This document shows positions 1-64,000 of a stretch of 64,000 nucleotides of DNA, in pieces. The notes beneath the pieces are model-generated. The model was given only the letters and a program-made list of their open reading frames with translations. It did not search any database and was not told where the DNA came from. Source of the DNA: Arthrobacter sp. PM3 (GTDB lineage Bacteria > Actinomycetota > Actinomycetes > Actinomycetales > Micrococcaceae); NCBI RefSeq assembly GCF_003352915.1, contig NZ_CP022314.1:2546644-2610643 (forward strand). Reading direction: 5' to 3'. How positions within the stretch are numbered: the first letter of the stretch is position 1; every line of letters starts with the position of its first letter. Both the position numbers and the translations under genes were made by a program.

Positions 1-415
1 CGGCTACCGGGGAGCCTTTGCTATCCACGATTCGGATGGTCGCGGAGTCCAGGGGCGGCATAGTGACTGTGCCGACATCGGCTGCACCGCCGGTTAACGG
101 CTTGGTGACGATCGTGAGTCCTGAACCGACGTTGGTGCGCGCGTATTCGAATACCAGCTGCGGTGACGTTTCAGCTGTGGGGATGCTGAACTGCCCCTTG
201 TCGTTTGTAACTTGGTTGGGGTCCTGAATGCCGCCGGCTACGAAGGCCGGCGCTGCCGCCAGGGGTACGCCCGTTGAATCAACAAGAACACCAGTGACAA
301 GGGGTACCACGGCACTTTCTGCCGAAGGCATGCTCACGAACAGCGCAGCAAGCGACATCACGACGACGGCAGAACCGCTCGTGATGCGCTGCCAGATTGG
401 CGAAGAAGATCTCAT
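1..415 (-). CDS. Secreted protein with Ig/carboxypeptidase-regulatory-like repeat (3' end outside window)
   Basis: The reading frame is open from an ATG at 415 (complement) to the window edge, so only the first 138 residues are visible. They begin with a basic stretch (MRSSSPIWQR) and a hydrophobic segment ending near Ser-Ala-Glu-Ser-Ala at residues 31-35, a plausible Sec signal peptide. The rest is rich in Val, Thr, Gly and Pro, with a 'V.GVLVDSTGVPLAAAPAFV' pattern like the beta-sandwich domains of carboxypeptidase-regulatory or surface adhesin proteins. A G-rich ribosome-binding site lies just upstream of the ATG. The true length and any C-terminal anchor are not visible. It is probably an exported surface or cell-wall protein; its specific role is unknown. 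Confidence 0.7.
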   Translation of the reverse strand, partial: MRSSSPIWQRITSGSAVVVMSLAALFVSMPSAESAVVPLVTGVLVDSTGVPLAAAPAFVAGGIQDPNQVTNDKGQFSIPTAETSPQLVFEYARTNVGSGLTIVTKPLTGGAADVGTVTMPPLDSATIRIVDSKGSPVA

Positions 416-550
416 ACGCCGCCCCCCAATATCAAATAAGTACGGAGACACGAGTACCGCGCCCCACAGAGATACTCGATGGTATCGACACGCCAGGGAA
501 ACACCGGCAACCAGCCGATGGGCGTTGCCAGGACGATCAGGAGGATAACT

Positions 551-800
551 TCAATTCACGTCCCCGTGAGCCGACGACCGACAAGTACCGGCCTCTACGC
601 TCGCCCGGATGACTGGCGTCGGGTTGCAGGCTGCCACAATGCTGGCGGGTATGCCCTTGGTGGCCACGGAGCCGGCGCCGGTGACGCTGTTCACGCCGAC
701 GTTTCCCCCGGACGTGCAATGGCGCCCCCGTGGAATCATGCCCTCGGAAGCCTCGATTTGAACCAGTGCCCAGACCGGCCAGACCGATGCGCGGCAATTG
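551..800 (-). pseudogene. Remnant of hexapeptide-repeat acetyltransferase (C-terminal part)
   Basis: A short frame on the minus strand reads GAGSVATKGIPASIVAACNP followed by TPVIR. This closely follows the conserved C-terminal end of maltose/serine-type left-handed beta-helix acetyltransferases (usual pattern: GAGSVVTKDIPANTVAVGNP, then a few residues and VIR). Upstream the frame loses similarity and there is no start codon with a ribosome-binding site, so only the last 50 or so residues of the ancestral enzyme can be recognised. The family acetylates sugars or amino acids using acetyl-CoA. I read this as a decayed gene with no product; a short functional peptide cannot be excluded but is unlikely. 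Confidence 0.4.
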
Positions 801-1236
801 ACCGCCGGCGTTACGCCCCGCCCGTCTCCGTTGGCGGCGGTGTTCTTGTGGATCCGATGGCGTCGTTGCGACTGGCCTCGGGCCGGAGCCAGGCGTGAGG
901 GCAGTGGACCTTTGCTTGGGACGATTGCAGGCGTCAGTGAACCGTCCCCAATATTCCATCAGCGGAGGCTGTTGTAGCACTGAAATGACTCCGTTGCGCA
1001 GCACCTAGATGTTGTTAGCCCGCCACACCGGAGCGGAGGAGAAGCGTAATAATTCCGCCACTTCCGTGTCCCTTTCCTGAAGCTCCCAGCCAATACTCAG
1101 GTTTTCCGTTTAGGCGGTTATAGTTCCTCGTGGGGGGATTGATCTGTCTGACCTGACACAAGGCTATATCTCAGTGACACCGCATGGCGGAGAAGCCACC
1201 CAGAGAACCAGCCAATCGAGTTAGACAGGAAATGCC
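801..1236. other. Intergenic, no gene seen
   Basis: No frame here has a credible start, ribosome-binding site and protein-like composition. The last part, about 1090-1236, is the leader of the membrane protein that starts at 1237, and the ribosome-binding site of that gene (GACAGGA) is the only signal I can point to. Confidence 0.5.
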
Positions 1237-2079
1237 ATGACAGAGAACACGACGGTGCCCGACGCCAAACGCGAAGACGGGGCGCAGACAGCAGCGACGA
1301 AGGCAAAAAAGCCGGTGAACATACTCGGACTTATCGCTCTCATCACATCGGCGCTCGGGTTCATTTTCGCTTGCATGCCCGGTGCTCTCATCGTGGGCTG
1401 GGTACTGTTGCCAATCGCATTCGTTCTGGCCCTCGTTTCTCTGTTCCTTAGGGACAAAGCCAAATGGATGGGAATCACTGCCCTGATCGTCTCGATTGTG
1501 GGAACGATCGTCGGGTTCGCCGTGTTCTTTTCCGTTGTCGCATCGTCTGTCGACAACGCTTTCGGAAGCGGAGACACCAAAGTCGCCCAGCCGTCCAACA
1601 ATGCAGGTGCCACTGGCGGAGCCGCAGACGCGAAGCCTGCAGCCAATGCCGGAACCCGCGAGAACCCTTACCCGATCGGCTCGGTTATCGAGTCTAAAGA
1701 CTGGCGCGTTGTGATCAACTCAGTCACCCTCGCCGCCACGGATGCCGTTGTTACTGCCAACGAATTCAATAAGCCGCCGACCGCAGGGTCGGAGTACATT
1801 ATGGTGAACTACTCCGCTACTTACATTGGCGATGACGCCAACGGTCAAATGCCCGCCTTCGTGTCCGTTGATTACGTCACAGCGGACGGTAATACTGTCA
1901 ACGGCCTCGACAAGCTCGTGGTCGCCCCGAAGTCTATCGATACCACGAGCACGCTTTACAAGAATGCGACCGCAACGGGCAACAAAGCCATTGAAGTTCC
2001 GACCGCCACGGCCGGGCAAGGCGTCCTCGCCGTCAGGCCGGGCATGCTAGGCGACAAGGTATTCGTCGCCGTCAAATAG
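1237..2079 (+). CDS. Membrane protein with extracytoplasmic DUF4352-like domain
   Basis: 280 residues. A short charged N-terminus is followed by hydrophobic segments at about residues 28-47, 49-70 and 77-104, consistent with three or four membrane passes like the DUF4190 family. After a low-complexity Ala/Asn/Gly/Pro linker (about 110-145) comes a beta-rich domain of about 135 residues beginning near GTRENPYPIGSVI. The pattern 'W.V.I.SVTLAA...V......PPTAGSEYIMVNYSATY' matches the DUF4352 (telobox-associated) fold seen on actinobacterial surface proteins. The ATG at 1237 follows an AGGA site. The gene stands alone and is followed by a strong terminator at 2098-2125. A cell-envelope role is inferred; no enzymatic residues are evident. 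Confidence 0.85.
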   Translation: MTENTTVPDAKREDGAQTAATKAKKPVNILGLIALITSALGFIFACMPGALIVGWVLLPIAFVLALVSLFLRDKAKWMGITALIVSIVGTIVGFAVFFSVVASSVDNAFGSGDTKVAQPSNNAGATGGAADAKPAANAGTRENPYPIGSVIESKDWRVVINSVTLAATDAVVTANEFNKPPTAGSEYIMVNYSATYIGDDANGQMPAFVSVDYVTADGNTVNGLDKLVVAPKSIDTTSTLYKNATATGNKAIEVPTATAGQGVLAVRPGMLGDKVFVAVK

Positions 2080-2097
2080 CACGTACAGGAAAGGCGC

Positions 2098-2125
2098 AAA
2101 GCCCCCGGCCGCAACCGGGGGCTTT
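2098..2125. terminator. Rho-independent terminator
   Basis: A GCCCCCGG / CCGGGGGC stem of 8 bp with a 6-base loop is flanked by AAA on the left and TTTT on the right. It lies 18 bases after the stop codon of the membrane protein gene. The A/T flanks mean it could work in both directions and also end transcripts arriving from the glucosidase fragment on the other strand. Confidence 0.82.
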
Positions 2126-2265
2126 TCTGTGTCGGACTACCGCCAGTGGCAAACTTCGTGATGGTGAGTTGAGCTCCCGACCCAAAGCTGTCCAGAGCGT
2201 GCCTCAAGTCCATGTCCCTTGTTCGTGCGCAATCTGACATCGTGGGCCGCCCTGAGGTGATGGCG

Positions 2266-2970
2266 TCAGTCCTGCAGCACCCAGGCGGCGTTGTTCGGCT
2301 GCCGCCAGCCGTCCGCCGCCAGGGGTGCAGCGCTGAGCAGGACCGTTCCGGCAGGCAGCTGCTTGGGCTCGGTGCCTATTGCGACGGCGACGTGGAAGTG
2401 TTCGTTGCGTTCGCAGATGAGGAGGTTTCCGGCTTTGACACGCCAGATGCCGCCGTCGTCCGCGGTGAAGACCTCGTTCTTCCACAACTGTCGGCGCAGC
2501 TCCAGCGCCGCCTTGGTCAGGCTCAGGGCCGACGTCGCGTCCTGCTGCTGACGTTGGACGGCGTGTGCGCCCCAGCCTTCGGGGACCGGGAGCCACGGAT
2601 CGGCGGCGGTCTCAGCAACAGAGAACCCAACGTTCCGCGCCCCGTCCTCGGTCCACGGCAACGGGACACGGGTGCCGTCGCGGCAGACGCCGCCGCGGGC
2701 CCACATCGGATCCACCGGGGCCTGCACCGGGACGTCGACCTCGGGCAGGCCGAGCTCTTGGCCCTGGTAAAGGTACGCGGCGCCGGGCAGTCCCAGCAGC
2801 GCCACGAGGGCGATCCGCGCCCGGGCGGCGCCTAGGGAACCGCCGCCGAAGCGGGTGACGGAGCGGACGATGTCATAGTTTTCCAGCGCCCAGGTCGGGG
2901 CGGCGCCGTGCTCCAGACGCGCGGCTTCAAGCTCGTTGCCGACGGCGCCCCACGGGTCGGGGTCGGCCTC
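2266..2970 (-). pseudogene. 5'-truncated duplicate of GH13 alpha-glucosidase (C-terminal 235 residues)
   Basis: This frame encodes a near copy of the last 235 or so residues of the intact glucosidase at 3943-5577, sharing long stretches such as ELGLPEVDVPV, VDPMWARGGVCRDG and LLICERNEHF, and ending at an equivalent stop. The match starts abruptly near 2970 (AVGNELEAARLEHGAAP in both copies). Everything upstream is missing: the nucleophile, the acid/base, and any start codon. Only the third catalytic region survives, as ENYD instead of ENHD. The sulfurtransferase stop codon lies at 2983, so this is a rearrangement junction. Scattered substitutions indicate that the duplication is not recent. 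No product is expected. Confidence 0.87.
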
Positions 2971-2982
2971 GTTAGACGCCGG

Positions 2983-3858
2983 TCATGTTAGGTCGGGGAC
3001 GGGAGAGATCCCTCGCTCGGCCCGGCGCTGCGGGTCGGCCGCGTATTCCGACCACCCGCCAGGGTAGAGGCGACCGCGGCCGAGCTCGGCGTGCTCGAGG
3101 ACCAGGAGGTTGTGGCATGCTGTGATGCCCGAACCGCAGTAGGAGACGACGGCGGAGCCATCCTCGATTCCGGCGCGGGCGAACGCCGCAAGCACCTCGG
3201 CGATCGGGCGCAGATGCCCTCTGGCGTCAAGGTTTTCCCGGCACGGGACATTCACTGCGCCGGGGATGTGCCCCGGCTGGGGATCGGTGGGGACTTGGAG
3301 AGTGCCGTCGAAACGGTCGGCGTTCCGGGCGTCAACAATGACGCCCTCCCATCCCTTGAGACTCTCAGCCTGCACGAGGAGGTCCGCGGGCCAGGGGGCC
3401 GGAGTGAAGCCTGCCGGCGAAGGTTCCACCGGAGCTGTTTCGAGCCGGCCTGCCCACGCAGCGATGCCGCCGTCGAGTAACGCCGCGCGCGTGCCGAGCG
3501 CCCTCAGCATCCACACGAGCCGAGCCGCGATGACACCCCCGGCGTCATCGTAGGCGACAACGACCGAGCGGTCGCCAATGCCCAGGGAAGCCATGCCGCG
3601 GGCGAAGACCTCAGGTTCGGGAAGCGGGTTGAGCCCCCGCGGGCCGGGGCCGCCCGAGAGCCATGCGTCGAGGTCCACGAAGATGGCGCCCGGGAGGTGC
3701 CCGCGGTCGTACGCCGCCCTGCCGGACGAGCCGTCCAGGTACCAGCGAACGTCTGCGACGATGACCTCGTCCCGGTGGCCTGCAAGCCACGCGGCATCAA
3801 CAAAGGGGGATATTGCAGCGGGCTGCTGGGGCGCGTCCATGAAGGCCACCCTAGACAT
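2983..3858 (-). CDS. sseA: Thiosulfate / 3-mercaptopyruvate sulfurtransferase
   Basis: 291 residues, the usual length for a tandem two-rhodanese-domain sulfurtransferase. The N-terminal domain (about 15-140) carries the structural motif RWYLDGSSGRAAYDRGHLPGA, but has Asp where a catalytic Cys would be (AYDDAGG). The C-terminal domain (about 160-285) has the active-site loop CGSGITACHN with Cys241 as the sulfur acceptor. The enzyme moves sulfane sulfur from thiosulfate or mercaptopyruvate to cyanide or thiols in the cytoplasm. I chose ATG 3858, which follows GGTGGAAG; a start 30 bases upstream is in frame but lacks a good site. The gene lies 84 bases downstream of the glucosidase on the same strand, but a functional link to glucosides is not evident. 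Confidence 0.9.
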   Translation of the reverse strand: MSRVAFMDAPQQPAAISPFVDAAWLAGHRDEVIVADVRWYLDGSSGRAAYDRGHLPGAIFVDLDAWLSGGPGPRGLNPLPEPEVFARGMASLGIGDRSVVVAYDDAGGVIAARLVWMLRALGTRAALLDGGIAAWAGRLETAPVEPSPAGFTPAPWPADLLVQAESLKGWEGVIVDARNADRFDGTLQVPTDPQPGHIPGAVNVPCRENLDARGHLRPIAEVLAAFARAGIEDGSAVVSYCGSGITACHNLLVLEHAELGRGRLYPGGWSEYAADPQRRAERGISPVPDLT

Positions 3859-3942
3859 GCTTCCACCATTCAAGACATTTTGTCTCAAATAGTGAAAGGG
3901 CTCGTAATTGCCCCTGCGTACGCCCGGAAGTTACAGCCCGGC

Positions 3943-5577
3943 TCAGTCCCGGAGCACCCAGACGGCATTGTTCGGCTGCAGCCAGCCGTCCTCTGTCAGC
4001 GGCGCGGCACTGAGCAGAACCGTTCCGGCCGGCAGCTTCACGGGTTCCGTTCCCATCGCGACGGCGACGAGGAAGTGCTCGTTGCGTTCGCAGATGAGGA
4101 GGTTGCCGGGCTCGACCCGCCAAGTACCGCCGTCGTCCGTGGTGAAGACCTCGTTCTTCCACAACTGCCGGCGCAGCTCCAGCGCCGCCTTGGTCAGGTT
4201 CAGGGGGGACGTCGGGTCCTGTTCCTGCCGTTCGACGGCGTGGGTTCCCCAGCCGGCCGGGACCGGCAGCCACGGATCCGCGATGGATTCACCGAGCGAG
4301 AACCCGTGGTTCAGCGAAGCGTCCTCCGTCCAGGGCAGCGGGACGCGGGCGCCGTCGCGGCAGACGCCGCCGCGGGCCCACATCGGATCCACCCGGGCCT
4401 CCACGGGGACGTCGACCTCGGGCAGCCCGAGCTCCTGGCCCTGGTAGAGGTACGCGGCGCCGGGCAGTCCCAGCAGCGCCACGAGGGCGGCCTGTGCCCG
4501 GGGGGCGCCAAGCGAACCGCCGCCGAAGCGGGTGACGGAGCGGACGATGTCATGGTTCTCCAGCGCCCAAGTCGGGGCGGCGCCGTGCTCCAATCGGGCG
4601 GCTTCGAGCTCGTTGCCGACGGCGGCCCACGCCTCCGCGTCCCAGCCGAGCTTCACGAACGCGAACGCGAAGGCCTGGTGCATCTCGTCGGCGCGGGTGT
4701 AGCGGGCGGCGCGGGCCGGTTCCAGGTTGACCTCGCCCACCAGCAGCCGGTGCGGCTCGTACTTCTCGGCCAGGGTGCGCCAGCGCCGGTAGACCCCGTG
4801 GACGTCCTCCTGGTCCGAGACCTGCGGGTTGGACCGCAGCCCGTCGACCACGCCGCCCTCGGACGGCGAATCGGGCAGGCCGTCGGCCTTGAACAGGGCA
4901 TGTGCGACGTCGATGCGCAGCCCGTCCACGCCCTTGTCGAACCAGAAGCGCAGCACGCCGTCGAAATAATCACCGACGGCGGGATTGCGCCAGTTCCAGT
5001 CCGGCTGCCCGGCCGAGAACAGGTGCAGGTACCAGTCTGTGTCCGTCACGGAACCGGGGGTGGCGCGGCTCCAGGCCCGGCCGCCGAACACGCTCTGCCA
5101 GTTATTCGGCGGAGTCCCGCCGTCCTGGCCTTCAACAAAGTGGAACATGTCCCGCTCCGGCGAGCCCGGGCCGGCCGCGAGGGCCGCCTGGAACAGCGGG
5201 TTCTCCGACGAACAGTGGTTGGGGACGACGTCGAGCAGGACCCGCAGGCCCAGCGCGTGCGCCGCCGAAAGCAGGACATCGAACTGGTCCATGGTGCCGA
5301 ACAGCGGGTCCACGCCGCAGTAGTCGGTGACGTCGTAGCCCTGGTCCACCTGCGGGGAGGGCTGGAACGGGGTCATCCAGATGCCGTCGACACCGAGCGC
5401 GGCGATGTACGGCAGCCGGGCGGTGAGCCCGGCGAGGTCGCCCACGCCGTCGCCGTCGCCGTCGGCGAAGGAACGCGGGTAGACCTCGTAGATGACGGCG
5501 GACTGCCACCAGTCCGGCGCGGGCGCCAGCGCCGTCTCCTCGAGCGGGCCCGCCTGCGGGCCGGGAACAGGGCTCAT
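3943..5577 (-). CDS. GH13 alpha-glucosidase (oligo-1,6-glucosidase / maltase type)
   Basis: 544 residues, typical for cytoplasmic GH13 alpha-glucosidases. The (beta/alpha)8 signature regions are all present: DVVPNH (116-121), GLRIDVAH with nucleophile Asp223, LLVGEVNL with acid/base Glu282, and ENHD with Asp343. It should hydrolyse maltose, isomaltose or related short alpha-glucosides to glucose inside the cell after import by the adjacent ABC transporter. The ATG at 5577 overlaps the TGA of the upstream permease by 4 bases, which implies translational coupling. A longer frame reaches 5871, but that part is only the permease read out of frame. A truncated duplicate lies at 2266-2970. Exact linkage preference cannot be read from these motifs. 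Confidence 0.93.
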   Translation of the reverse strand: MSPVPGPQAGPLEETALAPAPDWWQSAVIYEVYPRSFADGDGDGVGDLAGLTARLPYIAALGVDGIWMTPFQPSPQVDQGYDVTDYCGVDPLFGTMDQFDVLLSAAHALGLRVLLDVVPNHCSSENPLFQAALAAGPGSPERDMFHFVEGQDGGTPPNNWQSVFGGRAWSRATPGSVTDTDWYLHLFSAGQPDWNWRNPAVGDYFDGVLRFWFDKGVDGLRIDVAHALFKADGLPDSPSEGGVVDGLRSNPQVSDQEDVHGVYRRWRTLAEKYEPHRLLVGEVNLEPARAARYTRADEMHQAFAFAFVKLGWDAEAWAAVGNELEAARLEHGAAPTWALENHDIVRSVTRFGGGSLGAPRAQAALVALLGLPGAAYLYQGQELGLPEVDVPVEARVDPMWARGGVCRDGARVPLPWTEDASLNHGFSLGESIADPWLPVPAGWGTHAVERQEQDPTSPLNLTKAALELRRQLWKNEVFTTDDGGTWRVEPGNLLICERNEHFLVAVAMGTEPVKLPAGTVLLSAAPLTEDGWLQPNNAVWVLRD

Positions 5578-6512
5578 TTGCTCGCGCCCGCCGTGAGGCC
5601 TTCGACGATCCGCCGCTGGAAGATCAGCACCATAATCACCAACGGTACGGTGACGATCACGCCGGCGGCCATCTGCTCGCCGAACGGCGCCTGGAATTCG
5701 GTGGCGCCGGTGAACTTGGAGATCGCCACCGTGGCTGTCTGGATCCTGGGGTCGTTGATCATGGACAGCGCGATGATGAACTCGTTCCAGCTGTGGATGA
5801 AGGTCAGGATCGCGGTGGTGAACACGCCCGGCGCGGCGAGCGGCAGCAGGACCCGGCGGAACGCCTGCCACTTGGTGCAGCCGTCGATCATCGCGGCTTC
5901 CTCGAGGTCGAACGGCAGGGCCTTCATGAACGTGGTGAGGTTCCAGACCGCCAGCGGGATCGCGAAGGACAGGCTGGGGACGATCATGGCCTGGTAGGTG
6001 TTGATCCAGCCGAGGTCCGTGAAGAGGCGCAGCAGGGGCACCACCACGGAGATGCCGGGGAACATCGACGTCGCGATGATCACGCCGAGGATCAGCGACT
6101 TGAAGCGGAAGTTCAGCCGGGAGATCGCGTACGCCGCAAAGACGCCCAGGACCAGCGCGAACGCGGTGGTGGTGCCGGCCACGATCAGGGAGTTCAGCAG
6201 GGCCTGGCCGAACATCGTGGAGCCGTCGAACACCTTGACGTAGTTCTCGATCGAGAACGGCTGCGGCAGCAGTGTGTTGTCGAAAATGTCGGCAGTGCGG
6301 CGCATGCTGGAGACCAGCATCCAGTAGAACGGCGCCAGGCAGTAGGCGAAGATCAGCGCCAGGCCCAGGTACACGCTGTAGGAGCGCCAGCTGCGCTGTT
6401 TTTTCGGTTTGCCGGGGCCGACGACGGCGGCGTCCGCCTTGGGTGCGACGGCGCCCGATGCGCCCGGGGCGCCGGAGTCTTTGGCGGCGTTGCGGAGGTC
6501 TGAGATCGTCAT
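5574..6512 (-). CDS. ABC sugar transporter permease (MalG-like)
   Basis: 312 residues with a cytoplasmic N-terminal tail of about 45 residues and six predicted membrane helices beginning at YSVYLGLALIFAYCLAPFYW. The EAA loop that docks on the ATPase reads EEAAMIDGCTKWQAF (about residues 204-218), followed by 'LPLAAPG' in the conserved spacing. It belongs to the carbohydrate-uptake transporter-1 family. It overlaps the MalF-like gene by 4 bases at its start and the glucosidase gene by 4 bases at its end, so the three are translated as one unit. No ATPase gene is present locally; a shared MsiK-type ATPase elsewhere in the genome is the usual solution in actinobacteria. Confidence 0.95.
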   Translation of the reverse strand: MTISDLRNAAKDSGAPGASGAVAPKADAAVVGPGKPKKQRSWRSYSVYLGLALIFAYCLAPFYWMLVSSMRRTADIFDNTLLPQPFSIENYVKVFDGSTMFGQALLNSLIVAGTTTAFALVLGVFAAYAISRLNFRFKSLILGVIIATSMFPGISVVVPLLRLFTDLGWINTYQAMIVPSLSFAIPLAVWNLTTFMKALPFDLEEAAMIDGCTKWQAFRRVLLPLAAPGVFTTAILTFIHSWNEFIIALSMINDPRIQTATVAISKFTGATEFQAPFGEQMAAGVIVTVPLVIMVLIFQRRIVEGLTAGASK

Positions 6513-7570
6513 CGGGTGGCCTCGGCCTTCTGCGTGCTGGCGGTGGGGGAGTCGGTGCGCTTGGCGCGCTTTCTAGAGGCCAGGCGCAGTTCCTTCGCGC
6601 CGGTGACGTCGGCGCCGAGCACCTTCACGAACACAATCGCGACCACCGCCACGTACAGGAAGAGCATCACCGCGAACGCCGAGGCGGAGCCGTAGCGGAG
6701 CTGGTTGGATTCGTCCCACGCGAGCATGGAGAGGGTCTCCACGGATTCCTTGCCGGGTCCGATCAGCACGAACGGGAGGTCGAACATGCGCAGCGCGTCG
6801 AGCATCCGGAACAGCACGGCGACCAGCAGGGTGGGCTTGACCAAGGGGAGGGTGATGGAGCCGAGCTGGCGCCACCAGCCGGCGCCGTCGATCTTGGCGG
6901 CCTCGTAGACTTCGGCGGGGATGACCTGCATGCCGGCGAGGACCAGCAGGCCGATGAACGGGGCGGTCTTCCAGACCTCGGCGATGATGATGGCCGCGCG
7001 GGAGGCGTTGCCCTCGGCGGTCCAGAGGATTTCGCTGCCGAGCAGGGTGTTGGCGATGCCGTCGGACTGGAAGATCCAGCGCCACAGCAGGCCGGACACG
7101 GCGGTGGGCACGGCCCAGGGGACCAGGATGCTGGCGCGCAGGAAGGACCGGCCGCGGAAGGCACGGTTCATGGCGAGGGCCAGACAGAGGCCCAGGACGG
7201 TCTCCAGAAACACGGTGGTGAGGGTGAAGAACGTGGTGTTGCCGAGGGCGTTGAGAAAGCGGCGGCCGGATTCGCCGACGAACAGGTCGGCGTAGTTGGC
7301 CAGGCCCACGAACGCGTCGACGTCGGTGACGAAGCCGTCCGCGTCCAGGCCGGACTCGGCGCGGAACAGCGACTGGTGCACCGCGGAGAGCAGCGGGTAC
7401 AGGATCACCAGGGCCAGGACCAAGAGGGTGGGGGAGAGCAGGAGCGCGGCCATGCGGCCTTCGCCGGAGGTGAGCCTGCCGCGGCGGCTGCGGGTGTCGC
7501 GGTTGCGCGGGCTGGCTGATGGGGGCGTGCCGGGCTGCGCGCCGGCGGGCGGGGCGGTCGTCGTCGTCAT
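6509..7570 (-). CDS. ABC sugar transporter permease (MalF-like)
   Basis: 353 residues. An N-terminal low-complexity tail (TTTTAPPAGAQPG and following) leads into six membrane helices, the first near MAALLLSPTLLVLALVILYP. The EAA motif reads YEAAKIDGAGWWRQLGSITL, matching the family consensus. With the MalG-like partner it forms the membrane channel for an alpha-glucoside. I placed the start at ATG 7570, which has an AGGTG site; a GTG 9 bases upstream is in frame but lies inside that site. The 3' end overlaps the next permease by 4 bases (ATGA). The binding protein gene lies 100 bases upstream. Confidence 0.94.
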   Translation of the reverse strand: MTTTTAPPAGAQPGTPPSASPRNRDTRSRRGRLTSGEGRMAALLLSPTLLVLALVILYPLLSAVHQSLFRAESGLDADGFVTDVDAFVGLANYADLFVGESGRRFLNALGNTTFFTLTTVFLETVLGLCLALAMNRAFRGRSFLRASILVPWAVPTAVSGLLWRWIFQSDGIANTLLGSEILWTAEGNASRAAIIIAEVWKTAPFIGLLVLAGMQVIPAEVYEAAKIDGAGWWRQLGSITLPLVKPTLLVAVLFRMLDALRMFDLPFVLIGPGKESVETLSMLAWDESNQLRYGSASAFAVMLFLYVAVVAIVFVKVLGADVTGAKELRLASRKRAKRTDSPTASTQKAEATR

Positions 7571-7670
7571 TCTGGGCACCTCACTGGTGGTGCAGCTGCC
7601 CGGCCGGCCGGGGAATTAATCGGCGGGGCCGGCCAGGCAGCTGCTAGGGGGTTGGTATTGCTGGGCCGGA

Positions 7671-8990
7671 CTACTTGGCGGCAAGCTCGGTGAGCTTGGC
7701 CTGCATGTCGTTCAAGGCCGTGTCCGTGTCCTTGGCACCGGTGATCGCGGCGTAGGCCTCTTCCTGGATGGCCTTGGTGGTGGCGCCATACTGGACCACC
7801 TTGGGCCGCGGCTGGGCGTTGCTCAGCGAGGTCAGCAGGGTGGGGAAGAACGGGCGCTTGGCGACGACGGCGGGGTCCGCGTAGAGCGAGGCGTAGGCCG
7901 GGGCGCGGGAGGACAGGGCGAGGCGCTTCTGGGCCTGTTCCTCGCTGGTGAAGAACTTGATGAATTCCAGGGCCGTGGCCTTGTTCTTGGTGAACGGGGA
8001 CACGGCGAGGTTGCGCCCGCCCAGGGTGGAGACGCCGGGACCGTCGGTGCCCGGGATGGAGGTGACGCCGAACTTGCCGGCCACCTTGCTGGAGCCGTCG
8101 GTGGCGCTCAGCGAGGAGTAGAGGAAGGGCCAGTTGCGCAGGAAGACGAGCTTGCCGTCCTGGAACGCGCGGCGGCCCTGCTCTTCGAGATAGGTGATGG
8201 CGTCGGAGGGGAAGAGGCCTTCCTTGAAGCCGTCCACCAGCAGGTTCAGGCCCTTCTTGGCCTCGGGGGTGTTGACGGTGGGCTTGCCGTCGGCGTCGAC
8301 CACCGTGCCGCCGGCGGAGGCCACGGCCTCGGAGAAGTTGACCGTGAGGGCCTCGTTCTTGTCGAACTGGCCGGCGTAGCAGGACATGCCCTTGGCTTCC
8401 GGAAGGGCCAGGACGGCCTTGCAGGCGGTCTTCATCTCGTCCCAGGTCTTGGGCGGGGCGGCGATGCCGGCGGCCTTGAGCAGGTCGGAGCGGAAGTAGA
8501 ACAGGGCGCCGTCGGTGTAGTACGGGGCGCCGTAGAGGGTGTCGCGGTACTTGGCGGCGTTGACGGGGCCGGGGATCATCTTGTCGGTGGGGACGGCGTC
8601 GGCCGGCAGCGGCAGGATCCACTTGTTGGCGGCGAACTCGGACGTCCAGACGACGTCGAGGTTCAGCACGCTGAAGGTGTCCGACTTGATCTGGGCGTTC
8701 TGGATGAGCTGCTGGCGCTGCTGGTCCGCGGAGTCCGGCAGTTCGATGAACGTGACCTTCTCGTCCGGGTGGGCGGCGTTCCACTCCTCGATGCTCTTGT
8801 TCGCGGCCTTCGACGAGTCGCGGGAGGAGACGTAGTTGATGGGGCCCTTGCCCTCGAACGCCACGGCGCTGCCCGGGGCGCTCTTGGCCTCGGGTGCGGT
8901 CCCGCCGCAGCCGGTGAGGGCGACGGCGGTCACGGTGAGCGTGGCGGTGGTGGTGAGAAGAGTCTGCCAGGTGCGGCGTCGCTGCCTCAT
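7671..8990 (-). CDS. ABC transporter sugar-binding lipoprotein (MalE-like)
   Basis: 439 residues. The N-terminus has a basic region (MRQRRRTWQ), a hydrophobic core and the lipobox LTGC with Cys28, so the mature protein is lipid-anchored on the outer face of the membrane. The remainder has features of the family-1 extracellular solute-binding proteins: an alternating two-lobe pattern, 'NLDVVWTSEFAA', and a 'GGRNLAVSPFTKNK..ALEFIKFF' segment near the C-terminus. It delivers the glucoside to the two permeases encoded next. The start ATG 8990 has a clear AAGGAG site. A longer frame to 9059 lacks a signal peptide and is not used. First structural gene after the regulator. Confidence 0.94.
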   Translation of the reverse strand: MRQRRRTWQTLLTTTATLTVTAVALTGCGGTAPEAKSAPGSAVAFEGKGPINYVSSRDSSKAANKSIEEWNAAHPDEKVTFIELPDSADQQRQQLIQNAQIKSDTFSVLNLDVVWTSEFAANKWILPLPADAVPTDKMIPGPVNAAKYRDTLYGAPYYTDGALFYFRSDLLKAAGIAAPPKTWDEMKTACKAVLALPEAKGMSCYAGQFDKNEALTVNFSEAVASAGGTVVDADGKPTVNTPEAKKGLNLLVDGFKEGLFPSDAITYLEEQGRRAFQDGKLVFLRNWPFLYSSLSATDGSSKVAGKFGVTSIPGTDGPGVSTLGGRNLAVSPFTKNKATALEFIKFFTSEEQAQKRLALSSRAPAYASLYADPAVVAKRPFFPTLLTSLSNAQPRPKVVQYGATTKAIQEEAYAAITGAKDTDTALNDMQAKLTELAAK

Positions 8991-9046
8991 GTGTTGCTCC
9001 TTGTCGTTTTTGGGGGGGTGCGGGTGTTTTAGTGCGTGCTGAAGCC

Positions 9047-9077
9047 CGGCCCCGGGCATGCGGATGCCGCGGGGCCG
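9047..9077 (-). terminator. Intercistronic hairpin between regulator and transporter genes
   Basis: Two stacked stems, CGGCCCC/GGGGCCG and GGCAT/ATGCC, enclose a 4-base loop between the LacI stop (9114) and the binding-protein start (8990). There is no U-tract on the transporter side, so it may be an attenuator or an mRNA-stabilising hairpin that sets expression of the transporter relative to the regulator, rather than a strict terminator. Confidence 0.45.
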
Positions 9078-9113
9078 TTGGTGGGTAAATCGGTGGGTGT
9101 TTAGGCGGCCGGG

Positions 9114-10136
9114 CTAGCCGACCGGTTCCAGGGTGCCGGGCAGTGTTCGGTCTGCCGTTGATGGGTTTGGCGGCGCGGTGGAGCCGCGCTCGATCATCCG
9201 GTGCGGCATGATCTTCGGCCCCAGGTCGCGGGAGCGGAGCAGTTTCTTGACCGCCATCCGTCCCATCTCTTCTAGCGGCTGCGCCATGGTGCTCAGCGGC
9301 GGGTTCACGTGCCGGGAGGTGGAGGTGTTGTCGAAGCCCAGGACGGACACGTCTTCCGGCACCCGCAGGCCGCGCCTTTGCAGTTCATTGACGACGGCGG
9401 CGCCCATCTCGTCGCTGACAGCGAAGATCGCGGTCAGGCCGGGATCCTGGCGCAGCAGGTCGTCGACGCCGGGGGCGCCGCTTTCGTAGAAGAAGGTCCC
9501 GGTCCCGGTGACCGGGGTGCACGTGGCCTCGGCCATGGCGCGGAGGTAGCCGCGCTGGCGGGGCTGGGCCACGTAGACCGATGCCGGGTCCCCGGCCAGG
9601 AGGCCGATGCGCCGGTGGCCGAGCCGCAGCAGGTGACGGGTCGCGTCATAGGCTGCCTGCTCGTCGTCGATCGCCACGCTGGGGGAGCCCGACTTGTCGC
9701 TGATGGCGACGGAGATGATGGGGACGTTCGGCCCCAGCAACTGCCTGGTCTCCGGGGTGATCACCGCGGAGATGAGGATGACGCCGGCGGCCCGGTAGGT
9801 CCGCAGCGTCCGGAGATAGCCGGCGATGTAGGCGGACTTTGCCCCGGTGCGGCCCAGCATCACGGCGTAGCCGCGTTCCTGGGCTTCCTCCTCGACGCCC
9901 TGCATCACCTGGGAAGCGAGGGCATCCGAAACCATCGGTGCGAGGAGCCCGATGACCGAGGTCTGCCGCGTTTTCAGGCCGCGGGCCAGGGAGTCGGTTT
10001 CGTAGCTGAGCTTCCTGACCGCCTCTTCGACCCGCTCCCGGGTTTCTTCGGAGTATCCGACCAGTCCGTTGACTACGCGGGAAACAGTGGCGGGTGAGAC
10101 GCCGGCGTGCTTGGCGACATCGCGGATTGTTGCCAC
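9114..10136 (-). CDS. LacI-family transcriptional regulator (alpha-glucoside operon), copy 1
   Basis: 340 residues. The N-terminal helix-turn-helix (VATIRDVAKHAGVSPATVSR) and hinge (DSLARGLKTRQT) are followed by a periplasmic-binding-protein-like effector domain ending near residue 310 with the usual 'MGRMAVKKLL'. The start is GTG 10136, which has a perfect AGGAGGA site 5-8 bases upstream. It most likely represses the binding protein, permease and glucosidase genes just downstream, with an alpha-glucoside as inducer, and its own transcription through the operator at 10197-10222. A nearly identical second copy lies at 16470-17546. Copy 1 has a C-terminal tail (MIERGSTAPPNPSTADRTLP) that differs from copy 2. 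Confidence 0.94.
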   Translation of the reverse strand: MATIRDVAKHAGVSPATVSRVVNGLVGYSEETRERVEEAVRKLSYETDSLARGLKTRQTSVIGLLAPMVSDALASQVMQGVEEEAQERGYAVMLGRTGAKSAYIAGYLRTLRTYRAAGVILISAVITPETRQLLGPNVPIISVAISDKSGSPSVAIDDEQAAYDATRHLLRLGHRRIGLLAGDPASVYVAQPRQRGYLRAMAEATCTPVTGTGTFFYESGAPGVDDLLRQDPGLTAIFAVSDEMGAAVVNELQRRGLRVPEDVSVLGFDNTSTSRHVNPPLSTMAQPLEEMGRMAVKKLLRSRDLGPKIMPHRMIERGSTAPPNPSTADRTLPGTLEPVG

Positions 10137-10196
10137 TGTTCCTCCTCCCTGAGGGCTGCCTGCGGGCGCTGCGTAAGCCGTGATGATGGCGGTCAC

Positions 10197-10222
10197 GCAA
10201 ACGGTTTACGTAAACGGTTTCG
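10197..10222. promoter_or_regulatory. LacI-family operator upstream of regulator copy 1
   Basis: Two AAACGGTTT repeats lie 4 bases apart, with the perfect 12-base palindrome GTTTACGTAAAC in the middle, about 60 bases upstream of the lacI start. Palindromes centred on CG of this kind are typical LacI-family operators. The same element is found at the same distance from the second lacI copy (17605-17630), which supports function and implies that both proteins can bind both sites. Confidence 0.75.
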
Positions 10223-10271
10223 TAAGGTGCAGGATCAACAGTAAGGGCAGACGTGCCGAAGGCGTGACTGT

Positions 10272-11246
10272 TTAGGAAACAACGCCCTCAGGAGGGCCCG
10301 CGGCGCCCGGTCCGTCGAACACTGCGCTCGTGCTGCTCTGGGGCACCACCACGTGGACGGCGTTGCGCTGGACGGTGAAATCGGTGGGCGTGGCGGTGGC
10401 GATCTCGCCGTCGAGGTTCACCGGCAGCGGCTGGTCGGTGACCAGCCGGACCTTCGTGGTGGTCAGGTGGTACACCCGGTCGTGTTTGATGAAGCTTCCG
10501 TCCTTGAGCAGCCGTGCGATGCTCACGTGCTCCCGCAGAGGGCCCGCCAGGATGGCGTAGATATCAAGGATGTGGTCATCGATTCCCGCAGTGGGGGAGA
10601 CGGTGTTGCCGCCGCCGTAATGCCGGCCGTTGCCGACCGCCACCTGCAGCAGGTCCTCAAGCTCCAGCGGCTCGTGGTCGCCCTCCGGAAACTCGAGGCG
10701 GGCCCGGAACGGCTTGTGCCGGGCATATGCCCGAACCGTGGCGATGCTGTAGGCCAGTGGCCCGAGGGACCGCTTCAGGCGGGGGCTGAGCGCCTCGGTC
10801 ACCGCCACCGAGAGGCCCACGGATGCGACGTTGAGGAACGGCTCACCGTTGGCCCGGCCGAGGTCGATGTCCACCACCTTGCCTTCGGCGACGGTGGCGC
10901 ACGCCCCGGCAAGATCGTTGGGTATCTCCAGCGTGCGGGCGAAGTCGTTGGCGGTGCCCAGTGGAAGCACACCGAGGACAACGTTGGTGCCGGCCACCCG
11001 GCCGGCGGCGTAGGAGACCGTCCCGTCCCCGCCGCCCACAACCACAAGGTCATGCCCGTCCGCAAGCACCCGGTCAAGCGTCCCGGCCAGGTCTGCCCCC
11101 GACCGCACCTGGTGCACGGCGGAGATCGGCACGCCGGCCGTGCGCATCGCGTCCACGGCAGGTTCGTGTGATGCCCCCCGGCGGGAACCGGCGTTGATCA
11201 CAACGGCGGCGGAGCGTGCGTCCCGGGGAGCCTTCATGAAAATCAT
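10272..11246 (-). CDS. Diacylglycerol kinase-family lipid kinase
   Basis: 324 residues. The catalytic glycine-rich loop GGGDGT is at residues 71-76 and the second signature LPLGTANDFARTL at about 94-106, both diagnostic of the DAGK catalytic domain. A C-terminal YegS/LCB5-type beta-sandwich follows (NVASVGLS, VGNGRHYGGG, VNLDGEIA). The family phosphorylates diacylglycerol or related lipids with ATP at the membrane inner face. I use ATG 11246 (MIFMKAP); a frame extending to 11330 overlaps the upstream gene and looks non-coding. The start lies 26 bases after the stop of the TPP enzyme, so the two may be co-transcribed. Its C-terminal end is duplicated as a fragment at 17680-17850. Confidence 0.9.
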   Translation of the reverse strand: MIFMKAPRDARSAAVVINAGSRRGASHEPAVDAMRTAGVPISAVHQVRSGADLAGTLDRVLADGHDLVVVGGGDGTVSYAAGRVAGTNVVLGVLPLGTANDFARTLEIPNDLAGACATVAEGKVVDIDLGRANGEPFLNVASVGLSVAVTEALSPRLKRSLGPLAYSIATVRAYARHKPFRARLEFPEGDHEPLELEDLLQVAVGNGRHYGGGNTVSPTAGIDDHILDIYAILAGPLREHVSIARLLKDGSFIKHDRVYHLTTTKVRLVTDQPLPVNLDGEIATATPTDFTVQRNAVHVVVPQSSTSAVFDGPGAAGPPEGVVS

Positions 11247-11272
11247 GCTAGCCCGCGGACCTGTGAATTCCG

Positions 11273-12958
11273 TCAGCCGGCCACCGCCGCCTTCGCGGCC
11301 TGCGAGGCCGCCATCCACTCGCTCAGCCACGGGGCCCGGACGCTGGAGGTGATCCGGCAGTCGGCCACGAAGGTTCCCCGGGCGCCGGCGTCGATCCAGT
11401 CGGTGAGCGCGGAAAGGTCCGCCAGCGAGCGGATGATCGCCGATTCGGCACCCAGCGCCCGGGCGACGCCGCTGAAGTCCACCTCGGGGATCAGCATGGG
11501 CTTCTCGGTCAGGCCCTGGGACCCGTACTGGTGGATTTCGGCTCCGTAGGCGGCGTCGTTGTAGATCACGACGACGGCGCTGCTGGCGGCGCCGATCAGC
11601 GATTCGAGGTCGGACAGGCCCATGAGGAACCCGCCGTCGCCGGAGGCCAGCACCAGGGTGCGGCCGTCCTCCACCGCGCGGGCGGCGCCGACGGCGCTGG
11701 CAAGGCCCAGCCCGATGGTCTGGTACGCCGTCCCCACCATGACCAGGTCCTGCGGCCTCGGGATGCGCCAGTACATGGGCGCCCAGCCGACAAAGTGCCC
11801 GCCGTCCTGGACCACCGTGCGGCGCTCCGGCAGCACCGCATCCAATGCGGTGGCGAGGGAGCGCGGGTCCAGCCGGCCGTCCGGCGTCTCCGCGGAGCCC
11901 GGGTGGTGGGCCGGGCCTTCGGCCAGGCGTTTGCGGGCCTCCGCGCGCCAGGCTCCAGCGGTGCCGGCGGCCGGCGAAGCCGGGCCATCCAGCATCTTGA
12001 GGATGCGTGCCGCAGCAGACTTCACGTCCGCGCTGACGAACGTGTCCACCCGGGGGTGCGTCGGCTGGAGGGCGGCGTCGATCTGGATGACCGTGCTGTC
12101 CGGGCCGAGCAGGTGCCCGAACCGCATGGTGAAGGGGCTCAGGCTTGCGCCCGCCACGAGGACCACGTCGGCCTCACCCATGAGCCCGGCCGCGGTGTCG
12201 GTGCCGAAGCCGCCCGCGACGCCGAGATAGCCGTCGCCCTGGAGGAGGTTGAGCGCCAGCGCTGTTCCGGCGGTCAGCGCGCCGAGGCGGTCGGCGAGTT
12301 CCCGGAGCTCCGGGCCGGCGCCGGCGAGGTGCGCGCCGCGTCCGGCCAGGATCAGCGGACGCTGCGCCCCGGCGAGCAGGCGGGCTGCCTGCGCAAGGTT
12401 GCCGTGGCCGCCGCCGTCGACGTCGTCACTTCCGGCCGGTGCCAGCGGCGCCGGAAGCTCTTCATCGGCCGCCTCGAGTGCCGCGAGGTCGTAGGGGATG
12501 GCAATCACGACGGCGGTGCGCCTGGTGAGTGCGTACTCCACGGCCTGCTGCGTGATGGAACCCGCGGCGTCGCGGGTGACGGTGAAGGTGGCCGCGCCGA
12601 GGCCCGCGGCGATGGCTGCCTGGTCCACGTCCTGGGGGCGGGCGCCGGTGCTCGGAGCATCCCCGGTGACCAGCACGACGGGGATTTGTGCCTGGACCGC
12701 TTCGGCCAGGGCGGTGAGCGCGTTGGTGTAGCCGGGGCCGTAGGTGGTGGTGCCCGCGGCGAGACGGCCCGACGTCCGGTAGTAGGCGTCGGCCGCGGCG
12801 ATGGCGGCGCCCTCATGCCGGACGGCGGAGAAGTGGAGCCCCAGCTTCTCGGCGGCATCCAGGAAGTGGACGTTTCCGTTGCCCATCACACCGAAGAGAT
12901 CAGTGAGGTAGCTGCTGAGAACCTGTGCCACGCGGCCGGAAACGGTGAGTGAAGTCAT
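11273..12958 (-). CDS. Thiamine-pyrophosphate-dependent enzyme, acetolactate synthase-like
   Basis: 561 residues with the three-domain layout of the acetolactate synthase / benzoylformate decarboxylase family. The N-terminal pyrimidine-binding domain contains the cofactor-activating Glu in RHEGAA (Glu49). The central domain is Rossmann-like (about 190-330). The C-terminal domain carries the TPP/Mg motif GDGGFLMGLSDLES, with the later Asn in IYNDAAYGAE. The substrate is probably a 2-oxo acid, but the family is broad (carboligases, decarboxylases, oxalyl-CoA enzymes). The divergently organised Lrp regulator, aminotransferase and amino-acid permease nearby suggest amino-acid or 2-oxo acid metabolism. 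Start ATG 12958. Confidence 0.9.
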   Translation of the reverse strand: MTSLTVSGRVAQVLSSYLTDLFGVMGNGNVHFLDAAEKLGLHFSAVRHEGAAIAAADAYYRTSGRLAAGTTTYGPGYTNALTALAEAVQAQIPVVLVTGDAPSTGARPQDVDQAAIAAGLGAATFTVTRDAAGSITQQAVEYALTRRTAVVIAIPYDLAALEAADEELPAPLAPAGSDDVDGGGHGNLAQAARLLAGAQRPLILAGRGAHLAGAGPELRELADRLGALTAGTALALNLLQGDGYLGVAGGFGTDTAAGLMGEADVVLVAGASLSPFTMRFGHLLGPDSTVIQIDAALQPTHPRVDTFVSADVKSAAARILKMLDGPASPAAGTAGAWRAEARKRLAEGPAHHPGSAETPDGRLDPRSLATALDAVLPERRTVVQDGGHFVGWAPMYWRIPRPQDLVMVGTAYQTIGLGLASAVGAARAVEDGRTLVLASGDGGFLMGLSDLESLIGAASSAVVVIYNDAAYGAEIHQYGSQGLTEKPMLIPEVDFSGVARALGAESAIIRSLADLSALTDWIDAGARGTFVADCRITSSVRAPWLSEWMAASQAAKAAVAG

Positions 12959-13077
12959 GCAGGAAGTGTGTGTGCTGGGTCACGAATCGGCAAGAGCGTT
13001 GCCCTTAGATGGGATTTTTGGCAGTCCAACGGCGCAGGAAGTGAAAATCTGCACACTCGTGGTCCGGGCCAGGCGCC

Positions 13078-13581
13078 TTAGTCGGCGGGGCGGGATTCCT
13101 GCTCCGAGAGCCGGGCCAGGAGGCCGTCGTAGCGCGGGGGCATCAGTTCCAGCACGGAAATGGCGGTACTGGTCCGCTGGATGCCGTCGATCTCCAGGAT
13201 CTGGTTGGTGATGCGGTAGAGGTCGGCCGTGCCGCGGGCCACCACCTTGGCCATGAGGTCCGCATCCCCGGTGGTGGCGTGCACCTCGATGACCTCCGGG
13301 ATCGCGGCGAGCCCGTCCTCCACCGCTCCGGTGCGCGTCTGGCTGATGGACAACGAGAGGAAGGCCATCAGCTCATAGCCCAGCGCCGCGGGGTCCAGTC
13401 GGCGACTGAACGACCGGAGGGCGCCGCTACGCTCGAGCCGCGCCAGCCGTGCATGGACAGTGTTCCGGGCGACGCCGAGCGTCCGCGAGAGTGCCAGGGC
13501 GCTGGCTTCGGGATCCTTGTCCATGGCCAGGATGATCCTGCCGTCCAGGGAATCCAGGGTGCGAGAGTTCGGGTTGGTCAT
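13078..13581 (-). CDS. Lrp/AsnC-family transcriptional regulator
   Basis: 167 residues. The N-terminal winged helix-turn-helix reads LDSLDGRIILAMDKDPEASA then LALSRTLGVARNTVHARL, and a C-terminal RAM/ASNC ligand-binding domain follows (about 75-150; VIEVHATTGDADLMAKVVAR). Such proteins form octamers and sense amino acids. The gene is divergent from the aminotransferase/permease pair, and a matching inverted repeat lies in the shared promoter region (13641-13660). I infer control of those two genes by an amino acid, and autoregulation. Confidence 0.93.
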   Translation of the reverse strand: MTNPNSRTLDSLDGRIILAMDKDPEASALALSRTLGVARNTVHARLARLERSGALRSFSRRLDPAALGYELMAFLSLSISQTRTGAVEDGLAAIPEVIEVHATTGDADLMAKVVARGTADLYRITNQILEIDGIQRTSTAISVLELMPPRYDGLLARLSEQESRPAD

Positions 13582-13640
13582 ATTTTCACCGCAAACAATA
13601 GAAGTTGAGCAGAAGTCCCAATGGAATGAGCGTATCTTGC

Positions 13641-13660
13641 ATTGTGCGGCGGGTCACAAT
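13641..13660. promoter_or_regulatory. Probable Lrp operator between divergent genes
   Basis: Perfect inverted repeat ATTGTG - 8 bases - CACAAT, 15 bases before the aminotransferase start and 60 bases before the Lrp start. The arrangement (palindrome in a shared divergent promoter next to an Lrp gene) fits a binding site for the adjacent regulator. Confidence 0.6.
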
Positions 13661-13674
13661 CATGATCGGTCCTC

Positions 13675-14772
13675 ATGACCCATGATCAGCTCCTCACCGC
13701 ACCGGACACCGCGCTTCCCACCCTTCGCGGGGCTGTGGCCGGACTTCCGACCTACGTTCCGGGACGGCGGAGTGCCGGCCTGGACATTGCCGCCCTCGCC
13801 AGCAACGAAAGCCACTACGAGCCGCTGCCCGCGGCCGCCGCCGCCGTGACCGAAGCGGCCGGCACCATGAACCGCTACCCGGACAGCGCCGCCGTCGAAC
13901 TCCGCGAACGGCTGGCCCGGCACCTGGGCGTCACCGTCGGGGAGGTCGCGGTGGGGCCCGGCAGCGTGGGGGTCCTCCAGCAGATCATCACCGGACTGTG
14001 CGACGCCGGCGACGAAGTGATCTTCGCCTGGCGCTCCTTCGAGGCGTACCCCATCCTGGTGGAGCTGGCCGGCGCCCGGCCGGTCCGCATCCCGCTGGAC
14101 GACGCCGAGGGCCACGACCTCGAGGCCATGGCTGCCGCCGTCACCGACCGCACCAAGGTGATCCTGCTCTGCACCCCCAACAATCCCACGGGCGTGCCGA
14201 TCAGCCACGAGCGCATCGAGGCCTTCCTGCAGTCCGTCCGGTCCGACATCCTCGTGGTGGTCGATGAGGCCTACGTGGAGTACGCCGACGCGGGCAGCGG
14301 CCCCAATTCCCTGGCGCTCTACCGCCGGTACCCGAACGTCTGCATCCTGCGCACCTTCTCGAAGGCCTACGGACTGGCCGGCCTGCGCGTGGGCTACGCC
14401 GTGGCCGCGCCGGCCATCGCCCAGGGACTGCGCCGCACCGCCCTGCCCTTTTCCGTGAGCGCGCTGGCCCAGAAGGCGGCCATCGCGTCCCTCGACGCCG
14501 GGGATGAGATGGAAGTGCGGGTTGCAGCCGTCAAGCAGGAGCGCGCCCGGATGGCCGCGCAGCTGGAAGCGCAGGGCTGGAAACTGCAGCCAAGCCAGGG
14601 CAATTTCCTGTGGATCCGCGCGGATGACACCCTCCGGGCAAGGCTGGTGGACGCGTTCGACCGCGCAGACATCCTGGTCCGGGCGTACCAGGGCGACGGC
14701 CTGCGGATCACCGTGGCCGATGCCGCCTCCAACGACCGCGTGCTCCGGCTCCTGGCAGCCCACGCAGGCTGA
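13675..14772 (+). CDS. Class I/II PLP aminotransferase, HisC-like (aromatic / histidinol-phosphate type)
   Basis: 365 residues. Fold-type I aminotransferase motifs are clear: ASNES near residue 42, NNPTG at 169-173, DEAYVEY from Asp197, and the PLP lysine Lys230 in TFSKAYGLAGLRVGY. Length and motifs fit the HisC/aromatic aminotransferase (PatA) subgroup. As it is not in a histidine operon but beside an amino-acid permease and Lrp regulator, a catabolic or aromatic transaminase role is more likely than histidine synthesis. Start ATG 13675; the ribosome-binding site is weak. The permease gene follows after 50 bases on the same strand. Confidence 0.92.
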   Translation: MTHDQLLTAPDTALPTLRGAVAGLPTYVPGRRSAGLDIAALASNESHYEPLPAAAAAVTEAAGTMNRYPDSAAVELRERLARHLGVTVGEVAVGPGSVGVLQQIITGLCDAGDEVIFAWRSFEAYPILVELAGARPVRIPLDDAEGHDLEAMAAAVTDRTKVILLCTPNNPTGVPISHERIEAFLQSVRSDILVVVDEAYVEYADAGSGPNSLALYRRYPNVCILRTFSKAYGLAGLRVGYAVAAPAIAQGLRRTALPFSVSALAQKAAIASLDAGDEMEVRVAAVKQERARMAAQLEAQGWKLQPSQGNFLWIRADDTLRARLVDAFDRADILVRAYQGDGLRITVADAASNDRVLRLLAAHAG

Positions 14773-14822
14773 ACTCCTCCTGACCTTTACCAACCCGTTC
14801 CACCAACAACCAGAGGACTCCC

Positions 14823-16235
14823 ATGGAACAACAGACAACGACGTCTGGCCGCGCACTGGGCGCGGCACTCAAACCCCGCCAGCTCACCATGATGGGCCTG
14901 GGAAGCGCCATCGGCGCGGGCCTGTTCATCGGCTCCGGTGCCGGCATCCAGGCGGCCGGCCCGGCCGTGCTGATCTCCTACCTCGTCGCCGGCACGCTGA
15001 TCATCCTCGTGATGTGGGCGCTCGGCGAGATGGCCGCCGCCAACCCGGACAGCGGCGCCTTCTCCGTCTATACCGCGAAGGCGTACGGGCCGGTGGCCGG
15101 CGCCACGGTGGGCTGGCTGTGGTGGGTGCAGCTGGTGGTGGTCATCGCGGCCGAGGCGCTCGGTGCCGCGGCCCTGCTGGCCACCATCTTCCCGGCCCTG
15201 CCGGTGTGGCTGATGGCTTTCGTGTTCATTGTGGTGCTTACGGCCGTGAACCTGACCAGCGTCAAGAACTTCGGCGAATTCGAGTTCTGGTTCGCCCTGC
15301 TCAAGGTGGCGGCGATCGTCGGGTTCCTGGCGGTGGGCGCTGCGCTGCTCTTCGGCTGGCTGCCGGGCGTGCCGTCGCCGGGCCTGTCCAACTTCACGGG
15401 CGCCGGGTTCGCGCCCAGCGGCTTTGCCGGGATCGCGACGGCGCTGTTCGTGGTGGCGTTCGCGTTCGGCGGCACCGAGATTGTCTCCGTCGCCGCAGCT
15501 GAGACCGCCGAGCCTGCCCGCAGCGTGAAGAAGGCAGTCCGCACCGTGCTGTGGCGCATCCTGGTCTTCTACATCGGCGCCATCTTTGTGATCGCCGCGG
15601 TGGTTCCGGTGGGGTCGGCGGGGCTGAAGAGCCCTTTCGCCGCCGTGTTGGACGCCGCCGGCATGCCCGGCGCTGCCACCGCCATCACCCTGGTGGCCGT
15701 CGCTGCGCTGCTGTCGGCCCTCAACGCCAACCTCTATGGCGCGTCTCGGATGGCGTACTCCCTCGCGGAGCGCGGCGAGGCACCACGGGTGCTGGCCTCG
15801 GTGTCCAAGGCGCGGGTCCCGGTGGTGGCCGTCCTGGCCAGCGTCGCCTTCGGCATTGTCACGGTCGTACTGGAGCTGGCCTTCCCCGACATGGTCCTTC
15901 CGGTCCTGCTCAACATCGTGGGCTCGACGTGCCTGCTGGTGTGGACGTCCGCCCTCCTGGCCCAGCTCGCGCTGCGCCTCCGCGCCGACCGCGCGGGCAC
16001 GGAGCTTCCCCTGCGGATGCCCGGCTTCCCGGGGCTCACGGTGTTTGGCCTGGTGATCCTCGCGGCGATCTTCACGGTGGGCTTCATCGGCGAGGACTCC
16101 CGTCCCCAGCTCCTGAGCACGTTCGGGCTTGTGGCGGTTCTTGCGAGTGGGTGCTGGCTGAACCAGCGGAACCGTAAGGTTGCGCCGGTTGGGGAGTCCT
16201 CGGAGGACGCCAAGGAGCCTGTGCTGATCGACTAG
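14823..16235 (+). CDS. APC-family amino-acid permease
   Basis: 470 residues with about 12 predicted membrane helices. The first helix region carries the family signature TMMGLGSAIGAGLFIGSG, followed by 'GPAVLISYLVAGTLIILVMWALGEM', and in helix 6 'FAFGGTEIVSVAAAET.EPAR'. This is the GABA/aromatic/proline permease type of the APC superfamily (AAT group), an amino-acid/proton symporter in the cytoplasmic membrane. It is the second gene of the Lrp-controlled pair and is followed by a strong hairpin at 16277-16308. A fragment of a duplicate lies at 17858-18125. Confidence 0.93.
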   Translation: MEQQTTTSGRALGAALKPRQLTMMGLGSAIGAGLFIGSGAGIQAAGPAVLISYLVAGTLIILVMWALGEMAAANPDSGAFSVYTAKAYGPVAGATVGWLWWVQLVVVIAAEALGAAALLATIFPALPVWLMAFVFIVVLTAVNLTSVKNFGEFEFWFALLKVAAIVGFLAVGAALLFGWLPGVPSPGLSNFTGAGFAPSGFAGIATALFVVAFAFGGTEIVSVAAAETAEPARSVKKAVRTVLWRILVFYIGAIFVIAAVVPVGSAGLKSPFAAVLDAAGMPGAATAITLVAVAALLSALNANLYGASRMAYSLAERGEAPRVLASVSKARVPVVAVLASVAFGIVTVVLELAFPDMVLPVLLNIVGSTCLLVWTSALLAQLALRLRADRAGTELPLRMPGFPGLTVFGLVILAAIFTVGFIGEDSRPQLLSTFGLVAVLASGCWLNQRNRKVAPVGESSEDAKEPVLID

Positions 16236-16276
16236 ATCACGTGCTGCGGACCCGCATGGCGGTCCGGTGCACGCGG

Positions 16277-16308
16277 AGGGCGCGTCCGGCTTTGGCCGGG
16301 CGCGCCCT
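16277..16308 (+). terminator. Terminator after amino-acid permease
   Basis: A long G+C hairpin: AGGGCGCG pairs with CGCGCCCT and CCGGC with GCCGG around a TTTG loop. It lies 41 bases after the permease stop. The T-tract is weak (TTC, then TTT 9 bases later). Confidence 0.6.
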
Positions 16309-16469
16309 TCGCAATGCTTTGCCGACACCGCCGGCTTCAACACCATCTCCGCCGGCGCGCCATCATCGCATACTCGTTCGGCGCAGGCCACCGTCTCCAT
16401 CCTGCTGTACGCGATGGGCTGCGACTCCGTCCTGCCCGAGGCAGTCATCGGCATATTCCAAGGTCACCG

Positions 16470-17546
16470 TCAGCCGTGGACCGAGGTCGGCGACGGCGCT
16501 GAACGTCGCTTCGAGCCGGGAGGAGCCCACGGACGATGCCGCGAAACGGGTAGGCAATGACGCGGTACCGGGGTGCCGGGCGGTGCGGTGGAGCCGCGCT
16601 CGATGAGCCGGTGCGGCATGATCTTGGGTCCGAGGTCGCGTGAGCGGAGAAGTTTCTTGACCGCCATCCGGCCCATCTCCTCGAGCGGCTGCGCCATGGT
16701 GCTCAACGGCGGGTTCACGTGCCGGGGGGTGGAGGTGTTGTCGAAGCCCAGGTCGGAGACGTCCTCCGGCACCCGGAGCCCGCGGCGCTGCAGTTCGTTG
16801 ACGACGGCGGTGCCCATTTCGTCGCTCACCGCGAAGATCGCGGTCAGGCCGGGATCGTGGCGCAGCAGTTCGTCGACGCCGGGCGCGCCGCTTTCGTAGA
16901 AGAAGGTCCCGGTGGCGGCGACGGGCGTGCACTTGGCCTCGGTCATGGCGCGGAGGTAGCCGCGCCGGCGGGGGTGGGCCACGTGGACCGACGCCGGGTC
17001 CCCGGTGAGCAGGCCGATGCGCCGGTGCCCGAGCCGCAGCAGGTGCCGGGTCGCGTCGTAGGCTGCTTGCTCGTCGTCGATGGCTACGCTGGGGGAGCCG
17101 GACTTGTCGCTGATGGCGACGGAGATGATGGGAATGCTGGGGCCCAGCAGTTGCCGCGTCTCCGGCGTGATCACCGCGGAGATGAGGATGACGCCGGCGG
17201 CCCGGTAGGTCCGCAGCGTGCGGAGGTAGCCGGCGATGTAGGCGGACTTGGCGCCGGTGCGGCCGAGCATCACGGCGTAGCCGCGCTCCGGGGCTTCCTC
17301 CTCGACGCCCTGCATCACTTGGGAGGCGAGGGCGTCCGAGACCATCGGTGCGAGGAGTCCGATGACCGAGGTCTGCCGGGTATTCAGGCCCCGGGCGAGG
17401 TGGTCCGTTTCGTAGCTGAGCTTCCTGACCGCGGCCTCGACTCGTTCCCTTGTTTCGTCGGAATAGCCGACCAGTCCGTTGACCACGCGGGAAACAGTGG
17501 CGGGGGAGACGCCGGCGTGCTTGGCCACGTCGCGGATGGTAGCCAC
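16470..17546 (-). CDS. LacI-family regulator, duplicate copy 2
   Basis: 358 residues, almost identical to copy 1 (9114-10136) from the GTG start through about residue 320: the same helix-turn-helix, the same effector domain, and only scattered changes (for example SIPIISVAISDKSG against NVPIISVAISDKSG). The C-terminal tail differs: after IERGSTAPPGTP the frame runs into about 38 residues unlike copy 1 and stops at 16470, probably because the original end was lost. The AGGAGGA site and the operator upstream are kept, so it could still be made and act on the glucoside operon. It has no transport or glucosidase genes downstream. Confidence 0.82.
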   Translation of the reverse strand: MATIRDVAKHAGVSPATVSRVVNGLVGYSDETRERVEAAVRKLSYETDHLARGLNTRQTSVIGLLAPMVSDALASQVMQGVEEEAPERGYAVMLGRTGAKSAYIAGYLRTLRTYRAAGVILISAVITPETRQLLGPSIPIISVAISDKSGSPSVAIDDEQAAYDATRHLLRLGHRRIGLLTGDPASVHVAHPRRRGYLRAMTEAKCTPVAATGTFFYESGAPGVDELLRHDPGLTAIFAVSDEMGTAVVNELQRRGLRVPEDVSDLGFDNTSTPRHVNPPLSTMAQPLEEMGRMAVKKLLRSRDLGPKIMPHRLIERGSTAPPGTPVPRHCLPVSRHRPWAPPGSKRRSAPSPTSVHG

Positions 17547-17604
17547 TGCTCCTCCTCCCTGAGGGTGCCTGGTTGGTTGCGGAAACCGTCGTGATGACAG
17601 TCAC

Positions 17605-17630
17605 GCAAACGGTTTACGTAAACGGTTTCG
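17605..17630. promoter_or_regulatory. LacI-family operator upstream of regulator copy 2
   Basis: Base-for-base repeat of the element at 10197-10222: two AAACGGTTT repeats 4 bases apart with the GTTTACGTAAAC palindrome at the centre. It carries over as part of the duplication. Confidence 0.72.
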
Positions 17631-17679
17631 TTCGGTGCAGGATCAACAGTAGGGGGAGACGTGCCGAAGGCGTGACTGT

Positions 17680-17850
17680 TTAGGAAACAACGCTCTCAGG
17701 AGGCGCCGCGGCGCCCCCTCCGTAGAACAATGCGTCAGTGCTGCTTTGGGGCACCATGGCGTGGACGGCGTCGCTGGGCGGTGAAGTCAATGGACGCTGC
17801 GTGGAGATCTCGCCGACGAGGTTCACGGCAGCGGCTGGTCCGAGAGCAGC
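17680..17850 (-). pseudogene. C-terminal fragment of duplicated lipid-kinase gene
   Basis: The frame ends in AVHAMVPQSSTDALF - GGGAAAPPESVVS, matching the C-terminus of the lipid kinase at 10272 (AVHVVVPQSSTSAVF and the same final VVS and stop). Only about 55 codons remain. Similarity then breaks near 17850, where permease sequence begins on the opposite strand. It keeps the same position and orientation relative to the lacI copy as the parent gene, so both came from one duplication. Confidence 0.75.
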
Positions 17851-17857
17851 CGGACCC

Positions 17858-18125
17858 CTGAAACCCCGCCAGCTCACCATGATGGGGCTGGGAAGCGCCA
17901 TCGGCGCGGGCCTGTTCATCGGCTCGGGCGCGGGCATCCAGCTGCCGGCCCGGCGGTGCTGATCTCGTACCTCGTGGTCGGCACCCTCATCATCCTGGTG
18001 ATGTGGGCGCTCGGCGAGACGGCCGCCGCCAACCCGGACAGTGGCACCTTCTCCGTCTACCCCGCCAAGGTCTACGGGCGGGTGACGGGCGCCACTGTGG
18101 GTTGGCTCGCTTGGATTGCGCAATA
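17858..18125 (+). pseudogene. N-terminal fragment of duplicated amino-acid permease
   Basis: From KPRQLTMMGLGSAIGAGLF onward this repeats residues 16-100 or so of the permease at 14823-16235. A small deletion after GAGIQ shifts the frame, giving an early stop at 17960. Similarity resumes in another frame (LISYLVVGTLIILVMWALGE) and ends near 18120 at a region equivalent to GATVGWL. This is the last recognisable metabolic-arm sequence before the defence island. Confidence 0.8.
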
Positions 18126-18321
18126 ACCCTGCGGGCGCTTGCAGACCGCGTTGACAGTCGGCCTCTGCCGCTTTGCCGGCACATGACTTGGTAGAAAGTG
18201 AGTGGGCGGCACTCGATGACCTCACGGATATTGATCGTCCGACTTTCTTAATGAACCAAACGGTGCTGTGTGGGCGGCTACACGACTAAGCAGGCTCGGG
18301 CAGTGTGAAAGCGTTTGACAA

Positions 18322-18546
18322 TTGGCTGAGAAATTCGGGTTGCGGCAATCTACGTCCTATGTGGAGATGAAACCCAACGGGACAGACATCCGTAGGACAA
18401 CAAACTTGCCTACTGCCGTGCGTAACATGATTCACCACCCGGAAAATCAGAGGAGAATTTTATCCGACACTGACCTAAGCGACAGCATTGAACTCCCTCC
18501 AGGCATAGCAAAGCGCCTCGCACCGCCACTTCCCGGCCTAACCTAA
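18322..18546 (+). pseudogene. Possible C-terminal remnant of an AAA-type ATPase
   Basis: The frame starts right after a stop codon and has only a TTG as possible start. It contains NLPTAVRNMIHHPEN followed by 'SDTDLSDSIELPPGI'. This resembles the C-terminal tail of a family of large AAA ATPases often found in defence islands, where a 'LP..IRN.IHHPEN' motif precedes 'ELxxSI'. That recognition is from memory of the family and is not certain. With only 74 residues and no Walker motifs, it looks like the last piece of a deleted gene at the edge of the island. Confidence 0.38.
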
Positions 18547-18837
18547 GCTTGCGGCTGGAGGCGCCTGCAGCTGCTTATCGAACAGCACCTTGGTCATGTG
18601 GGACAGGCTCGCGGACGTGGTTGTCCGCTATGGCAGGCCTGTCCCCGAGCAGGTGACGGTCTCGCGCTGCCCGTGCGGGCGGTCCGCCCGGCGTTACAGG
18701 GGCCCTCCGTGCTGTTGCCCGTAGTGCACGCTCAAACCGGCATCCCCAGTCCTACATGAAGACTGTAATCGGCGTCCTTCAACTAAAGCGCCTGCCAAAG
18801 GTTCAGTCCGTGGAACGGCAAGAGTCAAAAATCCCTT
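18547..18837. other. Intergenic, no gene seen
   Basis: Mixed composition with a G+C-rich part at 18,560-18,720 and an A+T-richer part just before the restriction-enzyme gene. No protein-like frame or hairpin of note; presumably the promoter of the next gene lies at its right end. Confidence 0.45.
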
Positions 18838-19782
18838 ATGCTTCATCAAATGAGTCAGACCAGCCTACCGCTTCCCAGTCCTGGAGATTGGTGCCAGCCC
18901 GATGAGCGACGCTCGGGCATTCGATCCGCGCATGAGATTCAGTCACCTGAATTTGATCTCGACCTGTGGCGCGTATACGAATGGCTTCTTGATCGGCCGA
19001 TTGGAGAGTTGCTACGTATAGCAACCGATGATGCAGTGAAATATGTTTTGGACGGCGCGCGGACATGGAGATTCGACCTTAGCGATCAGTCCGTCGACTC
19101 AGATGAGCGTGCATCCGTTGGTGTGAAGCTTCAGTACCATGTGATCCAAAAATTAGGATTGTCGAAAGAACCGCCCTTGGACACGTCGATCTTGGGAACT
19201 GCTGTTGAGATTAAGGGGACAGTCAGAAATACGTGGATGATCCCGCGGGAGGGACAATGCGAGGTGACGTTGCTAATCCGCATTGACGCGGTCAACCATA
19301 CTTTTGCGGCATGGCTAATGCGGACCCACCGAGCCTGGTTGACCGGCAAGAAGGGAAACCGGGATCTCAAACGTTCACCCCGCGCGGAGGCCGTGCGCCG
19401 CTACGCACTTGAGGTTGTCCCATGGACGGATCTGCCGCCAGAACCGCTTCGATTACTCAACCATGAGCAGCTTAAAGTCATTTTTCATGAGAAAAATGGC
19501 CTACGTCGTCGGCTGACAGCATTGTTCGAGTTTCTACCCATGGTAGTAGTACCCCGTGAGTCGATATCGGTGGTCGGCGCTGGACTAAGGGACCCCATGA
19601 GGAGGGCACGTGAAGTCAAGAACGATCTGCGTTCGAAGGGCCTGATCCTCCTCGTAGGAACCTGGAAGCGCGAACGGAAGGCAGCCGAGGAATGCGGTTT
19701 CGACCTCCCGGATGAAGCGTGGGTAGCCGTCCCTCTGGAGCGATTCCAAGAACTGAGTGTGTCCGTTCCCCCACTGAATTAG
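18838..19782 (+). CDS. NaeI-family type II restriction endonuclease
   Basis: 314 residues, close to NaeI (317). The conserved core reads DTSILGTAVEIKGTVRNTWM (from Asp115), then 'REGQCEVTLLIRIDA', 'AWLTGKKGNRDLKRSPRAEA' and 'LPPEPLRLLNHEQLKVIF', matching the NaeI pattern in order. The likely metal-binding residues are Asp115, Glu124 and Lys126 (the E-I-K triad in place of D-C-K). NaeI cuts at GCCGGC and is unusual in needing a second site as an effector and in being close to a topoisomerase. The specificity of this enzyme is not proven. ATG 18838 or 18850 could be the start; neither has a strong site. The nearest cytosine methyltransferase is 1.6 kb downstream, with two other elements between. 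Confidence 0.85.
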   Translation: MLHQMSQTSLPLPSPGDWCQPDERRSGIRSAHEIQSPEFDLDLWRVYEWLLDRPIGELLRIATDDAVKYVLDGARTWRFDLSDQSVDSDERASVGVKLQYHVIQKLGLSKEPPLDTSILGTAVEIKGTVRNTWMIPREGQCEVTLLIRIDAVNHTFAAWLMRTHRAWLTGKKGNRDLKRSPRAEAVRRYALEVVPWTDLPPEPLRLLNHEQLKVIFHEKNGLRRRLTALFEFLPMVVVPRESISVVGAGLRDPMRRAREVKNDLRSKGLILLVGTWKRERKAAEECGFDLPDEAWVAVPLERFQELSVSVPPLN

Positions 19783-19995
19783 GTTGGGACGTGGAATCGG
19801 CCTCAGGACGGTCATCCTGGGAGCGTTTCCGGGACGGCGACCCGCTCTCTTCACTTGCAAGTGGAAGCCTAGGGATTGTCGACCCCGGGCATTGGCATGT
19901 CCCGTATGCTAACGGCCCCACCACTCTGTTCCAATCGTATAGTTCATCTCGATAAAGTTGCTGCATAACATCGGGTTTTTAGAGACGGGGGCGGC

Positions 19996-20844
19996 GTGGC
20001 AAAGGGAATTAGAGATTGGTCTGATGGCGAAGTGTCCGCAACTGTGCGTAGCTACTTCGACATGCTACTGCTAGAAGTGTCGGGCCGGGCGTATGTTAAA
20101 AGCGATTTCCGTAGGGCGTTGATACCGCTACTCAATAATCGGTCGGAGTCAGCGGTGGAGTACAAGTTTCGAAACATCTCGGCGGTGATCATGCAGCTGG
20201 GCTTGCGACCGCTCCGCGGCTACAAACCTGCCTTAAACTATCAAAAGTCTTTGTTTTCTGAAGTCGAGCGTCGGTTAGCGTCCACACCTCACATTGTAGA
20301 GCTAATGGTGTTCGAGGCCGGCCATGCACCTGCAGCAAACCAAGGCAATACGTTGAATGCGACTAGCGCCGCTATCCCCAAAACTATACATATGAAGTCG
20401 GCTAGAAGGGCTAAAATTACCACCGCTTTTCCTGACTATGCAGCTATCGAAGCGCAAAACCGGGCACTCGGATTAGCCGGCGAACTGGCCGTCCTTGATT
20501 TGGAGTACCAGCGGCTTTGCAATGCGGGAAAAGTTTACCTCGCTAGAAGGATTGATCACGTTAGTGCCTCCCGAGGTGACGGGGATGGGTTCGATATTAG
20601 TTCCTTTGAAGTCAATGGCAAGGAAAAGCTGATTGAGGTGAAGACCACTAGGTCGCGTGCGGAAACACCATTCTTCATCACCAGTAACGAGTTGCACGTG
20701 TCTGTTACGCGAGCGGATAGCTACTATCTCTATAGGGTTTTCAACTTTGGAAACGACAGCGCCTGGTTTTCCCTGCAAGGAAGTCTTGAGCAGACCTGCC
20801 AATTGCAACCCAATAGTTTCACCGCTGTTCCATACAAAAGTTAA
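19996..20844 (+). CDS. DUF3883-domain protein, predicted PD-(D/E)xK nuclease
   Basis: 282 residues. The N-terminal half (about 1-110) includes a segment 'NNRSESAVEYKFRNISAVIM', commonly seen ahead of DUF3883 domains. The C-terminal half is a DUF3883 domain: 'N..LGLAGELAVLDLE', 'IDHVSASRGDGDGFDISSFE' and 'KLIEVKTTRS', giving the nuclease-like residues Glu in AGE, Asp198 or so in GFD, and Glu-Val-Lys at about 213-215. The fold resembles restriction endonucleases. Start GTG 19996 after GGGGGCGG. The gene is notably A+T-richer than the flanking metabolic genes, a sign of transfer. It may work with the NaeI-like gene upstream or on its own. Confidence 0.8.
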   Translation: MAKGIRDWSDGEVSATVRSYFDMLLLEVSGRAYVKSDFRRALIPLLNNRSESAVEYKFRNISAVIMQLGLRPLRGYKPALNYQKSLFSEVERRLASTPHIVELMVFEAGHAPAANQGNTLNATSAAIPKTIHMKSARRAKITTAFPDYAAIEAQNRALGLAGELAVLDLEYQRLCNAGKVYLARRIDHVSASRGDGDGFDISSFEVNGKEKLIEVKTTRSRAETPFFITSNELHVSVTRADSYYLYRVFNFGNDSAWFSLQGSLEQTCQLQPNSFTAVPYKS

Positions 20845-20920
20845 CATCGCGGGGCCCTCATGCCCGAACCGAGGAGAGCGGCTTATCTGTGCCCCTACAG
20901 TATGCTCTATGCCGGAGTGA

Positions 20921-21028
20921 CGCGACGAGTCATTTCGCTTCCTGGCTATTGAACAGGTCGCAGCCAAACTGGAAGTCGAGCCACCTGCTATTTGTCTGCT
21001 TCTCAGAACCAACGAGCTCCGGGGCTAA
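20921..21028 (+). pseudogene. Remnant of a small helix-turn-helix (excisionase-like) protein
   Basis: In-frame codons between two stops encode RFLAIEQVAAKLEVEPPAIC then LLLRTNELRG and stop. This follows the pattern 'RFLT...VA..LNVS...AYALVRSGELPAI' of the short MerR/excisionase-type DNA-binding proteins that are common in actinobacteria. It has no start codon with a ribosome-binding site and lacks the usual 'GGRGQWRIE' end. I read it as a broken gene. Confidence 0.35.
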
Positions 21029-21428
21029 TAATTCGGTGGATGGAGTTATCCGGCCCGCATGTTGAGGTCGTTGAGGATTCTTAAACATAGGTCAACCGAG
21101 GTGGAGAAGTTCGGGCCAGCATTAACGCGCGCCATATGGCTCGTGGGAGATCCATGATCTTTGTTGTGCATTTGACTGATGGCGGACGTCGGGACCGGCG
21201 CTCGGTGTGCGGGTCCCGCAGAATCATGTCATGGCTGACAGGTATCCACCTAGGCCGCCAGCGGTGTTTCCATGAGACCGCGTGATTCGTGCTGCCGGCA
21301 GTAGGCGGCGAGTGGGGAAGCTCTATGACGTGTTCTTTATCGAGTTGAGAAGCGAAAACCGTGTTCTTGCCCATGTCGTAGGCGAGCGTCCCAAACCGAG
21401 CTAGCGAGTCTGGAAGAATGGGCACATC
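21029..21428. other. Intergenic, no gene seen
   Basis: 400 bases between the helix-turn-helix remnant and the methyltransferase. No frame looks coding; a minus-strand frame overlapping the methyltransferase start has the composition of an antisense shadow. The promoter of the methyltransferase cluster is probably in the last 100 bases. Confidence 0.45.
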
Positions 21429-22736
21429 ATGAATGGAATGGAACGCGCGAGCGAGCTGACAGTGGTCGAGATCTGTGCGGGAGCCGGTGGACAGAGTCTG
21501 GGGTTGCACCTTGCAGGGTTCCGGCACACACTCGCCGTCGAGCTTGACCGCGATGCGGCCGAAACCCTCGAGCGTAATCTGTTACGCCTGGCAGCCGCTG
21601 AGGGGCACCCCGAGCCGAAGGTTGCGGTCGGGGACGTTGCTGACGAGTCAGTGTGGGACCCCGCCGAACATGCGGGAGTCTCGCTGCTCGCAGGGGGAGT
21701 GCCATGCCCCCCGTTCTCGACTGCCGGCAAGCAACTGGGCTCGTCGGATGAGCGAGATTTGTTCGCCTGGGCCGTCGAGGCTGCTGGCCGCATGAAGCCT
21801 GACGCCGTGCTGCTGGAAAACGTCCGGGGGCTATCGATGCCGCGGTTCGCCGGGTATCGGCAGGCCGTCCTCGACCGGTTAGCTGAGCTGGGGTACCGCG
21901 CCGACTGGCGGCTGCTTGAGGCAAAGAATTACGGTGTCCCGCAATTGCGGCCTCGCTTCATCCTCGTGGCTCTGCGTGAAGAATTCGCGCCTTACTTCAA
22001 CTGGCCTGAGCCGACCCCGGCAGTACAGACGGTGGGCTCTGCACTCTATGACCTCATGGCAGTGAACGGCTGGCCGGGCGCTGAGGCCTGGGCGGAGAGG
22101 GCCGACCGAGTTGCACCGACAATTGTGGGCGGCTCCAAAAAGCATGGCGGGCCCGACTTGGGCCCCACCCGGGCGAAGCGCGAGTGGCGCGCCCTGGGAG
22201 TCGACGGCCTTGGGATCGCCGATGCAGCGCCGGGCCCCCATGTCCCAGTAGATTTCGTCCCCAAGCTGACCAATCAAATGGTCGCCCGCATTCAGGGCTG
22301 GTCGGGCCAGCCGTATGAGTGGGACTTCGCTGAACGTAAAGGGCGAAAAACTACGACCTACAGGCAGATCGGCAACGCGTTTCCCCCACCGGTAGCCCGG
22401 GCTGTCGGGGTCGCCATAGCATCCGCATTACATAAGGACGGAACCCCGACCGGCCTCCACGGCGGGGGCAGCCACGACGAGGTCTACCGGGCGCTTCGTG
22501 AGCACGCCGGCTTTGTCTCGATCGCGGGCCTGCGGAAGGCGCTCGGAGGAAGTCTGACCGACGACGAGATTGAGCGCAGGGTCGACTTCATAAGCCGTGA
22601 CTTTGAGGTTGAGGTGCGCCTTCGCGGCGGCGTGCCAATGTACAGGCTGGGGGAGTGGCGGGCGTTCCGCGGGCAGGCGGACCACGCCCGTCACGAAGTG
22701 TTTGCGGTCGATCGCCTGCGCGCGAAGGTTAGCTAG
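21429..22736 (+). CDS. DNA cytosine-5 methyltransferase
   Basis: 435 residues. The classic C5 motifs appear in order: motif I EICAGAGGQSLG (14-25), motif IV with catalytic Cys93 in GGVPCPPFS, motif VI ENV at 130-132, motif VIII QLRPRF, and motif X GNAFPPPVARAVG. The variable target-recognition region lies between about 215 and 300. A C-terminal extension of about 90 residues after motif X ('DDEIERRVDFISRDFEVEVR') is outside the catalytic fold. It would protect host DNA by methylating cytosine in a defined site. It could be the partner of the NaeI-like enzyme (whose natural partner is also a C5 enzyme), the marking unit of the following ParB/SNF2/HNH genes, or both. Confidence 0.95.
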   Translation: MNGMERASELTVVEICAGAGGQSLGLHLAGFRHTLAVELDRDAAETLERNLLRLAAAEGHPEPKVAVGDVADESVWDPAEHAGVSLLAGGVPCPPFSTAGKQLGSSDERDLFAWAVEAAGRMKPDAVLLENVRGLSMPRFAGYRQAVLDRLAELGYRADWRLLEAKNYGVPQLRPRFILVALREEFAPYFNWPEPTPAVQTVGSALYDLMAVNGWPGAEAWAERADRVAPTIVGGSKKHGGPDLGPTRAKREWRALGVDGLGIADAAPGPHVPVDFVPKLTNQMVARIQGWSGQPYEWDFAERKGRKTTTYRQIGNAFPPPVARAVGVAIASALHKDGTPTGLHGGGSHDEVYRALREHAGFVSIAGLRKALGGSLTDDEIERRVDFISRDFEVEVRLRGGVPMYRLGEWRAFRGQADHARHEVFAVDRLRAKVS

Positions 22737-22880
22737 CCGACTCGTCTATGACGCTGTGCGTGAGTGATCTTGATTGTTGAGCGCTGCGGCCGGTGTCTCC
22801 GACCGCGTGTCGTGGCCGTCGTCGGCCTGTCAACGATAGGTCTTTGGCACACTGTCTTCATCTAGTTTTAGGAGCTCTTC

Positions 22881-24287
22881 ATGCCAAACTTCGGCATTCC
22901 TCCAAAGGGGGAGGAAATTAAAGCAGTCATCGACCAGCGCCTGAAGCTGGCGATGACTGAAAACGGCGCGAAGGTCACCATTGACTGGCGTGGGGAGCCC
23001 CGCCACCTATACGTGATCTCCATGCCGGTCGATATGCTCTACTTCAACCCGGACACCCATCGAATCCGCGCTCAGCGCACGCTCGACCAGGAGCGCGATA
23101 GGGCCATTGAGCTAGATCCCTGGGGTCAAATTGCCCAGGACTACCTGCACGATTTGCTTAGGCAGCGGCCGTCGAACCCGGACCAGACGGACCCCGACTA
23201 TACCGCGCTCATGGACGAGCTGGACGACGTAGGCCAGCGAGAGCCCGGCATCGTAACTCCTCACGGGATCTTGGTCGACGGCAACACTCGAGCGGCCGCG
23301 CTGATTGATCTCGGCGAGCAGAATATTAAGGTCGGCGTTCTGCCGGAAGACACCTCGCGTAAAGATATCAATGCTGTGGAGTTGTCACTCCAGCTTCGTA
23401 AGGACCGCCGACGCGACTACTCCTACATCAATCGGCTTATTGCGATCGACGAGGAGCTGGGGAATGGGCGCTCCGAAGCCGACGTTGCCAAGGACTTCAA
23501 TATCAAGCTCGCGACGCTGCAGCGTGACCGCTGGGTCTACGCGCTCATACTCGAAGCGATCGACCGAAGCAAGACGGCGGATGGGGCGACCCTGCGCCTG
23601 ATCGATTTCGAACAACACCAGGAAAAGCTACGTGAGCTCCACCGCGATTTCACAAAACTAGCAATAGCCGATTCTGATGCTGCCAACACCCTGAAGCAGT
23701 CGCGTCTGGCGATGGTTCTCCTGGACTACCCGAAGACGTCCCTGCGTCTCGCTGAGGCAGAATTCCACACGCGATATCTCGAGAGCCGTCTCCCAAAGGA
23801 CCTGAAACCGAATCTATCCGCTTTGGAGAAGGTCTCAGTTCCGGGCATTCCAGGAGCGGTTCTACCTAGCCAGAGTAGCGCTTCTGCAGCAGCCGAAGCT
23901 CTCACTAACCAACTTCTCCGTGCTAAGGCAACGGCGACTGATGGCAAGAGCGCAAACCCCGTGGATGTCTTATGGGCGTCGGGTGTCATGAAGCAGGCGC
24001 GCGATACTTTCGACGTCGCCGTTAAGCTTGCTGGGCAAAATGCCGAGCTTGTAAAGAGGCAGACCGCGGTCCCTGAGCGGCTGACTGATGCCGCGGACTA
24101 TGTTACTCAGTGCGCGAGCGAGTTCGCGGAGGCGAAGGCAAAGCGAGCCCTTGACGACGAGGCTTTTGACGATGCACTGATCGTGCTCCGCGACAGCCTC
24201 CAAAGTCTCGCCCGCCAAGCCGGACGTACTTTCCCCGCGCCCGGGGAAGGCGTAGCTTGGCTCCTTAAAGCCGTCCGGTCCAGGTGA
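22881..24287 (+). CDS. ParB/Srx-fold nuclease-like or CTP-switch protein
   Basis: 468 residues. The N-terminal 200 residues form a ParB/sulfiredoxin-type domain: 'YVISMPVDMLYFNPDTHRIR', then the signature GILVDGNTRAAAL (132-141), which corresponds to the nucleotide/DNA-contact GxxR segment of ParB. A middle helix-turn-helix-like region (NGRSEADVAKDFNIKLATLQ) is followed by a long helical C-terminus. It is not in a chromosome-partition operon: no ParA nearby. Start ATG 22881 has TTTTAGGAG. The stop overlaps the GTG of the helicase gene by 4 bases, so the two are made together. ParB-fold proteins bind CTP or act as nucleases; here I infer a regulatory or target-sensing role in a defence cluster. 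Confidence 0.82.
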   Translation: MPNFGIPPKGEEIKAVIDQRLKLAMTENGAKVTIDWRGEPRHLYVISMPVDMLYFNPDTHRIRAQRTLDQERDRAIELDPWGQIAQDYLHDLLRQRPSNPDQTDPDYTALMDELDDVGQREPGIVTPHGILVDGNTRAAALIDLGEQNIKVGVLPEDTSRKDINAVELSLQLRKDRRRDYSYINRLIAIDEELGNGRSEADVAKDFNIKLATLQRDRWVYALILEAIDRSKTADGATLRLIDFEQHQEKLRELHRDFTKLAIADSDAANTLKQSRLAMVLLDYPKTSLRLAEAEFHTRYLESRLPKDLKPNLSALEKVSVPGIPGAVLPSQSSASAAAEALTNQLLRAKATATDGKSANPVDVLWASGVMKQARDTFDVAVKLAGQNAELVKRQTAVPERLTDAADYVTQCASEFAEAKAKRALDDEAFDDALIVLRDSLQSLARQAGRTFPAPGEGVAWLLKAVRSR

Positions 24288-26116
24288 CGGTGGCTGACGG
24301 CCCGAGCCTCGCCATCGGCCTTGCGGCGGAGGTGACGCGCGCCAGGCTCATCGCTCGGCCTGGGCTGGAGGGTGATCTCCGTAGGTTGGCTGTTGGCTTC
24401 CGCACGAGCACGCATCGGTCACCAGGCATTGTCGAGATTGGGCTCGACGACCTTCTGACAAACCTTGAGGTACTCAGCAAGTGGCCGCACGCAACGGACG
24501 GCGACGTGACATGGGACGAGCCGCTTCAGGCGCTCGTCGTCGACTCGCTGAACGATGCCCAAACGCTGACTGGGCAGCTGAATGACACCGGTGCGCCGGA
24601 AGCGGTGGACACCGAAGCCGTCCCTAGCCTTCTCGGGCCCGAATGGACAGGAGACCTGACTTCGTTCCAACTGCGCGACATCGCCAAGCTGCTGTCGTTG
24701 CGGCATGGAGCCAATTTTTCCGTCCCAGGTGCCGGTAAGACTAGAGTTGGACTGGCCGTATTCCAGGCGCTTCGTCGCCAGGAGAATGTCGAAAGACTAC
24801 TCATCGTCGGCCCCAAGTCGAGCTACGAAGCATGGTGCTACGAGAATATGACGTGCTTGCAGCCGTCGCTGTCTATGGAGGTGGCCGACGGTATCCCGTC
24901 CAGCACTGCGCAGGCAGTCATCGTCAACTACGAGCGCCTTCCCAACATGGTGGGATCCCTCGGCCGCTGGCTCACGGAGAAGCCCTCGATGATCATCCTC
25001 GACGAGGCCCATCGCATGAAACTCGGGGCGGACGGCGCGTACGGCGCAGCCTGCCTCGCTCTCGGCCCTCGCGGCAGGCGCCGGCTCATCCTCACAGGGA
25101 CGCCAGCCCCAAACGGTGTCAAGGACCTAGAAAACCTCTTTGGATTCGTGTGGCCCGGAACTGGTCGCCAGAGCGTACTCCGGGCGGTCAACGGCGGCGA
25201 CCTCGCCGACGCCAGCCGCGCGCTTAGGCCGCTCTTCACGCGAACGACTAAACGCGAGCTTGGTCTGCCGCCAGTAGAGACTAGCCTTAGGACTGTTCCG
25301 CTGCCTCCTTTGCACGCGGAAATTTACGAGGCCCTCGTTGGCCAGTTCTCCTCCCGCGCGACCGGACACGAGGGCGACTTCCAGGCTCTTGGGCGGATCT
25401 TGGTGTACATGCTCATGGCTGCGACGAGCCCTGCCCTCCTTACGGTCGGAACCACACAGTACGAGCCGCTTGCATATCAGGTGCCGCCGCTTCCGGTTCC
25501 CGAGCGGTCGTCGCTCTACCAGCTGATGCAGGACCTTCCCACCTACGAGATGTCGCGGAAGTATCAGGAAGTGCTTGCAATCGTCCGTGAGAATGCTGCC
25601 CAGGGTCGGAAGACGCTTGTGTGGTCAACCTTCATTCGGAGCCTCAACACCCTACAGCGAATTTTGGTGCGGTTTGGCCCTGCGCTCGTCCACGGTGGCA
25701 CCCCGGACCGCGAAGAGCAGATCCAGCGGTTTAGGAACGACCCGGACTGTATGGTGCTGCTGTCGAATCCTGCAACGCTCGGCGAGGGGATTAGTCTGCA
25801 TCACGAGTGCCACGACGCGGTTTACGTCGACCGTGACTTCGCCGCGGGCCGATTCCTACAGAGCCTCGACCGTATTCACCGTCTCGGGCTCCGACCAGGC
25901 GTCACAACCCGGATCACAGTCCTCGCCTCAGAAGGCACCATTGATGAAGTGGTCGCGGCACGGCTTGCGAACAAGTTGACGTTTATGGGTGGCATCCTCG
26001 ATGACCCCGCGGTTCAGCAGCTGGCTGACCTGGATGAGGAGCCTTCGGTCGGTGGAGGTCTCGGCCAGGGGGACCTTCAGGCGTTGATGGGCCACTTGCG
26101 TGCGTCTTCCACCTGA
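24284..26116 (+). CDS. SNF2-type DEAD/DEAH helicase-translocase
   Basis: 610 residues. Superfamily 2 motifs are complete: Walker A NFSVPGAGKT (Lys at about 152), motif II ILDEAHRMK (about 238), motif III LTGTPAPN, and motif VI SLDRIHRLGL (about 525). The spacing and the IHRLG form place it with SNF2-like DNA translocases; there is no nuclease or methylase domain fused. A preceding 120-residue N-terminal region has no recognised domain. Start GTG 24284 overlaps the ParB-like stop; its own 3' end overlaps the next gene by 17 bases. It probably moves along DNA and drives target search or cutting by the nuclease-like partners. About 62% G+C, like its neighbours in the cluster. Confidence 0.92.
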   Translation: MTVADGPSLAIGLAAEVTRARLIARPGLEGDLRRLAVGFRTSTHRSPGIVEIGLDDLLTNLEVLSKWPHATDGDVTWDEPLQALVVDSLNDAQTLTGQLNDTGAPEAVDTEAVPSLLGPEWTGDLTSFQLRDIAKLLSLRHGANFSVPGAGKTRVGLAVFQALRRQENVERLLIVGPKSSYEAWCYENMTCLQPSLSMEVADGIPSSTAQAVIVNYERLPNMVGSLGRWLTEKPSMIILDEAHRMKLGADGAYGAACLALGPRGRRRLILTGTPAPNGVKDLENLFGFVWPGTGRQSVLRAVNGGDLADASRALRPLFTRTTKRELGLPPVETSLRTVPLPPLHAEIYEALVGQFSSRATGHEGDFQALGRILVYMLMAATSPALLTVGTTQYEPLAYQVPPLPVPERSSLYQLMQDLPTYEMSRKYQEVLAIVRENAAQGRKTLVWSTFIRSLNTLQRILVRFGPALVHGGTPDREEQIQRFRNDPDCMVLLSNPATLGEGISLHHECHDAVYVDRDFAAGRFLQSLDRIHRLGLRPGVTTRITVLASEGTIDEVVAARLANKLTFMGGILDDPAVQQLADLDEEPSVGGGLGQGDLQALMGHLRASST

Positions 26117-26969
26117 ACCGGTCCTTCTGGCCGCGCGGCGCTGGCTGGAACTTCTCCCGTCGAGTGGTGGCATTCCACGTGCCCAGGCGCTGCTCACGAC
26201 GCACAGTCAGTACAGCGACTTGTCGCCCACTCAGTACGCGACAGCACTTAGTTGGTTGCGGGACCTGGAGCTCCTAGGGAAACTCGGATCCCCCATTCCC
26301 CTAGCAAATCTGGTACTTGGCGCGATCTTTGAAAAGGCAGCACCACCCTGGGTTCAGGACGCCGACGAGCTCGTTCAGTCACCGGAAGAATTGCCTACAG
26401 ACATCGTTTCGGCAGGGGAAGTGCTCGGACTCGATGCGAACGGGGTATACGAGCAGCTCGTCACGAGTTGGGGTAAGGTCAACGCGGCTATTCGCGAGCG
26501 GGTTGGTTTTGCGGGCGAAGCAGAGCTCGTCTCGATGCTCAAAGAGAGCGCTGACAGCCGCGTCGACCACGTGTCGACGTGGTCCGATGGGTTCGGATAC
26601 GACATTGCCTTCGCTCAGGGGGCTGCGTCCGCCCACTTGGAGGTGAAGAGTACAACGCGGACTGGACGATTCACTGCCTACCTGTCACGGCACGAGTACA
26701 GGGTGATGCTACGAGACCATCGCTGGGTGCTCGTCATCGTGCGGCTTAGCGCCGACCTCCGCATCGTCGCCGTAGGCTCAGTGCCTCGAGACTGGATTGC
26801 TGCTGCCGTACCACGCGACGCAGGTTCTTTCGGGAGCTGGGCGTCATGCAAGCTCGAGGTGCCCGGCGAGGTAATCGAGGATCGTGTCACGCAGCTTGGA
26901 GTGGATGTGGCCAGCAGACTTCCGCCGTGGCGTACCGTGCAGCCGCGAGCGACCGCTCGGCGAGCCTGA
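26100..26969 (+). CDS. Predicted PD-(D/E)xK (DUF3883-like) nuclease with N-terminal winged helix
   Basis: 289 residues. Residues about 10-85 look like a winged helix (ATALSWLRDLELLGKLGSPI). The C-terminal half has the DUF3883/restriction fold pattern: 'RVGFAGEAELVSMLKE' with Glu, 'DGFGYDIAFAQ' with Asp (about 166), and 'AHLEVKSTTRTG' with Glu-x-Lys (about 180), then 'YLSRHEYRVMLRDHRWVLVI'. These three residues form a plausible metal-binding nuclease centre. GTG 26100 lies inside the end of the helicase gene (17-base overlap), so translation is coupled. It is inferred to be the DNA-cutting subunit served by the SNF2 motor. It shares its domain type, but little sequence, with 19996-20844. Confidence 0.8.
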   Translation: MRLPPEPVLLAARRWLELLPSSGGIPRAQALLTTHSQYSDLSPTQYATALSWLRDLELLGKLGSPIPLANLVLGAIFEKAAPPWVQDADELVQSPEELPTDIVSAGEVLGLDANGVYEQLVTSWGKVNAAIRERVGFAGEAELVSMLKESADSRVDHVSTWSDGFGYDIAFAQGAASAHLEVKSTTRTGRFTAYLSRHEYRVMLRDHRWVLVIVRLSADLRIVAVGSVPRDWIAAAVPRDAGSFGSWASCKLEVPGEVIEDRVTQLGVDVASRLPPWRTVQPRATARRA

Positions 26970-27049
26970 TCCCCGCATTCCGCCGCAGAATCATATGATC
27001 ACGGGGAACTAATGACCACGCCTGGCTAGGCAAGATTAAAAGGAACAAC

Positions 27050-27745
27050 GTGAAACAACCGGCGTGGGATGACCCCGAGACCAAAGCGGGGACCATGATT
27101 CGCGGGGCGCTGTGGCTGCTGCAGGTGGTCGGTGAGGGGCGTACCTTCACAAAGAACGAACTGCGAACGGCTTTTCCCGGCATCTCACAGATCGACAGAC
27201 GGATCCGGGATCTCAGGGACTATGGCTGGATACTACACTCCAGCGCCGAAGACGCATCACTGCTTGCCGAAGATCAGCGGTTCGTGAAGGCTGGCGTGCC
27301 GGTGTGGGACCCACATGAACGCAGGCAGGCTTCGCCCCGAAAGGCGATTTCGAGCAAGGACCGGCAGGCAGTACTTATACGAGACGGGTACATGTGTACA
27401 CTGTGTGGCATCGCGGGCGCTGAGTCTTATCCAGACGACCCCGTAATGACGGCTGTCGTGGCCGTCTCGCGGCGCACTCTCCGAACCTTTGACGGCCGAG
27501 AATCCGAAACGTTTGTGACCGAGTGCAAGCGGTGCACGTCAGGACGGGGGGAATCGCCGATTGACGAGCGCGACGTCCTTTTGGCCGCGGCGGAACTTAG
27601 CCCCCAAGATCGCCGGCGTTTCATTCGGTGGACGGAGCGTGGCCGACGCGGCAGCACCGAGCTCGACCGCGCATGGGCGGCGTACCTGCGGATACCGAGT
27701 GATAGGCGAAAAGGCGTGGCCGGTCAGCTTGGCCGGGAACAGTAA
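27050..27745 (+). CDS. HNH-type endonuclease-like protein
   Basis: 231 residues. N-terminal winged-helix-like region (about 15-75). The C-terminal half carries a zinc-finger nuclease pattern: 'RDGYMCTLCG' (CxxC at about 114-117) and 'FVTECKRCTSGRG' (second CxxC), followed by the helical tail 'LSPQDRRRFIRWTERGRRG' seen in an actinobacterial HNH family next to C5 methyltransferases. The segment where the first catalytic His usually sits reads TAVVAVSRRTL, so the usual His is not obvious and the enzyme may be divergent or inactive. Start GTG 27050 with AAAGGA. It lies 80 bases after the PD-(D/E)xK gene on the same strand and is the last gene of the cluster. Confidence 0.78.
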   Translation: MKQPAWDDPETKAGTMIRGALWLLQVVGEGRTFTKNELRTAFPGISQIDRRIRDLRDYGWILHSSAEDASLLAEDQRFVKAGVPVWDPHERRQASPRKAISSKDRQAVLIRDGYMCTLCGIAGAESYPDDPVMTAVVAVSRRTLRTFDGRESETFVTECKRCTSGRGESPIDERDVLLAAAELSPQDRRRFIRWTERGRRGSTELDRAWAAYLRIPSDRRKGVAGQLGREQ

Positions 27746-28274
27746 AGACAAACGCCCAGAAAATGAAGCCCAAATGACGTGACAAAAACCCGGCGAACGT
27801 CGGAGCCCTGGAAGTGGCCCTTCGACCGGCGAGCGGCATGGTCGCTAGCCGCAGCAAAAGGCGGTCAACTGTTGTTGACAGTCAGCGGCAGCCGGGTCTT
27901 ATCCGGTTCTCGTGCGTCCAGCCTCTGCCGCTCACATGCAGCTCCCGCCTAACGCCCTCAGGCGTGGAACGGAGGCACCCCTAGTCTCGGAGAGCCGCCA
28001 ATACTTACGCCCGCCCGCTTGTTAGGGCTGGTTGCCATGCCTCACGACAGCTCAGTCATGCACCGTCACCGATAATCTGGCTCCATCCGCTTGGTCCTTC
28101 CCTTCGAGCGCCAACGGTCTTGCGCGGAGTGATGAAGAGGCTGAGGAACAGCCCAGTGGGGTCGATCCTCGGCACCCCTGGCTTACCCGTGTTCCGCGCC
28201 GATCGTTTCGCAGGTGGAACTCGAGCGAGACTAACGCGACGAGCACCTTACATTCCTAAGCCCTCGTTGGAACA
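27746..28274. other. Convergent intergenic region, no gene seen
   Basis: 529 bases between two clusters that converge. It contains no frame that looks coding and no clean terminator. The composition returns to G+C-rich in places, and this could be an old junction between separately acquired modules. Confidence 0.45.
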
Positions 28275-31200
28275 TTACCTGAGGCTTCGGAAGAGGTTGA
28301 TGACATGGTTTGGGTTGCGGTCAAGCATGAACATATCGACATAAACCACTCCATCCAGATCGGCGCATTCGTCGTTAATCTGTGCTGTTGCCTTCGTCAG
28401 CCTGTCCGACATCAGGTCAGCTTCTCCTGATTCCAGGGGATGCCGCAGGATCACCGCGATGCGTCCTTCGGCTGCTTTGTCCCACAGTGCGCAGGCGGCG
28501 AAGTCGTTCTCGAGTAGAGAGACGTTGTAGACCGCAGCCCAGTTTTTGATTGCTTGCCGTTGCTTGTCCAGCTCGATGGTCAGATTCCGGCCGTCGAGTA
28601 CTGCTTTCAAGTCTCTGGCTAGACGCCAGTCAAGGAGTGCGTGGTAAGCCATATTCGAATAATCACGCAGGCAGCGGTAGCAGGAAGACGAGCACTCCAC
28701 GGAGTGCTCACCCGCCAGTTCATCCAGGTAGGTGTCAATGTCGGCGAGGTATTCGTGAAGGATCTCGGGTCTTCCCAGGTGGGTGCTGAAGCCCGCGCCG
28801 TTCTCCAAGGTGTCGGCAAGGAAAGCGAACGTGGTTGGCTCGCCGTCCTTTAGCCCGGTAAAAATTCCGGCGTTGAATTCCTGGGATTGAATGTCTAGCT
28901 TCTTCGCAGCCACTGTCCTCATTAGGAAGCTCAGTGAGTACCAAGCAGCTCGGCGGCCTTGAATAGAGTCATACGCGCCGTGTTGTTGAGGCGTTCCGGT
29001 GCTTAGATCTAGCCGTAGCCCCTGAAGCTTGATTTCGGCTGACTGCGGTCCGTAGAACAGGAAGTCCGTCGGTTGAATTGTTCCCAGCGCAGCAGCGATG
29101 GAGGGCTCGGACTGGTCGGTGTGCACCGCACTCGTCCCATCAGGAGCTATGGCTATGTAGCCGCCCCAGTAATCGTTCGGGAGGGCTTGCTTGAACTGGA
29201 AGGATTTGCCGGAGTTGTCATTGATCACATACCGCTTCCCACGGCCCGAATATGCGACTGAACCGGGGAGGGAAACGGGCTGCAGTTTTTGGAGGTCGGC
29301 CACGGCCCGGATAGAGGTCGACTTGGGTGACCAGGAGAAGTTGCCGTCAAAGTCTCGGGGGGTGCCTGCACGATATCCTTTGGGCTCCCGGAGATCGATG
29401 GTACTGAAGATTCCGGGGTCAGCTCCGCACTGTGGGCAAGAGCCGGCCGCGTATACCGAGCCTATTGGTTTTTCTTCCACGTATGCACACTGCCTGCATA
29501 CATCGATTAGTCGTTGGTCACCCAATGCATTGTCTTCAGCCGTAACTGTGCGACCAGCAGGGTAGAAGGAGGCCACTCCGATGACAGGATAAATTTTCCC
29601 GTCGCGCACCAGCTCACTGCCGGGAGCGAACTGGTTAACTGCCATCGCTGCATCGCGGTCGATTACATTGTCCGGCGGCCAGGGGAAAGCGGAGCTTGGT
29701 TTCTTGAGGTAGAGGTCCCGAACCTTTGAGGGGAACCCGAACATCGGCAGGAGGCCGCTTTCGGCCAACCGCTGACTAAGGTCGGAATGGCCGGGGATGT
29801 CACTGAAGGCAACCATGGAAATATCCTCAGCCAGGGAGGCGATACTGGCACGTGCAATGTCCAAGTCATCCTGGCTTAGGTTCGTGTATGTCGCCAAACC
29901 GGCCACCGCCTCCTCAACTGTTGCCCGGTTGTCATTGAGCCATCGACTTAGCAGTGGCTTCACCCTGGCCCAGTCCGATACCAACCCGAACTGGCCATGT
30001 GTGTTGTTACCTAATCCGGAGAATGCGTCATCCTGAGAGAGGGCGTCGGTAAAGCCGATGAATGCACGCCGGAGCGTTTCACTTCTCAGAGCACGTGTAT
30101 AAATTTCGGGACGGTTGAGGGCCAGGTATGGCTGCGGTGTTGGTTCACTGGTGATGAGTTCGGGCCGTCCAAAGTAATACTCATCGTGGCTACGGCCCCT
30201 GCACACGGTGAGTGACACCGCCATGGGCGTCAGACGTCGGCCGGCACGCCCTACGCGCTGCTGGTAGTTGAATCGGGTGGGTGGCATGTTGGCCAAGATG
30301 ACGGAATCGAGGGCGCCAATATCGACGCCAGCTTCCATCGTTGTGGTGACGGAGAGCAGCTCAATCCCGTCGGACTTCTTGTTCTCCGTCTGGTTGAGGA
30401 AAACATTCTGGAACCGGGCTTGCCGGGATTGGGCGGCGAGCCGATCGGTTTGGCCGGTAAGTTCGGCCGCGGTGAGACGGAACTGGCCCTGGCCATAAAT
30501 GGCCTTATGCCCGTAATAATCAAGTTCTGTCCCATGGGCAGTTGCCTCTGGGAGGTCCTTACCGCAGTACGTGCACAGACCGCACCCAAATACCAGGTGT
30601 CGGCGTCGGCAGTTCTGACATGTCCATTCACTGCTGGAGGGCTGGTAGATGGTTGCCATCTCGGCGTGGATGAGAAAGTTGGATACTGCGTCGCCCCATA
30701 CCTTCCGGACCAATGTCTGAACGTCATCAACGTCCATGTCGAACTTCAGCGAGACTGCCTGCCAGAAGGTCTTCAGCTTCCTCGGTGGCGTGTCGGAAAC
30801 GTTTCTCATGCCGGCGAATCGGCGCATTCCTGCAAGGATGCGCAGGCTGGACTGTGCGATGGCAGCCGGAGAGGATGGGACATTCTCAGTGGCGCTGACA
30901 GATCCCACGAGTCCAACCCAACCTAAACCTAGCGACTCATAGTCGCGTCCTACCCCAGAAAATAATCCGTCAATGATTTCCTTCTGCACGTTTTTGTCTA
31001 TGGCACTCTCGAGCTTCTTCTGGGCAGTGGATAGGTCTGTTTTCCGTGCTGGTGAAGGATCCCAGCGGTAGATAGACGACCAGGATGAGGGGACTTTCTC
31101 GTCAGTTTGCTGGAGAGAAGCCGATGGACCGCCGGGATTTGTACCCATCTCCACAAGCCGCTGACTAACACGGTCGGTGAGAACGGGAAGTGAAGGAGAT

Positions 31201-33740
31201 TGAGTAAGTCGGCGGATGGCTTCCGTTTCCGGCACGTCACTCTCAAGGTCCCACACGTCCTGCAGGAGGGTGAATGCGTTCAGATCCTTGGCACGCAGGC
31301 GTTTGATCGCGTCCTTGGACTCTGCGGTCTTCCTTCCGTCGACGAAATGTTCCTTGGCTAACGGAATATCGACTGCAATCTGATCCGTTGCCGCAAGTTC
31401 CGTACGGAGGAGCAACCGCAACAGGTCCTGGTAGTGGCGGAGGCTGATTCCGGAAGATAACTTGGCCGCGTCCTGCCGGCTGTCCGTGAAGACGATGGTT
31501 TTCCGGTTCGCGGGCTCGAGGTCTTGGAGCAGTTCTGTGATGAGCACCTGATTTATTTTTTCGAACCCGGTGCGCATGGCCCGAATGGGTGATCTTTGAC
31601 GTTTCTTGTCTGACGATGCCACTGGCCCATCAGCGGTGTGGGTTACCTCCCAGTCATCGGCGCAATTAGGGCACCGCGTCGGGAACGGCGACAACTGCTC
31701 TGGGTTCCGTTTGAAGACGCCCGAATTTTGGCCGCGCTTGCCTGCTGGTGTGGCCACGTGGAACGTCCAGCCTGTGTGGTCGTTACTTCCGGTCGGACGG
31801 AGCTCGCCCGTCTCGGGCCTGAGGATTGAGCGCCTGAATGCGTACTCTACTTTTTTGCCGTCTGCAGTCCATTCCCGATCCTCCAAATCCGGGTTCTGCT
31901 TCTGCGGCCAGTAAAGAAGGTAGTTATTGGCTGTCCGCTCGAGACCCGCCTGATCGGGTAGATGTTCGATGTCGGACAGGTCTGCCAGCAGGGTTACAGA
32001 CTTTCCCGGTGGCTGGGTCGAACCGGCGGGTACGTACCCTCCCAGGAAGACGTCTCCACAATTTTGGCAGTACAGGAATTCCAGTACTCTGGAGCCGCAT
32101 AGGCACCGGCTGACCGGTTCGGAGTACAGGCGCCCTACAGGACGTGTCGGACTGCGCCCTTCCTGAACTTCAGGGCACGCCGGGTCGGTGCAAGCCCACA
32201 TACCCGGTACGTTGCGGAAGAAAAGATGGCTTCGCAGTAGAGGCCATCTGACCGCGCCTGCCTTCTCCGGAGAGGCTGCAGCAGCTTTTAAGAGCTTCTG
32301 TACTGCCTGTCGGCGCGAATCTTCAGGCAGCGCGGGGAATAGATGATGTTCGATCTGCTTAAGAGACTTCGCCTGCGGTTTTGATTGAGGATCCCCGTTT
32401 TCTGCCAGGAAGAAGACGTTACTCAGGGCACTGGCTCCCGTGAGCTCGTCCGTGTGGCCGGGGACGCCGTCTGGGGTTGCGAATCCCGTTTCCGACAGGT
32501 CTAGAGTCGGATCCTGTGCGCGGATGAGCTGTCCGGAAAGGAAATCAAATGATTCGCGCGGCACACCAAAGAATTCCTCAACGAAGGCCTCGTCCCGGTT
32601 AGATTCCAAGGAGGCTGAGGCGGCGATAACTTGGAACTGGCTGGAGTCTTCGGCCAGTCCGAGCCTCATCTTGAAGTTGCGGATGAGCAGCGCGACTTCT
32701 GTGCCGGCGGTACCTCTGTAGGAGTGCAGTTCATCGACGATGAAAGTGAATCGATGGTCAGAACTGGCTTGAAGCCATTCACGGGTTGAGTCGAAGTACG
32801 GACTGTCACGCTCGCGCAGGAGCAGGACGTTGAGCATCGAATAGTTGGTGATGAGGATGTCGGGGGCAGCGTGGGCCATGTCCCACCTGGAGACCATCTC
32901 AGCTCCGCCAAGATGGGGCATGAAGTACTTAGACTCGTCATCGAGCTGTTGCATCTGGGTACTGCGTTGGTCGATATCTTGAAGATAGGAGCGGAGATTT
33001 CCCACGGCAACTTTATTGTCTACTGCTCCGGTGACGGGCGTTGCCCCGGTGTACCGACCGAAGTAAAAGCGGTGCCCGCGCCTGTTCTTGTCCAACCACG
33101 TCCGGGCCGCGTCACTGTCCAGTGCCTTCCGCAGCCGGATCAGCTGATCATCAACCAGCGCGTTCATCGGATACAAAATGATGGAGCGGACAGCTTTGGT
33201 GCGTCCAGCCTCTGTCTCCCGCTGTGGCACAAACGGACTATCTGCCCCTCTCCACCATGTCGCGACGGATGATCCGTGACCGGTCCAGGAGGTTGATTCG
33301 GCCAAAAGGTTAGAAAGTAGGGGCAGAAGAAAGGCCTCCGTCTTACCTGCACCGGTGCCTGCGGTCACCACCACATTGCGTTTATCCCTTACGGCCGATG
33401 TCAGGGCTGACTCCTGGTGAGTGTACAGGTCCCGACCGGCAGGCACGAGACCGGTCCGGGCGAACTCAACCAAGTCCTTTGAGGCGTGCGCGTGTTGTAC
33501 TGACTCCTCGAAGGACTGCGTGGAGGCCACGTATTCGGGGCGCAGTTCGATGAAGGGTTCCCTGTAGACGCCGTTGTCCTTGTCGAGGATCCGACGTCGT
33601 TCTGCTTCAAGGTTTTCGTCAGCCAGCCCGAACGGTGTGTCGTAATAACGAAAATATGACTCCCGCAAGTGGTCGAACGTCTCCACGATGTCTAAAGGCA
33701 TGATGTCGGCTTTCTGTAGGAACGAGTGGCAGCGTTGCAT
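28275..33740 (-). CDS. Giant DEAD/DEAH helicase with DUF1998 domain (DruE-like)
   Basis: 1,821 residues. The N-terminal helicase core has Walker A TAGTGAGKT (126-134), a DExH box IVDELHSYRG (about 334) and motif VI QQRVGRAGRR. Between the helicase lobes and after them lie several Cys pairs (CLCGS with YCQNCGD, CPNCADDWE, CQNCRRRHLVFGCGLCTYCG, CRQCAYVEE with SCPQCGADPG). The C-terminal DUF1998 signature reads ECSSSCYRCLRDYSN then HALLDWRLA. Size and layout match DruE of Druantia systems rather than DISARM, where helicase and DUF1998 are separate proteins. Last gene of a three-gene operon, 5 bases after the previous stop. Alternative start M14. It is expected to be a nucleic-acid motor acting on phage DNA; the biochemical details are not known to me. 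Confidence 0.88.
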   Translation of the reverse strand: MQRCHSFLQKADIMPLDIVETFDHLRESYFRYYDTPFGLADENLEAERRRILDKDNGVYREPFIELRPEYVASTQSFEESVQHAHASKDLVEFARTGLVPAGRDLYTHQESALTSAVRDKRNVVVTAGTGAGKTEAFLLPLLSNLLAESTSWTGHGSSVATWWRGADSPFVPQRETEAGRTKAVRSIILYPMNALVDDQLIRLRKALDSDAARTWLDKNRRGHRFYFGRYTGATPVTGAVDNKVAVGNLRSYLQDIDQRSTQMQQLDDESKYFMPHLGGAEMVSRWDMAHAAPDILITNYSMLNVLLLRERDSPYFDSTREWLQASSDHRFTFIVDELHSYRGTAGTEVALLIRNFKMRLGLAEDSSQFQVIAASASLESNRDEAFVEEFFGVPRESFDFLSGQLIRAQDPTLDLSETGFATPDGVPGHTDELTGASALSNVFFLAENGDPQSKPQAKSLKQIEHHLFPALPEDSRRQAVQKLLKAAAASPEKAGAVRWPLLRSHLFFRNVPGMWACTDPACPEVQEGRSPTRPVGRLYSEPVSRCLCGSRVLEFLYCQNCGDVFLGGYVPAGSTQPPGKSVTLLADLSDIEHLPDQAGLERTANNYLLYWPQKQNPDLEDREWTADGKKVEYAFRRSILRPETGELRPTGSNDHTGWTFHVATPAGKRGQNSGVFKRNPEQLSPFPTRCPNCADDWEVTHTADGPVASSDKKRQRSPIRAMRTGFEKINQVLITELLQDLEPANRKTIVFTDSRQDAAKLSSGISLRHYQDLLRLLLRTELAATDQIAVDIPLAKEHFVDGRKTAESKDAIKRLRAKDLNAFTLLQDVWDLESDVPETEAIRRLTQSPSLPVLTDRVSQRLVEMGTNPGGPSASLQQTDEKVPSSWSSIYRWDPSPARKTDLSTAQKKLESAIDKNVQKEIIDGLFSGVGRDYESLGLGWVGLVGSVSATENVPSSPAAIAQSSLRILAGMRRFAGMRNVSDTPPRKLKTFWQAVSLKFDMDVDDVQTLVRKVWGDAVSNFLIHAEMATIYQPSSSEWTCQNCRRRHLVFGCGLCTYCGKDLPEATAHGTELDYYGHKAIYGQGQFRLTAAELTGQTDRLAAQSRQARFQNVFLNQTENKKSDGIELLSVTTTMEAGVDIGALDSVILANMPPTRFNYQQRVGRAGRRLTPMAVSLTVCRGRSHDEYYFGRPELITSEPTPQPYLALNRPEIYTRALRSETLRRAFIGFTDALSQDDAFSGLGNNTHGQFGLVSDWARVKPLLSRWLNDNRATVEEAVAGLATYTNLSQDDLDIARASIASLAEDISMVAFSDIPGHSDLSQRLAESGLLPMFGFPSKVRDLYLKKPSSAFPWPPDNVIDRDAAMAVNQFAPGSELVRDGKIYPVIGVASFYPAGRTVTAEDNALGDQRLIDVCRQCAYVEEKPIGSVYAAGSCPQCGADPGIFSTIDLREPKGYRAGTPRDFDGNFSWSPKSTSIRAVADLQKLQPVSLPGSVAYSGRGKRYVINDNSGKSFQFKQALPNDYWGGYIAIAPDGTSAVHTDQSEPSIAAALGTIQPTDFLFYGPQSAEIKLQGLRLDLSTGTPQQHGAYDSIQGRRAAWYSLSFLMRTVAAKKLDIQSQEFNAGIFTGLKDGEPTTFAFLADTLENGAGFSTHLGRPEILHEYLADIDTYLDELAGEHSVECSSSCYRCLRDYSNMAYHALLDWRLARDLKAVLDGRNLTIELDKQRQAIKNWAAVYNVSLLENDFAACALWDKAAEGRIAVILRHPLESGEADLMSDRLTKATAQINDECADLDGVVYVDMFMLDRNPNHVINLFRSLR

Positions 33741-33745
33741 ATGCT

Positions 33746-34654
33746 CTAATGCACTTGCAGGTGTTGGTGAATGGATCGAGCGACGGCTAGAGCAACAGAG
33801 TGGGGTACATTCTCATACGCCCATGCCCCGCCCAGCGACTTGACGGGGCTGACTCCGCTGCACAGGGCCAGTGCTCGCCGGTGTTCCACCGGTAGCGGCA
33901 GGGTCGCATTGACACGGAGTGTCCCGATGGGATCTGCGCTTTCTTCAAGGATCTTCAATTGGAGACACTGCCTGTCCACTTCGGACATGGCCAGGCACAT
34001 ACCTTCGGCATAGCCAACTGAGGACCAGAGCCCTGATGTGAACAACCAGTATTGCCACCGTCCGTTCACCGTTTGCCTGAACAATCCGTCCCGGCGGAAG
34101 GCCTCCACGTGAGTGAACTCCCGTTGGAAGATGTTGAACATCTCAACTGCTGCTCCGTAAGTGTTGGGTCCCGCTGATCGAGGCCCGGGACCGAGCAGAG
34201 GAAGCTCTGCGGCAATGGACAAAGCAGCGCAAGGGAAGAACGACACTCCTGCAGCGCCGGCAACCTCCCTCAGTTCTGCTTCACTGTCGTATTCAAGGAG
34301 AAGGACCCTTGGGTCGCCGAGCGGGGCTGTTCCGGTTTTCGGGGGTCCGACCCTGTGCAGCACAGCTTCCGCTTCGAGCCGGTCTTCTAACTCCGTTGTG
34401 CGTTTGCCGATGACCAATGCAAACGCCGAGGACCCTGGAAGTTGTGTCAACACCGTTGGCCGGATTCGCCATTTGCTCTCCGACCACAACAAATCCAGAT
34501 GCCCCAACACCTCCAAACGTCGCAGATACGCTCGAGCAGCATTCGTTCTGGCATACGGAAGACCGTCCATCAACGCGGCGACTGATGACGTCACGTCAGA
34601 AAGGCGGCCGTGCCCACGAAAACTTAACCACTTTAGGACTAGGTCACCGTCCAT
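33746..34654 (-). CDS. Uncharacterised protein of the DruE-like operon (possible DruG equivalent)
   Basis: 302 residues. The first 60 residues look like a winged helix (ARTNAARAYLRRLEVLGHLD then LLWSESKWRIRPTVLTQL). The rest is a mixed alpha/beta protein ending 'LPVEHRRALALCSG' and 'YENVPHSVALAVARSIHQHL'. I do not recognise a catalytic motif. ATG 34654 has an AGGA site and overlaps the upstream gene by 11 bases; the DruE-like gene starts 5 bases after its stop, so the three proteins are made in step. By position it would match the small accessory protein of a type II Druantia operon, an inference from gene order and size, not from sequence. Confidence 0.72.
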   Translation of the reverse strand: MDGDLVLKWLSFRGHGRLSDVTSSVAALMDGLPYARTNAARAYLRRLEVLGHLDLLWSESKWRIRPTVLTQLPGSSAFALVIGKRTTELEDRLEAEAVLHRVGPPKTGTAPLGDPRVLLLEYDSEAELREVAGAAGVSFFPCAALSIAAELPLLGPGPRSAGPNTYGAAVEMFNIFQREFTHVEAFRRDGLFRQTVNGRWQYWLFTSGLWSSVGYAEGMCLAMSEVDRQCLQLKILEESADPIGTLRVNATLPLPVEHRRALALCSGVSPVKSLGGAWAYENVPHSVALAVARSIHQHLQVH

Positions 34655-36653
34655 TGATGCTGTCCTCCATTGACTGCGACAAATATGCTCTCCACAAGCG
34701 GTCCGGGTTGCCGATGGTTTCGCCAGCGGCCCGGCGCCAAAAAGCCCGGGCCTGGCCGTCTATCGATCCGAAGTTCGGTGGATCAGCCGCAATCCGCTGG
34801 GGCTGCGACAGCTTTCCTGCTTGTTCAGTCAAAACAAAGGTTGTACCCTTTGGGACAGAGATTTTCCACCGGTAGGAATCGGGGAATCCGAGCCCTGTGA
34901 TGAAGAGGGGAATAGGAGGTTCACCACACCTTTGCACCAGTCCCGAGGGAGTCACGAACCATACAGCGGCGTCCCGTCCCCGTCTGCAGAGCACGAACTC
35001 GAGCGCTCGCGTTTTTGGCATCGCGCCGCCCGGAGGCATGACCTCGTCGTGACCGTTGGTGTGCGCCGCTTCCCACTGAGCTGCAGAGCCGGTGGAGTGG
35101 ACGAAAAAATCCAAGGCGACGCCAGCGACAGAAACTGTGTGCTTCCCCTCCGCAAAGGGCCCGGCGAGCCGAAGGGGAAAGAGGGAACCGTTGGCCTTCA
35201 CTTGTGTTCCGGGCAGTCTGTTGTCAAGTACAACGTGAACGTACTCGTTAGAGGATCCCTCGGGAAGCTGCACATCCGGCTCACCTCCTAGCAGGTAGTG
35301 ACGGCCCCCGACATCCGTCCGCAATTCAAGACCGTTCGCAAGTTTAGGCCGCAAGCTCGGAGGTGCTTTCAGGAGCTGGCCAAGGCTATTGAACGAACCC
35401 GCCACTGACAGGTCAATCGGCTCCACTAACGACACGTCTACATACACGACCCATCCGGGAAAGACCTTGCCGCGAAGCTTCCAATACCCGGGCGCGGCAC
35501 TTTTGGTGAGGAGCTCGTCCATCTCTGCTACGTCATTGTCCTGCACAACGAACACGTGGGGCTCGTCCGGCGTGGCGTCGGGCACCGACTGCCAGCGGCC
35601 CGATGAAGGATCGATGCGCAAGATCCACACTTGACGCACATTCTTGGTCAGGACCGCTTTGGCTCCTGTTGCCCGAAAACGGTGATTAATCAGAGAAGCG
35701 CCTTGGGGGAGGCAGCCTGCTACTACGTCGTAGACAGAACCGTAATCTGGTTTTTGGATGGAGAAGAGTGAACCGTTGTCCTGCCTAAGTTCGTCCCTAT
35801 CCAACCGACGATCGATAGGGACTACCCAGCTGATCGACCAGTCCTCTGGGTCGATACACATGCTCAGGTCCAACCGCACCCGGCCCTCGGCTGCAGTCGG
35901 TCCGGAGGTTTCCTCGGCAGCCAATTTGGCTATCACCGCTAAGAGCAACGGATTTCCCGAGCCTTTTTGAACCAGGTCCACGAACGCCGTGGAGAAACCC
36001 CGTGGCTTGTCTAGCCACAGGCGGAGTAAGGCTAACAACTGATCTGGTGACGGTCTGGAGTTGCGATCAACACGGAGCCGGTCAAAAAAACCGGACAATC
36101 GATCCCGGTCGGACGCTTTCAACACGGTTTGAGAAAGCGGATAGCCGATTCTGTTGAAGGTCTCATGAGTGCGGATAGTGCTCGGGCCTAAGAGACCCTG
36201 GTTTCTTTCTATCCAGTCATCGAGCGTCTGCCACATCTCAGCAACTACATCGAAGTGCTTATGGATCCCGGTCGCGGTGAGCCTGTTTGGACCGGACGTC
36301 ATCAGGTCGACCAGCCGAGGGTAATAAGCGGCAGAGGAGAATTTTCCGTCGTTGCGCATTCTGGACCCTGCGATGACGGTCACGGCCAACACAGGCAGGC
36401 ATGGTGGGGGTTGATCCTGCGCACCCTTCCTCCAGGAGGCGAGCCGCCGGTCAATAGGCTCGAATACTGTGGACTTGTCGGTTTGCCGGAGCTCTGCGAG
36501 AACAGCCGAGCGCAGTGACCCCGCCGGATCGGGCAGGAGAGGACAAATCCGTGCCAGTTCCTCATCATCGAGAAACATGATGACGGGTTCATCAGGCTGT
36601 TTCATCGAGAAGAATTTATCCGACAGCGCCCACTGCCATCGGTCGTAGTCCAT
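34644..36653 (-). CDS. Uncharacterised large protein of the DruE-like operon (possible DruF equivalent)
   Basis: 669 residues from ATG 36653 (MDYDRWQWALSDKFFSM), which follows TTGGA at suitable spacing; an in-frame GTG at 36713 would add 20 residues. The N-terminal part (about 20-45) has 'EPVIMFLDDEELARI'. A central region around 260-330 ('RVRLDLSMCIDPEDWSISWV') and a C-terminal beta-rich region ('LPEGSSNEYVHVVLDNRLPG') show no motif I can assign. It is the first gene of the operon and overlaps the next by 11 bases. No membrane segment or signal peptide. Function unknown; probably a structural or sensor subunit for the giant helicase. Confidence 0.72.
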   Translation of the reverse strand: MDYDRWQWALSDKFFSMKQPDEPVIMFLDDEELARICPLLPDPAGSLRSAVLAELRQTDKSTVFEPIDRRLASWRKGAQDQPPPCLPVLAVTVIAGSRMRNDGKFSSAAYYPRLVDLMTSGPNRLTATGIHKHFDVVAEMWQTLDDWIERNQGLLGPSTIRTHETFNRIGYPLSQTVLKASDRDRLSGFFDRLRVDRNSRPSPDQLLALLRLWLDKPRGFSTAFVDLVQKGSGNPLLLAVIAKLAAEETSGPTAAEGRVRLDLSMCIDPEDWSISWVVPIDRRLDRDELRQDNGSLFSIQKPDYGSVYDVVAGCLPQGASLINHRFRATGAKAVLTKNVRQVWILRIDPSSGRWQSVPDATPDEPHVFVVQDNDVAEMDELLTKSAAPGYWKLRGKVFPGWVVYVDVSLVEPIDLSVAGSFNSLGQLLKAPPSLRPKLANGLELRTDVGGRHYLLGGEPDVQLPEGSSNEYVHVVLDNRLPGTQVKANGSLFPLRLAGPFAEGKHTVSVAGVALDFFVHSTGSAAQWEAAHTNGHDEVMPPGGAMPKTRALEFVLCRRGRDAAVWFVTPSGLVQRCGEPPIPLFITGLGFPDSYRWKISVPKGTTFVLTEQAGKLSQPQRIAADPPNFGSIDGQARAFWRRAAGETIGNPDRLWRAYLSQSMEDSINGR

Positions 36654-36977
36654 ATGATTTTCCAAAACTTCCTTGTCCCCCACCTGCATCACTGTAATTG
36701 GTGCCACCGACACTCTTGGTTGACCACGCTGCAGAGGAGCTAAGAAAAGTCACGGGACACCAGTACCGCCGGGCACGCTCGGGACTAGGCGGCAGCCCAG
36801 GAGCTGACCCCCGTCTTGCCGCGATCGGCCACGCCTGTGCTTACGAAAGGCATTGTTCAATGGAATCAAACAGCGAGCCTCCCACCGTCGTTTTCGGCTT
36901 GTGGGACGCTCCTACCCAGTCATTAGTGCAATTGACTTGAGTGCCGGAGCGGGCGTACCGAGAACGAGTGGGAAGAG

Positions 36978-37382
36978 ATGCGCGAAGCGGCGGAGGGCTT
37001 TCTCATCTCAACTGCCGAGAAGGGCGGTATGACAGACTATGGCACCCTGAACCGTGCGATTTCGGAGGAAACGGGGCATCGACCATTTAACTTTGGGCAA
37101 GAGCCGGAGCGCGCGGCGATAAGACGTCTTCTACGCGAGATTTCGCTAAAGACTAACGAACAGCATGGTGTCATGCTTTCGGCTCTAGTTACGCACCGGG
37201 GCTCGAACGACGAAGGTGCCGGTTTCTACAAACTTGCGGCCGAACTCGGAAAGATGCCACGGAAGCCATCCGAGGACGACAAGCTTCAGGCTCTCGTTCG
37301 CCTGACTCGAGAAGTGCATGAGCACTACGCTCGCCGAGGCATGACCGATCGCGCTACGGCCAGTCAACCGCAGTCTTCGTGA
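36978..37382 (+). CDS. Small conserved hypothetical protein
   Basis: 134 residues, acidic and basic residues mixed, no membrane segment. It has 'TDYGTLNRAISEETG' and 'GVMLSALVTHRGSNDEGAGF' followed by 'YKLAAELGKMPRK', a pattern I have seen in short uncharacterised actinobacterial proteins ('MLSALVVY...GPGFYELA.ELG'). ATG 36978 has GGGAAGAG just upstream, rather close. It is divergent from the DruE-like operon and alone in its strand, so it may be a regulator or accessory of that operon. Function unknown. Confidence 0.62.
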   Translation: MREAAEGFLISTAEKGGMTDYGTLNRAISEETGHRPFNFGQEPERAAIRRLLREISLKTNEQHGVMLSALVTHRGSNDEGAGFYKLAAELGKMPRKPSEDDKLQALVRLTREVHEHYARRGMTDRATASQPQSS

Positions 37383-38133
37383 AGTCAGGGCTAAAAGGGC
37401 TGCATCATTCAGCAGTGAAAAAGCCTGAGCACAGTGTCGAAAGGACGGTTCGTCCGTTCTTTATACGAGAGCCGTAAGCGCCCGGTTGTGGCTCGCCAAA
37501 CGATGGCAACGTGGGACTGTTCCTGGGGGCGAAGACCAAACTCTCCTCCGCTGCCTAACAGAATCGGTGCGGGCGGCTCAGAACAAGGGGCGAGGGACTC
37601 GTAGCTGGCGAGGTCGCTGGACATCCGTGGGTGCCATCTCGATCACGGACAGCACGTCGTCTTTGCCCAGTTGCGGCCGCTCCGTCGGGCTTATGAGCTG
37701 CTTAAGGCTGTCCTCGATCCGGTGGTCAGCGCACCGTCCGGGACCGGCCTCAGTACCGTCGCCCCGCCGGCCTTGATAGCACCTGCCACTTTGTCCGCTG
37801 TTCCCGCCACAGTATTCTCCACACCTCGTTTGGTTTCTCTCGCGAGATTAGCACTGCCTGCGCTCGTGCCTGCTCAGGCGATGGGTCCGTGCGCAGTGCT
37901 CACACCTGCAAGTTCTGGTGCAGCAGTTCGCTGAGCATTTTCAGCAGTGCCTGCATCTTCGTCTTGTGGCCCAGAGCCTAGAGGCTGCGGTTGTCAAGGG
38001 TCGCCGTAGAGTTCATGACCGTCTTGCCGCCCTTGCATTCAACGGGTGCGGTAACATTGCTCGGTCACAAAGTTCCTCACCACTCCGAAGTGGCGCCTGC
38101 TTTGCAAGGACCATCGTGTGTGAAGATGTTGGG
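37383..38133. other. Long intergenic stretch, no confident gene
   Basis: 751 bases. A short hairpin (GGACG/CGTCC, loop GTT) followed by TTCTTT at 37,443-37,462 may end the upstream transcript. A frame at about 37,600-37,934 is open but has no ribosome-binding site or recognisable motif. The last 60 bases are the leader of the next gene. Confidence 0.4.
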
Positions 38134-39420
38134 ATGACCGACAACGACCGTGAACTCTCCCTATACGTCGAGGGGAGAAATGCGTTAGTGGCAGGCGACC
38201 CGACAGCAATTGCCGAGCTTTTCCGCAAGCTTGACGTCAAGGAGGAGGCCCGCGCGAACCTAGCGTCAGGGGTGGCGGATCTGCTTGCCGGCCTGGCTGG
38301 GGCGGCTGCCCTTGCCATGTCGGCTAATGTCCCGGGCAACTCCTTCCACATGACTCCCGAGTCCTACGCTCGGTTCCTGGAACTCGCTGGGTCCACCAAG
38401 GAAAAGCTCGGGATCGTCAGCGGTGTGCTACGCCAGTCCGATGGCAGGATCGACACCATCATCGAACTGGTGAGCTCCTCACCAGTCAACCCCGCCGCGG
38501 CCGCGAACGTGCAGATTATGGCAGCAACTTTGGCGATCCGCGTGGCGCTCAAAGACCTCGATTCCCTTGTTCAGGCCGTTGACGCGAAACTGGACACGAT
38601 CGTCCGGGATAACCGTGACGAGGCGCTCGGTAACGTGCAGGGCACAACCCATGTCCTGGATAAGGCGTTCGGGTACTTCGAGGAGACCGGGCGGCTCAAC
38701 GACGCCCTTTGGGACCAAGTGTCGGGACAGGCGGCCGCGCTCGCTCAGGCGCACGCCGTCGCTCTCAATCACCTCAACACCATTGCCGATGGTCTCGCCG
38801 TCAAGAATCTCGGCAAGCGCGTGGGCAACGCCGAGGCGGCGGCCAAAGGCGAGTTGAAGCATTGGCTGGTCATCGCGGCTGTAGCTCTCACAAACATGGT
38901 TCGAATGGACTCCTTGGAGGCTGTGCGCAGCGCGCAGGACGGATCAAATTCCACAGCTCACTCCCGTCACATCGCCAAGTCGCGGGAACGGCGAATGGCA
39001 AGCACCACCGCGGCAATTCAAAATCTGTCCGACGCGGTATCGGCAGCCGTGGCCGTCGATACGTTCACCCGCGTTGCGAATCCCATGGATATGACCAGGC
39101 TCTACACCGCCGCCGAAGAACTGCAGCGGCTCGTGCGGATCTTTAGTTCGAACTTCGGCATGCCGGAGGCCTCGAGCATCAAGCGCACCCAGTGGCACGA
39201 ATCGGTGTTGCGACTGGGCCAGAAAGCGACCGGGGCGGTGGCGGGTGCCGCCGTTGCTGTTGCCGATGGAGTGGCTTCAGTTCCAAAAGCGATCGGCGGA
39301 GCTGTCGAAGACACCATCCTGCATGTGGCTCAAGGGATTGAGGAGCGTAGGGCGGTACCCACAAAGACTACAGATACGGAAATTGAATCTGAAACCGGAG
39401 ATGCGGCAATCACTCGGTAG
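38134..39420 (+). CDS. Uncharacterised helical protein
   Basis: 428 residues from ATG 38134; a longer frame from 37918 has an Arg/Cys-rich, non-coding-looking start. The protein is Ala-rich and almost entirely helical by residue pattern. Residues about 120-220 ('IRVALKDLDSLVQAVDAKLD' and following) look like a coiled-coil bundle, and 'VLDKAFGYFEETGRLNDALW' like a helical hairpin. There is one moderately hydrophobic stretch (HWLVIAAVALTNMV) and a Gly/Ala-rich C-terminal segment (AVAGAAVAVADGVASVPKAI) that might touch membranes. No known catalytic motif. It stands alone within the defence island, so a toxin or abortive-infection effector is possible but unproven. Confidence 0.65.
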   Translation: MTDNDRELSLYVEGRNALVAGDPTAIAELFRKLDVKEEARANLASGVADLLAGLAGAAALAMSANVPGNSFHMTPESYARFLELAGSTKEKLGIVSGVLRQSDGRIDTIIELVSSSPVNPAAAANVQIMAATLAIRVALKDLDSLVQAVDAKLDTIVRDNRDEALGNVQGTTHVLDKAFGYFEETGRLNDALWDQVSGQAAALAQAHAVALNHLNTIADGLAVKNLGKRVGNAEAAAKGELKHWLVIAAVALTNMVRMDSLEAVRSAQDGSNSTAHSRHIAKSRERRMASTTAAIQNLSDAVSAAVAVDTFTRVANPMDMTRLYTAAEELQRLVRIFSSNFGMPEASSIKRTQWHESVLRLGQKATGAVAGAAVAVADGVASVPKAIGGAVEDTILHVAQGIEERRAVPTKTTDTEIESETGDAAITR

Positions 39421-39739
39421 TCACGTTGTTGGTCTTGTGGTGGCCTAGCTGCAGTACTTTCGCGGTGCCTCGGGCCGCAGAAGCGGACAGGTTAGCGCTC
39501 GGCACGGCGGCTGGCAGGTCTGTGGCACTCAGGCAACATGATCGGCGTCGATCGGCTGCGGGGCGCCATGAGTCTCTCCTTGAGCCAAGTCCAGGGCTGG
39601 ATTTGTTGGCACGATCCGCCGCAGTGTCGCCAAGCACAGGTCGCGCTGTCAACAGTATGCGCTGCCGTCGGTCTCTGCCCCTGCTTGCCCCTTAAGGATC
39701 CGCATAGGCAGTAACGAGCTCAGCGGAAGCGCAGCAACT
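39421..39739. other. Intergenic, no gene seen
   Basis: 319 bases with no convincing frame, hairpin or repeat, bounded on the right by the abrupt start of a helicase fragment. Confidence 0.4.
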
Positions 39740-40085
39740 ACGACACCGGCAACGACGCCCGCGCCGCCAAGGTGATCGGTGACCTCCGCGACAAGGTCAC
39801 CAGCACGGAGCAGATGCGGGCCATCGGCTTCTGCGTCTCGGTCCAGCATGCCCACTACATGGCGGAGGTCTTCAACCGCGCCGGCATCGCCTCCGTCGCG
39901 GTCGACGGCAGCACGGACGACGCCGACAGGGCGACGGCGCTGAAGCTTCTCGCCGCACGTGAGATCAACTGCATCTTCGCCGTCGACCTCTTCAACGAGG
40001 GCCTGGACCTGCCTCAGGTGGACACCATTCTGATGCTCCGGCCAATGCAGAGCGCCACGGTCTTCCGGAGAGCGTCAAAAAGTCT
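39740..40085 (+). pseudogene. Internal fragment of a superfamily 2 helicase (DUF3427-type)
   Basis: An open frame reads DLRDKVTSTEQMRAIGFCVS, then 'VQHAHYMAEVFNRAGI', 'VDGSTDDADR', and 'INCIFAVDLFNEGLDLPQVD' ending 'TILMLRPMQSATVF'. This is the second RecA-like lobe of the DEAD-box helicases that carry a DUF3427 tail. It has no start, lacks the ATPase lobe, and breaks off before the 'Q..GRGLR' motif VI at about 40075. A clear relic of a lost restriction-type helicase. Confidence 0.85.
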
Positions 40086-40114
40086 GGGGCCGGCGGCACG
40101 GTGCACAACTTGGT

Positions 40115-40777
40115 CTATTGCCGGGGAGGGCGGCCTCTGGTCCTTCCGGCCTGCCAACCGGGAACGGCGGTATCCAGAAGTTTGACCTTTTCAGCTTCGA
40201 GCTTGCCGCGGCGGTGTTTGGACCGCTGGGTGTGGATCCACACGCCGAGGGTGTGTTCCCGCTCAGAATCGCACCTCCTGTGGCGGGGCCAATCGTTGCC
40301 TTCTTCGCGGAAGTCGACCAGCTGGGCCAGCCGTCGGTGCCATCTGGCTTCCTCTGCCGCTGCCCTGTGGTTCCGACCCCATCCCTGTACTCCGGCAAGG
40401 CCCTCGCGGTAAGCCCCGTGTAGGGTGCCCTGGACTGCCTCACGTCGGCGGTCCGAAAGCCACCGCGCCATCGACCGTTCGGATTTGTCTTCCGAGCGTT
40501 CGCGGGGGAGTCTGCCCTTGGCTTCGATCCAGGCGATGATCTCGTCCATGCAGGCAAGGCTCGAGGCAGAGGGCTTGGGGTTAGTGCCGGCGGCAGCCAG
40601 ATGTGCCGCCTCGAGCCTCGGGTCCTGGCGGCGCGCGATGACAAGGTGGTAACCGACGGTGGCGGGCTCAGCGCCGACGAGGTCAGCGATGCGTTTCCGG
40701 CTCAGCCCGAGCCGGTACATCAACACCCATTCCGCGTCAGGGGCGCGCCGTACCTTGCTGTCCATGATGGGTGTCAT
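40115..40777 (-). CDS. Helicase-associated (HA) domain protein with N-terminal helix-turn-helix
   Basis: 220 residues. N-terminal part: 'RAPDAEWVLMYRLGLSRKRI' and 'ADLVGAEPATVGYHL', a helix-turn-helix. Then two helicase-associated three-helix repeats: about 75-135 ('CMDEIIAWIEAKGRLPRERS', 'ERSMARWLSDRRREA') and about 145-205 ('RWHRRLAQLVDFREEGNDWP', 'LGVWIHTQRSKHRRGKLEAE'). Such repeats are found free-standing in Arthrobacter-type genomes and at the ends of helicases, where they bind DNA. Start ATG 40777. Phased repeats at 40876-40949, about 100 bases upstream, may be its own binding sites. Confidence 0.85.
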   Translation of the reverse strand: MTPIMDSKVRRAPDAEWVLMYRLGLSRKRIADLVGAEPATVGYHLVIARRQDPRLEAAHLAAAGTNPKPSASSLACMDEIIAWIEAKGRLPRERSEDKSERSMARWLSDRRREAVQGTLHGAYREGLAGVQGWGRNHRAAAEEARWHRRLAQLVDFREEGNDWPRHRRCDSEREHTLGVWIHTQRSKHRRGKLEAEKVKLLDTAVPGWQAGRTRGRPPRQ

Positions 40778-41143
40778 CTTGCCACAGCGCCGGCTAGAAA
40801 CAATCCGAACGGGGAACGTATTGGTGTCGCACGGGGCTTGGAGTGAGAGCGGATTGGGCGAGGAGTGATCTGGGAAGTTCTGCCAAGTTCTAGCTGGTTC
40901 TAGGAAAAACCGTAGAAGCAGCTGGATCCAACTAGAACTTGTGAGAACTCGGAATACCTGAGGTCTTCACCCCGAGAAACCGTGGGCTGAGGACCTGAAT
41001 TCTAACCCCATGTGCTCCCGACGGCGACCATTGGCCTCCGTCTGTCCAGAACCGGTCCACCACCCTTTTTAGGTGACGCGAAGCCCTTGGCCGTTGTGGA
41101 CCTCTCGGAGATGATGATTGCAGCGGACTGAAAGGGATGAGGA
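40778..41143. other. Intergenic, holds phased repeats
   Basis: 366 bases upstream of the HA-domain gene. Its left half holds the 10-base phased AGTTCT repeats described separately; the rest shows no gene or hairpin that I can support. Confidence 0.5.
40876..40949. repeat. Helically phased AGTTCT direct and inverted repeats
   Basis: AGTTCT at 40876, AGTTCTAG at 40886 and GGTTCTAG at 40896 start exactly 10 bases apart. After 30 bases the complement appears twice, again 10 bases apart: AGAACT at 40934 (within CTAGAACT) and 40944. Five sites on one face of the helix with dyad symmetry suggest cooperative binding by a protein dimer or oligomer. They lie about 100-170 bases upstream of the HA-domain gene, whose product has DNA-binding domains. 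Confidence 0.7.
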
Positions 41144-41530
41144 ATGTCTGATGCGGATCAGGAAGCCCGAGCGTCTAGGAAGGAACCATTCTGCGTATAC
41201 GGACGGGAACCCGGGCGGCCCAACTTCGGATTACCCTCGACGAGGTCCAAAGACGCCGGACGCCGGAGGCGGTAATACGACTTGCACAGCTAACGCCCCC
41301 TAAGCTGCCGTCGCCCTTCGCCACGTTGAGAATGCCCAACGGGAAGCTCCCGAGGGATCCGGAGGCTAGGAGAGAATTGGCTCTCCATGTGCGCCGCAAT
41401 ATTTTGGCGGCGCAGTTGAAGGTGGCCTTGGACAAGGAACGGGGCCGGCGGATCCCGGAGGCCGTGAATAGGCTGGCCCAGCGAGAGCTCCCAGAACTGG
41501 AACAACGAAATCCCACTGGAAGATGTCGTT
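41144..41530 (+). pseudogene. Hypothetical protein with internal duplication, frame disrupted
   Basis: A start ATG at 41144 with GGGATGAGG gives MSDADQEARASRKEPF. The protein-like continuation lies in another frame: ILRIRTGTRAAQLRITLDEV, 'RRRTPEAVIRLAQ', then 'HVRRNILAAQLKVALDKERG', 'RRIPEAVNRLAQRELPELEQ'. The two halves share 'AAQL...LD....RR.PEAV.RLAQ', a tandem duplication of about 65 residues. Either there is a frameshift near 41185, or translation starts at CTG 41191, which does have AGGAAGGA at good spacing. The frame then runs on into unrelated sequence. I treat it as a broken gene. Function unknown. Confidence 0.5.
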
Positions 41531-41617
41531 GGTGTAGCGCCCTTTTAATCCTAGAACGCTCAAGGGCTGTAGGATCCTCATGCTCATACTCATACCCCGA
41601 CGAAAAGGAGCCGCCTC

Positions 41618-41698
41618 ATGGCATCCACCAAATACTGCTGTGGTCAGATCTACGAAGAAGGCGAGAAGGTCTGCGCCAGCTGCGGCGAAAAGCTCTGA
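41618..41698 (+). CDS. 26-residue zinc-ribbon microprotein
   Basis: ATG 41618 has AAAGGAG 7 bases upstream, and the stop is followed by a perfect terminator. The peptide has Cys-Cys near the start (KYCCGQIYEE) and a C-x-x-C near the end (KVCASCGEKL). This layout, a Cys pair, a 10-residue gap and CxxCG, is that of a minimal zinc-ribbon knuckle. The combination of a good ribosome-binding site, short acidic/polar composition, four Cys and a dedicated terminator makes it a credible expressed gene. It lies in an intergenic region of the defence island with no obvious partner. Function unknown; metal binding or a small regulator is inferred. Confidence 0.72.
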   Translation: MASTKYCCGQIYEEGEKVCASCGEKL

Positions 41699-41725
41699 CG
41701 GCACGTCCACCCGCAGGGATGGATG

Positions 41726-41762
41726 AAGCCCACCCTCTGCTCCAGAGGGTGGGCTTTCTTTT
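41726..41762 (+). terminator. Strong Rho-independent terminator
   Basis: A perfect 14-bp stem (AAGCCCACCCTCTG with its complement) around a 3-base loop is followed by TCTTTT. It lies 27 bases after the stop of the 26-residue zinc protein. It is one of the two best terminators in the window. Confidence 0.9.
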
Positions 41763-42117
41763 CCCTTTAGCCCTATTGGGTTTTGGGCGTCGGACCATCG
41801 AGGTTGTTTTCATCGGAGGCGTCGCTGGCGACGTCCTGGTCGGACGCCAACATGCGCCTTGCCAATCTGGCGGCCTGAGCCGTCCTCAGCTTGGCGTAAC
41901 TCATCATGCTGACTTTGACTAGTGTGGCCCGGCTACCAATGCACCAGCGATGAGCAGATCCTGCTGACGCGTGTCCGTCGAACCGTCATGATGGCCCTTC
42001 CCATACACCGGATTTCCTGCCGTGGCTCCCCCTGTCGGCGAGTGGCGATAGTTCGAGCCTAAGGGGGGATGCAGACAAAGTTTCCCGGCCGGGCCGCAGA
42101 GGTTGTAAGGTTCCGAC

Positions 42118-42285
42118 ATGGCTTGTAGTAAATGCGGATTTGAAGGTCACAACAGTCGTTCGTGTGAAGGCCCCCATTGGCCGTGTTCCAATTGCGGCAA
42201 GCCGACGGCCAACATGAACGATTACTCCGAACGCCATGATCGGTCGTATTGTTCCCCGTTTACCAGCCCAGAATGTTGGCGTTGA
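42118..42285 (+). CDS. 55-residue CCHC zinc-knuckle protein
   Basis: ATG 42118 is preceded by TAAGG at 8-11 bases. Residues 3-16 read CSKCGFEGHNSRSC, exactly the C-x2-C-x4-H-x4-C zinc knuckle of retroviral Gag and some RNA-binding proteins, which is rare in bacteria. A second pair follows in WPCSNCGKPT, then His and Cys residues (ERHDRSYCS, SPECW) that could complete another site. The peptide has 8 Cys and 3 His in 55 residues. The gene is below the usual size cut-off, lies alone in a gap of the defence island, and has lower G+C than the flanking genes. RNA or single-strand DNA binding is the inference from the motif; function unknown. Confidence 0.75.
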   Translation: MACSKCGFEGHNSRSCEGPHWPCSNCGKPTANMNDYSERHDRSYCSPFTSPECWR

Positions 42286-42980
42286 TTGGAACTCGGGGTT
42301 CCTTAGCGGCCTGATGTTTCGCTCAACTGAGTCGCGCGACAAATACCTCCGAGGGTGCAGCTAACCGGGACTTGGAGTCTCGGATTTCTAAGGCCGACTT
42401 CGGGATCAGCGGCCGTCTCTCGCCCGGGGCCAAAAACCTTGTCTAGTTCGGCGGCAGCGCCCTCAGGCAGTGGTCGGGCAAAGCCGACCCGGGCCCCCAA
42501 AGTGAGTACGTGCCTTAGTTCATCCGCTTGTGTAGGTGATAGGGGCCCTGATGGGGACGGGCCTGGAAGGCTGGGCCGGCGTCCCCGCCGACGCGCCGCG
42601 GTCCAGTCGCAGAGCGTTCGTCCAGCATGACTGGTGAGAACGGAACGGTGGTCGCGAGGGCGGTAACCCCAGCTAACCGCGAATGAGCGCTAGTGGCGGG
42701 AGTAGAGGTTTGCTCGGCTCAAGAAAAGTGGTGGAGTTTCGGTTCGCGCTCCAACGTTTAGTGCTACGAAACAGCCGTCCCGAGTCCTCCCTGTTCCGCC
42801 GTGCAGTTGACTGCGGCGCACTAGATCAGCATAAGCGCACTTGAACGCTAATGGGCCTGATACTCAGTTATCATTTTCAAGGACTCAACGCACGGCGCAT
42901 CGCACACCAATGTCGAGACGACGAAGATCGTCGTTAGTACTGCCGCCGCTGGACAGCCTCGACAAGGTGAAAGGTGTCAG
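42286..42980. other. Intergenic, no confident gene
   Basis: 695 bases. A minus-strand frame at 42303-42600 ('ELDKVFGPGRETAADPEVGL') is open but has no good start and could be chance in G+C-rich sequence. The last 130 bases are A+T-richer and probably carry the promoter of the DUF262 gene. Confidence 0.4.
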
Positions 42981-44759
42981 ATGATCAAGTCGGCCAACCA
43001 ATACCCCGTGCACACGCTGTTCAGCCACGAGGGCAACATTCTGTACAGGATCCCTCCCTACCAGCGGGAGTATTCCTGGTACAAATCCCATTGGGAGGAC
43101 CTGTTCGATGACCTCATCGAGGCCGAAGGAGCGCACTTCCTAGGCACCATTATCACTCTCGATCAGACGACCGACACGCTGGAGGGAAACATCCTCCATG
43201 TAATCGACGGCCAGCAACGGCTCACGACGCTGACCCTCCTACTGGCTGCTGTCTACTCAGTGCTCAAAGAGCACTTCGCCGAGCTTGACGACGACACTCG
43301 CACCGACCTTACGAACCTTGGTCGGCTACTGGTGCGCAAGTCGGATGAGCAGCCCAGGGTGACGCCGCAGAAGCAAGGGCACAACCTCGGCGACTATCGC
43401 AAGGTGCTGCAGGAGGCGGGCTTGCCGATCCTGGGGGAGTGGAAGCCGTATTACCGCAGCCGCCGGATTGCGAAGTGCTACGGCTACTTCCGGTCAGCCA
43501 TCGTGAAGCTCGCCGAGACGGATGAGATCGCCGTGACGGAAGCCGCGCTGAGGGTGCACGAGGCGGCACTGCGGGCGGTCATTGTGAAGATCGAGGTCGC
43601 CAGCCACGCCGACGCCTTCGTCCTCTTCGAGTCGCTGAACAATCGCGGCATGCCGCTCTCGCCCGTGGATCTGATCAAGAACCACCTGCTCGCCGAGTCA
43701 GAGAAACGGCAGGTCATGAACGTCGACGAGGCGTTCAAGCACTGGAACGAGGTGCTAACGAGCCTCGGCGACAGTTACGCCACCCACGAGCGCTTCCTTC
43801 GCCACTACTACAACGCCTTCAAGGCGGAGCTTCCCGACGTACTTAATGCTTCTGTCGCAACGAAGTCCAATCTGATTCGGATTTACGAGACGCTCCTGGG
43901 GTATGACCTGAAGCAGATCATCGATGCACTGGTGGAGTCGAGCAAGATTTACGGCCGCGTCAACTGCGTGGTCGAGCTCGATCAACCGACGTCACTGGAC
44001 CGGGCGTTCCAGCGACTGATGCGGGCCCAGGGAGCGCCCTCCTACGTCCTGCTCATGTGGCTGATGTCGAAGCAGTCGGAGCTGAAACTCTCCAACGATC
44101 ACCTCGAGTCCGTCGCGCACCTCCTGACCAGCTTTTTCGTGCGGCGTAACTTGACTGGGTATCCGCCGACCTACGTGTTGGCAAAGTTGTTCATGACCTC
44201 GATCATCACTGTGGGCGAGGCGCGTGGCGACGAGGTCTTGGCCGTCGTCAAGGAACTGCTGAATGCGGCTTCGGCCACTGACGAGGAATTCCGGGCGCGT
44301 CTCGTGGGGCGGATCTATCAGGAGAACACTGACGTTGCGAGGTTCGTCCTCGCGACGCTGGCCGAGGACGCCATGACCAAAGAGACCAAAGTTGATCTAT
44401 GGCTTCAGGAGAAGAACCATTTCGTCTGGACAATCGAGCACATTCTGCCGCAAGGCGAGAACCTCCCACTGGCGTGGCAGCAGATGCTGGGTGGCGAGGG
44501 GGTCGCGGGCGAAGTGCAGGAAGAGCACCGGCACAGGCTTGGCAACCTAACCATCACCGCCTACAACAGCAACCTCGGCAACAAGTCCTTTCTTGAGAAG
44601 CGGGACCGGAAGGACCCGAAGGGCAGATACATCGGCTACCGCAACGGCCTATCCCTGAACGCAGAGCTGGCCGCGAGAGACTCCTGGACGGCCAACGACA
44701 TCGAGGAGCGAACCCAGGTGCTGGCCGACAAGGCGGTCGAGCGGTTCCACCTCAGCTGA
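42981..44759 (+). CDS. DUF262/DUF1524 protein, GmrSD-like type IV restriction enzyme
   Basis: 592 residues. The N-terminal DUF262 domain has 'YRIPPYQREYSWYKSHWEDL', 'HFLGTIITLDQ' and the nucleotide-binding-type motif VIDGQQRLTTLTLLL (about 74-88). The C-terminal DUF1524 domain has the HNH-like nuclease residues: His in IEHILPQ (about 484) and 'HRLGNLTITAYNSNLGNKSF'. The fusion of both domains in one chain is the usual bacterial form of GmrSD, which cuts modified phage DNA (glucosylated hydroxymethylcytosine for the founding member). ATG 42981; an upstream AAGGTGAAAGGTG site. The EcoRV-like gene starts 13 bases after its stop, so they are probably one transcript. Confidence 0.92.
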   Translation: MIKSANQYPVHTLFSHEGNILYRIPPYQREYSWYKSHWEDLFDDLIEAEGAHFLGTIITLDQTTDTLEGNILHVIDGQQRLTTLTLLLAAVYSVLKEHFAELDDDTRTDLTNLGRLLVRKSDEQPRVTPQKQGHNLGDYRKVLQEAGLPILGEWKPYYRSRRIAKCYGYFRSAIVKLAETDEIAVTEAALRVHEAALRAVIVKIEVASHADAFVLFESLNNRGMPLSPVDLIKNHLLAESEKRQVMNVDEAFKHWNEVLTSLGDSYATHERFLRHYYNAFKAELPDVLNASVATKSNLIRIYETLLGYDLKQIIDALVESSKIYGRVNCVVELDQPTSLDRAFQRLMRAQGAPSYVLLMWLMSKQSELKLSNDHLESVAHLLTSFFVRRNLTGYPPTYVLAKLFMTSIITVGEARGDEVLAVVKELLNAASATDEEFRARLVGRIYQENTDVARFVLATLAEDAMTKETKVDLWLQEKNHFVWTIEHILPQGENLPLAWQQMLGGEGVAGEVQEEHRHRLGNLTITAYNSNLGNKSFLEKRDRKDPKGRYIGYRNGLSLNAELAARDSWTANDIEERTQVLADKAVERFHLS

Positions 44760-44772
44760 GCCGAGGGTCGTA

Positions 44773-45954
44773 ATGCACGACATCGTTCGCCCCACGCCAA
44801 TGGGCGCCGGACTCGAAGCCGTCAGAGGTTTTCTAGGTACGGAACGTGGTGGAGTTCCGTCACGGAATAACCTCTGCTGGCCAGGGAAAGAAGTGAGCCT
44901 GTGGGGACTTAGCCTCGACCACCGCGACCTCGTCTACCACGGTGCGGAACTAGTGCTGGTTGCTGAGTTCTTCCGTCGCCGACTCATCAAGATTAACCAA
45001 GAGCGCCCATTCGCCGAGTCTCAGCATGCTCTTCGGTCGACGCGCACCAGTCACCTGCCGTTACCCGGCTATTCAAGTTTTAGGATGCTTTCATTGCTCG
45101 AACCGTACTCTGACCCGATCATCGCCACACTCCGCAGCCTGTTGCCCAAGAAGCGAGAAGATTGGCAGTTGGTCGGTGTTGTCAACCGAGACAAGGACGT
45201 GTATTCGTTCGGCACTGATTCGAAAATTATCGGTCGCGCATTTGAAATAGTCGCCGCGGTTTACATTGAAAAACTGGCAGCGGCCCTCGGCTATAGCTTT
45301 CATGAATCGACAAACCAAACCACGTATCCAGACTTTTACCTCACGAAGCCTGACGGTCGGCGAATCGGTATCGATGTAAAGTCCACTTATCGGTCATTGA
45401 ACGGTGTCGGGCAGGTGAGGTCGTTCAAATTCACGCTCGGGAGTTTCACTAGCTACCTCCGCAACGACACCAAGAACATCGAAGGCCAGTATTCGGATTA
45501 CGACTCTCACTACGTCCTCGCGTTTCTATATACGCGAATCACGGATTACAAACCGATGAAGAAGTCGATCCATGAGATTGACGAAATCCCGCCGACTTAC
45601 GACGATGTGGAGGTCGTCTTTCAAGAGAAGTTTCGAATAGGCGGCGACAAGACTGGCAGTGGTAACACCGACAATCTGGCAACTATTCAATCTAATACTG
45701 CCGAACCGTTTATCTACGGGGCGAGTCCCTTCTCTGTTCTGGGTAAAGAAGTATTCGATCATTATTGGAGCAATCATCCCCGCAACGCGGACCCCGACGG
45801 TGTCAAGAAGTCACTTTATAAGAATCTGCCGGCCTATTTTGATTGGCTTTCTCGCCAAGAGAGCGCTCAGTTTGATCACATAGAGCTCCGCAAAAAGTAC
45901 GAGGACTACAAGGATTGGGTTCGTGTGCAGGGTTGGAAGATAAGTCTGAACTAA
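44773..45954 (+). CDS. EcoRV-family type II restriction endonuclease
   Basis: 393 residues. From residue 105 to the end it follows EcoRV closely in order: SFGTDSKIIGRAFEIVA, the active site TYPDFYL (Asp187) and IGIDVKSTYR (Asp201, Lys203), then KFTLGSFTSYLRNDTKNIEG, 'YTRIT', 'EIDEIPPTYDDVEVVFQEKF' and 'GDKTGSGNTDNLATI' (the GSGNTTNIG loop that reads the site in EcoRV). EcoRV cuts GATATC bluntly; the same site is likely. The family is about 245 residues, so about 104 extra N-terminal residues are present here; an internal ATG at 45085 would give the standard length. The gene is A+T-rich. Its methylase lies 1 kb further on, in convergent orientation. Confidence 0.9.
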   Translation: MHDIVRPTPMGAGLEAVRGFLGTERGGVPSRNNLCWPGKEVSLWGLSLDHRDLVYHGAELVLVAEFFRRRLIKINQERPFAESQHALRSTRTSHLPLPGYSSFRMLSLLEPYSDPIIATLRSLLPKKREDWQLVGVVNRDKDVYSFGTDSKIIGRAFEIVAAVYIEKLAAALGYSFHESTNQTTYPDFYLTKPDGRRIGIDVKSTYRSLNGVGQVRSFKFTLGSFTSYLRNDTKNIEGQYSDYDSHYVLAFLYTRITDYKPMKKSIHEIDEIPPTYDDVEVVFQEKFRIGGDKTGSGNTDNLATIQSNTAEPFIYGASPFSVLGKEVFDHYWSNHPRNADPDGVKKSLYKNLPAYFDWLSRQESAQFDHIELRKKYEDYKDWVRVQGWKISLN

Positions 45955-45986
45955 AGTTCTGGTGCCTGCATGCTGGGCTGGGAAAC

Positions 45987-46972
45987 GCCCCGGCTTTTTG
46001 TTGACTTTGGGTCTTAGGCGCTATGAGCGGGGTCCGATCGATTGTTTCATATTCGATGGGCGTGGGTTTTGCCCAGCCGCCTCTGCCGTCGCTGGGGATG
46101 GTTTGTTCTTTCGATCCAAGTTGTAATGGCAGGGTGCGTTTCCTGCCGCGTGAACCAGCGAGGGAAAGGTCAGCTGCAGGGCCGGAGCATCGAACCTCTG
46201 CCGGGCCAGCCTGAGTTCGTAGGTACCGGTCGAGGCCTTCCTCCCGAATGCACGATGCCTTGGCGGAGCAGAAGCTCTGAGATCCGGTGCCCTGACCGCA
46301 TGAGGTCCCCTCGGGCCTCCTCCAGGGCGCGGACCAGGTCACGGACCGCTTCCTGGTCCGCTGACGGCATCCGGACAATAGTGATTTCGCCTAGTTTTAG
46401 CAGCCGGGACAGGTGCAGGGCTTCGTTAGCGTCGGTCTTGGCCCGTTCCCCGGACCGGCGTTGGAGTTTCGACGCGGTCGCGAACAGCCTGTCAAGCCCG
46501 GCGGCGTCGGAGCAAGAAAATGAGAATCAGCCGGGCCGTCTCCTATCAACTTCGCCATCGCCGCGACCTCGCCGGCTGGTACTGGTCCTTGGCTCCCGGA
46601 CCGGACCAGGCCAGCCCAATGCGCAACCAGGTTCCGTGCCGGACACCAGGGCACGGATTGCCGGAACGTCCCAGTGGAGTGCGGTTCTTTGCAGCGCGGG
46701 GAGTGAACCCGCGTTTGACCTGTGGGCAGCCCGCAAACGGGACACGCTCGACATTGCTACAGCAGCGGTGGCCTCCAGCCGAACACTTCGTCCTGCGGTA
46801 ACCAACCCGCGCATACCAGCTGATCGGGCCGTCGCCTTTGACCCGCTGACCGCTCCGCCCGACACGCCGGCACCCCACGAGGAAACGGTCCCGGACTACC
46901 AAGCCCGGGTTCGCCAAGCCCTTGACAAACGATCCCTACATACCAGGTCAAAGAGTCAACAAAACCCGGGGC
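45987..46972. mobile_element. Decayed insertion element bounded by inverted repeats
   Basis: GCCCCGGCTTTTTGTTGAC at 45987 and the complement GTCAACAAAACCCGGGGC at 46955 form imperfect terminal inverted repeats of about 22 bases around 985 bases of broken coding sequence. Inside lies an IS110-like transposase remnant (46085-46505). The right repeat supplies the last codons of the methyltransferase gene on the minus strand, so the element seems to have inserted into the end of that gene. I cannot say whether the repeats and the transposase remnant belong to one element or to two nested ones. Confidence 0.5.
46085..46505 (-). pseudogene. IS110-family transposase remnant
   Basis: Minus-strand sequence reads AGLDRLFATASKLQRRSGER, then AKTDANEALHLSRLLKLGEI, 'PSADQEAVRDLVRALEEARG' and 'ISELLLRQGIVHSGG'. 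After a frameshift it continues STGTYELRLARQRFDAPALQ. These are the consecutive conserved blocks from the DEDD catalytic-domain end of IS110-type transposases (usual form: KTDARDAVHLARLLR, PS..QEAARDLVRAREDAR). Both ends are missing and there is at least one frameshift, so it is not active. Confidence 0.8.
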
Positions 46973-47871
46973 GATCCCCCTGCGGTAGTCACCGGGTCGA
47001 CGGTGTTCTTCGGTGAAACGACCAAGGCCTCAATAACAGCGCTACGATTCAGTTCCTTGGCACCCACATGATAGAAGTGATCAGTGGTGTGCACTACGCC
47101 ATGAGCCCACAAGTCTAAGTGACCATTCGTGCGGTGTCGGTTGCTATGCCACATACTAAGCGCATAGCCTGAGGGGTTTTTTTGAGTTATTTCCGCGAGC
47201 AGGTCTGCTTTCTCCTCGGACCAGGAATCAAAGTATCCGTCATGTCGACCGATGTACGGTGGGTCGAGGTATACGAAGTCGTGCGCCTCGACGTCTTGGT
47301 AAGCATCTTCGAATGACTGATTAGCAAACGTCCAATCAGGTCGAGCCTGGAACAACTCCCCAAGCCATCGAACCTGATTGGTGATCTTTGTGATCAATGC
47401 CGGCGCAAAGCGGTTGGGCTTGCGACCGAAAGGAACATTGTAGCCACCTGAAGAATTGAACCGGATCATTCCGTTGAAATTCGATCGCTGCAGGAACAGG
47501 AAGTCTAGGGGGGAGTGCTCCTTATTAAAGCGATCCCGGACTTCGTAATAATAGCTCTCCCTCCCATCGGGTGTGTCAGCAAGTTTGGGGGCCTCGGTTT
47601 CGAGATATTCCCTGACCATGGGCGCAGTAATTTTACCGTCATAAAGAGATTGGTAGAACCTGATCAGGTGCGGATTCGTGTCCGAGAAGATGGCACGCTG
47701 GGGTGCGAGGTTGAATCCTACGACACCACTGCCCATGAAGGGTTCGTGGTAAGTGCCCACCCCGTCCCACATAATGTTCGCGGCGATAAAGGAGACCAGC
47801 TTTGTCTTGATGCCTTGAATCTTTATCGGTGGTACTTGAACGTTTGTGAGCTTCTGGGGGAGCGACACGAA
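46948..47871 (-). CDS. EcoRV-type adenine-N6 DNA methyltransferase
   Basis: 307 residues from GTG 47871, which follows AGGGCAGG at ideal spacing; a longer frame begins at TTG 47901. The sequence tracks M.EcoRV through its length: VPPIKIQGIKTKLV, EPFMGSGVVGFNLAP (AdoMet motif I), FSDTNPHLIRFYQSL, 'RDRFNKE', SNFNGMIRFNSSGG, VYLDPPYIGRH (catalytic DPPY, about 203) and HFYHVGAKELNRS. It is a Dam-like alpha-class enzyme, expected to methylate adenine in GATATC and protect against the EcoRV-like nuclease. The final residues (SPRVLLTL) are encoded by the inverted repeat of the inserted element, so the native end has been replaced, outside the catalytic core. Confidence 0.92.
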   Translation of the reverse strand, partial: FVSLPQKLTNVQVPPIKIQGIKTKLVSFIAANIMWDGVGTYHEPFMGSGVVGFNLAPQRAIFSDTNPHLIRFYQSLYDGKITAPMVREYLETEAPKLADTPDGRESYYYEVRDRFNKEHSPLDFLFLQRSNFNGMIRFNSSGGYNVPFGRKPNRFAPALITKITNQVRWLGELFQARPDWTFANQSFEDAYQDVEAHDFVYLDPPYIGRHDGYFDSWSEEKADLLAEITQKNPSGYALSMWHSNRHRTNGHLDLWAHGVVHTTDHFYHVGAKELNRSAVIEALVVSPKNTVDPVTTAGGSPRVLLTL

Positions 47872-48001
47872 TACCTGCCCTGTGGTTTGCTGAAAGGTCA
47901 ATTATAGCGTCAGAGTCGAACGCTGGGGTCGCGGACGGGAGCTCTGGGCACGAGTGTTGAGAAAATTTGCGCAGCTGGCGGATGTGCCGGGGGAGTCTGG
48001 C

Positions 48002-50230
<2,229 letters not shown>

Positions 50231-50746
50231 TCACCCAGCAACTCCTGCGGGCTGCAGTTCCAGCCGGAACACCCACAGCAGCACGTCCTCGCCGGGCACG
50301 TACCAGTCGCGGTCCGGAACCCTCCGGAAGCCCAGGGATTCGTAGAGGCCATGGGCGCGTTCCATGAAGGTCGCACTCGTGATGCTGATTCCGCCGATGT
50401 CCGGCAAGGACTGCGCATGGTCGATGACCCGGCGGACAACGGTGCGCCCAATCCCGCCGCCTTGAACGGCCGGATCAACGGCGAGCATCCGGAACTCGAG
50501 CTCGTTGTCGCGGGCGATCTCGCTGTACGCCTGCCCCGGGAAGGTCAGCGTCACCGCCGCGACCACAGTGCCGGAGGCTTCGGCCACCCACACCTGTGCA
50601 TGCTCGGCGCGGTGTTCCACGTTGTCCAGCACGCTCATGTACGGGTGCCCGGCGGTGAAATGCCCGGCGCGGAGGTACGCGTCCCGGGTGATTCTCCGGA
50701 CCTCGCGATAGTCGGCCGGCCCTGCAGGCCTGAAATCTAGGTTCAC
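50231..50746 (-). CDS. GNAT-family N-acetyltransferase
   Basis: 171 residues. GNAT core motifs: 'FRMLAVDPAVQGGGIGRTVV' (motif A, acetyl-CoA pyrophosphate loop QGGGIG) and 'AHGLYESLGFRRVP' (motif B). The N-terminal strands (LDFRPAGPADYREVRRITRD) are typical. The ATG overlaps the stop of the ribokinase gene by 4 bases (ATGA), so it is translated with it. The acetyl acceptor is not predictable; pairing with a ribokinase suggests a side role in the nucleoside/ribose locus or none. Confidence 0.9.
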   Translation of the reverse strand: MNLDFRPAGPADYREVRRITRDAYLRAGHFTAGHPYMSVLDNVEHRAEHAQVWVAEASGTVVAAVTLTFPGQAYSEIARDNELEFRMLAVDPAVQGGGIGRTVVRRVIDHAQSLPDIGGISITSATFMERAHGLYESLGFRRVPDRDWYVPGEDVLLWVFRLELQPAGVAG

Positions 50747-51615
50747 CGGGAAGCAACCGAAGATTCAGTGGCCCGGGCGATGTAGTCCTCCAGCGGGGCC
50801 AGCGCCGGCTGGGACGAGGGATCACCCACCGCATCCGCGCCGACGGCATTCGCCACCGCCAGCGAGCGGCCGTAAGGAAGCCCCGCCCGGATCGCCAGGA
50901 CCAGGGCCGCGCAAAACGCGTCGCCGGCGCCGACGGTGCTCGCCACTGGCACGGACAGGGCCGGAGCCTCCGCCACCCGCCGCCCGCGCTCCAGCAGCGC
51001 CGATCCGTCCTTGCCGTACGTCACCGCCACCAGGTTCGCGCCGGCCAGGGCCGGGATCAGCTGATACTCGCTCTCGTTGACGATCACCAGGTCGCACCGT
51101 TCCAGCAGCTCAGCCGGCAGGTCCATCGCAGGGGCGGCATTCAGCACGAAGAAACCGGTGGAGCGCCGGGCCGCGTCCAGCACCACGGGAAGACTCACCT
51201 CAAGCTGGCACAGCACCGTTTCGTCCGGACCAAACGAAACGCCCTCCAGCGAGAACCCGGCGTTCGCGCCCGGGCACACCACGATCTGGTTCTCGCCGTC
51301 GCGGTCCACCACGATCAGCGCCGTACCGGTGGCGCCGCCGTCGAGAACCTCCACATCGGCGGTGTCCACGCCCGCACCGGAAAGGGCCGCCAGCATGAGG
51401 CGGCCCGGGGCGTCGTCGCCCACGGCACCGATCATCCGGGCGCTCCCGCCCAGCCGGGCGGCGGCGACGGCCTGGTTGGCGCCCTTGCCGCCCGGCTGCT
51501 GCTGCAGGACACCGCCGCCGATGGTCTCGCCGGCGGTGGGAAGCCGGTCCGTGGTGGCGATGATGTCCAGGTTGATGCTGCCGACGACGGTGACGGCAGG
51601 AAGTCGAGTGCTCAT
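50743..51615 (-). CDS. rbsK: Ribokinase (PfkB family)
   Basis: 290 residues from ATG 51615 (MSTRLPAVTVVGSINLDIIA) with AGGA upstream; a longer frame to 51708 is not needed. PfkB signatures: N-terminal 'QQQPGGKGANQAVAAARLGG' and C-terminal 'VASTVGAGDAFCAALVLA' with the catalytic Asp in GAGD. It phosphorylates D-ribose with ATP to ribose-5-phosphate in the cytoplasm. It is divergent from the MFS carrier and nucleoside hydrolase genes, which would supply ribose from imported ribonucleosides. The shared promoter carries a direct repeat (51665-51697). Confidence 0.93.
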   Translation of the reverse strand: MSTRLPAVTVVGSINLDIIATTDRLPTAGETIGGGVLQQQPGGKGANQAVAAARLGGSARMIGAVGDDAPGRLMLAALSGAGVDTADVEVLDGGATGTALIVVDRDGENQIVVCPGANAGFSLEGVSFGPDETVLCQLEVSLPVVLDAARRSTGFFVLNAAPAMDLPAELLERCDLVIVNESEYQLIPALAGANLVAVTYGKDGSALLERGRRVAEAPALSVPVASTVGAGDAFCAALVLAIRAGLPYGRSLAVANAVGADAVGDPSSQPALAPLEDYIARATESSVASR

Positions 51616-51664
51616 GGGAAGTCCTATCGGGTCCAAGGGGGCTGGATTAGGAAATAGTGTACGG

Positions 51665-51697
51665 CATGGTTGTACTTGCGAGTCATACATGGTTGTA
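51665..51697. promoter_or_regulatory. Direct repeats in divergent promoter (probable regulator site)
   Basis: CATGGTTGTA occurs at 51665 and again at 51688, 23 bases (about two helix turns) apart, between the divergent ribokinase and MFS genes. A GntR/UTRA regulator is encoded at 58505-59287 and is a candidate to bind here, but a local regulator is absent, so this is only inferred. Confidence 0.5.
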
Positions 51698-51750
51698 TAA
51701 CAACTCACATCCTAAAGGCAGGCCCGACCTGCAGAACAAAGGAGTTTGAT

Positions 51751-53187
51751 GTGAACACCCCGGCAACAGTCGCCACTTCGCCGCCCGCCGCCGTCGAAAC
51801 CCAAACGGGCGAGGACGCCACAAAACTCGGTGGCCGCCGCGCCGCCCTGCTGATCTCCACCCTGCTGCTCGGCGTGCTGTCCTTCCAGCTCAACGCCAGC
51901 ATGGTCACCCCGGCGCTGCCGCAGATCGCGGCTTCCTTCGGCCAGGGCCCCGACAGCGCCGCCCCCGTCCAGTCCATGTTCTTCCTCGCCGGCGCCATCG
52001 CCGGGCCCGTCATCGGACGCTGGAGCGACTTCATCGGCCGCCGCGCCGCCCTGCTCCTGGTCCTGGGCATCATGGGCACGGGCACCATCCTCTGCATCGC
52101 CGCCCCCACCCTGCCGCTGCTCATCGCCGGCAGGTTCCTGCAGGGCGTCTCCAGCGCGGTCTTCGCGCTCGCCTACATCGTCCTCAGCGAAAACCTGCAG
52201 GCCCGCGTCTTCGGCACCTCCGTGGGCATCATCGCCGCCATCAACGGGGGAGTGGGCGGCGCGGACGGCTACGTTGGCGGCCTCATGGCCGAGACCCTCG
52301 GCTTCCGGTCCATCTTCGTCGTCGTCCTCGTCCTGACGGCCATCGCCGCCGCCTGCATCATCAAAACCGTCCCGAAGGGCCGCCCCCAGGGCGTCCGCGG
52401 CGCGATGGACTGGTGGGGCGCCGGATCCCTCTCACTGTTCCTGGTCTTCATCACCTACTTCGTCTCGGGCGGCTCGGCCGCCGGCTGGACCGCCCCCAGC
52501 ACCCTGGCGCTGCTCGCCGGCACCATCGCGTCCTTCACCGCTTTCTGGATGATCGAGAAAAAGCGGAACCACCCGCTCATCGCCGTCCACCACCTGCGCT
52601 CCCGCCAGGTCTGGCCCGTCATCGCCACCACCGTCCTCACCCTCGCCGGCATCTTCGCCATCATCAACTTCACAGTGGTGCTGCTCAGCCAGGACACCCA
52701 CCACGGCTTCGGGCTCAGCGCCTCCCTGTCGGCACTGCTGTTCCTGACCCCCGCCGCGCTGATCGGCGTCTTCGCCGCACCCCTGGCCGGCTGGCTCGCC
52801 GACCGCCGCGGCTGGATCAAAACCCTCCGGGCCGGCACCGGGCTGAGCCTGGCCTGCGCCATCGCCGCGGCCACGTTCTCCAATAACCAGACCGCCGTCC
52901 TGATCGCCATCGCGGCCCTCGGCATCTTCTACAACGGCCTCTTCCTCACCGCCATCAACGGACTCTCCGTCCTGCTCTCACCCAAGGAAGCACCCGCCGC
53001 CCTGCCCGGCATCAACGGCGCCTCCTTCGGCATCGGCGCGAGCCTCGGCGTCGTGCTCGTGGCACCGTTCGCCGCCCAGGCCACCTCCGCCGGCTACGCC
53101 ACCGCCCTCTGGATCTCGGTCGCCATCACCGCGGCCGCCTTCCTCGTCAGCCTCTTCGTCGCCGCCCCCAAGAGCGAAAAACTCTGA
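51751..53187 (+). CDS. MFS transporter, probably nucleoside uptake
   Basis: 478 residues from GTG 51751, which has AAAGGAG at ideal spacing; the frame extends further upstream without one. About 14 hydrophobic segments give the DHA2-like 14-helix form: 'NASMVTPALPQIAASFGQGP', 'GPVIGRWSDFIGRRAALLLV' (loop 2-3 signature) and 'GRFLQGVSSAVFALAYIVLS'. Substrate cannot be read from the sequence, but the nucleoside hydrolase gene 33 bases downstream and the divergent ribokinase make a ribonucleoside the best guess. Confidence 0.9.
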   Translation: MNTPATVATSPPAAVETQTGEDATKLGGRRAALLISTLLLGVLSFQLNASMVTPALPQIAASFGQGPDSAAPVQSMFFLAGAIAGPVIGRWSDFIGRRAALLLVLGIMGTGTILCIAAPTLPLLIAGRFLQGVSSAVFALAYIVLSENLQARVFGTSVGIIAAINGGVGGADGYVGGLMAETLGFRSIFVVVLVLTAIAAACIIKTVPKGRPQGVRGAMDWWGAGSLSLFLVFITYFVSGGSAAGWTAPSTLALLAGTIASFTAFWMIEKKRNHPLIAVHHLRSRQVWPVIATTVLTLAGIFAIINFTVVLLSQDTHHGFGLSASLSALLFLTPAALIGVFAAPLAGWLADRRGWIKTLRAGTGLSLACAIAAATFSNNQTAVLIAIAALGIFYNGLFLTAINGLSVLLSPKEAPAALPGINGASFGIGASLGVVLVAPFAAQATSAGYATALWISVAITAAAFLVSLFVAAPKSEKL

Positions 53188-53220
53188 TCCTCCACACCAG
53201 CACCAACTGAAAGAAGAACC

Positions 53221-54222
53221 ATGACCATCACCAGCCACCCGTTCTACCTCGACTGCGACACCGGCATCGACGACGCCCTCGCCCTGGCCTACCTGCTCGC
53301 CTCCCCGCACGCCGACCTCCGCGGAATCGGCACCGTCAGCGGCAACGTCAGCGCCGCCGTCGGCGCCCGCAACACCCTGGACCTGCTCCAGCTCGCCGGG
53401 CACGCGCACGTCCCCGTCGCCCTCGGCGCGCACGACCCCCAGGCCGGCACCTTCCACGGCGGAGCGCCGTGGGTGCACGGCGCCAACGGGATCGGCGAGG
53501 TCACGCTGGCGACGGCGGCTGCCGGGCTCGCGCCGGAGACCGCGGCGGAGATGCTGGTCCGGCTCGCCCACGAGCACCCCGGGCGGCTGCGGGTCCTGGC
53601 GATCGGGCCGCTGACCAACATCGCCGCGGCGCTGCGCCTGGATCCGGGGCTGCCCGCGCTGGTGCAGTCCATCACCATCATGGGCGGCGCCGCGTTCGCG
53701 CCCGGGAACGTCACCGCCGTGGCCGAGGCCAACATCGCCAACGACCCCGAAGCCGCCGCGGAGGTCTTCGCCGCCGGCTGGGACGTGACCCTGGTGCCGC
53801 TGGACGTCACCATGGCCAACGTGCTCGAGGAAAGCCATCGGCAGGAGCTGCTCGCCTCCTCGGGCGCTGTGCCGCGGGCGCTGGGGGAGATGCTGGGCTA
53901 CTACTTCCGGTTCTACGAGAGCCAGTTCGGCCGGGCCTGCTCGGCGATGCACGACCCCCTCGCCGCGGCCCTCGCGGTGGGCGGCGTCAGCGCGGCGGTG
54001 GCCCCGGTGGTGACGGTCGACGTCGACACCACGTCCGGGCCCGGCCGCGGCCAGACCATCTGCGACCTCCGCGGACGGTACATGGACTACCCGGAGCAGC
54101 CCGGCGCCCGCTGCCGGGTGGTCCTCTCGCTTGAGGAGGACTTCGCGCCGCACCTGGTGGAGGTGCTGCTGTCGTCTGGTTCTGAACGTACGACGGCGAA
54201 GCTCGCCTCCGCGGTCGCCTAA
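53221..54222 (+). CDS. Inosine-uridine-preferring nucleoside hydrolase
   Basis: 333 residues. The Ca-binding signature DCDTGIDDALAL (Asp11, Asp13, Asp17, Asp18) at the N-terminus is diagnostic of the nucleoside hydrolase family. Later conserved blocks include 'LAIGPLTNIAAALRLDPGLP', 'IMGGAAFAPGNVTAVAEANI' with the substrate Asn, and 'MHDPLAAALAV', where the catalytic-loop His-Asp is found. It hydrolyses purine or pyrimidine ribonucleosides to base and ribose. ATG 53221 follows AAAGAAG; it is the second gene after the MFS carrier. Confidence 0.95.
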   Translation: MTITSHPFYLDCDTGIDDALALAYLLASPHADLRGIGTVSGNVSAAVGARNTLDLLQLAGHAHVPVALGAHDPQAGTFHGGAPWVHGANGIGEVTLATAAAGLAPETAAEMLVRLAHEHPGRLRVLAIGPLTNIAAALRLDPGLPALVQSITIMGGAAFAPGNVTAVAEANIANDPEAAAEVFAAGWDVTLVPLDVTMANVLEESHRQELLASSGAVPRALGEMLGYYFRFYESQFGRACSAMHDPLAAALAVGGVSAAVAPVVTVDVDTTSGPGRGQTICDLRGRYMDYPEQPGARCRVVLSLEEDFAPHLVEVLLSSGSERTTAKLASAVA

Positions 54223-54298
54223 CGTCGACTGGCTGCAGCTGCGCGGGGCCTTCGGACATTCCGTGGAGACTACTTCGAAAAATGACAGCCAGTGCACA

Positions 54299-54346
54299 AC
54301 TGAGCAGCTCCCTCGCCAGGTCGGCGGTGACAGGGAGCTGCTCAGT
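54299..54346. terminator. Perfect 15-bp inverted repeat between convergent genes
   Basis: ACTGAGCAGCTCCCT at 54299 and its exact complement at 54332 enclose 18 bases. It lies between the converging nucleoside hydrolase and MHS transporter genes, the right place for a two-way terminator, though a T-tract is missing on both sides. Confidence 0.6.
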
Positions 54347-54421
54347 CTTGAGCGGAGAAGTCGCCGCCGGGAAGGTCGCGTACTGGAACCCGGCGGCACA
54401 ACTCGCGTTGTTGAATTGGGG

Positions 54422-55756
54422 TCAGGCTCCCTTTCGCTTCTCGGCGACGACGAGGGCGGTGACACGGGTCCGCTCTGCGCGGCCGTACGTCTCTTTGGTG
54501 AGCAGAATGCCGATCAGTCCGATGACGGCTGCCATCATATAAAGCAGTGAAGCTCCGGGCCAGCCAATCCAGCCGACGAGCAGAGCCGCAAGAAGTGGGG
54601 CGAACCCGCCGATCGCAGCGGCGACCTGATAGCCGAGCGAAGCGCCGGACGTGCGCGTCGAGGTGCCGAACTGTTCGGTGAGGAGCGAGCCCTGCACGCC
54701 GGTGAGCGAAGCGTGCACGATCCCGATGCCGAAGATGAACACGGCGATGACAAGTGCGGGTGTGCCGTCATTGGTGAGCAGGTACATCGGGAACGCGAAC
54801 AGGATTGCCGCGAGGCAAGCCACAATGTAGATCGGCCGGCGGCCGACCTTGTCAGTGAGCGCCCCCATGGCGAATGTGACAACGATCGCCACGATGCTGG
54901 CCGCTGTGATGGAGCCGAGTGCTGTGGGGCGAATATCGGGGAAACGCTGGGAAAGGTAGCTGAGCAGGAACGTGGCCGTCGAGTAGTAGGCAAACGACTC
55001 CACCATGCGCAGGGCGATCACGCGGAGGATGCTGCGCCAGTCACGACGAAGGGTGGTGAGGAACGGGTTCTTTTCGATCTGTCCCTCCGCCTTGGCCGCC
55101 TCGAATTCGGGCGACTCCGACAACCGTGAACGCACGACCAGGGCAACGATGACGAGGACGGCACTGAAGAGGAACGGCACACGCCAAGCCCAGTCCCCTT
55201 CAAGGCGCGCGCAGATGAGGAACATGGCGCTGCAGAGTGCGATGCCGAGAGGGTTTCCGGCCTGAGGGATAGCCGCGTACATGCCACGGCGGTTCCATGG
55301 CGCATGCTCATATGTCATCGTGATGGCACCGCCCCATTCGGCTCCAAACGCGAGGCCCTGGATCATCCGGATGATGACCAAGAGCACCGGTGCAATGACA
55401 CCGACCTGGGCGTAGGTGGGCAGAAGCCCGATGAGGCAGGTTGCGCCTCCCATCACCAGCATCGCGCCGACGAGAACCGGCTTGCGCCCGAACTTGTCGG
55501 CGAGATAGCCGCCCACTGCGCCGCCGAGGGGGCGCATGAGGAAGCCCACCGCGAGTGTGGCGAAGGCGAGGAGCGTGCCGATGAAACGGTCACTTTGGGG
55601 AAAGAAGGCGGCGCTGAAATACAGTGCGGAGGCGGTGCCGTAGGCGATGAAGTCGTAGTTCTCTACGCTCGTCCCCAGAGCGGCGGCGAATGCCGTCTTG
55701 TTGCGGTCTTTCGAGCCGAGCGCAGATTTCTGCGTCATCGGGGTTGTTGTCGTCAC
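54422..55756 (-). CDS. MFS transporter, metabolite:H+ symporter (MHS) family
   Basis: 444 residues, 12 predicted helices, with the MHS hallmark N-terminus 'AAALGTSVENYDFIAYGTAS', loop 2-3 'RPLGGAVGGYLADKFGRKPV' and 'RMIQGLAFGAEWGGAITMTY'. MHS carriers move organic acids, osmolytes or sugars acids with protons. GTG 55756 follows AAGGAG. Its start lies 34 bases after the RpiB stop on the same strand, making it the third gene of the kinase/isomerase/transporter operon. Confidence 0.93.
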   Translation of the reverse strand: MTTTTPMTQKSALGSKDRNKTAFAAALGTSVENYDFIAYGTASALYFSAAFFPQSDRFIGTLLAFATLAVGFLMRPLGGAVGGYLADKFGRKPVLVGAMLVMGGATCLIGLLPTYAQVGVIAPVLLVIIRMIQGLAFGAEWGGAITMTYEHAPWNRRGMYAAIPQAGNPLGIALCSAMFLICARLEGDWAWRVPFLFSAVLVIVALVVRSRLSESPEFEAAKAEGQIEKNPFLTTLRRDWRSILRVIALRMVESFAYYSTATFLLSYLSQRFPDIRPTALGSITAASIVAIVVTFAMGALTDKVGRRPIYIVACLAAILFAFPMYLLTNDGTPALVIAVFIFGIGIVHASLTGVQGSLLTEQFGTSTRTSGASLGYQVAAAIGGFAPLLAALLVGWIGWPGASLLYMMAAVIGLIGILLTKETYGRAERTRVTALVVAEKRKGA

Positions 55757-55790
55757 GGGTGGATCTCCTTTGATCTGTGCGGGCCTGTGT

Positions 55791-56252
55791 TCAGCCGGCC
55801 AATGCCGGCCGTAGGTTGTCGAGGGCGTTCAACTTTTCAACGCGGCGGCGGGTGTCGGCGTCGTCGTCGAATGTTGCGGTGAGGAACTGTTCCACGATGT
55901 CGTCGATGAAGGCGGGCGGAACCAGCCAGGCGCCCATGGCAAGGGCATTCGCGTCGTCGTGTTCGACCATTTGATGGGCGGAGTATGACTCGTTGGCAAG
56001 ACCGCACCGGATGCCGGGAATCTTGTTGGCTGCCATGATGGCGCCGGCACCCGTTCCGCATACCAGGACGGCGCGGTCGGCGCTGCCGTCAAGCACGTGC
56101 GCGCAGGTCTCCTGCGTCACGTCGGGGAAATCGACGGGCTCCGTGCTGATGGCGCCTCGTTCGATCACGGTGTGCCCGAGTCGCTCAATGGCATCGATCA
56201 CGCGCTGTTTGACGGGAAACCCGGCATGGTCTGCTCCTACGGCAACGATCAT
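55791..56252 (-). CDS. rpiB: RpiB/LacAB-family sugar-phosphate isomerase
   Basis: 153 residues, standard for RpiB. Signatures are 'VAVGADHAGFPVKQRVIDAI' with the DHAG motif and 'LVCGTGAGAIMAANKIPGIR', where the active-site Cys sits in CGTG. The family interconverts ribose-5-phosphate and ribulose-5-phosphate (or allose-6-phosphate and relatives). The ATG overlaps the kinase stop by 4 bases, so it is translated with it. In this operon it would act on the phosphorylated product of the kinase. Confidence 0.93.
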   Translation of the reverse strand: MIVAVGADHAGFPVKQRVIDAIERLGHTVIERGAISTEPVDFPDVTQETCAHVLDGSADRAVLVCGTGAGAIMAANKIPGIRCGLANESYSAHQMVEHDDANALAMGAWLVPPAFIDDIVEQFLTATFDDDADTRRRVEKLNALDNLRPALAG

Positions 56253-57202
56253 GCTGGAGTCCTTTCGGTCGGGGCGACGGGCAAAGCCACGACGTCGCCG
56301 ATGTGGGGGATGGATGAGGATGCTCCCACGCGGGTGACGGCGAGAGCCCCGGCGGCGGCCGCGAGGCGGAGCCGTTCCCCCATCGGCAGTGCGGCATGCG
56401 CGGCAAGGTAGCCGACGACCGTGTCACCGGCAGCGGTCGTATCGACCGCTCGCACCTTTGGAGCAGCGACGCTGCCCGAGAGTCCGTCCGCGAAGAAGAT
56501 CGCCCCGTCGGAGCCGAGCGTGCAGATGGCGTCGGCGTCCAGCGCGCGTGCGCATTCGGCCAGGAGAGCGCTTAGCGCGGAGCTGCCCGGGCCCTCCCCG
56601 GTGGCATCGATTCCGAGGATTCCACTGATCTGCTTGAGCTCGTGCTCATTGACGACGAGGAGGTCGATGTCGTGCACGCGATCCGCGGCCGCAGTGGGTG
56701 CCGGTGCGGCGTTCCAGATGACCTTAGCGCCAAGGGACTGTGCCAGGCGGGCAGCGGCACGGTTTGCCGCCGCCGGAACTTCGTTCTGCAGCACGAGGAC
56801 ATCACCGGTCGATATCGAGGCGAGGCCGGTCGCGGCCACATCCCCGTCGAGCAGATCATTGGCGCCCGAGAGGACGACGATGGAGTTCTCACCCGAGTCA
56901 TCGACGAAGACGACCGCGCGGCCGGTCGCGACTCCGTGGCGCGTCGTGACCGAGTCGGTGTCGACGCCGCGCAAGGCGAGTGCCGCAAGCTGAGCGGCCC
57001 CTTCGGAATCATCACCGACCATTCCGATCATGCGAGTCACTGCGCCGGCGGCCGCGGCGGCGATGGCTTGATTGGCCCCCTTGCCGCCCGGCGACGCGCT
57101 CGCGGTCGAGGCGATGACTGTTTCTCCCGGAGTCGGGAGCGCCGTCATTCGGTAACTGGCGTCGGCATTGATGCTGCCGAAGACCATGACTGTTCCGTTC
57201 AT
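56249..57202 (-). CDS. PfkB-family carbohydrate kinase (ribokinase-like), second copy
   Basis: 317 residues from ATG 57202, which follows the strong AAGGAGGTG site; a frame to 57256 is not used. PfkB motifs: 'ASPGGKGANQAIAAAAAG' and 'AVDTTAAGDTVVGYLAAHAA' with the catalytic Asp in AAGD, as in many ribokinases. It differs clearly from the kinase at 50743, so it is not a recent copy. First gene of an operon (kinase, RpiB, MHS) divergent from a LacI regulator. Probable substrate is a pentose or other aldose; ribose is the simplest choice, but the presence of another ribokinase makes a rarer sugar plausible. Confidence 0.92.
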   Translation of the reverse strand: MNGTVMVFGSINADASYRMTALPTPGETVIASTASASPGGKGANQAIAAAAAGAVTRMIGMVGDDSEGAAQLAALALRGVDTDSVTTRHGVATGRAVVFVDDSGENSIVVLSGANDLLDGDVAATGLASISTGDVLVLQNEVPAAANRAAARLAQSLGAKVIWNAAPAPTAAADRVHDIDLLVVNEHELKQISGILGIDATGEGPGSSALSALLAECARALDADAICTLGSDGAIFFADGLSGSVAAPKVRAVDTTAAGDTVVGYLAAHAALPMGERLRLAAAAGALAVTRVGASSSIPHIGDVVALPVAPTERTPA

Positions 57203-57220
57203 TTCACCTCCTTGTAAAAG

Positions 57221-57243
57221 TTCCATGGAATCGTTTCCATGGA
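57221..57243. promoter_or_regulatory. LacI-type operator (TGGAATCGTTTCCA) before kinase operon
   Basis: The palindrome TGGAATCGTTTCCA at 57226 lies 25 bases before the kinase start, flanked by two perfect TCCATGGA octamers 14 bases apart. It sits in the divergent promoter next to a LacI-family gene and fits its operator. Confidence 0.65.
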
Positions 57244-57361
57244 GTGGTGAGCCCAATATTGCACGACGGGCGGGGTTCGTGCAAGCGGCGCCCTCCCATC
57301 GAGCGGTCGATCAGTGAGGGCGGCCGTGCGACATCGCACCTCTCAAAAGGAGGTATACTCG

Positions 57362-57375
57362 GGAACGTTTCCATG
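57362..57375. promoter_or_regulatory. Related operator half-site before LacI gene
   Basis: GGAACGTTTCCATG shares the 'GTTTCCATG' half of the operator at 57221-57243 and lies 15 bases before the regulator start, consistent with autoregulation. Confidence 0.5.
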
Positions 57376-57389
57376 AGGGAGTAGGTTTA

Positions 57390-58382
57390 GTGGCGACGAT
57401 CAAAGATGTTGCAGCCCGGGCCGGCGTCGCGCTCGGAACGGCGTCGCGCGTGCTCTCGGGAAGCAGTCAGACCTCGGCAGATTCCCGCTCACGTGTGCTG
57501 ACAGCCGCCGCGGAACTGAATTACATCGCCAACGGACCGGCACGCTCGCTACGTCGTTCCAAGACCAACGTGCTCGGCCTCCTTGTCTCAGACATCCGGA
57601 ATCCCTTCTTTTCCGACCTTGCCCATGCCGCCGAGCAAGAGGCCGGAAGGCTCGGCTACACCGTGCTCCTTGCGAACGCCAACGAAGAGCAGGCCAAGGT
57701 TGATGACTACTTGCGCATTTTCGCTTCGCAGCGCATCGATGGACTTCTGCTGTCTCCACAGGGCGGGCAGTCGCCGCAACTTGAATTGCTTCGCGCGACG
57801 GGGCTACCACTGGTGCTCCTGAACCGCACCGTGGACGGTCTGGACGCACCGATGTTCGGGACCGACAACGCCGGGGGCGTCGCAAGTGTGCTCGACTGGC
57901 TGCAGCGGCGTGGGCACCGGGATGTCGCATATGTCGGTGGTCCGTCGACTATTTCCACCGGTGCCGAGCGCCTCGCCGCATACCGGGCGGGACGCGAATC
58001 CCATGGAATCAGCATGGACGAGGCGCTCATCGACGAGGGCGACTTCCTGCCCGGCGGCGCGGCGAAGGCGATGCACCGAATTCTCGACAGGGGCATGCGC
58101 CCAACCGCGGTGTTCGGTGCGAACGGCCCGACGACTTTGGGTGTAATTCGCGCGCTTCGACAACGCCTGGGCCCTGACTGGTCGGCGCACATCGCGGTCG
58201 TGTCCTTTGATGACCTCGACTGGTTCGAGTTCGCGTCGCCGCCAATCAGCGCGGTTCGAAATGACGCGGCAACCATCGGACGGCTCGGAGTTGCGGGGCT
58301 CGTCGACTTGATTAATGGGCGCAGCGTGGATTCGGTGCGAGTCCCGACCGAGTTCTTCGATCGCTCCGCGGGCATTTCGTGA
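57390..58382 (+). CDS. LacI-family regulator of the second pentose-type operon
   Basis: 330 residues. Helix-turn-helix 'MATIKDVAARAGVALGTASR', hinge 'GPARSLRRSKTNVLGLLVSD', and a full effector domain with 'NPFFSDLAHAAEQEAGRLGY' and 'AVFGANGPTTLGVIRALRQR'. GTG 57390 follows GAGGGAGTAGG. It is divergent from the kinase/RpiB/MHS operon, and the operators found on both sides of the promoter make it the likely repressor of that operon. It is not closely related to the LacI pair of the left arm. Confidence 0.94.
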   Translation: MATIKDVAARAGVALGTASRVLSGSSQTSADSRSRVLTAAAELNYIANGPARSLRRSKTNVLGLLVSDIRNPFFSDLAHAAEQEAGRLGYTVLLANANEEQAKVDDYLRIFASQRIDGLLLSPQGGQSPQLELLRATGLPLVLLNRTVDGLDAPMFGTDNAGGVASVLDWLQRRGHRDVAYVGGPSTISTGAERLAAYRAGRESHGISMDEALIDEGDFLPGGAAKAMHRILDRGMRPTAVFGANGPTTLGVIRALRQRLGPDWSAHIAVVSFDDLDWFEFASPPISAVRNDAATIGRLGVAGLVDLINGRSVDSVRVPTEFFDRSAGIS

Positions 58383-58504
58383 ATGCCGCTGCATTGTCCC
58401 AAGGTTGTTCCCGCAACGTCGCCGCGAAGCGCTGAAGGTCCACAGATGCGGCAGCCGGCCAGGGTGATTGCGGCCGCAGCGAGCGGGCCGAGGTCACTCT
58501 GGGA

Positions 58505-59287
58505 CTAGGACTGCAAGGACTGCATCACCGACAGGTGCCCGGCCCGGTCCGCGATGAGGCACTTCGCCAGGTAGAACGGCCGGTTGGCGTGTTTGACGTA
58601 CTGCGTCAGCACCAGGACCGGGTCCGAGGGCCGCAGGTCCAGCAGCTTCGCGCGGCTCGGGCCCACCTGGCTCAGGCTGATCTGGCACTCGCCCGGGCCG
58701 AGGCCCCGTCCCGCAGCCTTGTTGAGCGCGGCAAGCAGGGTGGTGCCGCCGTCGTCGTTAATTTCCAGCGGCGCGGCGGCACCGCCGGCGAACCGGACGG
58801 GGAGGGCGGAGATGTTTTCCTGCAGCTGGGCGATGGGCTCGCCGTCCCGGAGCAGGACGGACTCCCACAGCCAGCAATCCTCGCCGGGTTCGATTCCAAC
58901 GCCGGGGGCCGCGAATTCGGAGGCCGGTTGCCGCACCACCTGGATGCGTTTGATTTCCACCTGCCGGCCGGGGCCGCCGAGGACTTCCTCGAAGGGCCGG
59001 ATCCGTTCGATGCCGATGCGGGGGAGGGTGTCGGCGACGAACCGGCCGACGCCGCGGCGGGCCCGGATGAGGCCGTCCTCCTCGAGCAGCATGAGGGCCT
59101 CGCGGACCACGGTGCGGCTCACCTTCATGTCGGTGCCGAGTTCGGTCTCGGTGGGCAGCATGGAGCCGGGCTGCAGGACGTTGTTGCGGATGGCTTCGGC
59201 GATCCGGGAGTACACGGCAACCCTCAGCGGCGAGCCGGGCTGGGCCTCCACCGGCTGGGACAGGAACCGGACGGCGTCCTGGTGCAC
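58505..59287 (-). CDS. GntR-family regulator (HutC/UTRA type)
   Basis: 260 residues. N-terminal winged helix 'VYSRIAEAIRNNVLQPGSML', then 'PTETELGTDMKVSRTVVREA' and 'LMLLEEDGLIRARRGVGRFV', the GntR signature. The C-terminal UTRA domain (about 105-255) includes 'WLWESVLLRDGEPIAQLQEN' and 'VLVLTQYVKHANRPFYLAKC', which bind small molecules. Start GTG 59287 with GCGAGG. It is alone on its strand; the ribonucleoside genes at 50.7-54.2 kb have no local regulator and are candidate targets, unproven. Confidence 0.92.
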   Translation of the reverse strand: MHQDAVRFLSQPVEAQPGSPLRVAVYSRIAEAIRNNVLQPGSMLPTETELGTDMKVSRTVVREALMLLEEDGLIRARRGVGRFVADTLPRIGIERIRPFEEVLGGPGRQVEIKRIQVVRQPASEFAAPGVGIEPGEDCWLWESVLLRDGEPIAQLQENISALPVRFAGGAAAPLEINDDGGTTLLAALNKAAGRGLGPGECQISLSQVGPSRAKLLDLRPSDPVLVLTQYVKHANRPFYLAKCLIADRAGHLSVMQSLQS

Positions 59288-59496
59288 GTTATGCCTCGCT
59301 TAGCGTTTGTTCAGGGAATCCCAGCGTACCGCGGGTGTGACGCGTTTGTTGGACAAGCGGGCTTGAAGCTATGGCCCGGCGCCGAGGAGCCCGGCCTTGC
59401 CGGCCCCGTGCGTGCTGAAGACCCGGACTCCTGAAAGTGCGGGACAATGGAAGGCCCGACCACGAAAGCGGGCCACCTTGATTCGTCTCCAGCACG

Positions 59497-60270
59497 ATGC
59501 CGACGGCGTCACCCGGCCGGGCCATGGAACTGAGTAGCGCCGGCCGTCTGGATCCGCTGCTGTATCCGTGGGACCCGCCTGCGGCCTCGGGTGTCATGGA
59601 CGGCAATGAATTCCGGCCGCTCGAGCCTTCAGCCGGACTGGAGGAAGCCCTTGCCCAGGCCGGCGCGGCACCGCTGGAAGCCCGGTCCCTAGTGGTCTCC
59701 ATCGGCTCGAATGCCAGCGCCGACGTGATGCGGCGGAAATTCGCCAACTACCACCAGCCTGTCAGCGCCGTCCTGCCGCTGGTCCGGGGGCAGCTCCACA
59801 ACATCGCCGTCGGCCACTCCGCCCACGTGAGCAAGGCCGGGTACATCGCCGCCGCACCGTATCCGCTGCCGGGAGAGTGCACAGATGTCTGGCTGTCGTG
59901 GCTGGACGATGTCCAGCTGCTGGCCCTCGACGAAACGGAGCCCAACTATCGGCGGATCCAGCTCGACGGCGACGCCTGCCCGCTCTTGGCGGAGCACGGG
60001 CAGCGTCCGGAGGAGTTTGCGCTGTTCACCTCGCGCTGGGGCGTGCTGACCGACGGCGACGGCGGGAAGCTTCCCTTCCTCGACCAGCCTGCCCTCTTCG
60101 GGATCCTCGCCGGCAGCGGCACCGGGGACCTCCTGGAGGGGAAGTCCGTGTTCGACGGGCCGCCGGAGCGTGTTGCCGAGCAACTCGCGATACCCGCCGT
60201 CCAAGAATGGGCCAGAGAATGGTTCAGCTCGACCGGCCTCGCCGCACCCGTGGACTTCGACGGGTCTTGA
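59497..60270 (+). CDS. Conserved hypothetical protein
   Basis: 257 residues, no signal peptide or membrane segment. Ordered-looking blocks include 'ARSLVVSIGSNASADVMRRK' (SIGSN followed by a helix), 'LHNIAVGHSAHVSKAGYIAA', 'LALDETEPNYRRIQLDGDAC' and 'ALFTSRWGVLTDGDGGKLPF'. The GSN and D-E-T-E-P-N-Y elements suggest an enzyme with an acidic centre, but I do not recognise the family. The ATG 59497 has only a weak site. It stands alone between a divergent GntR gene and the lipase. Confidence 0.75.
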   Translation: MPTASPGRAMELSSAGRLDPLLYPWDPPAASGVMDGNEFRPLEPSAGLEEALAQAGAAPLEARSLVVSIGSNASADVMRRKFANYHQPVSAVLPLVRGQLHNIAVGHSAHVSKAGYIAAAPYPLPGECTDVWLSWLDDVQLLALDETEPNYRRIQLDGDACPLLAEHGQRPEEFALFTSRWGVLTDGDGGKLPFLDQPALFGILAGSGTGDLLEGKSVFDGPPERVAEQLAIPAVQEWAREWFSSTGLAAPVDFDGS

Positions 60271-60595
60271 GCGGGGTAGCTACCCTCTGGAATATCGCCG
60301 GGTGATTCCATCCAGCAATGAACGTTTGTGCAGGAGCGCTTGGAGATTTTCCCGGGCCGCTGCCGGTCAAAAAGGGTACTGGCCAGTAACTTCGGTACGA
60401 GCGGGAGCCTCAGGTCTGGACGGACCGGGCCCGCCCGCGGAGGCGTTTTTTGTGCACATCCGTGCAAATCCGTGGCCGCCGCAGGCCCCGTGCTGCCTAC
60501 ATTGGAGGAGCCGGGCACCCCCGGCTCACTCGCAGAACAGGGATTACTGCCGGCCCCGGGCCGCCGCCCGCTGACACGCGAACAAAGAGGTTTAT
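60271..60595. other. Intergenic leader of the lipase gene
   Basis: 325 bases. There is a T-tract (GTTTTTTG) near 60,446 after G+C-rich sequence, without a clear stem, and the ribosome-binding site AAAGAGG at 60584 of the next gene. No open frame looks coding. Confidence 0.45.
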
Positions 60596-61444
60596 ATGTC
60601 ACTGCTCACTAAAGTCCTGTCCGCCGCCGCCACTGCCGTCCTGGCCGGCTCCCTGGCCGCGGCCCCGGCCCACGCGGGAGCTGTGGAGGTTTCCCCGCCG
60701 GGGGCCAACGACTGGGCCTGCAAACCAAGCGCCGCGCATCCATACCCGGTGGTTCTGGTGCCGGGAACCTTCGAGAGCATGGACAAGAACTGGTCCACCC
60801 TCTCGCCCTACCTCAAGAGCGCCGGGTACTGCGTCTACGCCCTCAACTACGGCGAGACGAACGGCGTCTATGCCACGGCGCCGGTCGCCCAGTCGGCGCA
60901 GCAGCTCGCCCCGTTCGTGGACAAGGTCCGTGCCGCCACGGGCGCCAAGCAGGTGGACCTGGTCGGCCACAGCCAGGGCGGCATGATGCCCCGCTACTAC
61001 ATGGGCTTTCTCGGCGGCGCCAAGTATGTCCATCAGCTCGTCGGGATCGCGCCGTCCAACCACGGGACCCAGGGCGTGATCGTCCCCAAGCCGGGCGCCG
61101 TCGCCGATCCCAACTACACCGGCCTAGGCTGCGCCGCCTGCGCGGACCAGCAGGCGGGGTCGGCCTTCATGCAGAAGCTCAACTCGATCGGCGACACCGT
61201 GGCAGGCCCGGCCTATACCGTCATCTCCACGGTCCACGACGAAGTGGTGGTGCCCTACAACAGCCAGGCCCTCAACGGCCCGGCGCGGCAGGTCACCAAC
61301 ATCACCATCCAGGACAAGTGCCCGGCCGACGCCATCGAACACGACCAGACGCCCAACGACCCCGTGGTGCACCAGATCGTGGCCCACGCGCTGGGCAGGG
61401 TTTCCGGTCCAGCCGATCCGGCCTACCAGCCCAGCTGCGTGTAG
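60596..61444 (+). CDS. Secreted alpha/beta-hydrolase lipase (triacylglycerol lipase)
   Basis: 282 residues. Signal peptide: 'MSLLTKVLSAAATAVLAGSL' with cleavage after AHA (about 27). The alpha/beta-hydrolase core has the oxyanion loop 'VVLVPGTFESMDKNW', the nucleophile elbow VGHSQGG with Ser126, and a late His in EHDQTPNDPVVHQIV. The size and the Cys pairs (LGCAACAD, DKC...SCV) resemble secreted actinobacterial lipases of the EstA/LipA type. It would hydrolyse extracellular esters. ATG 60596 with AAAGAGG upstream. Confidence 0.92.
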   Translation: MSLLTKVLSAAATAVLAGSLAAAPAHAGAVEVSPPGANDWACKPSAAHPYPVVLVPGTFESMDKNWSTLSPYLKSAGYCVYALNYGETNGVYATAPVAQSAQQLAPFVDKVRAATGAKQVDLVGHSQGGMMPRYYMGFLGGAKYVHQLVGIAPSNHGTQGVIVPKPGAVADPNYTGLGCAACADQQAGSAFMQKLNSIGDTVAGPAYTVISTVHDEVVVPYNSQALNGPARQVTNITIQDKCPADAIEHDQTPNDPVVHQIVAHALGRVSGPADPAYQPSCV

Positions 61445-61582
61445 CAGAGCTCGGGGGACGGGGCGTGGCTGACCTCGGTGGCCCAGAATCGGATCGACCG
61501 TGGTCTCAACCTTCGGGATAGCAGATGGCCAAGGCGGGGCTGCCTACTGGACCTGGACCGTCCGCCTCGGTAGCGTGCACCC

Positions 61583-62020
61583 ATGCCCATCAAACTTGAG
61601 AACGTCGGCATCGCCGTCCGCGACCTCGAAGCGGCGATCGCCTTTTTCACCGATCTCGGACTCACGGTGGTCGGCCGTGACACGGTCAGCGGCGAGTGGA
61701 CGGACACCGCCGTCGGCCTTGACGGCAACCACGCCAAGATTGCGATGCTCCAGACGCCGGACGGTCATGGCCGTCTGGAACTCTTCGAGTACATCCACCC
61801 CGACGCGATCGAGACCGAGCCCACGCGTCCCAATGAGATCGGCATGCACCGCGTCGCGTTCTCGGTCGACGACATCGACAAAGCCCTGGAGATCGCCGCG
61901 AAGCACGGCTGCCGTCCGCTTCGCGGCGTGGCGACGTATCAGGACATCTACAAGCTCACGTACCTGCGCGGCCCCAGCGGCATCCTGGTGATGCTCGCCG
62001 AGGAACTGAAGAAAAACTGA
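61583..62020 (+). CDS. VOC-superfamily (glyoxalase/bleomycin-resistance type) protein
   Basis: 145 residues, a paired beta-alpha-beta-beta-beta fold: 'ENVGIAVRDLEAAIAFFTDL' and 'MHRVAFSVDDIDKALEIAAK', with candidate metal ligands His (near GMH), Glu (LELFEYIHP) and Glu at the C-terminus. The family includes glyoxalase I, dioxygenases and epimerases. Start ATG 61583; a terminator begins at its stop. No partner gene gives a clue to the substrate. Confidence 0.9.
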   Translation: MPIKLENVGIAVRDLEAAIAFFTDLGLTVVGRDTVSGEWTDTAVGLDGNHAKIAMLQTPDGHGRLELFEYIHPDAIETEPTRPNEIGMHRVAFSVDDIDKALEIAAKHGCRPLRGVATYQDIYKLTYLRGPSGILVMLAEELKKN

Positions 62021-62041
62021 GGGCCGGACCCACGCCGGCCC
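62021..62041. terminator. Terminator after VOC gene
   Basis: GGGCCGG/CCGGCCC stem with a 7-base loop, preceded by AAAAACTGA and followed by TT. It lies directly at the VOC stop and between converging genes, so it may serve both. Confidence 0.6.
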
Positions 62042-62083
62042 TTGGGGCCAGTCAATGGTCGCTTTTCGGGCGCCCCGACCTGG

Positions 62084-63379
62084 TTACCGCCCGGCGATGT
62101 GCCCGGCCACGTATTCCGCGTCCGCACCGACCAGCGACAGCGTGGCCGACGCGTGCCGGGTCAGCCACGGCAGCCCGACGGCGTACAGGCCCGGGACCTC
62201 GGTGACGCCGCGGGTGTGGCGCGGGTAGTTCCACTCGTCCAGCACGGGCAGGTCCAGGAAGCCGAAGTCCAGGCCGTAGCCGGTGCACCAAATGACGGAG
62301 GTGACGCCCTCGGCGTCGAGGTCGAGGCGGGCCCCGGAGCCCGCCGGCAGCCAGTCGTCCGCGGGCGCCGGCTCTGCAGGGGGCGCGTCGATGCCGGCCG
62401 CGGCGATATACGCGTCCGCCAGGCGCCCCATCCGCTGCCCGAACCCGGCCTCCACCAGCGCCAGGCGTGCGGGGAGGTCGTCGCTGAAGGTGAGGACGCC
62501 GTCGTCCGTTCCCTCGAAGCGGCCGTGCAGGCGGACGCCGCGGCGGCCGAGCTCCCGGATGTGGATGCTGTGGCCGCCGTCGTTGCCGGAGATCAGCGGG
62601 TTGCACAGGAACCGCGCCGCGGGGGAGGGGAGCTGCTCCACCTGGAAGCCGGTGATGCCGTGCTCCGGCCCGTGCAGGTTGACCTGCAGGATCCAGTAAA
62701 AGGTGTCCTGGCCGCGGTAGCGCCGCGGCGCCTCGGGGCAGGACGAGACCGAGAGGTGCACCTGGCGGCCGGCGGCGAGCAGGTCCTCGGTGATCTGCCC
62801 GCCCGACTGCCCGGTCCCCACCACCAGCACCGCGCCGTCGGGCAGCTGCGCCGGGTTGCGGTAGTCGTGGCTGTGCAGCTGGCGGATGTGCGCGGGGATC
62901 GTGGCGGACGACGGCGGGATCCGCGGCCGCTGGAACGCCCCGTTCGCCAGGACGACGTTCCGGGCCCGCCAGCTTCCGTGATTGGTGTCGACGGCGAAGC
63001 CAGGTGTATCGGCGAAGCCGCCTTTGCCCTCCGTGACCCGGGTGACCTCCGTGCCGAGCCGCACCGGTGCCGCGATGCGTTGGGCGTAGTCGCGGAACAG
63101 GTCGATCACCTCGTCGCGGGGCAGGAACGCGTCCGGCTCCGGGCCGTCGTACGTCGGGCCCGGGAGCAGGAAGGCGAAGTTGGGCGTGTTCAGGTAGAAG
63201 GAGTCCCACCGGTCCTGCCAGGCTCCGCCGAGCTCCGGCCGCTGCTCCAGCAGCAGATGGTCGACGCCGTGCCGGCTCAGCCAGTAGCTCGTGGCCAGGC
63301 CGGCCTGCCCCGCGCCGATCACGAGGGTGTCAATTCTTTGCGATGCCTGGCGTGGGGCGGTTTCTTCGGCGGACAGCAT
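62084..63379 (-). CDS. Flavin-containing monooxygenase / NAD(P)-binding oxidoreductase
   Basis: 431 residues from ATG 63379, with AGGAG 8 bases upstream; the frame is open for another 70 codons without a site. FAD-binding loop 'TLVIGAGQAGLATSYWL' (GxGxxG) at the N-terminus, a second dinucleotide motif 'VLVVGTGQSGGQITEDL', and 'VIWCTGYGLDFGFLDLP' near the end are those of CzcO-like group-B flavin monooxygenases. It oxygenates ketones or heteroatoms using NADPH. Substrate unknown; the gene is alone on its strand. Confidence 0.92.
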   Translation of the reverse strand: MLSAEETAPRQASQRIDTLVIGAGQAGLATSYWLSRHGVDHLLLEQRPELGGAWQDRWDSFYLNTPNFAFLLPGPTYDGPEPDAFLPRDEVIDLFRDYAQRIAAPVRLGTEVTRVTEGKGGFADTPGFAVDTNHGSWRARNVVLANGAFQRPRIPPSSATIPAHIRQLHSHDYRNPAQLPDGAVLVVGTGQSGGQITEDLLAAGRQVHLSVSSCPEAPRRYRGQDTFYWILQVNLHGPEHGITGFQVEQLPSPAARFLCNPLISGNDGGHSIHIRELGRRGVRLHGRFEGTDDGVLTFSDDLPARLALVEAGFGQRMGRLADAYIAAAGIDAPPAEPAPADDWLPAGSGARLDLDAEGVTSVIWCTGYGLDFGFLDLPVLDEWNYPRHTRGVTEVPGLYAVGLPWLTRHASATLSLVGADAEYVAGHIAGR

Positions 63380-63790
63380 GGCTAACTCCTGACCGTCCGG
63401 GTTCCTGGCGCTTTGGCTGGCACCCTGCGCGGATGCTTGCCTTCCCGGACTCGCTCGCTTCCGCGGTCTGCCTGCCGCTTCTGCCGCAGCTGACGGGCCG
63501 GGCCGGACTTGTTGGCAGGATATGCCCGCAGCGTCGCCGCGTACAGGTCCCCTGGCGTGGCGGGGGAGTTTCAGCACTTCGACCGGCAATGGGGCCTTTT
63601 TAGCCTTGCCGATCTTTCAAGCCCCACGGTACGCTCTGTTGCCTCGGCCGATCGACAGGCCGGCAAATGTGCACGCAGCCAACTCTGGGGGGTGGCAGTC
63701 AGGGCATGGCCCGTACTGTTATTGGCGTGCGGTCTCCTTGGTGGCGCCATCAATGAAGAAGCCCGGCTTCTGACTGGATGGAGAGAAAAC
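63380..63790. other. Divergent promoter region
   Basis: 411 bases between the monooxygenase and the last gene, which point away from each other. It contains the ribosome-binding sites of both, but no repeat, palindrome or open frame that I can support. Confidence 0.4.
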
Positions 63791-64000
63791 ATGAGTACAA
63801 GAATGCGGCGCCTCGCGCCTGCGGCAATGCTTGCGGCCCTGATGATGGCGGGGGCACAGCCAGCTTCCGCGGCCAGTTTCCCAACCTCAGACCCCCTTCC
63901 CGGATGCCAGGGGTTCGACATTACGGTGAGCGGGGTTAAGGGAAATCAGGCGGTGAAGGTGACCAGGGAGAAGAACGGGTTCATTCGCACGGTCGCAGGC
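63791..64000 (+). CDS. Secreted protein (3' end outside window)
   Basis: The ATG 63791 has GGAGAG upstream and 70 codons are visible. The N-terminus is a signal peptide: basic start (MSTRMRRLAP), hydrophobic core (AAMLAALMMAGAQ) and cleavage after ASA. The mature part begins ASFPTSDPLPGCQGFDITVS, with a 'VKVTREKNGF' strand, like other small extracellular beta-domain proteins. No more can be said from the fragment. Confidence 0.75.
   Translation, partial: MSTRMRRLAPAAMLAALMMAGAQPASAASFPTSDPLPGCQGFDITVSGVKGNQAVKVTREKNGFIRTVAG

Follow-up and report, generated by a model that had tools for sequence, protein, structure and literature searches.

Restriction enzymes of types I, ISP and III join a site reader to an ATP-driven motor and a nuclease. 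SNF2 proteins also belong to Dpd (DpdE, alongside the ParB-like DpdB) and to class I DISARM (DrmD, in a system that has a PLD nuclease), and the type II enzymes NaeI and NgoMIV recognise the site GCCGGC. The restriction-modification (R-M) operons of the MORC/paraMORC group contain, in the available part of their description, a SWI2/SNF2 helicase, an HNH or EcoRII-type nuclease, Vsr and a cytosine methylase (Iyer et al. 2008, PMC2292703).

The window analysed here is a stretch of 64,000 nucleotides from Arthrobacter sp. PM3, in which an earlier note had proposed a five-gene candidate defence system running from a C5 methylase to an HNH-like protein. The existence of the five genes, their coordinates and their overlaps were all confirmed (Table 1). 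The overlaps do not, however, demonstrate that the ParB-like protein, the motor and the nuclease are made in fixed ratio, as the note had concluded. A NaeI-type gene lies upstream of the five, so that methylase and restriction endonuclease (REase) together form a type II R-M system built into the module, which alters the earlier reading of the locus.

Table 1. Features of the locus in Arthrobacter sp. PM3 (feature, position in the window, strand, matches and characteristics)
NaeI-type type II restriction endonuclease	18838..19782	+	Pfam NaeI 1.6e-27
Second NOV_C protein (PADLOC PDC-S36)	19996..20844	+	Pfam NOV_C 3e-20; PDC-S36 2.8e-94
C5-cytosine DNA methyltransferase, NaeI/NgoMIV-linked kind	21429..22736	+	Pfam DNA_methylase 5e-50; PADLOC MTase_II PDLC03304 3.5e-228
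ParB-like protein	22881..24287	+	ParB/Srx NTP-binding domain 44-178, HTH domain 182-297, long coiled-coil C-terminus
SNF2-type motor	24284..26116	+	Pfam SNF2-rel_dom 2.6e-14, Helicase_C 5.7e-6; GAGKT and LDEAH motifs kept
NOV_C/DUF3883 PD-(D/E)xK nuclease, proposed cutter	26100..26969	+	Pfam NOV_C 1.3e-6
Disarmed HNH protein, proposed site reader	27050..27745	+	Winged helix and zinc-binding HNH fold, catalytic His and Asn absent; model pLDDT 90.3

The co-occurrence check suggested in the earlier note placed the ParB-like gene and the SNF2 gene in one and the same set of 9 among 394 genomes of the class, side by side every time. Both genes, and the HNH-like gene, were present in all 27 related loci, together with the C5 methylase in 26 of them (within the fetched DNA) and in 8/8 loci of the genome sample. 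The proposal would have failed if the pair usually occurred without the other three genes; in actinobacteria it was not refuted in this way. This supports the view that the genes are a candidate defence cluster, conserved and linked to modification, in which a ParB-fold protein and a motor take part. A NOV_C/DUF3883 gene was found in 23 of the 27 loci, and the four loci without it all carry NaeI. It is also absent from five of the eight loci in the genome sample, and NaeI too is lacking in two of these five, so the cutter is either not universal or goes unrecognised there. The second NOV_C protein had a single tblastn match in the 27 loci, to the NOV_C gene of one of them (L016); it is not conserved with the module and is possibly independent of it.

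A NaeI-type gene was found in 9 of the 27 related loci, either NaeI or NgoMIV in 12, and Vsr in 21. When the window copy of NaeI was aligned with the copies from nine loci, D and K were kept in 10/10, with E or D two residues before the K. The methylases share a block in the target-recognition region, GGSKKHGGxDLGPTRAK, which is exact in 21 of 28 aligned sequences and has one to three changes in the remaining seven. Because NaeI and NgoMIV adjoin the same kind of methylase, and because this block is shared, GCCGGC is likely to be the methylated site of the actinobacterial form, and NaeI and the C5 methylase would, judging from their linkage, be a cognate pair. The methylase also scores on the DruM models (2.9e-219).

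The reading of the HNH-like protein as an HNH nuclease is not supported, since the protein appears to be catalytically dead. The four zinc cysteines are kept in 26/26 module copies, but both the catalytic His (0/26) and the metal-site Asn (0/26) are lost, whereas stand-alone relatives keep them in 117/120 and 119/120, respectively. The genome sample agrees: sequences with the module had neither residue (0/9 for each), and those without the module had His in 8/9 and Asn in 9/9, two of these nine (G003 and G179) being identical over the motif. The module copies form one clade (support 0.883), which indicates that the actinobacterial inactivation was one event. Seven stand-alone regions were fetched, and these contain a C5 methylase in 6/7, Vsr in 7/7 and the same methylase block in 5/7. 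Nature thus provides pairs of loci which share the methylase block and the HNH family with or without the module, the active site being lost or kept accordingly, and the idea of a dead reader is therefore directly testable.

The motifs of the motor and of NOV_C are intact. An alignment of 30 SNF2 rows shows K and DE of the Walker motifs in 29 and a gap in the remaining one, and in NOV_C the D of GYD and the E and K of ExK, which make up a D...ExK active site, are kept in 24/24. The ParB-like protein, to which PADLOC, NCBIfam and Pfam gave no name, combines the ParB-like N-terminal fold with an HTH domain, as ParB, KorB and Noc do, and its fold is close to those of KorB and Noc. The usual ParB box motif is GERR; here it is GN[R/T]R in 14/14 diverse copies. 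ParB-like domains elsewhere act as nucleases, according to the part of the report available (PMC5512222), and the protein could consequently itself nick DNA.

On balance, though with modest confidence, we favour the interpretation that these genes encode a restriction module of several proteins, joined to an R-M system that is protected by its methylase. Host sites would be marked by this methylase, and the catalytically dead REase relative, here the wHTH-HNH protein, would still bind the site and report its lack of methylation. It would then recruit the SNF2 motor, as a putative translocase, and the ParB-like protein, which probably works on DNA as a clamp or switch driven by CTP or NTP. The NOV_C nuclease (PLD in other forms) would subsequently cut the invading DNA, such as that of a phage, and NaeI, where present, would be a parallel direct cutter. 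The earlier note had cast the ParB-fold protein as a switch or site sensor; the role of switch is retained here, while site sensing seems to fit the dead REase better.

It is also conceivable, although unlikely, that the genes do not restrict phage but regulate the R-M system or serve as its safety device. The dead REase would then sense unmethylated host sites together with the KorB-like ParB protein, and the two would restrain restriction or repair breaks with SNF2, Vsr and NOV_C. The fold near KorB and Noc and the frequency of the repair gene Vsr would agree with this, and a dead REase could keep the live one off its sites by competition. However, in 15 of the 27 loci, all of which have NOV_C, neither NaeI nor NgoMIV was found that could be the object of such regulation. 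The 36 neighbouring ORFs tested from 14 of these 15 had no match to PADLOC REase models at 1e-5 and no restriction enzyme among the Pfam families listed, which were 25 out of 27. Two of the 15 (L015 and L018) do have a second HNH-like gene, possibly active, whose His is displaced by one column. Conservation of the NOV_C active site also argues against a mere safety device, as do the stand-alone HNH-methylase-Vsr loci, which manage without the module.

The distance matrices of the ParB-like, SNF2, HNH-like and NOV_C genes agree with each other at r 0.90-0.95, and with that of the methylase only at r 0.55-0.67, which indicates that the four form one unit and that the methylase has been exchanged more. 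The looser fit of the methylase, together with variable gene order and strand and with Enterococcus plasmids that carry ParB-SNF2 with no type II methylase matched nearby, could mean that two unrelated things merely tend to adjoin in a defence island, namely a NaeI/HNH type II R-M system of the ordinary sort and, independent of it, a system of ParB-SNF2-NOV_C. We consider this quite unlikely, as the methylase is such a regular companion in the related loci and the genome sample, and as the HNH-like gene tracks the ParB-like gene at r 0.95 and is dead only where the module is present. A modification-dependent or suicidal system, with a reader for modified or damaged sites and a module that either kills the cell or turns against modified phage DNA, is very improbable: GmrSD adjoins the module in seven Streptomyces loci, and NOV_C and HNH-type proteins are known from type IV and abortive systems, but with methylation as the trigger the constant link to a cytosine methylase in actinobacteria would make the host itself the target.

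The five genes are not an invariant set. What stays constant outside Actinomycetota is the pair of ParB-like and SNF2 genes, frequently accompanied by a REase-derived protein. The methylase varies there (C5, N6/N4, type III or none seen), and so does the nuclease (NOV_C, PLD or none seen). In several other lineages the gene beside ParB-SNF2 encodes a relative of a REase whose active site has been lost, no more of Sau3AI than its C-terminal half, or a BglII-like fragment with an E to Q change. PD-(D/E)xK readers of the alphaproteobacterial type have lost the active-site D and E in 124/124, a set including 120 database sequences taken regardless of gene neighbours, and the Rhizobium locus L031 has a full member of the family at the methylase in addition to such a reader. 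The Lactiplantibacillus form has a PLD nuclease. No dead reader was seen in L037, with full-length Sau3AI and its ExK motif, in L064, with only an N-terminal-type Sau3AI half, or in L065, where a type III Mod/Res pair precedes ParB-SNF2; at the ParB-SNF2 loci of Enterococcus, Exiguobacterium and a Streptomyces plasmid neither a reader was recognised nor a type II methylase matched. Javan191-type prophages have a DpnII/BanI-like protein, which, like proteins of 860-869 aa in Enterococcus, may or may not be a disarmed reader. Searches gave 1198 matches for the ParB-like protein and 410 relatives of the alphaproteobacterial-type reader.

The restriction module may tentatively be extended to a general platform in three phyla, possible rather than probable at present, in which a ParB-fold NTP switch and an SNF2 motor accept any disarmed type II REase as reader (HNH, PD-(D/E)xK family, Sau3AI C-terminal domain or BglII-like), with exchangeable nuclease and methylase. 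With such a platform, NTP-dependent restriction would gain a new class, and ParB clamps would have a use in immunity. Dead restriction enzymes, which are usually taken for decay, would be working parts, reusable as site readers for a motor-nuclease machine, and some genes annotated as 'ParB/RepB/Spo0J' or 'transcriptional regulator' beside R-M genes would gain a function.

In PADLOC the SNF2 protein matched ZorD, DpdE, DrmD and BrxH only weakly and in part, and no match was obtained for the ParB-like protein. The gene set was not found among the matches listed in open-licence PubMed Central literature, a scope that subscription papers and recent defence catalogues may fall outside. Dpd shares a ParB-like protein and SNF2 in a modification system, and class I DISARM shares the PLD nuclease of the Lactiplantibacillus form; however, neither DpdA or DpdB nor DrmA/DrmB were among the PADLOC families listed for the five proteins (25 of 58 for the methylase). 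Of Zorya only similarity to the ZorD helicase (9.9e-15) was found, not the ZorA/ZorB motor, and DruE4 of Druantia adjoins on the other strand of the window but in 0/27 related loci.

MORC/paraMORC operons have sets of C5 methylase, SNF2, Vsr and HNH in common with the module, but in the available text they are defined by a GHKL ATPase, whereas the partner that stays constant in the present loci is a ParB-like protein, along with a REase-derived reader; the word "ParB" occurs 0 times in PMC2292703. GHKL had no match in the nine window proteins scanned, and a GHKL ATPase gene lies near the module in 4/27 related loci. In Lactococcus lactis, plasmid FM03P orf33/orf34 encode a PLD-SNF2 protein with a type IIG methylase, the same PLD and SNF2 architecture as the SNF2 protein of L037, and the part of the report available names no ParB-like partner (PMC6098607).

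ParB CTPases (chromosomal ParB, KorB, Noc and PadC) share the NTP-binding fold, and the first three the HTH, but the protein described here differs in its ParB box, its long coiled-coil C-terminus and its R-M neighbourhood. NaeI/NgoMIV type II R-M systems occur in the same loci with their C5 methylase and often Vsr, to which the ParB-SNF2-NOV_C-dead-HNH unit is added, also at loci where neither enzyme was found. If the model holds, the module works like type I, ISP and III enzymes, with the difference that a dead type II REase would do the reading and that a ParB-fold protein takes part.

The C5 methylase, ParB-like, SNF2, NOV_C (DUF3883) and HNH-like genes, which the earlier note had joined into a candidate defence system, were confirmed at their positions, including the 4- and 17-base overlaps of the core, but a NaeI-type restriction enzyme and a second NOV_C protein upstream of them had been overlooked. 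The second NOV_C protein was without conservation alongside the module in relatives. A lower-GC stretch at about 18-48 kb of the window (56-62 % compared to 64-72 % in most of the remaining window, on a contig of 4.35 Mb) carries defence genes.

Features of the window and of related loci (nucleotide positions)
Feature	Position	Strand or setting	Remark
NaeI-type restriction enzyme	window 18838-19782	upstream of the five genes	Pfam NaeI 1.6e-27
Second NOV_C protein	window 19996-20844	(+), between NaeI and methylase	PADLOC PDC-S36 2.8e-94
Methylase	window 21429-22736		
ParB-like	window 22881-24287		
SNF2	window 24284-26116		
NOV_C	window 26100-26969		
HNH-like	window 27050-27745		
Druantia type IV-like set	window 28275-36713	(-), directly downstream of the five genes	PADLOC DruE4 E 0, DruL4 4.6e-63, DruF4 3.5e-235
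Helicase_C piece	window 39772-40185	(+)	apparent gene remnant, matching the middle of a type IV mREase model (4.6e-30)
GmrSD type IV restriction protein, then EcoRV-type REase 13 bases on	window 42981-45954	(+)	EcoRV-type: Pfam 2.3e-43
Second HNH-like gene	L015 6222-7076; L018 6194-6889	(-), near methylase	His one column off usual place
GHKL ATPase and partner	L002 5028-8151; L003 5129-8249; L005 14233-17378; L006 14145-17272	near module	

The ParB-like protein was used as query in a genome contig scan, which reaches no further than close relatives; the 27 loci found all belong to actinobacterial genera, going by record titles. When scored by tblastn with the window proteins, ParB-like, SNF2 and HNH-like genes were present in all 27, the methylase in 26 (the contig of the exception, L009, ends 4.6 kb past the match) and NOV_C in 23 (absent from L021, L023, L025 and L027), together with Vsr in 21, NaeI-type enzymes in 9 and NgoMIV in 3. 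Gene order was not fixed: the HNH-like gene was often upstream and divergent, and the methylase lay on either side. In 394 genomes drawn evenly from the class (E<=1e-10 for ParB-like, E<=1e-30 for SNF2), ParB-like was found in nine and SNF2 in exactly those nine, adjoining it, as the proposed co-occurrence predicts. Besides the window's own genome, HNH-like, SNF2 and methylase occurred in 8/8, NOV_C in 3/8, Vsr in 7/8 and NaeI in 4/8; G092 of this sample is apparently the contig of L006.

The distance matrices of ParB-like, SNF2, NOV_C and HNH-like correlated with r 0.90-0.95 among themselves, compared to 0.55-0.67 between methylase and module genes (largest permuted value 0.52). These four genes therefore move as a group, and the methylase is swapped more often. 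Of 28 aligned methylases, 21 carry the block GGSKKHGGxDLGPTRAK unaltered and seven carry it with 1 to 3 differences. Near the module, 4/27 loci carry a GHKL ATPase (identified by Pfam from the L005 copy) with a partner of 381-447 aa, the L005 copy of which had no Pfam match. A GmrSD-type gene with NOV_C on one side and Vsr on the other recurs in Streptomyces (L008, L010, L011, L013, L015, L018, L028).

The label of HNH nuclease was not upheld. Among 26 module copies (window and 25 loci; the ORF set did not include L019 and L021), all retained the four zinc cysteines and none the catalytic His or Asn, which were replaced by R (25) or Q (1) and by R (24) or T (2), respectively. Stand-alone relatives of the L027 paralogue, an HNH protein outside the module, had His in 117 and Asn in 119 of the best 120 of 286 database matches. 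The L027 paralogue, beside a methylase, has both residues; those of L015 and L018, also beside methylases, have N or Y at the Asn position and may be active or half-decayed enzymes. To avoid hand-picked examples, the same 394 genomes were searched with the L027 paralogue and 18 matched; the window, and probably G092, are common to both comparisons. His and Asn were each found in 0/9 genomes with the module, and in 8/9 and 9/9, respectively, without it (G003 and G179 are identical over the motif; a further fragment in G240 does not include it). Among the nine regions without the module, the seven retrieved had matches for C5 methylase (6/7), Vsr (7/7), the methylase block (5/7) and NaeI or NgoMIV (3/7), none for ParB-like (0/7) and, in one (L092), a distant SNF2 match (24 %). 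The methylase and the HNH protein thus each belong to a single family that is found with the module and also apart from it, and the HNH active site is lost where the module is present. Module copies formed a single clade (support 0.883, tree of 60 sequences), so the inactivation is a single event within actinobacteria. Judged by these residues, the HNH protein of the module looks disarmed; such a restriction enzyme relative is here called a reader.

Searches of plasmids, phages and viral contigs turned up distant relatives of the ParB-SNF2 pair, from Alphaproteobacteria, Bacillota and prophages, with SNF2 following ParB-like in 14/14 fetched plasmid or phage loci and 13/13 viral-contig loci (L066 duplicates L057). 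The nuclease varies, with NOV_C in Kozakia, Rhizobium, Mesorhizobium, Azospirillum and L054, Javan191-type prophages and L057; in Lactiplantibacillus L037 it is a PLD joined to SNF2. The gene next to the pair derives, by sequence comparison, from a restriction enzyme in several groups. In the Kozakia to L054 group it encodes 280-319 aa resembling PADLOC REase_II PDLC03501 (Rhizobium 2.8e-19, Kozakia 5.9e-19). The Rhizobium locus L031 also carries, at its methylase, a full PDLC03501 member (2e-137), whose D97 and E111-x-K113 would form the PD-(D/E)xK site. Given that site, V/I replaces D, I/V replaces E and K is kept in 124/124 readers of alphaproteobacterial type (4 plasmid copies, the only ones with known gene neighbourhoods, and the best 120 of 410 database matches). 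In Lactiplantibacillus L038, Sau3AI is represented by its C-terminal half alone (PDB 2reu 3.6e-42; residues 261-509 of 4pxg), which we take to be the non-catalytic half, and Priestia L051 has a region like this C-terminal type. L055, L056, L057, L066 and Paracoccus L042 share a BglII-like protein of 154 aa (Pfam 5.9e-6, L055 copy), next to an N6/N4-type methylase; in weak matches to BstYI and BamHI (E 0.33 and 0.51) it has FQLQ at IEVQ and QLQ at EFE, presumably their catalytic motifs. In Javan191-type prophages a DpnII/BanI-like protein lies beside the pair.

Full-length Sau3AI with ExK intact in L037 counts against a dead reader there. None was evident in L064, with a Sau3AI half of N-terminal type, in Exiguobacterium L053, or in L065, L033, L039, L052 and L029. 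In L065 (1-9306) the ParB-SNF2 pair follows type III Mod/Res, and an insert interrupts its SNF2 gene. The ParB-like query matched 52 Enterococcus plasmid records; in L033, L039 and L052 an 860-869 aa protein with a sigma-like HTH (from two copies scanned) precedes the pair and no type II methylase match was found nearby, type I R-M genes adjoining it in L039. Streptomyces plasmid L029 has ParB-SNF2-NOV_C and no match for methylase or HNH-like protein.

The gene anatomy and residue losses are observed, while all functional steps are our inference. In the explanation that we favour, the dead restriction enzyme would recognise unmodified sites, the ParB-fold protein would be an NTP switch or clamp, SNF2 the motor and NOV_C, or PLD, the cutter; a live type II enzyme, if present, would work in parallel. 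For the actinobacterial form the site is probably GCCGGC, which we take to be the specificity of NaeI and NgoMIV.

The ParB-like protein received no name from PADLOC, NCBIfam or Pfam, and a targeted literature search found no description of the gene set in the parts covered of its sources, including PMC12839542, PMC10853773, PMC8011034, PMC12458937, PMC3710099, PMC2292703, PMC4260502, PMC5644110, PMC6098607, PMC10952713 and PMC5512222. We rate the module as a restriction-modification variant, with a component logic new relative to the literature searched; the closest published description, going by the parts covered, is that of SNF2-type MORC R-M operons (PMC2292703).
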